Virus record (IMG/VR): IMGVR_UViG_3300045996_001823
Coordinates: 1 to 31,530 of that record
DNA length: 31,530 nt
Direction: 5' to 3' (one strand)
Source: a virus
Made by a program: the position numbers and the translations under genes. The number at the start of each line of letters is the position of its first letter. Positions within the stretch are counted from its first letter, which is position 1. The notes beneath the pieces are model-generated. The model did not search any database. It was not told the origin of the DNA and saw only the letters and a list, made by a program, of their open reading frames with translations. Shown in pieces: positions 1-31,530 of the stretch.

Positions 1-28
1 TCACCAATCACTATAAACAATAACAACT

Positions 29-355
29 ATGAAAATTATCACAACAGAACCAGAGCAACTAAGAGTAATCTACTTTAATGAATTTGTAGACTACATGAAA
101 GAAAAATCTCCTCCGCCTCATTGGAGTACTGGTTTATTTGGGGTTAGCGTAACGCACGAGAACGACAGTCATTATATACTAATGCCAAACAACGGACAGG
201 TTGACTTTAGAAGAGGGCAAGTATTATGTGTTAGGAATGATTTTTCAATGTTCACTTTGACAGAATCAGATATTTCACATCAGACTCTTTATCAAAAATA
301 TTCTTTTGATTTTAAAAAAGAAAAACCGCTACTAGACTATTTAAACAATAAGTAA
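29..355 (+). CDS. hypothetical early phage protein
   Basis: I do not recognise this 108-residue protein. It is soluble, with no signal peptide or membrane segment. It has a proline-rich PPPHW stretch near residue 30 and a lysine-rich C-terminus. The ATG at 29 follows an A-rich leader with no Shine-Dalgarno site, as usual in Bacteroidota. It is the first complete gene of a rightward run of small genes (29-2022) with short gaps or overlaps, the usual look of phage early or accessory DNA. The reading frame is intact and its codon use resembles its neighbours. Confidence 0.7.
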   Translation: MKIITTEPEQLRVIYFNEFVDYMKEKSPPPHWSTGLFGVSVTHENDSHYILMPNNGQVDFRRGQVLCVRNDFSMFTLTESDISHQTLYQKYSFDFKKEKPLLDYLNNK

Positions 356-366
356 TACAAGACAAT

Positions 367-525
367 ATGAAAATACTAAAAGAGGGCAAACCCGAGAAGC
401 CAAAAAAGCACAAGTGTAAGCGCTGTAATACAAAGTTTGAATACACGAAAGAGGACGTTAAACCAGACTGGAGAGAAGGCGATTATGTAGAATGTCCTAA
501 ATGTAAAACCTTTATAAACGTATAA
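367..525 (+). CDS. small zinc-ribbon protein (52 aa)
   Basis: This short gene has an ATG at 367 and a TAA at 523-525. The 52-residue product is lysine-rich at the N-terminus and carries two CxxC pairs, C17/C20 (CKRC) and C43/C46 (CPKC), separated by 22 residues. That is a classic zinc-ribbon layout for binding one structural zinc. It sits 11 nt after the upstream gene and 2 nt before the next, so it belongs to the same operon. Small zinc ribbons of this kind in phage early regions often bind nucleic acid or RNA polymerase, but nothing here identifies the partner. Confidence 0.75.
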   Translation: MKILKEGKPEKPKKHKCKRCNTKFEYTKEDVKPDWREGDYVECPKCKTFINV

Positions 526-527
526 CC

Positions 528-1124
528 ATGTTTACCTACCTAATAAAACAAGGCTCAGAGCTATGGATGTATAGCAATGAGAAAAAAATGCCGGACTTAA
601 GAGATTACAGGAAAAAAATTGAAATTCCTCTTATACAAAAAGGCGAAAGTGAAACTAAATACATTGGACACATAGAAACCGATAATTGGACGTATCGTAA
701 AAACTATCGCGATTGGCTTTCCTCCTGCCAGCGTGTTCAAGTTCATCCTAGCGAAGTGGAGAAGGTTGAAAGGTTTGCAGAAGAATGTTATTGGGATTCC
801 AGAAAAGCCGGAGATTTCCTACGTGATTTAGAAACCGGAATACTAATCCCTTCAGGAGCTTTGAGAGTGGAGAGAAATAAAGTAGGTCGCCGAGGTATAA
901 TAAAGGACGGTATCCCTGTTAGCTCTGAAGAGTGTTTTTCTGAATACGCCTTCCTTAACGAGGAAACAAAACGCGCCGAGGAAAAAGGAATGGCAGACGA
1001 AAACCCTCGCTACCCAATTTGGAAACACCTATACCATGAACACAACTTACTTCTACTGGACTCAGAAATAGACGAGTTAGTTAATTTAGTTGAACAGTTT
1101 TTAATCACTAGGAGGGAGAAGTAA
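528..1124 (+). CDS. hypothetical protein (198 aa)
   Basis: I do not recognise the family of this 198-residue, charged, soluble protein. It has no signal peptide or membrane helix. The middle (about residues 70-100) is rich in aromatic and charged residues, and the C-terminus has a hydrophobic helix (LLLLDSEIDELVNLVEQFL) suggesting an oligomerisation segment. It starts 2 nt after the zinc-ribbon gene, and its stop overlaps the start of the next gene by one base (TAATG), so the genes are probably translationally coupled. Confidence 0.65.
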   Translation: MFTYLIKQGSELWMYSNEKKMPDLRDYRKKIEIPLIQKGESETKYIGHIETDNWTYRKNYRDWLSSCQRVQVHPSEVEKVERFAEECYWDSRKAGDFLRDLETGILIPSGALRVERNKVGRRGIIKDGIPVSSEECFSEYAFLNEETKRAEEKGMADENPRYPIWKHLYHEHNLLLLDSEIDELVNLVEQFLITRREK

Positions 1125-1483
1125 TGAAGACAAAAGAAGAAATAATCAAAAGAATAAAAGTAGATAATTCTAACTTAGAGCATATTTGTAAATCTGGGAC
1201 AATCAACGGCTCCTTATTAATTGACATTCAAAAAGCCATGCAGGAATACCATGATCAGTTTAATAACTGGATAAGTGTTGAGGAAAGTTTGCCGATGGTT
1301 ACGGTAGACGACTTTTTAAATAACAACGAACTGTCAAAAGCAATACTAGTAACCAACGGAATTGATATGAGATTGGATTTTGTTGGAGATCACAATGTTT
1401 GGTACTACGTAGCAAAGGAAGCTGGAATAACCCATTGGATGCCCTTACCGCCACTCTCTGCTACAAAAGCTGGCAATCATTAA
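1124..1483 (+). CDS. DUF551-like phage protein
   Basis: Residues 46-112 show the DUF551 signature: an N-terminal NWISVEESLP motif, a central strand region in which a value is passed on (ILVTNG), and a closing GITHWMPLPP motif. DUF551 proteins are small, mostly phage-encoded, and of unknown function. The first 45 residues are a helical extension. The gene shares its first base with the stop of the upstream gene, consistent with coupled translation in one early operon. Family call is firm; function is unknown. Confidence 0.8.
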   Translation: MKTKEEIIKRIKVDNSNLEHICKSGTINGSLLIDIQKAMQEYHDQFNNWISVEESLPMVTVDDFLNNNELSKAILVTNGIDMRLDFVGDHNVWYYVAKEAGITHWMPLPPLSATKAGNH

Positions 1484-1508
1484 ATAACTATATAACTATA
1501 TTTGAAGC

Positions 1509-1706
1509 ATGGAGCCAAGTCACAAAACAGAACCTGTTACATTTATAAAAGTATGGGAAGAAATAGATGGACATAATTTTCTTGTTCAGCCCGAAATAAG
1601 CAAATATATCAGGCAATTAGAAAATGATCTTTTAGAAACAAGAAGGCTTTTGTCAAATGAATTAGAACTCAAACACGAAAGAATTAAATACCCGGAGAAG
1701 AACTAA
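1509..1706 (+). CDS. small hypothetical protein with helical C-terminus
   Basis: This 65-residue protein has an ATG at 1509, 25 nt after the DUF551-like gene. The C-terminal half (ISKYIRQLENDLLETRRLLSNE) has regular leucine/isoleucine spacing and alternating charge, suggesting a short coiled coil and therefore dimerisation. No catalytic or DNA-binding motif is visible. It fits the run of small early genes, and I cannot name a family. Confidence 0.6.
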   Translation: MEPSHKTEPVTFIKVWEEIDGHNFLVQPEISKYIRQLENDLLETRRLLSNELELKHERIKYPEKN

Positions 1707-1722
1707 CTATCAATGACCGAAC

Positions 1723-2022
1723 ATGAAAGCCAAGGAACTGGTAGATAAAATAAAAGCCAAGAGCGATATAATAACCTTAACCCACAAGGAAACGGGTCAG
1801 AAGTTCAGCATTAGCTTTGTTACCTATGTTAAAGGTTTCGACGGTGATCACTATGTAGAACTTCATCTATACCCCGGTGGAGTAACAAGTAAAACAAATA
1901 GCGTGAGAGTTGACGAAGTGAGGAAGTATTACAAAGTGGCTATTTGCGCCTCAAAATCAGAAGTGCGCCGGCACATAAAACAATACCAAGAATCGCAAAG
2001 CTCTGCCAGGAATAATCTTTAA
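1723..2022 (+). CDS. hypothetical protein, last gene of left early run
   Basis: This 99-residue basic protein has a lysine-rich N-terminal helix, a beta-rich middle (residues 18-60) and a basic C-terminus. No family is recognised. Its last 83 bases overlap the 3' end of the convergent lysis gene at 1940-2341, so the tail of this protein (about residues 73-99) is encoded antisense to the spanin transmembrane helix. The first 70 residues are the best-supported part. An earlier termination in relatives would not be surprising. Confidence 0.55.
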   Translation: MKAKELVDKIKAKSDIITLTHKETGQKFSISFVTYVKGFDGDHYVELHLYPGGVTSKTNSVRVDEVRKYYKVAICASKSEVRRHIKQYQESQSSARNNL

Positions 2023-2341
2023 CCTCGACATTTACCCTTTCATAAGGCACCCGAATCTCCCTGATTATAGTGTCAGAATCACATTTGCCGGAAAGGAAAA
2101 CGGTAGAATCGTGTGTATTGTAAAAGTACTTTAAAGTCAGCTTTCCTTCTCGAATAATCACAGAGTCCAGGCCTTGTTTAAAGATCGTGTCTGTTTTTAC
2201 TTCCTTAGTGATTAAGGTATCATGAACGGTTAACGTGTCCTGAGTGAATTTACCGCACTTCTTTTCCAGTTTGGATAAATGGTAATTGCACGAACAACTA
2301 CTGAGCAGGATCGCCGTTAACAGGCTGAACAATATCTTCAT
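1940..2341 (-). CDS. unimolecular spanin-like lipoprotein (lysis)
   Basis: Residues 1-16 form a lipoprotein signal peptide with lipobox L13-S14-S15-C16. The middle (17-110) is a polar, beta-rich periplasmic stretch, and residues about 113-130 (SFAILGIVLCAGALLIL) form a C-terminal transmembrane helix followed by RRK. An N-terminal lipid anchor for the outer membrane plus a C-terminal inner-membrane helix is the architecture of u-spanins such as phage T1 gp11, which fuse the two membranes in the last step of lysis. It is the last gene of the lysis cassette after amidase and holin, overlapping the holin gene by 44 bp. Topology and context support the call; no sequence homology was tested. Confidence 0.7.
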   Translation of the reverse strand: MKILFSLLTAILLSSCSCNYHLSKLEKKCGKFTQDTLTVHDTLITKEVKTDTIFKQGLDSVIIREGKLTLKYFYNTHDSTVFLSGKCDSDTIIREIRVPYERVNVEVKDYSWQSFAILGIVLCAGALLILRRK

Positions 2342-2537
2342 CTTTGAAAAAGTTAGTTAATACTTTACCCACTACTCCTACGGCATTTAAAATAAAAATA
2401 GTCCAGAGTTGAGCGTGTTCGCTTAATGGCAATCCCATAACCATACCGGAGAAAGAAGAAGACCCTAAAAGTATAGCGTCCCCTATTTTTCTCCACTTCG
2501 CCGGAGTAGGCTTTTTGTAATTGTCGAACAAACTCAT
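2298..2537 (-). CDS. putative holin with two transmembrane segments
   Basis: This 79-residue protein has a basic, hydrophilic N-terminus (residues 1-18), two hydrophobic segments (about 20-37, rich in Gly/Ser, and 43-61), and an acidic C-terminal tail. Small size, two membrane segments and position directly after the amidase gene fit a class II-like holin that would permeabilise the inner membrane for the endolysin. It overlaps the amidase stop by 4 nt and the spanin start by 44 nt. The 53-residue membrane protein upstream of the amidase is a competing holin candidate, or could be an antiholin. Confidence 0.6.
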   Translation of the reverse strand: MSLFDNYKKPTPAKWRKIGDAILLGSSSFSGMVMGLPLSEHAQLWTIFILNAVGVVGKVLTNFFKDEDIVQPVNGDPAQ

Positions 2538-3016
2538 TTTTTCTTATAAATATTTTCTTCTTTAATACCTATGGTTCTTAGCCATGTAGGGACATCAAAA
2601 CAAGGACAGGCTTTATTCTCCACTTGGTTATGCCCTAAAACTAAAACGTGTGGATGGGCTGTAACTACGTGGTGAACGTAATTTCTAAGCGCTAATAACT
2701 GCTGATTGGTTCTTGTATCTTTCGGAGTCTTACCGTCTTTCTCAACGCCTCCGACATAAACTACATGGCGAGACACGCCATTTAAACCGAGCGCCCCGTT
2801 AGTGATTTCCCTTGGTTGCACAATAGCGTCACCGTCATAAGGCACGAGGTTAGTAATAACTCCGCTTAAATGAATCATGTCGGAATATCCTACCTGCTTC
2901 CAGCCTCTTCCTTTTGGAGCAGGTGAGCAGTGCATACGTCGAATATCATCAGCGGTTAGTTCTTTACCTTCCTGAGTGGCGGTGCAGTGAAGGATTAAAT
3001 AAGTTAGTTTTTTCAT
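2534..3016 (-). CDS. N-acetylmuramoyl-L-alanine amidase endolysin (T7 lysozyme type)
   Basis: This 160-residue enzyme belongs to the Amidase_2 zinc fold and would cut the bond between MurNAc and L-Ala in peptidoglycan. Visible ligands are H10 (YLILHCTAT), H129 (LGHNQ) and C137 (KACPCFD). Y44 and K135 sit where the catalytic Tyr and Lys of T7 lysozyme lie, with the same H-to-C spacing of eight. There is no signal peptide, so release should depend on a holin. It overlaps the upstream membrane gene and the downstream holin gene by 4 nt each. Confidence 0.92.
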   Translation of the reverse strand: MKKLTYLILHCTATQEGKELTADDIRRMHCSPAPKGRGWKQVGYSDMIHLSGVITNLVPYDGDAIVQPREITNGALGLNGVSRHVVYVGGVEKDGKTPKDTRTNQQLLALRNYVHHVVTAHPHVLVLGHNQVENKACPCFDVPTWLRTIGIKEENIYKKK

Positions 3017-3174
3017 GGTCTTTTACTCTCCTTCCACCACTTATAAATAACAAATCCTAGAGAGACAGCAGAAACAAGTATTTTAAAAATAAGTTCTATG
3101 TCCTGTCCTAAAGTGTATAAGGTAATTCCAGTTACTCCTGTTACCTCTATTGTATCAAGTATTGCTGATCTCAT
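3013..3174 (-). CDS. small membrane protein of lysis cassette (53 aa)
   Basis: The ATG is at 3174 and the TGA at 3013-3015, overlapping the amidase ATG as ATGA. The 53-residue product has a short polar N-terminus, one hydrophobic helix (about residues 26-44) and a charged KWWKESKRP tail. It starts immediately after the tailspike stop with no gap. Size, single membrane helix and position before the amidase suggest a holin, antiholin or regulator of lysis. Sequence alone does not settle which of the two membrane proteins forms the hole. Confidence 0.65.
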   Translation of the reverse strand: MRSAILDTIEVTGVTGITLYTLGQDIELIFKILVSAVSLGFVIYKWWKESKRP

Positions 3175-4569
3175 TTAGTAAAGTGGTGATTCGTATGTGA
3201 AATAAATATTTAAACTTGCGCTATTCCAAGCCGTAACAGCCTGAATGTATAAAGTAGTGTCAGCCGAAGTAGAAAAGATTCTCTTTAAAATACTCGCATC
3301 AGAAATAGTTAAAATCTCATTTGCGCCTACAGCCTGAGCTGCCACTACTTCTGTACCGCCGTTTGTAGTACCGATCTTGATTCCTCCGGTTACAGCGTTA
3401 GCGGTTGTGTTTACAATCGTAATGCTTTTAATTACTCCGTTCTTTGAAACAGTCGCTGTAGTGTTAGCGGTTACTGCTGCTAATCTGGAAGTTGAGAAGC
3501 TGGCAGGATCAGTAGCGTAACGTCCATCTAAGTGGAAGCAATCAATATATTTAGTCGTAGAAGCTGAAGAAGAGAAGTTATTGTTAACCGTATTAGCATA
3601 AGTAGAGAATGGGAAAACACATCCTTGGAAAATAGTAGCTTGTGATCCCTGGAAGAAATAAGAAGTGCAGTTGTATTGACCTCCGATAAACTTAACGCCT
3701 GTGGTAGAAATCAGCCAAATATTAGACTGATAAACGTGACAATCTGAAATTGTCATGCCGTTAGTCATAGAGGTAAATTTGAAAGCTAAGTTTGAGTTAT
3801 GGTTTAAATTGACCCCGGAGATAATAGAGTGATCATTATTAGTCCCAGCATTTACAATAATCCCATCTTTACCATAGCTAATGTTGCAAGCTCCGTCTAT
3901 GGTCATATTTCCAGAGGTACTTTGAATAGCAGCCTCTAAAGTGTTGTAGAAGTTGGTAGAAGAAACTTGCATATACTCCGCGCGGTTTGAGAAGTCACAG
4001 CCGTACAAGTTTGAAATGAAAGTACAATCAACAATCCGTCCGCCTATGTACTTTGTCCCGGCGCTGTTAACGGTATTATTAACCATAACCGCTTTACCGC
4101 CGAACAGCGTAAAGACACAATTAGAAATAGAAAACCCTCCCGAACTACTATTAAAGGTTAACGCGGTTTGACTCGTTCCGGTAGAGTTTCCTTCAAAACG
4201 AATCCCCTCTACTGTCCAGAAAGCAGCGTTATCGCTTGCCGTAGTAGCAACAGTAAAAATACTTATGTTGGAAGTAGTTTTGATTATTGCCCCCTCACCT
4301 TTAAGATTAAATCTCTTACCGCTTACGGAAATGGTGGTCGTGTCTATTAAGTAGGTGCCAGCTGGGAATTTTATAGTGGATCCGCTTGGAGCGGTGGTAT
4401 TCATAAGCGTATTCAAAGCCGCTCGGTCGTTAGTAGATCCGTCACCTACCAGACCGTATAGTTTAACGTTGTATTCGTCAATAGAATTTACAGCATTGAT
4501 AACGCTGTTTAATTTTGTCCTTACGCTAAGGCCTGATTCGCCGTCCGCTATTTGAGATATTGATGCCAT
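3175..4569 (-). CDS. tailspike/tail fibre with pectate-lyase-type beta-helix
   Basis: This 464-residue protein has a short N-terminal helical region (1-32), then the start of a Pectate_lyase_3-like right-handed beta-helix: residues about 36-80 contain VKLYGLVGDGSTNDRAALN and FPAGTYLI, which are hallmarks of phage depolymerase and tailspike folds. Repetitive short strands rich in Asn, Ser, Thr and Gly continue to about residue 350. A distinct beta domain (about 360-464) closes the protein. It probably binds, and may cleave, a host surface glycan. It is the last large virion gene before lysis, the usual place for host-recognition genes. Catalytic residues cannot be assigned by eye. Confidence 0.8.
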   Translation of the reverse strand: MASISQIADGESGLSVRTKLNSVINAVNSIDEYNVKLYGLVGDGSTNDRAALNTLMNTTAPSGSTIKFPAGTYLIDTTTISVSGKRFNLKGEGAIIKTTSNISIFTVATTASDNAAFWTVEGIRFEGNSTGTSQTALTFNSSSGGFSISNCVFTLFGGKAVMVNNTVNSAGTKYIGGRIVDCTFISNLYGCDFSNRAEYMQVSSTNFYNTLEAAIQSTSGNMTIDGACNISYGKDGIIVNAGTNNDHSIISGVNLNHNSNLAFKFTSMTNGMTISDCHVYQSNIWLISTTGVKFIGGQYNCTSYFFQGSQATIFQGCVFPFSTYANTVNNNFSSSASTTKYIDCFHLDGRYATDPASFSTSRLAAVTANTTATVSKNGVIKSITIVNTTANAVTGGIKIGTTNGGTEVVAAQAVGANEILTISDASILKRIFSTSADTTLYIQAVTAWNSASLNIYFTYESPLY

Positions 4570-4573
4570 TTAT

Positions 4574-4702
4574 TTAATCGTTCCAGGTTTCTGTGTCCAT
4601 CCATGTTTTATTATCATTCCATAAACCAGAGGATAGAATCCAGTTTGATAGAGTCTCTGAGAAAAAGAAGCTGATGAATAATTTTAAACGGCTCGTGTTC
4701 AT
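4574..4702 (-). CDS. small protein with tryptophan-rich C-terminus (42 aa)
   Basis: The ATG is at 4702 and the TAA at 4574-4576, filling the gap between two virion genes (3 nt after one, 4 nt before the tailspike). The 42-residue product has a hydrophobic stretch (about residues 6-13) and ends in regularly spaced aromatic/acidic units (LWNDNKTWMDTETWND). Short tails of this W-x-D-x(2-4)-W type are common in small proteins beside tail fibre genes of Bacteroidota phages. Role is unknown; it may be a fibre-associated or assembly factor. Confidence 0.55.
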   Translation of the reverse strand: MNTSRLKLFISFFFSETLSNWILSSGLWNDNKTWMDTETWND

Positions 4703-4705
4703 GTC

Positions 4706-5170
4706 TTACGCGATATCTGTTTTGATAGTGATCACCTCTTCGGCAATAGGCGTATAGGCACCGGCAGCCACTAGCACAGCGTAGATTTTCGGGTCTCCAC
4801 TGAAAGAACTAGAGTTAGGTAAACCAATAGGCGCTTCCGGTTTCGCAGAGCTGTTTTTATTTGCCGCGAAGGCGCTCCACGACGAATGAGAAACTTTACC
4901 TAAGAAATTGTCTTTCATCTGATCGTCTGTTGGCGCAAAAGCGGCGTTGTCGGCTGCTATTGTAAAAGACGAAGAGAAAAAGTAAACATCGATAGATGGC
5001 GTTCCAGATTGATTACTGCTTATTAAATGATTGAGCAGTATATAAGGATTAGCAAGCACCTGAGAGTAACTTAGCTCGATGGGTGTCGTAGAGCCGTTTG
5101 CGTTGATAACGTCTCCGGTTGTGTAAGCGGTAGTATCGTTGGGTCTGGTGATTGTATTTTTAGGAATCAT
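4706..5170 (-). CDS. putative virion/tail surface protein
   Basis: This 154-residue protein is rich in Ser, Ala, Asn and Thr, with predicted beta strands and a motif set (TTGDVINANG near the start, DVYFFSSSFTIAADNAAFAPTDDQM around residues 62-86) that I associate with small beta-sandwich structural proteins of tailed phages. It overlaps the LysM-like gene by 4 nt and lies between baseplate genes and the tailspike, so it may link the fibre to the baseplate or decorate it. I cannot name a family with confidence. Confidence 0.55.
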   Translation of the reverse strand: MIPKNTITRPNDTTAYTTGDVINANGSTTPIELSYSQVLANPYILLNHLISSNQSGTPSIDVYFFSSSFTIAADNAAFAPTDDQMKDNFLGKVSHSSWSAFAANKNSSAKPEAPIGLPNSSSFSGDPKIYAVLVAAGAYTPIAEEVITIKTDIA

Positions 5171-5622
5171 ATTGAATCAGTGGTTATTGTTAATGAATTG
5201 TTTCTTAATTTTTTGTAGAAACCAACGTCGCTCATCTCGCTTATTTCAAAGGTAAATGAAGCGCTCGCTACGGGTGCGGCATCTATGTTAGTGATGTTGT
5301 TGTCTATGAGATATTTATATACCTTTTCCAGCGGATAGCCAGATTGTAAAACCAAGTCATACCACGTCTGATTTTCTTTAATCACGCCGGTAACCTGGTT
5401 CGCCGGAGCTGAAGTATTTTTTTTGGTTAATTGAGGGGGGTTGACTATTCTGAAGGTCGAGTCGTACTCTACCGTTTTATTCGGGTTTGCCTCAAAGTCA
5501 AAGTCGATAGAATCTATAAAGGAATTTTCACGAATCAGTTTATACACGTTGTCAATGGTGTATCCTGACTGTATCGCTAAGTCGTAAATATTTTGTCCGT
5601 ATTTTACTTTAATCTCTGCCAT
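5167..5622 (-). CDS. tail protein with two LysM-like repeats
   Basis: This 151-residue protein has two similar blocks. The first, near the N-terminus, is VKYGQNIYDLAIQSGYTIDNV; the second, around residues 80-112, contains IKENQTWYDLVLQSGY. Both follow the LysM pattern of a strand, then a D-L-A/V-x-Q-S-G-Y helix turn. LysM domains bind peptidoglycan and occur in baseplate or tail proteins such as P2 gpX and T4 gp53. Overlaps of 1 nt upstream and 4 nt downstream place it in the baseplate operon. The C-terminal 40 residues form a further beta-rich part. The gene also contains a candidate internal promoter. Confidence 0.7.
   Translation of the reverse strand: MAEIKVKYGQNIYDLAIQSGYTIDNVYKLIRENSFIDSIDFDFEANPNKTVEYDSTFRIVNPPQLTKKNTSAPANQVTGVIKENQTWYDLVLQSGYPLEKVYKYLIDNNITNIDAAPVASASFTFEISEMSDVGFYKKLRNNSLTITTDSI
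5247..5291 (-). promoter_or_regulatory. candidate intragenic late promoter
   Basis: Inside the LysM-like gene, CTAACATA (5284-5291, minus strand) is followed 29 nt later by TACCTTTG (5247-5254), a perfect TAnnTTTG -7 box. This is the late-promoter layout described elsewhere in the window, with one extra base of spacing. It would feed the virion gene at 4706-5170, the tailspike and possibly lysis. Because it lies in coding sequence, it could be chance. Confidence 0.35.
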
Positions 5623-5930
5623 TATAATCTGATCGCATTTGGATTAATTACCAACCTGCCCGAACTATCAAATTCAACACTAGGACGATCAACTGTGTAC
5701 CCGTCCGCTTTTAACTGTAATTTTATTTCTCGTTCAATAGTTTGTTCGACTCCGGACCCAGCCTGATACTGCTTTATCCCAACGCCTACGGACGGGAACT
5801 CTTTCCACCATCCCAGATAAGCACTGATTATATCTTCAATGTGCTGTTCGTCAGAGGGACCAATCTTAAAGTCTCCGTTTTCGATTAAAAGATCTCCGTC
5901 TGAGTCAAGTAAAATGTCATTAGCTTCCAT
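5622..5930 (-). CDS. baseplate wedge protein, gp25/gpW-like
   Basis: This 102-residue protein resembles the P2 gpW / T4 gp25 / Mu gp46 group: a short N-terminal strand region (DILLDSDGDLLIENGDF), a central helix with HIEDIISAYLGWWKEFPSVGVGI, and a C-terminal strand pair (RPSVEFDSSGRLVI). These proteins form part of the baseplate wedge at the sheath end of contractile tails. It overlaps the spike gene by 11 nt and the LysM-like gene by 1 nt, matching the spike-wedge order seen in P2 and Mu. Confidence 0.8.
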   Translation of the reverse strand: MEANDILLDSDGDLLIENGDFKIGPSDEQHIEDIISAYLGWWKEFPSVGVGIKQYQAGSGVEQTIEREIKLQLKADGYTVDRPSVEFDSSGRLVINPNAIRL

Positions 5931-6516
5931 GAGTAATTTTGTTATTTGATAATTCCGCCTGAGTAGTAAGGGTTATAGGTGTTACGTTGTATCCTGTGAA
6001 GTATGCGGCTAAAGAGCCGTTTGTTACCGATGTTCCTGGAGAGCTTGATCCGGCAGAAAGTATGGCTGCAATAACCGCCTTTAAAGCGTTCACTTGAGTT
6101 TCCAAAGCGTTAAGTTTTAGCTCGATCACTCTTGTTTTAGCAATACCGCCGTGAGCTCCATCGTTAAATCGGAAACTTGTGGCGTCGAACTCAAAATAGT
6201 TACTTGAGTCTATGTAGCACTTGACCTTTTGGATATCAGAATACATAAAGACGTAATAGCTGTTTCTTGTGCTGTTCGCCACTACTACCGTACTATCAAC
6301 TTTTGGAATTAAGGAAAATCCGTCGTTAGCTTCCGCGCTTAGTTTCACCTTTGGTATTTGAGTTGCTGCCACGCCAGAAATAGGAGTGCAATCACAAGTA
6401 AAAGCGTCTTCGTCTACTGAGTTAACGGTACACACAACCAGGCTAACGATATCCTTATTGAAGGTACCGGCAGCTTGCTGTATAAGCTCTATAAGTTCAC
6501 CTGTTTTTAAACTCAT
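5920..6516 (-). CDS. baseplate puncturing spike, gpV/gp45-like
   Basis: This 198-residue protein has a helical N-terminus (1-20), an OB-fold-like strand region (about 23-110) including TPISGVAATQIPKVKL and IPKVDSTVVVA, and a short C-terminal helix/strand part. That order matches P2 gpV and Mu gp45, trimeric spikes that pierce the outer membrane at the tip of a contractile tail. It sits between the hub gene and the gp25-like gene. No metal-binding HxH apex motif is obvious, so the very tip may come from another protein. Confidence 0.72.
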   Translation of the reverse strand: MSLKTGELIELIQQAAGTFNKDIVSLVVCTVNSVDEDAFTCDCTPISGVAATQIPKVKLSAEANDGFSLIPKVDSTVVVANSTRNSYYVFMYSDIQKVKCYIDSSNYFEFDATSFRFNDGAHGGIAKTRVIELKLNALETQVNALKAVIAAILSAGSSSPGTSVTNGSLAAYFTGYNVTPITLTTQAELSNNKITHGS

Positions 6517-7718
6517 AATCCGTTCGCTATTTCGTCTGCTGTAAATTCACTTAATTTTAAATGCAGTTCTATTTCCTGTCTGAACCCTTCCTGTCCGAAC
6601 GTTGTTCTAACAGCCTTAACCAGGTACGATCCATTTCGCTCGGGCAAGATGTCGTCGATTAACACCACTTCGTCCCCATGTTTTACTTTCGGAAGCCCGA
6701 ACGTTGTAAACTTTCCGGAGAATCCGGTGTAATAGAACTTTCGAAGCTCTCTTTTCCCCAACTCCTTTAACTCGTCTACAGTTTGTATGTCCCAGAAGTA
6801 AAGGGTTCTTAACTCTCCGTCTGGCTCCCCTACAAAAGTTTCCAGGCGCTGGTGCTTGGTTTTTTTGTTACCGTTTTTATTGGTAGTCGTTAGCTCGATC
6901 TTGTTTATAGAATAGCAGGTGGCCCCAAGCTTTATATCTTCGACGCGTTTAAATTCGAGATCGTCGCTGATAATGTTTTTTTGAAACCCAAAAACCTTTG
7001 TTTCCCTGTCTGAAGGATAGTATACTATTCCCGAGCAACGCAGCTCGCTTTTATATGTACCATCCTGTTGTAAAACGTTTCGGAAATAGCTGTTTAGTCG
7101 AGCCTCCTTTTTTAATCGACTTAAGACGCTTCCGATAGTGTCGTCCTGGGTCCTGAACTCCGCGTTGATATTGGTTTCTATTTTTTGTCCAATCAATGAA
7201 CCGGTAATGAGTGTGATATCCTTAGTTGAGTCCTGCGCATCAAGCATTTCCCTAACCATGGACTGCACAGAATACTCTGTATTTAAGAAGACCTTGTTAG
7301 GCGTTTTGATTTGTTTTAACTGCCACATTCTATCCTCGCATTCTAGCGTGATAGGCATTTTGGGATTTATCTTTGTGATATATCCGTCAAAACAAATGTT
7401 CATTTCTTCAACTTCTTCCAGATCCGCGGTAGGGTAGTTGTAGCCAAGTTCTATTCGGATTTTATCGCCCCTGAGAATAACCGGCACCGAATCGTCAGAC
7501 CCTATAATGCTTTTACCAAACCAGTTGATTTTATTGCCTTCTCCATCGTTGAGATAAACTTTTTTTGGGAGTGTTATTTTGCACGTATCCGTTAGGTTTT
7601 GCCATGAAGAAGCTATCTCGATATTATTTACAAATCGAAGAATAAAAACCTCGTCTCTAGTCGGGTAGGAGGTAGAGGGAACTTGTGTGATCGTTATTTT
7701 GCTTATTAAGCGGTGCAT
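6513..7718 (-). CDS. baseplate hub protein, gpD/gp44-like
   Basis: This 401-residue protein matches the layout of the late-control D / Mu gp44 / T4 gp27 group: N-terminal beta domain (1-110) with IRIELGYNYP, a central region with repeated short strands and a helix (about 130-215), and a C-terminal beta domain with LPKVKHGDEVVLIDD and the closing VKAVRTTFGQEGFRQEIEL typical of the family. Hub trimers connect the tail tube to the spike. It overlaps both neighbours by 1-4 nt. Confidence 0.78.
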   Translation of the reverse strand: MHRLISKITITQVPSTSYPTRDEVFILRFVNNIEIASSWQNLTDTCKITLPKKVYLNDGEGNKINWFGKSIIGSDDSVPVILRGDKIRIELGYNYPTADLEEVEEMNICFDGYITKINPKMPITLECEDRMWQLKQIKTPNKVFLNTEYSVQSMVREMLDAQDSTKDITLITGSLIGQKIETNINAEFRTQDDTIGSVLSRLKKEARLNSYFRNVLQQDGTYKSELRCSGIVYYPSDRETKVFGFQKNIISDDLEFKRVEDIKLGATCYSINKIELTTTNKNGNKKTKHQRLETFVGEPDGELRTLYFWDIQTVDELKELGKRELRKFYYTGFSGKFTTFGLPKVKHGDEVVLIDDILPERNGSYLVKAVRTTFGQEGFRQEIELHLKLSEFTADEIANGL

Positions 7719-8302
7719 TATGCGGTCGTGTTCGATTCTGAAACAATGTTTAGTTCAACAGGGATATCAGTAACGCAGTAGAGTTTGAATTTTTGGTAGG
7801 AGTATCCCCCTTCCATCTGGGGAAGATCGTATGTCTCTATAACTAAGGTGTCGATGTCCAGATTTTGCAAAAACCTGCTCACTACTTTAAAAGCGACCGG
7901 CGCGTTAATCAAAGCCTTTAAGTCTGCAACTTCCTGATATGGATAAATCCCGTTTTTACCGGTAATCGTTCCTTCAATTATTACTACATCATCTCCGTCG
8001 CTGATGTATTCTTTTATAGTTCCCTTCAGTCCCTGAATAGGAGTTTTTACAATGTTTTTCGCTCCCGACGTTGTGAGAATCATAGTGTACAACTGGAGCT
8101 TTGGCACTATAAAAGTTTGACCGTTTACAGTGTAAGTAAATTCGTCAATAGTGAGATCTGAATAAACCGGGGTGCCTATTTTAGAAGTATACAAAGGCTT
8201 GTCCCTTACCACGCCTTTTTGAGCGATCTGAATCCCCGCTGCATAAAGACCTGTGGTGACTATCTTTGTGGTGACCCCTTTAATTATGTAGTCGCTAGCC
8301 AT
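7718..8302 (-). CDS. baseplate/tail protein, resembles DUF6046
   Basis: This 194-residue protein lies between tape measure and hub, the position of the DNA-circulation/gp43-type protein in Mu-like phages. The second half (about residues 60-190) has the pattern VPKLQLYTMILTTSG, then PIQGLKGTIKEYISDGD, and a C-terminal YQKFKLYCVTDIPVEL strand, which I associate with DUF6046 proteins of Bacteroidota phages. A role in the inner baseplate or tube-hub adaptor is inferred from context. It abuts the tape measure stop without a gap. Confidence 0.6.
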   Translation of the reverse strand: MASDYIIKGVTTKIVTTGLYAAGIQIAQKGVVRDKPLYTSKIGTPVYSDLTIDEFTYTVNGQTFIVPKLQLYTMILTTSGAKNIVKTPIQGLKGTIKEYISDGDDVVIIEGTITGKNGIYPYQEVADLKALINAPVAFKVVSRFLQNLDIDTLVIETYDLPQMEGGYSYQKFKLYCVTDIPVELNIVSESNTTA

Positions 8303-9655
8303 TTATATTCCCGCTACTATTTGTGCATCCTGGACCGCCGAAATCATACTCTTGAGGAATAAGTTATAAGCGTCTTCCGCGGAAGCTGGTAAATTATTTG
8401 TTGTTATATTGATCCCTCCTTCATTCATCTTGTCGATGTTGATGGTAATATTTGTGTACTGAGTCTGTTTGACCTTTGAGGTTTCTTTTTTAGCATCTTT
8501 GGCGGAGTCCCCTTTTTTATCGTTCAGCTCCTTAGATTTAGCTAAGTCGATTTCTCCTTTATAGTGAGCGATCTCACCCTTGATTAAAGCGATTCGGCGC
8601 AAATATTTTTCAGCGTCCGGACCTTCTCCAATCCCCATTAACTTGAGAATGTTTTCTTTCTGGAAATTTTTACTTAGGTATTTCGAAAGCTTTTCAAGTC
8701 GGTTAATCTTATCATCATCCGTTGTTTTCATTTCCCGGATCGTTTCCAACTGATGAAGCTCGCCGGTTAACTCCGCTCCCTGGTTAACCTCGCCGTATCT
8801 CAACCCAACTCCTTGGGATTTCAGGCTTTTCTGAAGGCGATTTGATCGCGCCATCTCGTCGTTAATCTTTGTGAGATGTTCCGACAAGAACCCAATTGAT
8901 TCCTTTAAATTTTCAGAGAAGGTGGTTCCGATGTTTACTTTAAATTGCTCCCATCCGTCGTTTAAGTTGGAGATCTGACCTCCGAGCGTTTTAGATTGTT
9001 CTTCCATCAGGTTGAAGAACTGACCCCCTTCTTTTGTGAGGTTAGCCATAACCTGTTGAATCTGCGGAAACCCTACTTTACCTTCTTCAACGTATTTCCT
9101 TAATGCTAATCCCGATTTACCGGTAATTTTCTCCAGTTCTTTCCAGATAGGAATACCGCGATTTGCAAACTGGTTAATATCCATGGTCATAGCTCGGCCT
9201 TGGGTCCGGACAGTCCCATACAAATAAGCTATGTCCTTTATAGGTGCACCAATACCGGCGGAAACATCTCCTAACGTTCTGATTTCCCCTTCGATTTCAC
9301 CCGCAGAAGATCCAAAGGCCAGCAATTGTTTTGTCGCGTCCTGAACTTCGGTTAGTTCAAAAGGTGTTGTTTTAGCCAGGTTAACGAGTCTATCGTTTAA
9401 AGCGGTAGCTTCTTCGGCGTTACCGTGAAGCATGGTTTTAATGGAAGTAGTAAAAAGCTCCGCGCGGGAATAAGAATCGATCACGGCTTTCCCGAAGCTT
9501 GTCACAGCTCCAATAGAAAAAGCAGCGGCGATAGCAGGTCCCAGGGAACTGATGCCCTTTTGTAACCCCCCTACATTAGCTTCGGCCCGCTTTGCTTGCT
9601 GGCTAAAGTGATCTTCCATCGAGAAGACAAACCTTACTTCTTCTGTTCCTGCCAT
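8303..9655 (-). CDS. tail tape measure protein
   Basis: This 450-residue protein has the tape-measure N-terminal domain: a hydrophobic Ala/Gly segment (about residues 36-55), followed by AELFTTSIKTMLHGN, LAKTTPFELTEVQDATKQLLAFG and MTMDINQFANRGIPIWKEL, all typical of the family. The rest is helical, with charged coiled-coil stretches around 285-390. It sets tail length; 450 residues would imply a fairly short contractile tail. The position after the chaperone pair and before baseplate genes is standard. Confidence 0.88.
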   Translation of the reverse strand: MAGTEEVRFVFSMEDHFSQQAKRAEANVGGLQKGISSLGPAIAAAFSIGAVTSFGKAVIDSYSRAELFTTSIKTMLHGNAEEATALNDRLVNLAKTTPFELTEVQDATKQLLAFGSSAGEIEGEIRTLGDVSAGIGAPIKDIAYLYGTVRTQGRAMTMDINQFANRGIPIWKELEKITGKSGLALRKYVEEGKVGFPQIQQVMANLTKEGGQFFNLMEEQSKTLGGQISNLNDGWEQFKVNIGTTFSENLKESIGFLSEHLTKINDEMARSNRLQKSLKSQGVGLRYGEVNQGAELTGELHQLETIREMKTTDDDKINRLEKLSKYLSKNFQKENILKLMGIGEGPDAEKYLRRIALIKGEIAHYKGEIDLAKSKELNDKKGDSAKDAKKETSKVKQTQYTNITINIDKMNEGGINITTNNLPASAEDAYNLFLKSMISAVQDAQIVAGI

Positions 9656-9689
9656 TTTAAAAAAATTAGGCTGATATTTCTACCAGCCA

Positions 9690-10204
9690 TTATTTCCATT
9701 TACCGTCTGTTTTTAAACAAAATTTTAATTGTTCCCAACGAATACAAAAGTCCTCGTCGCTTAATTTGTTTGGATCTTCATGAAAATGATACCTGATTAA
9801 AGCGTCACGTTTTAAAAACTCCCCGTTAGCGACAAGAGCTTCAGCATCCGTTATTTTTTTTTTAGTTGCTCAGAGTGCCAAACCACCATTTTACAAGCGA
9901 AGTCAATCGCTCCTAAATAGATTTCATCGTTTTTATACCCTTCCTCCAGGATTCTGTGATCGCTTTCTTCTCGAATCAACGAGGTTCTTACAATATGGTC
10001 CCCGGCTTGAGTTTTAGAAATCTCATAAAGATCAATCGCTCTCATTTTGTCAAGCCTGGCAGGTTCTTTTAAGTAACCGTACACCGGCTCATTTTCATGA
10101 ATAAACAGAAAAGGAGTTACCCGCGTATTTAGGACCTCGGAAAGATGTTTAGCCTTTTCTTCGCTGATCGCTTTGTACTTATCGATTATCTCTGCCTTTT
10201 CCAT
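9690..10204 (-). CDS. tail assembly chaperone, -1 frameshifted long form (GT-like)
   Basis: Reading the frame-0 gene (117 residues) to its final AAA codons and slipping back one base at the A10 run (9854-9863) replaces the TAA by ATA and opens a second frame to a TAA at 9690-9692, adding 54 residues for a total of 171. The extension (beginning ITDAEALVANGEFLKRDAL) has sensible composition, no start codon of its own, and fills the otherwise empty gap before the tape measure gene. Lambda G/GT, P2 E/E' and many myophages make tail chaperones this way. The ratio of the two forms controls tape-measure loading and tube assembly. Confidence 0.75.
9851..10204 (-). CDS. tail assembly chaperone, short form (G-like)
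   Basis: This 117-residue soluble, helical, charged protein ends in QLKKK. It sits between tail tube and tape measure genes, exactly where tail assembly chaperones lie. Its start overlaps the tube stop (ATGGA with TAA one base apart). The end of the gene consists of CTA followed by ten A residues and TAA, a slippery sequence giving the longer form annotated at 9690-10204. No enzymatic motif is visible. Function is inferred from position and the frameshift signal, since chaperone sequences are poorly conserved. Confidence 0.8.
   Translation of the reverse strand: MEKAEIIDKYKAISEEKAKHLSEVLNTRVTPFLFIHENEPVYGYLKEPARLDKMRAIDLYEISKTQAGDHIVRTSLIREESDHRILEEGYKNDEIYLGAIDFACKMVVWHSEQLKKK
9854..9863 (-). 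other. A10 slippery sequence for programmed -1 frameshift
   Basis: On the minus strand CTA is followed by ten A residues and then TAA. Three successive AAA codons allow tandem tRNA-Lys slippage by -1, since pairing is unchanged in either frame. The shifted frame stays open for 54 codons. No strong stem-loop is evident immediately downstream, so long-A slippage alone may suffice. Confidence 0.75.
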
Positions 10205-10623
10205 TATCTTTTGATGTCACCGATTAGTAAAGGAATGTTCACTTTAAAAGAAGTGTCGCCCTGGCTTCCGTCGAACGGATTTTCCATAAATTCCACGTAG
10301 TTTAAAGTATCACCCGTTGGAAGAACTCGTGATCCAGCAAAAACTATCTGAATGTCGCTTGGTTCAATTTGGAGCGGATCCCTGTTAGGGCTTGCGTCGA
10401 TAATCTTCTTCCACTCATCAAAGTACATTTCTATTGAGCCTTCGTAGTCGTAATTTCCGTATTCGCGATACACAGGCTTGTTTCCCCATGCGTGGCCGTT
10501 CTTTTTTTCCTGCTTGGCTTTATAAGAGATTTTAGTTGCTCCTATTACAACGTTGCCGTAGAGGACAATCGATAGATTACCCCAACTGTATGCAACTCCT
10601 TGAACTATTGCTGTTGTCGCCAT
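10204..10623 (-). CDS. tail tube protein
   Basis: This 139-residue beta-rich protein starts 3 nt after the sheath gene, the invariant sheath-tube order of contractile phages. The pattern GNLSIVLYGNVVIGATKISYKAKQ, then YDYEGSIEMYFDEWKKI and a C-terminal FKVNIPLLIGDIKR fits the tube fold of the P2 FII type seen in Bacteroidota myophages. It would form stacked hexameric rings inside the sheath. Confidence 0.78.
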   Translation of the reverse strand: MATTAIVQGVAYSWGNLSIVLYGNVVIGATKISYKAKQEKKNGHAWGNKPVYREYGNYDYEGSIEMYFDEWKKIIDASPNRDPLQIEPSDIQIVFAGSRVLPTGDTLNYVEFMENPFDGSQGDTSFKVNIPLLIGDIKR

Positions 10624-10626
10624 TTA

Positions 10627-12153
10627 TTATATGCTTTGAACGTATTGAATTTTAATATCTATGTTTCTCGCTACACCGATACCAATCAGATCAACCGAAA
10701 CGGCCAACTGATTAGTAGACTGAATGTTTTGAGTTGTGTTTACCGTAACCGCTTTGTCGGACAACTCCTGATCCCTCACCATTGGGTCAAGGGCAGTCTC
10801 TCCAACACCTTCGAACTTCGCGACATCTACGTCTGTTAATGTACCGTCCGAATTAAGAACGAGCGGACCGTTAAGACTAGGTAAGTAAGCTACACGGAGA
10901 AGGCGGATAGCCTTGTCGATTGTCCTGTTGTTCTCGATATAAGCGTAGTCGCTTGACTCAAGAACGCAAGTGTGCGAGTCGTTTACATAAGTACCCGAAT
11001 ATCCTACTTGCTTTAAAAGGAAAATATACCGGTTGGTGTCGAGCGACGTTAAAAGTGAAGTAGAGCTTGCTGAAACCTGAACGCCGTTCGCGAAAGCTGG
11101 AACATCCAACTCTTCACCCGCGGCCAAGTTAAACTTGCCAAGCCAAGCAATATCTTCGCTTACTTTCGCAAAAGAAACAGCCCCAAGAACGTTACCTAAG
11201 TTTGTAATCGAACGGCCGGTAGCTTTGTAAATTCTGTATCCGGTAGCAAAACCGTCCTGTCCAATGACTACGGAAACTTTTGGAGAATTTAAACCGCTAA
11301 GGTCAGCAAGAGCACTAAGAGTAGCCGCTGAGTAGTCAAACGTTACCAGGATTGAACATGGCATATGCGCCGTTTCAAGAGTCGCTGCGATTGTTTGAGC
11401 CGCTTGAACTTTTGCGCTTGTATAGGTTGTCCCGTCACAGAAAACCGCGAACTGTCTTATTTTACCAGTAGCGTAGTTTTGAACCGTTTGAACGTCTGAA
11501 AAGTCATACGTAGATGGCACGCCGTACATACCAATATATAACTCGCCTTTCGGCTGAATACGGAAATATTCGCTGATATGGTAATGCCACTGAGAAAGCT
11601 TTGAGTAAGCCCCGCCAGAGAATTGCGTGATAGTTCCGGCGATAGTCCCGGTAATGGTAGCAGTAATAGGAGTGCCAGAGTTAAGGAAAATACCCATACC
11701 GTCACGCGCTGTAATGGTCACGGTAGCCGTGTTTACTGAAGCTGTGTAGCCATGAGTAGATGTCCCGGCGTTGATTGTTGCAGCGATATCGGTCGCAACT
11801 AAAGCGGCGGTCGTAGCCGCGCTGGACCTTGTATATGCTCCTAACGATATTAGTCCTGTGCTGCTATCTTCTGTAACGTATTCCTGAACTTTTAACTCGA
11901 TGATGTCACCGGCGGCGCCCGCGTTGGTCACTAAATAGGATCCTGTCGCTGCTGTTTCGTCTGAAAAATCGTCTGTGATTCCTAAGTCTTCTGCTTCTTC
12001 CACACTAAATACTTTTTTAATGCGGTCAGTTGAAGAGAATCCGGATGGCAAAGTACTGGTATAGAAAATTATTCCGGAGATGTGATCTTCTCCCGGAAGA
12101 GGTCGGCCAAGTCCGCCTTGCCCCTTTACAAATGTAACATCATTTAATGCCAT
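10627..12153 (-). CDS. tail sheath protein, DUF2586-like
   Basis: This 508-residue protein has an N-terminal VTFVKGQGGLGRPLPGEDHISG segment, an inserted Ser/Thr/Ala-rich domain (about 95-180), a central alpha/beta part with ILVTFDYSAATLS and GRSITNLGNVLGAVSFAKVSEDIAWLG, and a C-terminal domain with YIENNRTIDKAIRLLRVAYLPSLNGP. The latter resembles the conserved sheath C-terminus that binds the tube, and the whole matches DUF2586 sheaths of Bacteroidota phages. It would contract to drive the tube through the envelope. A terminator hairpin lies just upstream, so expression may depend on read-through. Confidence 0.85.
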   Translation of the reverse strand: MALNDVTFVKGQGGLGRPLPGEDHISGIIFYTSTLPSGFSSTDRIKKVFSVEEAEDLGITDDFSDETAATGSYLVTNAGAAGDIIELKVQEYVTEDSSTGLISLGAYTRSSAATTAALVATDIAATINAGTSTHGYTASVNTATVTITARDGMGIFLNSGTPITATITGTIAGTITQFSGGAYSKLSQWHYHISEYFRIQPKGELYIGMYGVPSTYDFSDVQTVQNYATGKIRQFAVFCDGTTYTSAKVQAAQTIAATLETAHMPCSILVTFDYSAATLSALADLSGLNSPKVSVVIGQDGFATGYRIYKATGRSITNLGNVLGAVSFAKVSEDIAWLGKFNLAAGEELDVPAFANGVQVSASSTSLLTSLDTNRYIFLLKQVGYSGTYVNDSHTCVLESSDYAYIENNRTIDKAIRLLRVAYLPSLNGPLVLNSDGTLTDVDVAKFEGVGETALDPMVRDQELSDKAVTVNTTQNIQSTNQLAVSVDLIGIGVARNIDIKIQYVQSI

Positions 12154-12166
12154 GAATTTCTTATTT

Positions 12167-12190
12167 AAAAAGGGAGGCGTTACCTCCCCT
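12167..12190 (-). terminator. Rho-independent terminator/attenuator upstream of sheath gene
   Basis: On the minus strand GGGAGG and CCTCCC form a stem around TAACG, followed by a run of five T. It lies after the stop of 12194-12406 and 14 nt before the sheath ATG. No promoter is visible between it and the sheath gene, so it probably reduces, rather than blocks, transcription from the capsid operon. The stem is symmetrical and T-rich sequence lies on the other side too, so it could work in both directions. Confidence 0.7.
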
Positions 12191-12193
12191 TAA

Positions 12194-12406
12194 TTATTTT
12201 TTATTTTTTTTCTTTCCGCCTTCGGAAACGATCTCTGTCTCTACTTCCGGAGAAACCACTTCTTTTACTTCGCCAAGGATTTCCTCCCTGGTCATAGTTT
12301 TTACTGAAGAAGGCACCTTGTGTAAATACCAGTTGTCGTGTTTGTCGAAGTGAACCACTGTAACGTGCTTCAGTTCGTTACGTAATGCTTGTTTTAATTC
12401 TTCCAT
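12194..12406 (-). CDS. small hypothetical protein of head/tail operon
   Basis: This 70-residue protein has an N-terminal helix (MEELKQALRNELKHV), a short strand-turn part with HDNWYLHKVP, and a highly charged, lysine-rich end (GGKKKNKK). It starts 11 nt after the upstream gene and ends just before a terminator. Small charged proteins here in other phages act as head-tail connectors or assembly aids, but no family is recognised. Confidence 0.6.
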   Translation of the reverse strand: MEELKQALRNELKHVTVVHFDKHDNWYLHKVPSSVKTMTREEILGEVKEVVSPEVETEIVSEGGKKKNKK

Positions 12407-12417
12407 GTTGTGATCGA

Positions 12418-12879
12418 TTAAGGTTCAACAACACGAGACTCTTCAATCCATTTTGAACCATTCCATCGGAAACGCATACATAGAGATTTGTTCGCGGCAA
12501 GTGCTACGCCGGTAGATAGAGCGGTGCTTGTAATAACTTTGGATCCTGCGAAACGAATGCGACCGGCGCCGGTACCCTTACTTACAAAAATTGTAAATTG
12601 GTCCCCAACACGATAGTTAGTGGTCGTGCTTGAAAATTTATACACGGCTGAGTCTGCTAGATTTGCAGATGGGCGGTAAACCGTTTCCCAAGCGTTTGGG
12701 GTGAAGAGAATGGTGTCGATAGTCGCGCTGGTTACATCAGTTGTAGTGATGATAGCGTAGGTTAAAACGCGTCCGGTATTGTCCTGGTTCTTGGTAGTTC
12801 CAAAACGAGGGGAAGTGATTTGAGCAAAAGCGCACGAAGTCAGTGCGAAAAGGCAAAATAAGGTTAATAGTTTTTTCAT
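12418..12879 (-). CDS. exported protein encoded between capsid and sheath genes
   Basis: The 153-residue product starts with a clear signal peptide: KK, a hydrophobic core (LLTLFCLFAL), then TSCAFAQ. Cleavage could be by signal peptidase I after AFA (about residue 19), or as a lipoprotein at C16 (L-T-S-C). The mature part is beta-rich (RVGDQFTIFVSKGTGAGRIRF; CMRFRWNGSKWIEESRVVEP), like small beta-sandwich decoration or fibre domains. Export is odd for a gene in the head-tail operon, because virion proteins assemble in the cytoplasm. It may alter the cell surface late in infection. Confidence 0.65.
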   Translation of the reverse strand: MKKLLTLFCLFALTSCAFAQITSPRFGTTKNQDNTGRVLTYAIITTTDVTSATIDTILFTPNAWETVYRPSANLADSAVYKFSSTTTNYRVGDQFTIFVSKGTGAGRIRFAGSKVITSTALSTGVALAANKSLCMRFRWNGSKWIEESRVVEP

Positions 12880-12897
12880 GATTATCTGTTTTTTAAA

Positions 12898-12914
12898 GGG
12901 GGCTGTTAACCCCC
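12898..12914 (-). terminator. hairpin after capsid gene (weak terminator)
   Basis: GGGGG and CCCCC close a seven-base loop directly downstream of the major capsid stop on the minus strand, followed by TTTAAAAAA. The T run is short, so this may be a weak terminator or an mRNA 3' stabiliser that keeps capsid message in excess of the genes below. Confidence 0.5.
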
Positions 12915-12920
12915 GTTATT

Positions 12921-13913
12921 TTAAGCTGTTAATGTTGTGTAGATTACTAATTGATCCGAGAAACCAATCTGAGTGTCCATTTTGAACAAACCTTTCACGA
13001 AGAAAAGCTCAGAGTTAGCTTGGAGTTTTTTAAGCTCCAGTTGGTTGTCTTGCACCGAGTTGATCCCTAACCAAAGGTTAGAATCCTGATCAGGCTTAGC
13101 GATACAGATTACAAACGTATCATCAGGAATACCCGCGCAAGGAACAACGTCGTACCCTGAGTACTTGTTCTCTCCTTTTTCAGTAGTGTTCTGATTTTTG
13201 TAAGTGTCTTCGCGAAGTGCTTGTTCGTAAAGTTTTTGGGTTTTGTATCCAACCAAGAACTTTAACCCGCCGATACCGTAACGGAATAAAAGCGCATCTG
13301 GCACGAGGTCAAGGCCCGCCTGGAATTTATCTCTTACGTTCGCTTTCGTGAGCGTAACAGGAGAGGACACTGCAAGGGTACCGGACGCGTCAAGTGCCTT
13401 CTTTACCAAACCGTCAAAGTATAGGTAAGATGCGTCACCGGCAGCAGCTCCTTTAGTAGTAGGGTCTACATTGTCTCCGGCTGGATCGTATTCCACGCGT
13501 GATCTCCAGATTGCTTTTTCGAAGAACTCGTTCAGACGCTTCATTGTTTGCATCATCATGAAGTTTTCGGCTGTTACCGGAAGTTCACGACCTAACAAGC
13601 GCGGCTGAAGTTGCTCAGCGTAGAAGTGTTGCTCGTAATCACGAGGGTTGAACTCGTAATAAAGCATCATGTCCTGTGGTTCTAACACGGCGCCGTCCAC
13701 GTCAACAGCTCCTTGTGAAACAGGTGTTGCGGCTCTTTTCTGCATGAAGTTTGAAACTTCAATACGAGGGATGGTTTTCTTTTTACGGATACCATCTTCG
13801 ATGTAGATAGCTCCTTTTTCGATGGTGTCTGCACCTACCACTGATTTAGTGATCATGTAACTGGCCGCTGGGCCAGACCACGAGGTGTCTGTTATACTTA
13901 ACGCTTCAGGCAT
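12921..13913 (-). CDS. major capsid protein
   Basis: This 330-residue protein follows the protease/scaffold gene and is followed by a hairpin, as expected for the most abundant virion protein. Features fit an HK97-fold major capsid protein: a long helix with FMMMQTMKRLNEFFEKAIW (about 118-136), a beta/E-loop-like N-terminal part with KKKTIPRIEVSNFM, and a C-terminal domain with YSGYDVVPCAGIPDDTFVICIAKP and ELFFVKGLFKMDTQIGF. No N-terminal scaffold domain is fused here; that role is in the upstream gene. Confidence 0.82.
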   Translation of the reverse strand: MPEALSITDTSWSGPAASYMITKSVVGADTIEKGAIYIEDGIRKKKTIPRIEVSNFMQKRAATPVSQGAVDVDGAVLEPQDMMLYYEFNPRDYEQHFYAEQLQPRLLGRELPVTAENFMMMQTMKRLNEFFEKAIWRSRVEYDPAGDNVDPTTKGAAAGDASYLYFDGLVKKALDASGTLAVSSPVTLTKANVRDKFQAGLDLVPDALLFRYGIGGLKFLVGYKTQKLYEQALREDTYKNQNTTEKGENKYSGYDVVPCAGIPDDTFVICIAKPDQDSNLWLGINSVQDNQLELKKLQANSELFFVKGLFKMDTQIGFSDQLVIYTTLTA

Positions 13914-13932
13914 TTTATTTACTTTTTAATTT

Positions 13933-14403
13933 TTACAGATTGAATTTGTTTTGGAGCTCAACCATTTTCTTGGAAGCAACAGCAGTTAACTCGGAGTCGT
14001 TTCCGGTGTTAGTGTGCGTTCCCAGGTCAGCGCCTTTTTTATTGATTACCATGGACTCAAGGATGGCCTTCGTACCTGCTGGATTCGCGAGGTAGTTTTT
14101 GGTCCACATTTCGATCACCGGAGCCTCGTTTTTGATCTTGCCCACTTTTACAGCGTTTTCGATTTCAACTTTAGCTTCGTTTCCAACGCGAGCTTCTTCG
14201 TCCGCCTTAGCTTTTGCCTTCATAGCGTTTAACTCGTTGTCGAGTTTGTCGTATTCAGCTTTTTTGTTAGCGAGTTCGTTTTCCAGATCTTTAATTTTCT
14301 GGTTTCCCGCTCTGTTTTCAGCTTCGATTTTGTCGATAGCCATAACAATTCCGTCTTCGTTGGTCCCGTCGACAAGATTCAGTTTGTTATATACTTTTTT
14401 CAT
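13933..14403 (-). CDS. possible nested scaffold protein (internal start)
   Basis: Met212 of the protease gene (ATG at 14403) follows an A-rich stretch resembling the leaders of other genes here, and the second codons are AAA AAA. Starting there gives a 156-residue protein that holds only the coiled coil and helical C-terminus. Nested scaffolds such as lambda Nu3 are made this way. Inference from position and context only. Confidence 0.4.
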   Translation of the reverse strand: MKKVYNKLNLVDGTNEDGIVMAIDKIEAENRAGNQKIKDLENELANKKAEYDKLDNELNAMKAKAKADEEARVGNEAKVEIENAVKVGKIKNEAPVIEMWTKNYLANPAGTKAILESMVINKKGADLGTHTNTGNDSELTAVASKKMVELQNKFNL

Positions 14404-15036
14404 TTGTGATTTTTTATTATTTAATTTTTCGTTGATAGCGCTATTGGTAATTTGCTTGTAGTGATTATGAGCGGTAAGAACATTGGATAGGTCCGGCTTA
14501 GTTCTTACTTTGTTGAAGTCAGAAGAAGACTCGCGGATACATAGCCCTAGAGACTCGCATTCGATAGCGTCCATCCAAGTGGTAGCGTCCATCAAACCCT
14601 TAACAACTTCTGAGGTTAAAAACCCACGAGAAGAAATCATTGTGTTAACACACTTTTCAAATACCTGTCTGCTTACTTCGTCACCACCAGAAACGGGGTG
14701 AACCATGAGGACCGCGTTGTCCATCATATAGCGATTACGTCCGGCTAAAAAGATTGGAGCGGCAATAGAAGCCGCCATGCCTACGTTGTGAGTGTCGACT
14801 TTCGTCTTTGTTTTTAAGATTGTGTTGAAGATTTGCATCCCATCGACCACCGATCCGCCCGGAGAGTTAACCCAGATGTTGATTTTTGATTTACCAATAG
14901 TGTCAAGGAACATCAATTCGCGGCAAAACTTATCCGCTGGAATCCCCGTACCCGTTTCTTCGTTGTATCCGATTTCAGCATCTAAAAGCATGATAGGCTC
15001 TTCGGCGCTTGGGTCAATCGTGTAGAGAAATTCCAT
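13933..15036 (-). CDS. ClpP-type head maturation protease fused to scaffold
   Basis: Residues 14-190 are a ClpP/S14 fold with NIWVNSPGGSVVDGM, the serine motif VGMAAS (S90) and MVHP (H113); D150 in MDATTW is the likely third catalytic residue. Residues 235-285 form a charged coiled coil rich in K, E, A and N, and the C-terminus (about 300-367) is helical, as in capsid scaffolds. The protease would trim scaffold and capsid during prohead maturation. An internal Met212 in an A-rich context could start a separate scaffold. The ATG lies 4 nt after a -7 box, suggesting a leaderless transcript. Confidence 0.85.
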   Translation of the reverse strand: MEFLYTIDPSAEEPIMLLDAEIGYNEETGTGIPADKFCRELMFLDTIGKSKINIWVNSPGGSVVDGMQIFNTILKTKTKVDTHNVGMAASIAAPIFLAGRNRYMMDNAVLMVHPVSGGDEVSRQVFEKCVNTMISSRGFLTSEVVKGLMDATTWMDAIECESLGLCIRESSSDFNKVRTKPDLSNVLTAHNHYKQITNSAINEKLNNKKSQMKKVYNKLNLVDGTNEDGIVMAIDKIEAENRAGNQKIKDLENELANKKAEYDKLDNELNAMKAKAKADEEARVGNEAKVEIENAVKVGKIKNEAPVIEMWTKNYLANPAGTKAILESMVINKKGADLGTHTNTGNDSELTAVASKKMVELQNKFNL

Positions 15037-15040
15037 TACA

Positions 15041-15094
15041 CAAAGTTTCCGATAATGCTTTTTTGAGGGTGTTGTTTATGTTAGAGTATGTTAG
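15041..15094 (-). promoter_or_regulatory. late promoter of protease/capsid operon
   Basis: Two CTAACATA copies (15087-15094 and 15077-15084, minus strand) are spaced exactly 10 bp apart. The second starts 36 nt before AAACTTTG (15041-15048), one mismatch from TAnnTTTG. Then TGTA and the protease ATG at 15036 follow. No -33 TTTG is present. The repeats look like binding sites for an activator on one face of the helix. Confidence 0.65.
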
Positions 15095-15105
15095 CAAAAT
15101 GTTTA

Positions 15106-15141
15106 TTAGTTTACCCTAATAAAATAGTTAGGGAAACCTAA
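15106..15141. repeat. inverted repeat between divergent units (operator-like)
   Basis: CCCTAA (15114-15119) and TTAGGG (15128-15133) form a perfect dyad with an 8-nt spacer. The flanks continue the symmetry with one-base offsets. No T run follows on either strand, so it is more like an operator than a terminator. It lies between the leftward capsid-operon promoter and the rightward accessory gene at 15164. Confidence 0.5.
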
Positions 15142-15163
15142 TAAATGTAATTTGGCATTACGA

Positions 15164-15394
15164 ATGAGTGAAAAACTACCATGGATGGAACGGCAAGTGG
15201 CGACTTACCTACATCCGAAATACTACAAGCTTTTTATAGCGGATTGTCACAGTAACCTCAGCGGAAAATCTGAAACCTGTGCAAAGATTTTGAAAATGTT
15301 TTACGATCAACTCCCGGATCTACAAAAGCGGAACCTGGAGAGGTTGTATGACGAGATGAGTGACGAGCAAAAAAAGAACCCTAGGAAGGCGTAG
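15164..15394 (+). CDS. small hypothetical protein, first gene of accessory cassette
   Basis: I chose the ATG at 15164 (76 residues) over an in-frame TTG four codons upstream. The protein is basic and helical. The middle, NLSGKSETCAKILKMFYDQLP (about residues 31-51), resembles a serine-lysine-initiated amphipathic helix seen in ribbon-helix-helix or other small DNA-binding proteins, but I cannot name a family. It faces opposite to the structural genes around it, behind an operator-like dyad, and is followed by the structured RNA segment. A regulatory role in the cassette is possible. Confidence 0.65.
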   Translation: MSEKLPWMERQVATYLHPKYYKLFIADCHSNLSGKSETCAKILKMFYDQLPDLQKRNLERLYDEMSDEQKKNPRKA

Positions 15395-15448
15395 TACAAA
15401 CTAACCGAACGGTAACTTACCAAGTAGTAACATGAAAAAATTAAATCT

Positions 15449-15749
15449 CTAGCCGTTTCAAAGGCGGCAGCTTGTAACACAACGGACAAGGCTTTGGCCC
15501 CACAAGATTGCTGATGACACAATCCTCATCGACAGGTTTAAAAACCGTCAGGTAGCAATCTTAAACCAAGGGATGGGTAGCGAGTGGTTGACCAGTTACA
15601 GGCAGATTTGATGACACTGGCAATCTCGGACAAGGGGATGCGGGTTCGGCTTCAAACCGAGTAGAAATAACTAATGGACAGGATCGATAGAATAACCGTG
15701 TCAGTGTAAAAACCATAGAGAAAGTAGACCTGAGAAAAGGCCATTTTTT
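15449..15749 (+). ncRNA. structured non-coding RNA candidate of unknown class
   Basis: The 369-nt stretch between the flanking genes has no plausible reading frame but many compatible stems. AAGATTGCT (15504-15512) pairs with AGCAATCTT (15554-15562), enclosing two abutting hairpins: GATGA/TCATC (15513-15530) and GACaGGTT/AACCGTC (15531-15549), a clean three-way junction. Others are CTTGT/ACAAG (15471-15490), TTGaCCAGT/ACTGGCAA (15588-15623), CTCGG/CCGAG (15625-15661) and GACAGG/CCgTGTC (15677-15702). A module (GATTnTGATGACAC...AATC...GACAAGG...AAACCG...GTAG) appears twice, about 100 nt apart. A T6 run at 15744-15749 may end it. Strand is inferred from the flanking genes. It does not look like tRNA, tmRNA or RNase P RNA. 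Confidence 0.55.
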
Positions 15750-15751
15750 AT

Positions 15752-15759
15752 TAAATTTG
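15752..15759 (+). promoter_or_regulatory. -7 box directly before 15764 gene
   Basis: TAAATTTG is a perfect TAnnTTTG box, followed by four bases and the ATG at 15764. The same box-N4-ATG spacing occurs at 16032 and at 25803 (minus). A transcript starting about four to seven bases after the box would be leaderless or nearly so. No clear -33 TTG is present. Confidence 0.45.
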
Positions 15760-15763
15760 AATT

Positions 15764-16012
15764 ATGAAACGATACTGGCTTTTTTCTTTTCCTAATTGCT
15801 ACCCGAGCGGCGGCTTTGAAGATTTCAACGGTTCTTTTGATACCATTATCGAGTGTGATAAAGCACAGGAAAAAACAAACAATGAAATGGGTCATATTTT
15901 TGACTCAGAAACCAAGACCATTTTGAAAGAGTATTATCCTAGAGTGAGTGATTACGACTTAAAACAAAACCCGCATCTTAACGAAATATTTGATCTTGAT
16001 CGATTAAAATAA
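15764..16012 (+). CDS. small accessory protein (82 aa)
   Basis: This soluble acidic protein opens with MKRYWLFSFPNCYPSGGFEDFNGSFDT, a pattern I associate with short conserved hypothetical proteins of Bacteroidota and their phages in which the N-terminal strand is followed by YPSGG and a D-G-F/D-F-D-T turn. The second half is helical and charged. It lies between the structured RNA and the secreted-protein gene, with its own -7 box. No function is known to me. Confidence 0.65.
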   Translation: MKRYWLFSFPNCYPSGGFEDFNGSFDTIIECDKAQEKTNNEMGHIFDSETKTILKEYYPRVSDYDLKQNPHLNEIFDLDRLK

Positions 16013-16027
16013 TTTTCATTACCTTTA
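15996..16027 (+). promoter_or_regulatory. -33/-7 promoter for 16032 gene
   Basis: TTG (15996-15998) and TACCTTTA (16020-16027, one mismatch to TAnnTTTG) are separated by 21 nt, a normal Bacteroidota spacing. The ATG follows four bases later, predicting a leaderless or near-leaderless mRNA. The -33 part lies in the end of the preceding gene. Confidence 0.5.
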
Positions 16028-16031
16028 GTCT

Positions 16032-16568
16032 ATGAAAAAGACGTTAATAATACTAGCCGTTCTTATTTCCCCGCTGTTTAAAGGTCAAAATCCAAATATC
16101 CCAATAGTTAATGTCTGGAGGGTCCTACCTCAAAACGCCTGTCCTGGTGATACACTGAGAGTGAATTTTAAATTCAACCCTCCGACACAAGGGACGATGC
16201 AAACCACTTATTTCAACATTTACAACGGATCAACCGTAACAACCGTTTGGAATGGAAACTGGAATACGTTCTACTCCCTACCAAAAGAAACTTGGGCGCC
16301 GCTTGCGACAGCCGATAGCTGTTATTTGATGAAATTAGTTGTGCCGTTTGGACTTTCGGGATGTTCATGCGCGAGCGTTACCGCTACGGGTGACGACATG
16401 GGGTTTACACTTAATGTCTGCGCGACTAGTATCCAAGAAGAAACATTAAACGACTTTGTCCCTACTGTATACTTTGATTTGTACGGTAACAAGACGGACA
16501 AAAAACCTAACACCGTTCTTATCGAGCAGCGCGGAACAACCCGAAAGAAGGTAATTGTTCAGCCTTAA
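16032..16568 (+). CDS. secreted accessory protein with T9SS-like C-terminus
   Basis: This 178-residue protein has a signal peptide (MKKTLIILAVLISPLFKGQ, likely cut near residue 18) and a beta-sandwich-like body with at least five cysteines, including CSC around residues 114-116. The C-terminus, YFDLYGNKTDKKPNTVLIEQ followed by a basic RKKVIV end, resembles the last strands of type IX secretion C-terminal domains (D-L-x-G-x-K ... KKVIV). The canonical PNP start of that domain is missing. It may be surface-exposed on the lysogen, a typical role for a prophage moron. It converges with the tail fibre-like gene, overlapping by 4 nt. Confidence 0.7.
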   Translation: MKKTLIILAVLISPLFKGQNPNIPIVNVWRVLPQNACPGDTLRVNFKFNPPTQGTMQTTYFNIYNGSTVTTVWNGNWNTFYSLPKETWAPLATADSCYLMKLVVPFGLSGCSCASVTATGDDMGFTLNVCATSIQEETLNDFVPTVYFDLYGNKTDKKPNTVLIEQRGTTRKKVIVQP

Positions 16569-17380
16569 ATTTGCTCAAGTACGAATAATCCGTTTGAAAT
16601 ACTTTGGTTATTTGAAGAAGATCTTTCTACTGTCAATTTAATAATCGACCCTGCCGCCACATTTTCAGCTACGTAATACAAAGTTGCCGGTTTGTTGCAC
16701 TGGGAGACGGTGTCACTATCAATCGCTTTTGGCGTGATGGTCCTAACGGTAGAACCTCCGATTTTTAATCGAATTATTGCCCCTGTAACGCTGCTAACCA
16801 AACTTCCTCCGGCAACTTCAGCCGAGAAGGTAATTCGGTAACTTCGCGTTCCAACCGGTGTCGTGTATGTCGCGCCGGTGATGTCTGTCTCTGATCCGGA
16901 AGCGGTAGTGAATGTTGCTACCGTTATTTGCTGGAAATCTTTCCTTAACAAATCAGCTAAGTCAAAAGCTCCGGTTCCTGACGTCCCAGCCTGGAGCACC
17001 AACCTTTTAATCTTATGCACAGAACCGGTGGACCCGTCCGAAAATTCTATGGGATCGATAGTAGGCTCATTCGTTAAAGACTCCACAAAAACGGCGGTTG
17101 GCGCCATTGCTAATATGCCCGTAGCGCCAGCAAAGTAATAAAGCTCGTCGTCAAAAAATATGAAGCCGTCACTTAGTACGTTGCCTCCACCGCTGGAAAC
17201 ACACCCGGAAACTACTATCCCATTGGAACCGGCTACCGCGTATAAGCCTTCGCCGATCACCTGACGACAAACGCCTTTGAATATCTCGCGGTTAGCGTTT
17301 TGTAAAAAAGTTAAAGACGCTCCTAAAAACGGCTGTTGTTTTGAGGGGTCAGAAATCTGTGTTGTATCTATGTAATTCAT
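16565..17380 (-). CDS. tail fibre/baseplate-associated protein
   Basis: This 271-residue protein has an N-terminal adaptor-like part (1-130) with VVSGCVSSGGGNVLSDGFIFFDDELYYF, a pattern common in tail proteins carrying fibre domains. A C-terminal beta-rich domain (about 155-271) with TPVGTRSYRITFSAEVAGG and LFVLEQI resembles a jelly-roll receptor-binding or fibre tip domain. It starts 2 nt after the gpI-like gene, so it probably attaches to the baseplate. It is the last gene of its leftward operon, next to the accessory cassette. Confidence 0.65.
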   Translation of the reverse strand: MNYIDTTQISDPSKQQPFLGASLTFLQNANREIFKGVCRQVIGEGLYAVAGSNGIVVSGCVSSGGGNVLSDGFIFFDDELYYFAGATGILAMAPTAVFVESLTNEPTIDPIEFSDGSTGSVHKIKRLVLQAGTSGTGAFDLADLLRKDFQQITVATFTTASGSETDITGATYTTPVGTRSYRITFSAEVAGGSLVSSVTGAIIRLKIGGSTVRTITPKAIDSDTVSQCNKPATLYYVAENVAAGSIIKLTVERSSSNNQSISNGLFVLEQI

Positions 17381-17382
17381 AA

Positions 17383-18063
17383 TTAAAAAGTTTGTATGTC
17401 GTAATTCATTCCGGTTAGCTTGTATTTATCTACCACGTTCCGGATCATTTTATCCTTGTCAGCATTCAGCGCCGGGGGTAAAGCTGTGTATAAAGCAATA
17501 GGGAAATAAACGGTAAAATCGTATTGAGTTGCAGAGTAGGTGTAGCCCATGAAGTAACTAGAATAGGCGCTGTAATTGCTTAGATTCCCCGAAGTAGCAG
17601 AAGATCCACCCATCAATAATTGAGACGTTGTTACATTCGTAGAAATGTAAATCAAATCGCTCGGCGCGGCATTCATAAACCAGCGATTTAGAGCATATTC
17701 TAAAACTATAATCTGGGAATTATATTTTACCCTCTCGTTCGCTCCGATATAATTGTCCTGAATTTTCCTCCAATAGTCAGTGTTTAAAGGGTTCTGCAGC
17801 GCACCAACGGCGCCCGCTGGATTGATACACTCATAGTTTCCAAGATCAGAATACCTCACTCTTGAAAATTGAGCGAAGCCGGACACCGCGTCCCAATCCT
17901 GGTAAGCTGTACCCTTCGCGTAGTCGTCAAAAAACAAGTCCCTGAGCCATTGGAGCGGATACATTAACGAGTATCCCCACGCAAGCAGCTTAGGCTTCCT
18001 TTTGTTTGGAGGCGAAAGTGATTCGTACTGTGTGTTGTAGTCTATGTCGTAAATGTCAGGCAT
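17383..18063 (-). CDS. baseplate protein, gpI-like by position
   Basis: This 226-residue protein follows baseplate J with a one-base overlap, the place of P2 gpI or Mu gp48. The N-terminal half is aromatic-rich (YSLMYPLQWLRDLFFDDYAKGTAY), and the middle contains FSRVRYSDLGNYECINPAG, a structural-protein pattern in Bacteroidota phages. The C-terminus ends in a helical IRNVVDKYKLTGMNYDI. I infer a wedge or periphery role from order; sequence similarity to gpI is not obvious by eye. Confidence 0.6.
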   Translation of the reverse strand: MPDIYDIDYNTQYESLSPPNKRKPKLLAWGYSLMYPLQWLRDLFFDDYAKGTAYQDWDAVSGFAQFSRVRYSDLGNYECINPAGAVGALQNPLNTDYWRKIQDNYIGANERVKYNSQIIVLEYALNRWFMNAAPSDLIYISTNVTTSQLLMGGSSATSGNLSNYSAYSSYFMGYTYSATQYDFTVYFPIALYTALPPALNADKDKMIRNVVDKYKLTGMNYDIQTF

Positions 18064-18941
18064 TACGCTGGAGTAAAGGTTAATTTATCAGCAAAAGTTT
18101 GACCGGCGGTTGTTTCCTGCTCCACATAACCGGCAAAGGTTGGATAGGAGGTAAGGATCGATAAACCGGTTTGTATTAAATATGTTTTGCTTGCGAAGGC
18201 GGTCGCGTTCGGACGAATGGCAGCGTTTAGAATGTTAATGTCAATAACGCCCTCCACGCCTTGAATCGCGTCGATAATTTTCAAGATGTAAATGGTACCG
18301 TCAAAGTCCAGCTCAGCGAAATACTCTTCGATAGCGGCGATCACGTTTGCTTGGATCACACTTGCATATTGCCCGTCATAAGTAATTGTTCCCTCTAGGA
18401 AGAATTTATCTGAAGCGACAGAGGTTACATTACAGCGTACCCCGGCAAAGGCTATTCCTACACCCGCGCTGGTCCCGTTGCCCCCGTTCGTTAAATAAGT
18501 CGACAAAGCGCTAAGCTCCGGAGCCGATAAAGCAACAGGCGGATCACTTTTCGCTACCTTGATGTTTACTGTTTTATTTGATGCCGTTTTTACTGAACAC
18601 CTGGTAATTATTCTTAAATCCTCGTCGACTGTAGCATAACCAACGGACATGGTCGTGGTGTCTAAAGTTACTACCTGCGGAACCGTAGCCGAGTACTGAA
18701 ACTCTAGTACTTTTTGTTGATACCAGAAGTCCGAACCGACCGCCGCGTATTTTATTTTGTCCTCGATGTCATGCTTAAAAACATCCAGGAGCTGTTCGAA
18801 TAAATTAATCGCCACGGCTACGATAAACGCCCATAAATTATAGAGCGCCACTGCCGATGTGCTGTTCAACGAAGCCAATTCCGCCTGCGCCGATTTCTCG
18901 TCTAGTATTTGTTGCTTTATTACAGCTATTGTTCTTGCCAT
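18063..18941 (-). CDS. baseplate J-like protein
   Basis: This 292-residue protein starts with a helical region (1-60) containing ALYNLWAFIVAVAINLFEQLLDVFKHDIE, then a beta part with VTSVASDKFFLEGTITYDGQ, and ends with a helix (IQANVIAAIEEYFAELDFDGTIYILKIIDAIQGVEGVIDINI) typical of the C-terminal half of gpJ/Mu gp47 wedges. It would form the baseplate wedge that links to fibres. It overlaps both neighbours by one base. J and I lie upstream of the capsid genes here, far from the W/V/D cluster. Confidence 0.75.
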   Translation of the reverse strand: MARTIAVIKQQILDEKSAQAELASLNSTSAVALYNLWAFIVAVAINLFEQLLDVFKHDIEDKIKYAAVGSDFWYQQKVLEFQYSATVPQVVTLDTTTMSVGYATVDEDLRIITRCSVKTASNKTVNIKVAKSDPPVALSAPELSALSTYLTNGGNGTSAGVGIAFAGVRCNVTSVASDKFFLEGTITYDGQYASVIQANVIAAIEEYFAELDFDGTIYILKIIDAIQGVEGVIDINILNAAIRPNATAFASKTYLIQTGLSILTSYPTFAGYVEQETTAGQTFADKLTFTPA

Positions 18942-19477
18942 TATAATTTCTTAGTATAAGGTGAAGGGTTGTAACCAACCGTTAGGTCTAAGTCAGTCGG
19001 CGGATCTTTTGTGACGCCTCCAACCGGCTCGGCCATGCCATTATCGATATAGTTAGTTGTGTATTCTTGAATAAAATGATAAATAGCCTTATGGTTAGTG
19101 TCTTGGGTTTCCTCTGTTCTCATAAAAGCTACCGCTCCGGAAGGTTCAAATTTCTGAAGGGCCTTATAAACTAAGGTTCTTAAATCAAACACATCAAGGT
19201 TCTGTTCCATGCTACCGTCTCCGGCATCATACAGCTCGTGTCCTATGTGGATATTCACTAACAAAGGATCGTAAATCTGATATCCGCCTCCAAGCTGTTT
19301 AATAGGGCTTGGGCTCACGAACTCAACAAATACGCAGGGAAAAGGAAAGGAGTATATTAAAGAGCCGCCTTCGCCCTGATCGATTAAGTCGAATTGCCTG
19401 TTATACATCTGTATAAACTGGATACTAGGCACCTCGGTCTCTAATTGTCCTTTTATGGCAAGGAATAACTGTTTCAC
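18941..19477 (-). CDS. tail terminator/completion-like protein
   Basis: This 178-residue protein has the alpha-beta order of tail terminator proteins: N-terminal helix (MKQLFLAIKGQLETEVPSI), a strand with PFPCVFVEFVSPSP, a strand with YDPLLVNIHIGHELY, a helix with DVFDLRTLVYKALQKFEP, and a closing strand region HKAIYHFIQEYTTNYID. Such proteins cap the tail tube and join it to the head connector. It lies between the gpG-like gene and baseplate J and overlaps them by 4 and 1 nt. The C-terminal 30 residues are proline-rich. Confidence 0.65.
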   Translation of the reverse strand: MKQLFLAIKGQLETEVPSIQFIQMYNRQFDLIDQGEGGSLIYSFPFPCVFVEFVSPSPIKQLGGGYQIYDPLLVNIHIGHELYDAGDGSMEQNLDVFDLRTLVYKALQKFEPSGAVAFMRTEETQDTNHKAIYHFIQEYTTNYIDNGMAEPVGGVTKDPPTDLDLTVGYNPSPYTKKL

Positions 19478-19929
19478 GCGAACGTCTTTTTATACATTTG
19501 AATTACTTTTCTTTTAAACATCATCCTTAGATAGTGGCCATCTCCGATAAACTTTCTTTTAGGCATCCCGTTCAAACCTTCATTATGAGCCTTTGCGTAC
19601 GGGAGCCCTGAAACAAGCCATTCAATACGCTTAAATGTTTTTGTTTTCAAACTATTGTTAACCTCTCTTCTTAGCGCCCCTGATTTAACTAACGTTTTCC
19701 TTGTCCTTCTACCCAAGTCTTTTTTTCTCGGGTATTTGAACGCCTTTGTTCCTGGTATTCTGCGTTGTGGTATTTTCCACGGCGTATTATTCCAGGCTTC
19801 TTTCTTAAACGACTCTACAAAGATTCGCGTACCCAAATTGCCGATGACAGCAGGAATGTCTTTCCTTGTCGAGGCTACTCTTTTTTCAAGAGCTTTAAAA
19901 GCCGACCGAAAATCTTTGTGCGTCGCCAT
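19474..19929 (-). CDS. virion morphogenesis protein, Mu gpG / phage_tail_S-like
   Basis: This 151-residue basic protein has an N-terminal helix (KALEKRVASTRKDIPAVIGNLGTRIF), a WNNTPWKIPQRR segment, and a C-terminal YAKAHNEGLNGMPKRKFIGDG motif, which is the hallmark of the phage virion morphogenesis family (Mu gpG, P2 gpS). These proteins help complete tails and join them to heads. It overlaps the tail terminator gene by 4 nt and touches the upstream gene by one base. Confidence 0.8.
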   Translation of the reverse strand: MATHKDFRSAFKALEKRVASTRKDIPAVIGNLGTRIFVESFKKEAWNNTPWKIPQRRIPGTKAFKYPRKKDLGRRTRKTLVKSGALRREVNNSLKTKTFKRIEWLVSGLPYAKAHNEGLNGMPKRKFIGDGHYLRMMFKRKVIQMYKKTFA

Positions 19930-20246
19930 TATGCCGTTGCTATTTTGTTTTCGTAGAAGTCGAAATACGTTTTTTCTCCCATCAACGAACTATTCATTCT
20001 TACCTCAACCCCGTCAAAAGTATACTGCTCGATATTCGTTTCAGCCTGATCAGCGCGACCTTCTTTTTCAAGATTAAACCTTACCCAATCAGTAAACTGA
20101 ATAAAATACTTCGGGCTCAAGTATATTGTCTTCAGCGGCTTTTCAACTCGTCTATAATGCTTTCTGTAATGGCTAACAATGCTCGCCACCATGTCCACAG
20201 CGATTAAACCTGTCGACTCCCAATTATTTATGTAGTTTGTGTTCAT
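19929..20246 (-). CDS. hypothetical protein of head-tail operon
   Basis: This 105-residue protein has an N-terminal helical region (about residues 12-32) and beta-rich C-terminal part (IEQYTFDGVEVRMNSSLMG). It lies between the Mu F-like and gpG-like genes and overlaps both by 1-4 nt, so it is cotranscribed with head completion genes. I do not recognise a family. Its position suggests a head completion or connector role. Confidence 0.6.
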   Translation of the reverse strand: MNTNYINNWESTGLIAVDMVASIVSHYRKHYRRVEKPLKTIYLSPKYFIQFTDWVRFNLEKEGRADQAETNIEQYTFDGVEVRMNSSLMGEKTYFDFYENKIATA

Positions 20247-21007
20247 TTCGGTATAGGTAGATTAAAATTCTTTCTTGCCAGTTCTTTGTCCTTTGGCGCA
20301 ACGTCGAAATAAGGATGTTCCTTATTGAAAATCACTTTATCAATCCCCGGATTACCTTTAAACACAGGATTAATATGGTCTGTTTGCTCAATTGCCGAGT
20401 CTATCTTTGTTCTGCTCGACAGTTTTACATCTTCGTACTTGTCGATCTTCTCCAAAATACACCGACAACGAAAATGCGTCAACGGCGATCTTGACTTCCA
20501 AAAAGTGTCGTCGACCGGCGCTATGATGTCATTTAGTATCCTGCACTCTTCGCTCGTGTTCGCATCCATAACCGCTGATCTTTTCAGATAAGGAAAGAGT
20601 TCCTTACTGCTTTCTATATCCTCCCATTTTACTGCCGTTTGAGCCTGACCAACCGCGGTATTGTATTCAGCTTCCAGGTAATCAACATTGTAAGTGTCGA
20701 ATCGCTCCCTTGCTACCTTTTTAAACTCTGAAAAGGTTCTCAGTTTGTCGCCATCAAGAATTAAAGAACTAATTTCTTTTACCTGAGTGTAAGTCTTGGC
20801 TCCTGAGAAAATGTAAATGTTTTGGGTTAGCTCCCTTTTTAGCTCATCACTTACATAATCACTGAATGCAAAACCTACATTCATTCCCTGCACTAATTTC
20901 TTAGCCGTCTTTTCATAGACTTTTTTAGGGAGGTTATTTATTTTTATTTTCCCTGAATAAATGTCTACGAGGACCCGATTAATATCGCCTTCCCTCATGA
21001 AACTCAT
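20243..21007 (-). CDS. minor head protein, Mu gpF / SPP1 gp7-like
   Basis: This 254-residue protein carries the phage head morphogenesis motif at about residues 140-185: MDANTSEECRILNDIIAPVDD followed by PLTHFRCRC, with the conserved Cys and His. The N-terminal half is helical. Mu gpF and SPP1 gp7 are internal minor head proteins that bind the portal and influence DNA ejection. It lies directly after the portal gene with a 4-nt overlap, as in Mu. Confidence 0.88.
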   Translation of the reverse strand: MSFMREGDINRVLVDIYSGKIKINNLPKKVYEKTAKKLVQGMNVGFAFSDYVSDELKRELTQNIYIFSGAKTYTQVKEISSLILDGDKLRTFSEFKKVARERFDTYNVDYLEAEYNTAVGQAQTAVKWEDIESSKELFPYLKRSAVMDANTSEECRILNDIIAPVDDTFWKSRSPLTHFRCRCILEKIDKYEDVKLSSRTKIDSAIEQTDHINPVFKGNPGIDKVIFNKEHPYFDVAPKDKELARKNFNLPIPK

Positions 21008-22317
21008 CTATACAGGTTTTTAAGTTTAATCTTTACTTTATCGTCAAGCTCCTTTTCTGGCTCTACTTCAGTTTCTATTTTCTCTGCCGGTATTCCCGTT
21101 CTTTCTGTAAAATATTCCGGGTCCATCTGGAGACCAGCGTTTTTCATGTTCACAGCGATCTCAGAAACTACTTTATTATTAGTATCTTCCTTTAGGCGGG
21201 CTTCTTCCTTCTCCTTATTGTTCAGGATGCAGAATTTATAACCAGCAGGAATTTTAATCCCTAGGTTCATCAGTTTAGGGATAACTTTTGTGTTAACAAT
21301 ATATTCCATCCACTGGTTATCGATCTTTTCTGTTCTTTTGATCGCATCAGCCGCTCCGTCTTCTCCGCCAAGCTTACCTTGTTGGCTGTCCATAGCATCC
21401 GCATGGCCAAGAATGATTTTGGAAATCATTTTCAGAGCCCTGTTTTCGAAATTATCAAAGCCCTGATTTTTTCCGGCGCCGGTAGATCCTGCTAATAGCT
21501 CTAACTCGTCCGTGGGGTCAATGATAGCCCAACCACTTGCTCCCATGGCCGCGAGCCCGTTTTCCTGCTCAGCTCGCTCTACCGGATCTTGCTTTGCAGT
21601 TTTGAGTACACGTATTGGTTGACCATAAAGCTCTAAAGCCGTTGCGTTATACCCCATGTTGTTCCGCAGCATAATTTCGTAGTATGCTACTTTATATAGA
21701 TACCCATAACCGCAGGTGGAATAACCGTCAACACTCGGAGTGTCAATCCATATAGTCCAATCGATTATTTTATTTCCGTTTGCATCAGCTTGGTTAGGGT
21801 CCAAAAAGTTCAGACCCGATAAAGAATACACGTAAGCAGTAACTTGGTGCCTGTCCGGTGAAATATTCCAGCGGCGAACCACGGTAAGGTTAGGAAACTC
21901 GTTATTAATCATGTCCCCAAGGTTCACTAGGGTATAGCCGTATGCCTTAGCGTCGAGCGCGTAGTTCATTAGCTTATAAAACCATTCCTTCTTAAATAAT
22001 TCGGTAGTTTTTTCATCTACCGTTTCGCCATTCATTATAGCGAAGTCTTTCAGTAGGGTAAGGTCTTTTCGGAGCTGCATAGCGGCATCTACCTGACCAT
22101 TCAAAACAGTATCCTGGTAGATCCTCTGCATTTTAACCCTGTGAGGATAGAATGCCTGTTCCGCTTCTTTTATCCCGTCCCTCCACGCTCCGATGTCAAG
22201 CTTCAATCGCTCAAACTGAACGGGAGAGATATAGCGACTAATATTCTGGGCCGATGTGGTCCGGTTTATTCCGCTAGTTGGAAAGAAGTAGTTTTTTATA
22301 TTTTTAAATGCGCTCAT
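21004..22317 (-). CDS. portal protein (DUF935, Mu gp29-like)
   Basis: This 437-residue protein has the DUF935 pattern: YQDTVLNGQVDAAMQLRKD near residues 70-86, WFYKLMNYALDAKAYGYT, then NISPDRHQVT, ENRALKMISKIILGHA near 285-300, and a C-terminal helix with KKEEARLKEDTN and an acidic tail (EVEPEKELDDK). The dodecameric portal forms the DNA channel and docks the terminase. It overlaps the DUF1320-type gene upstream by one base and the Mu F-like gene downstream by 4 nt. Confidence 0.87.
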   Translation of the reverse strand: MSAFKNIKNYFFPTSGINRTTSAQNISRYISPVQFERLKLDIGAWRDGIKEAEQAFYPHRVKMQRIYQDTVLNGQVDAAMQLRKDLTLLKDFAIMNGETVDEKTTELFKKEWFYKLMNYALDAKAYGYTLVNLGDMINNEFPNLTVVRRWNISPDRHQVTAYVYSLSGLNFLDPNQADANGNKIIDWTIWIDTPSVDGYSTCGYGYLYKVAYYEIMLRNNMGYNATALELYGQPIRVLKTAKQDPVERAEQENGLAAMGASGWAIIDPTDELELLAGSTGAGKNQGFDNFENRALKMISKIILGHADAMDSQQGKLGGEDGAADAIKRTEKIDNQWMEYIVNTKVIPKLMNLGIKIPAGYKFCILNNKEKEEARLKEDTNNKVVSEIAVNMKNAGLQMDPEYFTERTGIPAEKIETEVEPEKELDDKVKIKLKNLYR

Positions 22318-23195
22318 TAATAGTCGTTTTGTCTCCTTACTTGTCCGCCGAACGCTATTTTACTTCCTGATTTAGGCTGAAGTCTGGGAATGTTTACTGT
22401 AAAGGCTCCGTCTGCCACAGCCTCTAACCATGCCGTCGCCGCTGCATATCTGTCCATCCTTAATTGAGGGATGTTGTTTGGTGACATTCGACTATGAAGG
22501 TGATAAAGGCAGATGTCTACCGTTTTTTGTACTAAGAGTCGGTTCCGGTTGTCCCCCGCGGTCCATTTGGTTGTATTAGTTGGTAGCGTACCTGCTGCAA
22601 CCGAGTAAGTTGTCCCTGTGCCCCAATATTGAGCTCCAGCGATTGTGTCGTCTGGAAAAACATTTTGAAGTGGCAGGGTAGCGGTGTTGCCGTATTGTAA
22701 CGCGGTCTCGTGATCAAGAATAGGTGATGATATCGCCGCTGTATAAACTTTGTTTTTCCACCAAACCTGATCGCCGACTTTGTAATAAGATTTATAATCA
22801 AACTCCGCATGAGGAAGTGTGACATGAAACAAATCATACTGAGCGCCCAACAAGGTCCATTTGGTCGGATCGAAAGTTCCGGTTGTTGCACCTATACAGA
22901 TATAAGCGTTTCCGGAATAGATTACTAAATTATTGATTACATAAGCCGTAGCCGGTACGTAAGTGCTGAAGTTAAGTTCTACGCGATCCTTTGCGGAGTA
23001 TACTGTACTTGGCGACCATGGCTCTGTGTCCGTAAATTCTTTGTCTGTGTCATACTTCTGGTCGATATAACTAATGACCTCTTCTTCGGCTTCCTGCTCG
23101 GTTAATGTTCGAAAGCTGTCTGTGTTTGATAATACCTGCTGAAAATTGACAGATTGTATTTTACTGAGATAGTCGTAATAGCGCAGGTATGGCAT
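22317..23195 (-). CDS. DUF1320-type head-tail connector with carbohydrate-binding-like insert
   Basis: Residues 1-58 (RTLTEQEAEEEVISYIDQKYD) and the last 75 (NRLLVQKTVDICLYHLHSRM, then RMDRYAAATAWLEAVADGAF) resemble the two halves of DUF1320/Mu gp36 head completion proteins. Between them, about residues 60-215 hold two or three repeats of the type W-x(4)-Y-x-x-G-D-x-V-x(5)-Y-x-A, including YKVGDQVWWKNKVYTA, resembling CBM5/12 chitin-binding-like modules. Such modules are sometimes inserted in loops of phage structural proteins. The ATG lies 4 nt after a perfect -7 box. Confidence 0.72.
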   Translation of the reverse strand: MPYLRYYDYLSKIQSVNFQQVLSNTDSFRTLTEQEAEEEVISYIDQKYDTDKEFTDTEPWSPSTVYSAKDRVELNFSTYVPATAYVINNLVIYSGNAYICIGATTGTFDPTKWTLLGAQYDLFHVTLPHAEFDYKSYYKVGDQVWWKNKVYTAAISSPILDHETALQYGNTATLPLQNVFPDDTIAGAQYWGTGTTYSVAAGTLPTNTTKWTAGDNRNRLLVQKTVDICLYHLHSRMSPNNIPQLRMDRYAAATAWLEAVADGAFTVNIPRLQPKSGSKIAFGGQVRRQNDY

Positions 23196-23199
23196 AAAA

Positions 23200-23243
23200 C
23201 AAAATTACCCCGCGTTAATTTCAAGTGTGGTAATCTATGTTAG
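23200..23243 (-). promoter_or_regulatory. late promoter of connector/portal operon
   Basis: CTAACATA (23236-23243, minus strand) starts exactly 36 nt before TAATTTTG (23200-23207), a perfect TAnnTTTG. TTTT and the ATG at 23195 follow. There is no -33 TTTG at normal spacing. The site is directly downstream of the terL terminator, so it begins an independent transcription unit. Confidence 0.68.
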
Positions 23244-23245
23244 TG

Positions 23246-23274
23246 AAAAAGGCCACCCCGAAGAGCAGCCTTTT
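23246..23274 (-). terminator. Rho-independent terminator after terL
   Basis: On the minus strand AAAAGGCTGCTC pairs, with G-U pairs, to GGGTGGCCTTTT around a TTCG tetraloop, ending in five T. The wobble pairing favours the minus-strand RNA. It would end the TerS-TerL transcript before the portal operon. Confidence 0.72.
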
Positions 23275-23304
23275 AAAATAAACTGAAAACAAAAACACAA
23301 AGTG

Positions 23305-23348
23305 TAAAAGTAAAATGTCGTTTTCTATTTTATTTGCAGGTATGTTAG
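23305..23348 (-). promoter_or_regulatory. candidate late promoter at end of terL
   Basis: CTAACATA (23341-23348) overlaps the terL stop codon and starts 36 nt before TACTTTTA (23305-23312), one mismatch to TAnnTTTG. Spacing equals that of the other late promoters. The terminator lies only about 25 nt past the expected start, so the product would be a short RNA unless it is read through. Confidence 0.45.
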
Positions 23349-24931
23349 TAAATGTGCTTATGTGCCGTTTTACCCGTTACTATTTTTGTGGCCTTGCCTG
23401 CCTTTAGATACTTTTGATACTCAGAAGCAAAAGCTACCGTGAATATGTACCGCTTCATGTCGCTAAAATGCCCGAACTCCTGGTAAGGTATTTTTGTGAC
23501 CGGATGTTTTTTTGTGGTTTTGGCAATATTTCCGTTTTCATCCTCAAGAGCATATTGATAGTCGTGTATTGATCGCTTGCAGTTGTCCCCGATGGTCACA
23601 AAAATGTTGCCTTCGTTGTACCGGTAACAGGCATTAACGAATTTACCAGATTGATAAACTGATGGGTTTACGCTTTGCAGCCTTAGCGTTGGCTTATAGT
23701 CTTTCAGGTACCCGACTATTTCCGTGAACATATTCTGCCCCTTCTCTTTGGTTGAGTCTTCAGATACCGCGGTCTTATCCCCATAAATAAACAAGCCCTT
23801 CACAACACTAGGAGGATATCGACTAACGAACTCTTCGCATACTATCCGGACTCTGTTTTTAGGGTCCTCAAAAGCGATCTCATCAAATTGACAAATACTC
23901 TTCTTTTCGCCATTAATATCTATTTGCCACATAGAACACGGCTGATAAGGATTTACGTTTTTATCCCAGCTCATGTGAATAGGTCGCGACGGATCAAAAA
24001 GCTGAGGATAGCCTTTAATTAATCTGTTTGACTTGACGTGATTATTGGTATTAAAATCTTTCCAGAACTCGCCGCCGGTTCTTAATCGACCCCAATTACC
24101 AAGTCCGTAAACCTGATAATAATTAAAGTCGTCTATTTTATCCTTCTCAAAGTCGTCTATCGTGTGCTGATCGACAAACCCGCCAACGAGGCGCCCGTTT
24201 CTCCACTTCCCGACAATAAAAATATTATCCAGGTAGTTAGTTTTCATAACTACCGTGTTTTGCTTTGAATTAACCCATAATCCTGTAATAGGAATGTTGT
24301 CACCAGCGTCTTCATGAAAAAAACCAGTGTCTTTTTCTATTAAAGCCTCTTTATCGAAGACGTTAACTTTAATCCAGTGATCTTCTGATATAGGATTGAA
24401 GATGCCGACTATCTGTTGCCCTTTACGCCCGCGGAGTCGTTTTCTTATCTGTTTTAAATCAACTTCGTCGAACTGGGAGATTTCCTCTAAAATGACGCGC
24501 TTAAAATTTGTGATACCTTTAATTTTTTCGCTGTCGTCCAATCCTCGAAAGCGAACGTAAGACCCGGTTCCCTTACAGACGATATAATTTTGCTGAATGA
24601 TGAACTCGCTATTCAGCCCCCAATCGTTAATAATGTTTTTGAAGTCTGAGTAAATAGAGTCCCTTATGTCTACGGCAAATTTTCTTAATACGAGGGTGTT
24701 ATTGTTTTTGCCCTGCATCATTTCTATGATGGTGAGCTGAACAACTGAATAAGATTTTGAAGCGGAAGACCCTCCGTAAATCCAGATAAACCTTAACAAT
24801 AAGTTCGAGAAAGCGTCTTTGAGGTGCCAGAAGACGTTATTGAAAAGGTCCGGATTGAAATTAATTTTGACTTCTTTTCCTTTTGGCTTCACTCTTTCTC
24901 GTAGCTTATCTGGATTGAGATATTGTGCCAA
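23345..24931 (-). CDS. terL: terminase large subunit (ATPase/nuclease)
   Basis: This 528-residue packaging motor has a Walker A-type P-loop at residues 53-60 (GGSSASKS), a Walker B at 146-150 (VILEE), and a C-terminal RNase H-like nuclease with aspartates in MSWDKN, IYGDKT and HFSDMKR. It pumps DNA into the prohead and cuts the concatemer. The start is TTG at 24931: the frame has a stop shortly upstream and no ATG before the P-loop. It is overlapped by a 50-codon reading frame. The 3' end holds a CTAACATA element. Confidence 0.9.
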   Translation of the reverse strand: MAQYLNPDKLRERVKPKGKEVKINFNPDLFNNVFWHLKDAFSNLLLRFIWIYGGSSASKSYSVVQLTIIEMMQGKNNNTLVLRKFAVDIRDSIYSDFKNIINDWGLNSEFIIQQNYIVCKGTGSYVRFRGLDDSEKIKGITNFKRVILEEISQFDEVDLKQIRKRLRGRKGQQIVGIFNPISEDHWIKVNVFDKEALIEKDTGFFHEDAGDNIPITGLWVNSKQNTVVMKTNYLDNIFIVGKWRNGRLVGGFVDQHTIDDFEKDKIDDFNYYQVYGLGNWGRLRTGGEFWKDFNTNNHVKSNRLIKGYPQLFDPSRPIHMSWDKNVNPYQPCSMWQIDINGEKKSICQFDEIAFEDPKNRVRIVCEEFVSRYPPSVVKGLFIYGDKTAVSEDSTKEKGQNMFTEIVGYLKDYKPTLRLQSVNPSVYQSGKFVNACYRYNEGNIFVTIGDNCKRSIHDYQYALEDENGNIAKTTKKHPVTKIPYQEFGHFSDMKRYIFTVAFASEYQKYLKAGKATKIVTGKTAHKHIY

Positions 24932-25041
24932 GTGTATTGTTGGCCAATAATTATGACTATCGTCTTAGATTTTTTACGCTTGGTTTTCCCCTGTTTTTCT
25001 GTTGGCTGGTCACTTTCTGCCGCCGGTGAGTGTCCCGTCAT
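24889..25041 (-). CDS. small reading frame bridging terS and terL (50 aa)
   Basis: An ATG overlapping the terS stop (ATGA) opens a 50-codon frame that ends inside terL. The product is hydrophilic and lysine-rich, with a short IVIII stretch and no known motif. It fills the otherwise empty 105-nt gap, and ATGA coupling is common in this phage. It could be a real gene or simply a way to carry ribosomes to the TTG start of terL. Confidence 0.4.
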   Translation of the reverse strand: MTGHSPAAESDQPTEKQGKTKRKKSKTIVIIIGQQYTWHNISIQISYEKE

Positions 25042-25484
25042 TCCTCAAAAGTTGTGTTTTCGTCCCCTGTTTTTTTAAAGCCTATAACATAAGATGAAAC
25101 CGTTTCCCCGTTACTCGTTACATCCATTTTGTCCCCGTATTTTTTCGGCGCCAACTTTGACGCTTTCCACTTCCTTGCATCAATTCTTAATCGATCTCTA
25201 GCTATTTTGGCCTGATTGGGATATTCTCCGTGTTCGCCAGATAGGGTGTCTTTTGATTCGTCGTCTGATATTTCGATGATCTCGTCAGCCAACAGGTCCG
25301 CTTGCTCTTCTCGCGCACGCGCGTATCTCTCCGAAAACCCCTCATGTTCAATTAGCCATAAGTAAACTGAGGAAGGTGCTATCTTCAGATCTTTGCAAAT
25401 AGAATTTAGCCCCTTGCTTTTTGTGGCTAGCGCTTCGCAAATCTGTTCGGCTAATTCTTCAGTGTATTTTGTAGGGCGGGCCAT
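25038..25484 (-). CDS. terS: terminase small subunit
   Basis: Starting at the ATG at 25484 gives 148 residues; an in-frame GTG two codons earlier lies within the promoter spacing and is less likely. Residues 1-45 form an HTH (RPTKYTEELAEQICEALATK, then ICKDLKIAPSSVYLWL), followed by a helical stretch with FSERYARAREEQADLLADEIIEISDD and IARDRLRIDARKWKASKLAPKKYGDK. This is the typical small terminase pattern for DNA recognition and TerL stimulation. It heads the packaging operon. Confidence 0.88.
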   Translation of the reverse strand: MARPTKYTEELAEQICEALATKSKGLNSICKDLKIAPSSVYLWLIEHEGFSERYARAREEQADLLADEIIEISDDESKDTLSGEHGEYPNQAKIARDRLRIDARKWKASKLAPKKYGDKMDVTSNGETVSSYVIGFKKTGDENTTFEE

Positions 25485-25489
25485 TAACA

Positions 25490-25533
25490 CAAAGTTCGCT
25501 TATTGAAAATTGCGCTACGTTACACTATGTTAG
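25490..25533 (-). promoter_or_regulatory. late promoter of packaging operon
   Basis: CTAACATA (25526-25533, minus strand) starts 36 nt before GAACTTTG (25490-25497), one mismatch to TAnnTTTG. A second half-similar copy, GTAACGTA, sits 10 bp after the first. TGTTA and the terS ATG follow, so the mRNA would be leaderless or nearly so. No -33 TTTG is seen. Confidence 0.65.
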
Positions 25534-25542
25534 TAAGGTTGG

Positions 25543-25803
25543 TTAGTGATGCTTTACGTTTTTCCAGACAATGAACTCATCTTCATGGAAATAGTAGTTG
25601 TAAACTGATCCGTTAAGCGCGTGGATTTTTTCTTTTGGATCCAAGGATTCGGGACCTGGGTGAGCTGTGCAGTAAAGCTCTTCGCCGAGCGGCATTAAGT
25701 CGAGTAGTGGGATGTCGCAATAAACTAAAAATTCGAAATCGTTGTGTTTACATTTTTCCGGATCAACATTCTCGAATGGATGGAATAAATAGAAGTTCGA
25801 CAT
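25543..25803 (-). CDS. accessory protein beside attP (86 aa)
   Basis: I chose the ATG at 25803 over an ATG 13 codons upstream, because the latter lies inside the -33/-7 promoter. The 86-residue protein is acidic and aromatic (MSNFYLFHPFENV start, YNYYFHEDEFIVWKN end), with three scattered cysteines and no signal peptide. No family is recognised. Its own promoter, without CTAACATA, and its place between packaging genes and attP suggest a moron expressed in the lysogen. Confidence 0.65.
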   Translation of the reverse strand: MSNFYLFHPFENVDPEKCKHNDFEFLVYCDIPLLDLMPLGEELYCTAHPGPESLDPKEKIHALNGSVYNYYFHEDEFIVWKNVKHH

Positions 25804-25807
25804 GAAG

Positions 25808-25839
25808 TAAAGGTAGTTATACAAAGCATGGTTGCCAAA
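25808..25839 (-). promoter_or_regulatory. -33/-7 promoter of 25803 gene
   Basis: On the minus strand TTTG (25836-25839) and TACCTTTA (25808-25815) are separated by 20 nt, matching the Bacteroidota -33/-7 layout with one mismatch. The ATG lies four bases further, as for the two accessory genes at 15764 and 16032. Confidence 0.55.
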
Positions 25840-25845
25840 CACGAT

Positions 25846-25862
25846 TTTTCCAAAATATTTCC
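25846..25862 (+). repeat. 17-bp direct repeat, left of att core (arm-type site candidate)
   Basis: TTTTCCAAAATATTTCC occurs here and again identically at 26064-26080, flanking the tRNA-like core. Repeats on both sides of an attP core next to the integrase gene are typical of arm-type integrase binding sites. A second shared motif, CGTYGTAAAAT, lies beside each copy (25862-25872 and 26046-26056). Confidence 0.6.
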
Positions 25863-25872
25863 GTTGTAAAAT

Positions 25873-25903
25873 AAAAAACCCCTGAAAGGCTTGCTAACAG
25901 GGG
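25873..25903 (-). terminator. terminator downstream of tRNA-like att core
   Basis: On the minus strand CCCCTG and CAGGGG form a stem around a 13-nt loop, followed by six T. No minus-strand gene ends here; the only candidate upstream is the tRNA 3'-end-like core at 25918-25935. After integration it would end the transcript of the restored host tRNA. Confidence 0.65.
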
Positions 25904-25917
25904 CGTGTAAGGTTTTA

Positions 25918-25935
25918 TCTGCGGACCGGACGGGT
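25918..25935 (-). other. putative attP core (tRNA 3'-end-like)
   Basis: The minus strand reads CCCGTCCGGTCCGCA, which looks like the 3' strand of a T-stem, a seven-base acceptor strand (CCGGTCC) and discriminator G of a bacterial tRNA. The 5' part of a tRNA is absent. Tyrosine integrases often use tRNA 3' ends, and the core lies 145 bp from the integrase ATG. The isotype cannot be assigned. Confidence 0.55.
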
Positions 25936-26063
25936 CTACTGTTAAATTAATTTTATTGGTTTGGCTGTCAAAGAATTATAGGTTGAATGCTTTGCTACCA
26001 TTGAGGTTCCGCTTATTTTATGTAATTTCATGACGTTTTTAGAATCGTCGTAAAATTCCAAAA

Positions 26064-26080
26064 TTTTCCAAAATATTTCC
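26064..26080 (+). repeat. 17-bp direct repeat, right of att core
   Basis: Second identical copy of TTTTCCAAAATATTTCC, ending directly at the integrase ATG. A related partial copy (ATTCCAAAATTTTCC) precedes it by about 10 bp. Binding here could also repress the integrase gene. Confidence 0.6.
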
Positions 26081-27304
26081 ATGAAAGTAAAGCCGGTTTT
26101 AGCAGAGTTTAAAAAGTCAGATGGCACTCACAGGATAAACATCTACCTATATTCCAAAGGTAAGAAAACTTTCATCCCCACAGAATATTATGTTCGAGAA
26201 TCTGATTTTGATGAGGGTACTGTGAAAAAATCTCATAGAAACCACCTTGAACTAAACGGCGTGATCCGGGCCCTGTGTTCCGACATTGAAAGTTTAGGCT
26301 TGCGATTCGGAGAAAAGGATCCGTTTAAATTGAAAGATCTTTATTTAAAACCCGAGGTTACAGCTATATCTATTCCGGACTTTATAAAAAGGTTTGCTGA
26401 AGACATGGAAAAAGGCAGGGCTTTAAATAAAGGCAAACCATTTGCTCCGGCAAGTATTACAAGCTTTAAATCGTACGCCCGACACATTACTAACTTTATT
26501 GGAGATAGGCGTATAGGTTGGCAGGATGTAAACGAACAGTTCTATAATGAGTATTGCACTTATCTTAGGTATGAACTTGGTTTTATGGAAAACACCATAG
26601 CCAGGGCGATTAAGGTTTTGAAAAAAATGATGCGCGTTGCCATGAGATCGCCCTACAAGCTCCATTCAAATACCGACTTCATGGAGTTTCACGCGGCCTA
26701 TGTGGACACAGATAGCATATTTTTAAACGAAGATGAAATTAAAGCTTTTAGTTCTGCGGAAGTAGACAAGCATTTAGTGGAGGATCAGGACCGGTTCTGC
26801 ATAAGTTATAACTTGTTTCTTCGATTTGGTGACGGTGTAAATATCGATGAACGAGACATCTTCCAAAACAACGGCAAACACTTTGTGAAGCTGATGCAAG
26901 CGAAAACTAGGCATAAGCCGGTGATACCATTGTTTCCGGAAACCCTTGAGCGATTGAAAAAATACAAATACAAATTACCGGAAAGCACCAACCAGGAAAG
27001 TAACTGGAAGTTAAAGGAAATAGGAAAGATCGCGGGGATTAATTCCATTTTTACTGAGACGTACGTAAAGCAAGGGAAGATTGAAAAAGAGTCCGGATTT
27101 AAGTATTTATTCATTACCACTCACACGGCTCGCCGGTCCATGGCTACGAATTATTATCTAAGCATGAGGAAACACGGAAACATCGATTTAAAAAGTCTTC
27201 AACTTATGGGAGGCTGGAAGTCTATTGCAATGCTTGAGAAGTATTTAAAGATTGAATCCCTAGAAAATGCCCTTGATGCTAGCGAACACCCTTTCTTTAA
27301 CTAA
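26081..27304 (+). CDS. tyrosine recombinase integrase
   Basis: This 407-residue protein has an N-terminal arm-binding region (1-95), a SAM-like core-binding domain (about 96-205) and a catalytic domain with R248 (LRFGDG), K275, H348 and R351 (HTARRS), W379 in place of the second His (GGWKS), and the nucleophile Y388 (LEKYLK). All six active positions are present. Similar integrases are common in Bacteroidota phages and conjugative elements. It directs site-specific integration and, with an excisionase, excision. The adjacent repeats and tRNA-like core form attP. It converges with the next gene (4-nt overlap). Confidence 0.93.
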   Translation: MKVKPVLAEFKKSDGTHRINIYLYSKGKKTFIPTEYYVRESDFDEGTVKKSHRNHLELNGVIRALCSDIESLGLRFGEKDPFKLKDLYLKPEVTAISIPDFIKRFAEDMEKGRALNKGKPFAPASITSFKSYARHITNFIGDRRIGWQDVNEQFYNEYCTYLRYELGFMENTIARAIKVLKKMMRVAMRSPYKLHSNTDFMEFHAAYVDTDSIFLNEDEIKAFSSAEVDKHLVEDQDRFCISYNLFLRFGDGVNIDERDIFQNNGKHFVKLMQAKTRHKPVIPLFPETLERLKKYKYKLPESTNQESNWKLKEIGKIAGINSIFTETYVKQGKIEKESGFKYLFITTHTARRSMATNYYLSMRKHGNIDLKSLQLMGGWKSIAMLEKYLKIESLENALDASEHPFFN

Positions 27305-27654
27305 CACTTAGCGGCTTTAATCGTAGCGAGTATAGCCAGTAGAGCTACAAGTATGTTAATCAACCACATTACATTTTCCTTGTCGTGGATCCAAAGTTTA
27401 CCTTGTATAAACAGAAACTCAAAGTTCTCAGCTTCATCTAATGCGATGTAATGATAGCGCGGATTAGTTAAGTCTCCGAACCTCGGGAACCGATACACGT
27501 ATTTTTTTCCCTTCACCGTGTGATGGTCAGGGGTGTAAATAAACTGAAAGTCTCCGGCGCCATCGTTGTAATAACCCTTGCCGATTTTTAAAAGGCGATT
27601 TCCCTTTACTAATTCTATCTCATTCATCGCATGATTATACTCATAAACTCTCAT
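27301..27654 (-). CDS. tail-anchored membrane protein, possible moron
   Basis: I start at the ATG at 27654 (117 residues); the frame is open 25 codons further up, but that part contains a terminator of the gene above. The body is beta-rich and soluble (residues 15-90; many Tyr and Phe), and the C-terminus (about residues 95-115, MWLINILVALLAILATIKAAKC) is a single membrane helix. Tail-anchored small proteins beside an integrase can be superinfection-exclusion factors, but nothing identifies this one. It converges with the integrase. Confidence 0.6.
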   Translation of the reverse strand: MRVYEYNHAMNEIELVKGNRLLKIGKGYYNDGAGDFQFIYTPDHHTVKGKKYVYRFPRFGDLTNPRYHYIALDEAENFEFLFIQGKLWIHDKENVMWLINILVALLAILATIKAAKC

Positions 27655-27682
27655 GGAATGAAATACGGAAAATAAAGGCAAT

Positions 27683-27705
27683 AAAAAAAGCTCTTTCGAG
27701 CCTTT
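27683..27705 (-). terminator. Rho-independent terminator after 27704-27859 gene
   Basis: On the minus strand the stem GGCTC/GAGC, extended by AAA/TTT, closes a GAAA loop and is followed by a run of seven T. It overlaps the stop codon of the 51-codon gene by two bases, so it belongs to that gene. Confidence 0.75.
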
Positions 27706-27859
27706 AATTAAGTTGGTGCGTGAGATCAAGTAGGGGGTGACCTTGCTTGACTTCCTTAAAGCTTTCTAAATGTTTCCTGATTTTGGCCTTCTGAATTTTT
27801 GTAGCCATTTCGAAAATTGTTGCCAGCGGGCAACAGGCGCACTGTTTGTCTTGGTTCAT
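27704..27859 (-). CDS. small cysteine-cluster protein (51 aa)
   Basis: The ATG is at 27859 and the TAA at 27704-27706, directly at a terminator. The 51-residue product begins MNQDKQCACCPLATIFEMATK, with a CxCC cluster at C7, C9 and C10, followed by a basic amphipathic helix. It has a promoter region with a perfect operator-like palindrome upstream. It may be a small regulator or metal-binding protein of the lysogeny region; no family is recognised. Confidence 0.6.
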   Translation of the reverse strand: MNQDKQCACCPLATIFEMATKIQKAKIRKHLESFKEVKQGHPLLDLTHQLN

Positions 27860-27904
27860 ATATTTCTTTTTTATATAAAGATAACGAAGTATAGAATCTC
27901 TTAT

Positions 27905-27921
27905 TACTACAATTTGTAGTA
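27905..27921. promoter_or_regulatory. operator palindrome
   Basis: TACTACAA-T-TTGTAGTA is a perfect 8-bp dyad around one base, in the gap between the repressor gene and the small 27859 gene. It lies about 45 bp upstream of that gene, where it could cover the -33 region. It differs from the half-sites at 28452-28556, so another regulator may bind it. Confidence 0.5.
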
Positions 27922-27981
27922 TGGTGAAATTTTTTGACCTTGAATATTAAGGGTTTAAAGGCTTACAATACTAAACGAAAT

Positions 27982-28446
27982 TTATCCGTTTTTAGCCTTT
28001 TCTGATTGCGTTTTTTGCTTAATTGGAAGCGGGCCTATTAGGCCTTGATCTACAGCTTTGTCCAATAGTTTTATCAATACCCGATTAGATTCTACCCACT
28101 GATCATTGTTCTTACTTATCTGGTCTATTTCTCCTCGTATAATATCTAATGCCGCTATCAACGCGGTTTCTAAGGGGCTAATTTGCGTCTCTTTATTAGT
28201 AATATCGCTAATATTATTTAGCGGAACATCCTCTTCTTTTATTAGTTCATTCATATCGAGGTTGTACGCCTCACATATTCCGGTTAACGTTTCTAAAGAC
28301 GCATTGCCTCCGCTTTCTATGTGAGATAGTGCCGATTGAGTTATTTTATACTGTTGTGGAAGCCTCTCTACGAAAGCCCCCTGCGTTAACCGAAGCCTTT
28401 CTCTCAACTCCCTAATTCTTTTCCCTACTATTTTATTTTTTTTCAT
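27982..28446 (-). CDS. XRE-family repressor
   Basis: Starting at the ATG at 28446 (the earlier in-frame codon is TTG) gives 154 residues. Residues 5-65 form a lambda-repressor/XRE HTH: KRIRELRERLRLTQGAFVERL, then ITQSALSHIESG and LETLTGICEAYNL. The rest is a helical, coiled-coil-like region (about 85-140) for oligomerisation. No S24 peptidase domain is present, so RecA-stimulated self-cleavage of the LexA/CI type is not expected. Divergent from the cro-like gene at 28599, with operators between, it is the likely lysogeny repressor. Confidence 0.82.
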   Translation of the reverse strand: MKKNKIVGKRIRELRERLRLTQGAFVERLPQQYKITQSALSHIESGGNASLETLTGICEAYNLDMNELIKEEDVPLNNISDITNKETQISPLETALIAALDIIRGEIDQISKNNDQWVESNRVLIKLLDKAVDQGLIGPLPIKQKTQSEKAKNG

Positions 28447-28472
28447 ACTGTAATTCAATGAATTGCGGGGGA

Positions 28473-28501
28473 ATTAACAAAAGTAATAATATTTTGTTAA
28501 T
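28473..28501. promoter_or_regulatory. operator dyad over repressor promoter
   Basis: ATTAACAAAA (28473-28482) and TTTTGTTAAT (28492-28501) are perfect 10-bp arms with a 9-bp spacer. On the minus strand the left arm contains TACTTTTG (28478-28485), a perfect TAnnTTTG -7 box about 31 nt before the repressor ATG. The repressor could therefore control its own promoter. Confidence 0.6.
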
Positions 28502-28529
28502 AAAAATATGAATGTACTAATAGATATTA

Positions 28530-28550
28530 ATGAATATGTTCATATATTTG
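28530..28550 (+). promoter_or_regulatory. early rightward promoter with overlapping operator
   Basis: TATATTTG (28543-28550) is a perfect -7 box directed toward the cro-like gene. The dyad ATGAA-TATG-TTCAT (28530-28543) overlaps its first base. Several TGAAT/ATTCA half-sites (28453, 28459, 28509, 28531, 28539 and 28552) are scattered through the divergent region, as expected for a repressor/cro switch. Confidence 0.55.
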
Positions 28551-28598
28551 CATTCATAACGACATTAAAAATACAAACATTAAGACGATAAAACAACT

Positions 28599-28823
28599 AT
28601 GAATGTGCCAAGAGAAATAATAAAAGTTTGGAGAAAGCATAAAGAACATGGCTTTATTACGGCAATCGCTAATAAGTCTGGGCTTGATCCAAGAACGGTT
28701 AGCAGAGCGATTAACGACGGTACCTGCGAAGACTCTTCGTTTCATAAAATTAACGACGCGATAAAGTCAATTAAAAAGGAGAAGGCAGAACTAATTAAGC
28801 AAACCCTCGACGATTTAAACTAA
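28599..28823 (+). CDS. small HTH protein, Cro-like by position
   Basis: This 74-residue protein has an HTH-like stretch: EIIKVWRKHKEHGFITAIANKSGLDPRTVSRAINDG, where the second helix (LDPRTVSRAI) would read DNA. The C-terminus is a basic helix. It is the first rightward gene across from the repressor, behind a -7 box and operator, the position of Cro. It shares its last base with the next start (TAATG). Confidence 0.72.
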   Translation: MNVPREIIKVWRKHKEHGFITAIANKSGLDPRTVSRAINDGTCEDSSFHKINDAIKSIKKEKAELIKQTLDDLN

Positions 28824-29212
28824 TGACTGTTTTCAAGGACATACCTGGTTACGAGGGACTTTACCAAATTTCCAACAATGGGGATCTTTTAAGCTTTTAC
28901 TGGCACGGCAAACCTAAGGTTAGGGTAATTACGCCAAGTTTGACCTTAAACCTTTATTTATATGCGACGCTGTATAAAGACGGAGTCAGAAAGACATACG
29001 GTATTCATCGACTTGTAGCTATGGCTTTTTTGCCAAGCAGCGATCAGTCTTTTGAAGTAAATCACAAAGATCACAACCCGCTAAATAATAATGTAGAAAA
29101 CCTCGAATGGATTTCCCATAAGGACAACGTTGCTCATAGTTGGAAAAATCCTATCAGAGGTAAAAAATTCCTAAAAGATAAAATTTTTAAAAAACACATT
29201 TCATCGAAATAA
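28823..29212 (+). CDS. NUMOD4-HNH homing-type endonuclease
   Basis: This 129-residue protein begins with a NUMOD4 motif (FKDIPGYEGLYQISNNGDLLSF) and continues to an HNH_3 domain: H62 (GIHRLVAMAFL), then FEVNHKDHNPLNNNVENLEWISHKDN with N80-H81 and the second Asn/His ligands. Such enzymes are free-standing homing endonucleases or phage nicking enzymes that spread between phage genomes. It overlaps the cro-like stop by one base. It probably came with the early module, and a role in packaging is unlikely given distance from terL. Confidence 0.85.
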   Translation: MTVFKDIPGYEGLYQISNNGDLLSFYWHGKPKVRVITPSLTLNLYLYATLYKDGVRKTYGIHRLVAMAFLPSSDQSFEVNHKDHNPLNNNVENLEWISHKDNVAHSWKNPIRGKKFLKDKIFKKHISSK

Positions 29213-29454
29213 TGACAATGAGCGGTTTATGCAGCCCTACGGAGGCGCTACAAATACTAGGACTTTACAATCCTGACACAGATAAAAAGGCTTACACCTG
29301 CCATTTAACCAACCTCGCTAAAAGAGGACTTCTTAAGCGGGTGAAAGTGGGGCACAGGTCCATTGTCTACAAAAAGAAAGACTGCGAAGCTTTATTTGAG
29401 CGGGCAGAGAAGGAAGGGTTGAATTTAAAACAAAAACCGGCTAAGGGTCTATAA
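29212..29454 (+). CDS. putative HTH/excisionase-like protein
   Basis: This 80-residue protein contains a winged-helix/MerR-like pattern: CSPTEALQILGL at the N-terminus, then LTNLAKRGLLKRVKVGHRSIVYKKKDCEALFE, where a recognition helix, a wing (VGHRSIVYKK) and a closing helix are visible. The layout is that of excisionase/HTH_17 proteins, although the insert YNPDTDKKAYTCH is longer than usual. It may act with the integrase in excision or regulate early genes. Confidence 0.6.
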   Translation: MTMSGLCSPTEALQILGLYNPDTDKKAYTCHLTNLAKRGLLKRVKVGHRSIVYKKKDCEALFERAEKEGLNLKQKPAKGL

Positions 29455-29491
29455 CCCTATGGGAGAAGTATAAAGAATTTAAAAAGACGCT

Positions 29492-29839
29492 ATGCTAAAA
29501 CAAACTGAAATAGATTTTAACGTACACCAGTACGAAAGTAAGGCTGAAAGTCAGATAATACTTGACAATAACAGGCCACACTTTTCAAGGCAATGCAGAG
29601 TATTATTTGATGCTTTGATGGCCGGGAAAGTTCTTACAAGTGAGATTTCTTTTTTAGAATACAACATCGTTGACTTTAGAAGAAGGATATGCGACTTAAA
29701 AGAGATCGGCGTTTTAATCTCTTCAAGACTGAAACAGAATAGCAGGTCTAAAGAATGGTTTCTCGACAAGGATCAGAAAGAATACAACTCGAAGTTTAAC
29801 TACTCTGATATTGAAAACAACACTTATAAACTAAAATAA
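29492..29839 (+). CDS. putative winged-helix protein of early region
   Basis: This 115-residue protein has a mid-section (about residues 30-80, FSRQCRVLFDALMAGKVLTS, then FLEYNIVDFRRRICDLKEIGVLISSRL) with the winged-helix order of helix, helix, recognition helix and wing. Similar short proteins are frequent in early regions of Bacteroidota phages. DNA binding is inferred. It ends with the base that begins the next gene (TAATG). Confidence 0.65.
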   Translation: MLKQTEIDFNVHQYESKAESQIILDNNRPHFSRQCRVLFDALMAGKVLTSEISFLEYNIVDFRRRICDLKEIGVLISSRLKQNSRSKEWFLDKDQKEYNSKFNYSDIENNTYKLK

Positions 29840-29976
29840 TGTACGAACACTTAACATACGAGGAGTGCATGGAATTGGCTTTAAGGTCGATTGCTGAAGC
29901 AGAACAGATTTTAGAATCTATAAAAGGAAAAGCTCATTCACCTTATAACGAAATAAATAAACCAAATGGAAAATAA
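29839..29976 (+). CDS. small hypothetical protein (45 aa)
   Basis: The ATG at 29839 overlaps the preceding stop (TAATG), and the frame runs to a TAA at 29974-29976. The 45 residues are mostly an acidic amphipathic helix (YEECMELALRSIAEAEQILE). It overlaps the next gene by 11 nt. Overlaps on both sides argue for a real, coupled gene, although no family is recognised. Confidence 0.55.
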   Translation: MYEHLTYEECMELALRSIAEAEQILESIKGKAHSPYNEINKPNGK

Positions 29977-30220
29977 AACAGCAGATCAGATTTACGGAGA
30001 CTTACTCCAAGTTAACAGCTATTTTGAATTAATGACTGTTAAAGTTAAAAATGCGGAATTATCCTTAGTTGACAAACTGGAAGGTCTTGAAGAAAGATAT
30101 TCTCTTATGAGGCGCCTTGATGCCTTAGGAGTAGAGTACTGCCTTTGCGAGAATAAAATGGAGGTCAAAATGTCTAACGCTAAGTCTAACGTAACAATAA
30201 CTGTTCACTATGCAAAATAA
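29966..30220 (+). CDS. hypothetical early protein (84 aa)
   Basis: This 84-residue protein has a helical N-terminal two thirds with heptad-like spacing (VKVKNAELSLVDKLEGLEERYSLMRRL) and a strand-rich end (MEVKMSNAKSNVTITVHY). It suggests a small coiled-coil dimer. It overlaps both neighbours by about 11 nt in different frames. No family is recognised. Confidence 0.6.
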   Translation: MENKTADQIYGDLLQVNSYFELMTVKVKNAELSLVDKLEGLEERYSLMRRLDALGVEYCLCENKMEVKMSNAKSNVTITVHYAK

Positions 30221-30335
30221 ATACTGGACAGAAGAAGAGGAGCCTACGTGGTTTGACGTGATTAAGTTCATTGCCTTTTTTGTAGCCTTCTCTACCTTCT
30301 TTATTGGAATAGCGGCAGTAATAATATTAATGTAA
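30210..30335 (+). CDS. small membrane protein (41 aa)
   Basis: The ATG at 30210 overlaps the end of the preceding gene by 11 nt, and the TAA is at 30333-30335. The product has an acidic N-terminus (WTEEEEPTWFDV) and a single hydrophobic helix from about residue 18 to the C-terminus. That is a tail-anchored inner-membrane peptide. It may interact with a host membrane protein early in infection; nothing more can be said. Confidence 0.55.
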   Translation: MQNKYWTEEEEPTWFDVIKFIAFFVAFSTFFIGIAAVIILM

Positions 30336-30347
30336 AAACAACAAACT

Positions 30348-30599
30348 ATGGCCATGCTATTAGAATCCTTCAGCGCTCCCTACTCTTTAAAGAGAAATAC
30401 ACTACCTGACGTAGAGTTTGAAAAGTGTGTTTACTGCCATGACTGTTCAGATGTCAATACTATGCACTTCGACAAGGATGGAGTAGACTATATCTGCCCT
30501 GTATGCTTCCATTTATTCTTAGATGATGTTAGACCTTACTTACTTATACAAGACTATGAAGCACTTGAATTAAAATTAAATAAACTAAAACAACTATGA
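30348..30599 (+). CDS. zinc-binding early protein
   Basis: This 83-residue protein holds CVYC (C27/C30), one further Cys at 33, and CPVC (C50/C53) with FDKDGVDYI between, giving a four-cysteine zinc ribbon or knuckle. The C-terminus is a leucine-rich amphipathic helix. It overlaps the YopX-like gene as ATGA, indicating coupling. A nucleic-acid or protein-binding adaptor role is likely, but the family is not identified. Confidence 0.68.
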   Translation: MAMLLESFSAPYSLKRNTLPDVEFEKCVYCHDCSDVNTMHFDKDGVDYICPVCFHLFLDDVRPYLLIQDYEALELKLNKLKQL

Positions 30600-31048
30600 G
30601 CAGAGAAATAAAATTTAGAGCATGGGATAACCACAATAAAAAATGGCTTTTAGGATATGAGTATCCGAACCTTGGCGGCTTTAGCTTGTTCGGCGGATGT
30701 GTGTTAATGGGAGAATGGGAAAACGTAGCAACTTCTTTTTTATTTGGAAAAAACGGTTTAGCTCCTGAAGATTTAAAGATAATGCAATACACCGGACTAA
30801 AAGACAAGAACGGCAAAGAGATTTACGAAGGGGACATATACAGATATAATTCTTCTGCTACGAACTATCAGGTGATGTTTGTCGGGGGCGCCTTTTGCGG
30901 TGGAATTAGTGAAGACTCCTGTGCCCCTATTGGATGGAGAGGTTCTGACGATCGAGAAGACGGTGATTTATATGAAGACTACTACTATAAAAAACACCTT
31001 GAAGTCATCGGTAATATTTACGAGAATCCCGAACTACTAAAACCCTAA
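30596..31048 (+). CDS. YopX family protein
   Basis: This 150-residue protein shows the YopX signature: an N-terminal REIKFRAWDNHNKKWL, a central IMQYTGLKDKNGKEIYEGDI and a C-terminal VIGNIYENPELL. YopX proteins are widespread in phages and prophages of Firmicutes and Bacteroidota and form large oligomeric rings in known structures. Their function in the phage cycle is unknown. It overlaps the zinc-binding gene by 4 nt. Confidence 0.9.
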   Translation: MSREIKFRAWDNHNKKWLLGYEYPNLGGFSLFGGCVLMGEWENVATSFLFGKNGLAPEDLKIMQYTGLKDKNGKEIYEGDIYRYNSSATNYQVMFVGGAFCGGISEDSCAPIGWRGSDDREDGDLYEDYYYKKHLEVIGNIYENPELLKP

Positions 31049-31063
31049 TCCCCCTCCACCCCT

Positions 31064-31312
31064 ATGAGAGAATTACAACACAGAGATTTAAGTGAGTATA
31101 AAGGCAACGTAAGATCAATGGAAATGATTGAGAAGTGCAACGATACTTACGCCTTTTGTCTCGCAGAACAAATAGCAGAACAAAGATTAGCAGGACTACC
31201 AACCGAACACTTGGATCAAAAGCTGAAAATAGAAATGACAAGGATGTTCACCTCTACACGGGTTATGTTAGGTAAACCAGCTTACAATGAAATTATGAAT
31301 AAATCAAAATAA
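31064..31312 (+). CDS. hypothetical early protein (82 aa)
   Basis: This 82-residue protein is helical and charged, with three cysteine-poor amphipathic helices (MEMIEKCNDTYAFCLAEQI, LDQKLKIEMTRMF and a short end). It starts 15 nt after the YopX stop and ends 6 nt before the DUF3127 gene. No family is recognised. Confidence 0.6.
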   Translation: MRELQHRDLSEYKGNVRSMEMIEKCNDTYAFCLAEQIAEQRLAGLPTEHLDQKLKIEMTRMFTSTRVMLGKPAYNEIMNKSK

Positions 31313-31318
31313 CACAAC

Positions 31319-31530
31319 ATGGAAACAAAAGGAGTCATTAAACACATCTACGACCCTCAGCAGGTCAGCGACAACTTCACTAAAAGGGAGTTTATTCTTA
31401 CAACGGACGCAAGTTCACCGTACCCGCAGCACGTTACTTTTCAGATGGCAAACCAAAAAGCCGAAGCATTAAACCAGTATAGCCCCGGCGACGAGGTGAC
31501 TGTTTTCTTCAACTTAAGAGGTCGTGAAGT
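31319..31530 (+). CDS. DUF3127-like protein, truncated by window end
   Basis: The visible 70 residues have the layout of DUF3127: an N-terminal METKGVIKHIYDPQQVSDNF, then FTKREFILTTDASSPYPQHV, and AEALNQYSPGDEVTVFFNLRGRE. DUF3127 proteins are small OB-fold-like, single-stranded-DNA-binding-type proteins nearly confined to Bacteroidota and their phages. A role in replication or recombination is plausible. The closing W/F-rich region is beyond the window. Confidence 0.8.
   Translation, partial: METKGVIKHIYDPQQVSDNFTKREFILTTDASSPYPQHVTFQMANQKAEALNQYSPGDEVTVFFNLRGRE

Follow-up and report, generated by a model that had tools for sequence, protein, structure and literature searches.

The window analysed here is an entire virus record of 31,530 bases. 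PHROGs assignments in the window include terminase, portal, head protease, sheath, tape measure, hub, amidase, integrase and repressor genes, a content by which the window is a temperate phage with a contractile tail. A nucleotide search with the window returned no match among cultured phages, and searches of the window for tRNAs and Rfam families found none. The features relevant to late transcription are as follows.

25525-25533, minus strand: operator unit of the terS promoter, CTAACATAG, then GTAACGTAG 10 bp on
25490-25497, minus strand: -7 box of terS, GAACTTTG
25038-25484, minus strand: terminase small subunit gene, start placed at the ATG at 25484 (PHROGs; sequence)
23340-23348, minus strand: operator unit at the end of terL, CTAACATAC
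23305-23312, minus strand: -7 box at the end of terL, TACTTTTA
23246-23274, minus strand: intrinsic terminator between terL and the connector gene (hairpin and U run, folding z-score -4.05)
23235-23243, minus strand: operator unit of the connector promoter, CTAACATAG
23200-23207, minus strand: -7 box of the connector/portal operon, TAATTTTG
22317-23195, minus strand: connector gene (head-tail adaptor), predicted leaderless (start codon 4 nt after the box)
15164-15394, plus strand: gene of a 76-aa ribbon-helix-helix (RHH) protein, the proposed late regulator, divergent from the protease gene (profile, AF2, covariation)
15086-15094, minus strand: upstream operator unit of the protease promoter, CTAACATAC, 10 bp from the next unit
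15076-15084, minus strand: operator unit of the protease promoter, CTAACATAA, centred at 15080, 32 nt before the box (same position in 65 relatives)
15041-15048, minus strand: -7 box of the protease/capsid operon, AAACTTTG
13933-15036, minus strand: head maturation protease gene, first of the capsid/tail operon, predicted leaderless (PHROGs; start codon position)
5283-5291, minus strand: operator unit inside the LysM gene, CTAACATAG
5247-5254, minus strand: -7 box TACCTTTG inside the LysM gene, upstream of the gene at 4706-5170

The 8-mer CTAACATA occurs seven times in the window, where 1.0 copy is expected and no shuffle gave seven, and every copy lies on the minus strand, on which the late genes also lie. 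A first-pass annotation of this DNA had described four copies 36 nt before a -7 box and one, inside the LysM gene, at 37 nt. These distances are confirmed: the copies at 25533, 23348, 23243 and 15084 are exactly 36 nt from their boxes and the LysM copy (5291) has its box 37 nt downstream. Three of the five sites precede operons (terS, connector and protease/capsid), one is at the terL end, and one falls within the LysM gene. With a box counted at the 36-37 nt spacing when at least 5/6 positions match, 300 dinucleotide shuffles gave a mean of 0.027 and a maximum of 1 such copies against the 5 observed. Two further copies were absent from the annotation, namely one at 15094, which forms a tandem with the protease copy from 10 bp upstream, and one at 31264-31271 that has no box and is probably a chance occurrence. 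The annotation had also given the boxes as TAnnTTTG; -7-like boxes are indeed present, but they are better described as TAnnTTTR-like, with exact TAnnTTTG only at the connector and LysM sites, one mismatch at terS and protease, and TACTTTTA at the end of terL. The repeated unit itself is more aptly described as an imperfect inverted repeat of 9 bp, CTA-ACA-TAG. Its centre lies 33 nt upstream of the box at LysM and 32 nt upstream at the four other boxed sites. That an 8-mer of an A+T-rich genome and loosely matched boxes (two are off consensus) produced this pattern by chance is so improbable, given the shuffle counts and relatives that keep the spacing with other letters, that we regard it as already refuted.

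Scans with the TerL, protease and connector proteins yielded about 140 related loci. The literal CTAACATA is nearly absent from the TerL relatives, an observation that at first resembled a refutation, until a gene-by-gene comparison of upstream regions showed that the motifs are phage-specific, with the own motif of each phage in the same slot. The relatives uphold and extend the spacing described by the annotation, with a motif particular to each phage in place of the literal 8-mer. For example, the L036/L044 motif CTAACGTA appears twice at the protease gene, 10 bp apart, and once at the connector gene, and other relatives carry ATAGCGCAA (L002), TTAGCATAAA (L032), TTGCTGCAA (L056) or CTAATATAG (L064). 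Across 34 distinct phages, comparison of the words upstream of protease and connector gave 13.53 for the same phage versus 11.50 for different phages (permutation p=1e-4). The own protease-connector pairing ranked 1/34 for L002, L036, L050, L056, L070 and L078, and second among connectors for L032, L043 and the window (third, second and seventh, respectively, in the reverse direction). Phages in which the connector gene directly follows terL with no intergenic gap mostly show no common motif. An operator common to promoters 8 kb apart within one phage and different between phages points to a trans-acting factor that changes from phage to phage. Recognition by a host regulator or an unusual host sigma factor would suit the host-type -7 box, but is very improbable because each relative has its own motif in the same slot, varying between phages and common within each.

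To examine the geometry of these sites, the protease promoters of 65 distinct phages were superimposed at their -7 boxes. The strongest dyad symmetry falls at precisely 32 nt upstream of the box, where 58.5% of positions are complementary versus 28.3% (z=10), and no offset rose above 39.6% in 200 shuffles. The peak is kept among promoters at no more than 50% protease identity (n=32, z=8.3) and also when the W-like phages are left out; outside the W-like group the usual operator is GTRnnnYAC, with an A-rich flank on one side and a T-rich flank on the other. The single best palindrome per phage is a noisy measure, and still falls at the expected distance in 16/73 versus 3.3 expected. In Flavobacterium psychrophilum, TAnnTTTG occupies -12 to -5 (PMC9723704), and the boxes of the window correspond to this Bacteroidota primary-sigma promoter element. 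Because the dyad lies 32 nt upstream of such a box, the operator centre would be at about -44 relative to predicted start sites, a position that is fixed in the 65 phages and falls within the range of about -41 to -44 expected of a class II activator. As the annotation had stated, the three operon-start sites have no TTTG at -33, and only 1/65 of the aligned promoters has one versus 2.2 expected. This absence is weak evidence because the -33 element is weak across the Bacteroidota generally, and F. johnsoniae promoters in general lack a -33 TTTG (PMC7366714).

The boxes are also placed unusually close to the genes. Within the window, the connector and protease start codons come exactly 4 nt after the box, and the terS start codon (ATG 25484) comes 5 nt after it. 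The gap is exactly 4 nt in 37/65 protease promoters, and an exact TAnnTTTR lies 3-8 nt before the start of 37/73 protease genes versus 4.2% of other ORFs. From this placement we infer that transcription of most targets starts at the start codon or immediately beside it, with predicted starts at about 15036, 23195 and 25485; at the LysM and terL-end boxes, starts are predicted about 5 nt downstream.

The internal LysM promoter follows the same pattern in relatives. The homologous codons of the L064 LysM gene carry that phage's own CTAATATAG by way of a synonymous AAC to AAT change, the L046 LysM gene contains ATAGCGCAA at the same place as the window site, and L044 has CTAACGTA near the end of its LysM gene, each with a box at 31-33 nt. 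We considered and rejected the idea that the LysM site is a coding coincidence, as its place is conserved and its letters track each phage's own motif.

The 76-aa ORF at 15164-15394 (+), which is divergent from and adjoins the protease gene, was absent from the annotation. Similar short ORFs adjoin the protease gene in many relatives, and a profile search identified an RHH gene beside it at 80/109 loci (51/73 unique loci); relative to the protease gene, 36 of these 51 are co-directional and 15 divergent. About 20-30% of loci gave no RHH match with this first profile. A broader profile found the RHH gene in 19/20 whole records, and the twentieth (L050) encodes a longer protein with a C-terminal part that resembles an RHH domain. 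An initial AF2 model built from 9 sequences was poor and a fold search on it meaningless; the model from 51 sequences has a pLDDT of 93. It places helices at residues 18-31 and 35-48 of the window protein, in keeping with the RHH order of a short N-terminal strand of alternating residues and then two helices; the strand would form only in the dimer. The nearest solved folds are CopG, Arc, AmrZ, MatP, ParG and RHH antitoxins (rmsd 1.0-1.5), with Foldseek E-values that are weak because the fold is tiny. At the sequence level, the family profile matches ORF56 and a CopG-family chain (E 0.003-0.006), a few family members match RHH_1, RHH_5 or Arc-like PHROGs (annotated as Arc-like repressor), and the window protein alone matches none of the Pfam RHH models.

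Operator similarity between phages correlates with similarity of the RHH protein when the protease is held constant (partial Mantel r=0.30, p=2e-4), whereas operator and protease similarity show no correlation when RHH is held constant. A control with the spacer DNA between operator and box gave a partial r of 0.04 with RHH (p=0.22). Linkage alone is a poor account of this covariation because it predicts the same for the adjacent protease gene, though the RHH gene and the protease operator do adjoin and co-inheritance could add to the correlation.

The annotation had sought the activator gene in the early region, and of the candidates it named, the winged HTH protein (HTH_39) encoded at 29492 was the one compared with relatives. 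It was rejected after it found no match in 20 related records, in a single-sequence search run without a positive control. The RHH gene at 15164-15394 is the better candidate because most relatives have it next to the protease gene and its sequence varies in step with the operator. Another phage protein might nonetheless bind the sites, with the RHH gene only linked to them, and the fact that many phages encode their late activators among the early genes would make an early-region HTH protein such as the one at 29492 a natural choice. We consider this quite unlikely, since 29492 was matched in 0/20 of the records in which RHH was found in 19 and operator variation follows that of RHH and not that of the protease, whose gene is just as near.

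In our favoured reading, which we judge probable, the sites are operators of a phage late regulator, most likely the RHH protein, that activates the late operons. RHH dimers would bind CTA-ACA-TAG at about -44, just upstream of the -33 position, and would recruit or stabilise host RNA polymerase carrying the primary sigma factor (sigma-A) at the -7 box, much as Mor does in phage Mu. The terS, connector/portal and protease/capsid/tail operons and the LysM internal promoter would be switched on in this way, with two dimers sitting side by side, 10 bp apart, at the protease promoter. The fixed -44 position, the apparent lack of a -33 element and the upstream tandem unit are what point to a class II activator. 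Of the annotation's proposal, what is supported is a phage-encoded factor that recognises a specific sequence at a constant distance ahead of the -7 box of late promoters; that it activates is read from the geometry. More generally, we infer binding, activation and timing of the late operons by the RHH protein from sequence.

The two gene layouts may entail different regulation of the regulator. In the divergent layout, operators adjoin the RHH gene's own promoter, which suggests self-repression; by inspection, they adjoin or overlap -7-like boxes of the RHH gene in the divergent phages L002, L054, L056, L064 and L036. In the co-directional layout RHH is the last gene of the late operon that comes before, and a cascade would result. 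The own operator of co-directional phages did not recur at other near-leaderless starts, and a multi-operon regulon is shown, at the level of sequence, only for the W-like group.

A second role for the same protein has to be weighed. The RHH protein could bind the operators and repress the late operons in the manner of Arc or CopG, lysogeny and negative feedback being two possible settings. Repressors make up most of the known RHH proteins (PMC5569661), the PHROGs relatives are named Arc-like repressor, and where the two genes diverge the operators lie next to the promoter of the RHH gene itself. Against this, the operator is centred at -44, upstream of both the -7 box and -33, with exact spacing in 65 phages, as expected for an activator, and the late boxes appear to have no -33 element. 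We regard repression as unlikely, if less so than recognition by another phage protein, and retain late activation by the RHH protein.

Several known systems resemble parts of this arrangement. P2 Ogr and P4 Delta are small phage activators of several late operons, and the Ogr gene ends a late operon as the co-directional RHH genes do; they differ from RHH in being zinc-binding, in acting at a site near -55 and in their enterobacterial host. In phage Mu, Mor binds at Pm to a dyad centred at -43.5 and replaces the -35 contact of host polymerase (PMC4390567). Mor and the proposed regulator are both phage-encoded with a dyad at about -44, but Mor serves a middle promoter of a Mu-type phage in a sigma-70 host. 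Mor is moreover a helix-turn-helix protein and not RHH, and none of the 51 RHH family members had a Pfam or PHROGs match to Mor/C. Viral RHH regulators include AvtR and SvtR of archaeal viruses and F55 of SSV1; AvtR both activates and represses, and F55 binds tandem repeats (PMC5569661). These act on archaeal promoters, AvtR has two fused RHH domains, and they are not late activators of tailed phages. Arc, CopG, MetJ and AmrZ have the RHH fold in common with the window protein and recognise short palindromic units, often in tandem, but are mostly repressors and bear no close sequence relationship to it. Searches of open-access full text, judged by the titles and abstract openings of the hits, revealed neither an RHH late activator of a tailed phage nor a late activator of Bacteroidota phages. 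Late activation in phages by way of a class II site is known; the protein class and promoter type proposed here would be new.

The cultured Winoviridae (Pippivirus lotta8-1 and pippi8-1, on Flavobacterium sp. LMO8; FPSV-S1) have the structural gene order of the window and likewise a small divergent gene adjoining the protease gene. In their protease promoter, AAAGAC recurs as a direct repeat at 11-bp intervals, and downstream of it a -7-like box stands 4-5 nt ahead of the ATG. The small protein, gp33, was missed by the RHH model and matched no Pfam family. The slot may have been kept while the protein was exchanged. We hold it evenly balanced whether contractile-tailed phages of Bacteroidota have a common late design, comprising a phage-specific RHH operator at -44, a host -7 box, leaderless capsid-operon mRNA and an RHH protein that is encoded in a constant slot and co-diverges fast with its operator, with perhaps an unrelated small protein and its own repeat as a substitute in the cultured Winoviridae.

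If true, capsid-operon mRNAs would be leaderless, a class that is rare in the hosts studied, where very short or absent mRNA leaders amount to about 4-5% (PMC7366714, PMC9723704). Tailed-phage late genes would likewise be served by a family of class II activators of the RHH type, with rapidly diversifying specificity. The relatives would provide a natural series of protein-operator pairs for RHH recognition and possibly an orthogonal promoter switch in a phylum where genetic tools are scarce. The late-gene switch of Bacteroidota phages is almost undescribed; a specific protein, operator and geometry are now testable, and the Winoviridae offer a cultured test system.

The promoter at the end of terL, upstream of the connector gene (operator unit 23340-23348 and -7 box 23305-23312, both minus strand), is directed into an intrinsic terminator (23246-23274) that lies about 30-55 nt downstream, the whole arrangement spanning window 23246-23348. 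Because this promoter faces a terminator, its product would be either a very short RNA or read-through into the connector gene.

The proposed late regulator, a 76-aa ribbon-helix-helix (RHH) protein encoded divergently from the protease gene, is followed by two plus-strand genes inside the late region, and a YopX-family protein is encoded in the early region:
15764-16012, plus strand, after the RHH gene
16032-16568, plus strand, after the RHH gene, the larger of the two
30596-31048, plus strand, YopX-family protein (PF09643)

The product of 16032-16568 begins with an N-terminus that resembles a secreted protein (MKKTLIILAVLISPLFKGQ), and this gene may be a moron.

A second, shorter RHH-like ORF (MKQIIVYFTPRYYKMFIADC...) adjoins the first on the same strand upstream of the protease in three loci (L036, L043 and L045), and the RHH match of L005 contains one in-frame TAA (record G009:C1:3706-3888). 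L050 encodes a divergent 188-aa protein (L050:15246, minus strand) whose C-terminus resembles an RHH domain joined to a longer N-terminal part. Long palindromes resembling GTAATACG-N3-CGTATTAC precede both protease and connector in L078, about 25 nt farther upstream than the usual operator position (dyad centred 32 nt before the -7 box of the protease promoter).

Cultured Winoviridae carry a small gene divergent from the protease:
L149, 21469-21657
L150, 19349-19531
L151, 19316-19498

The RHH model gives no match to the encoded 60-aa protein in these three phages, and their protease promoter contains AAAGAC repeats spaced 11 bp apart. The same slot in cultured Winoviridae thus possibly holds another regulator, for which the 60-aa protein is a candidate.
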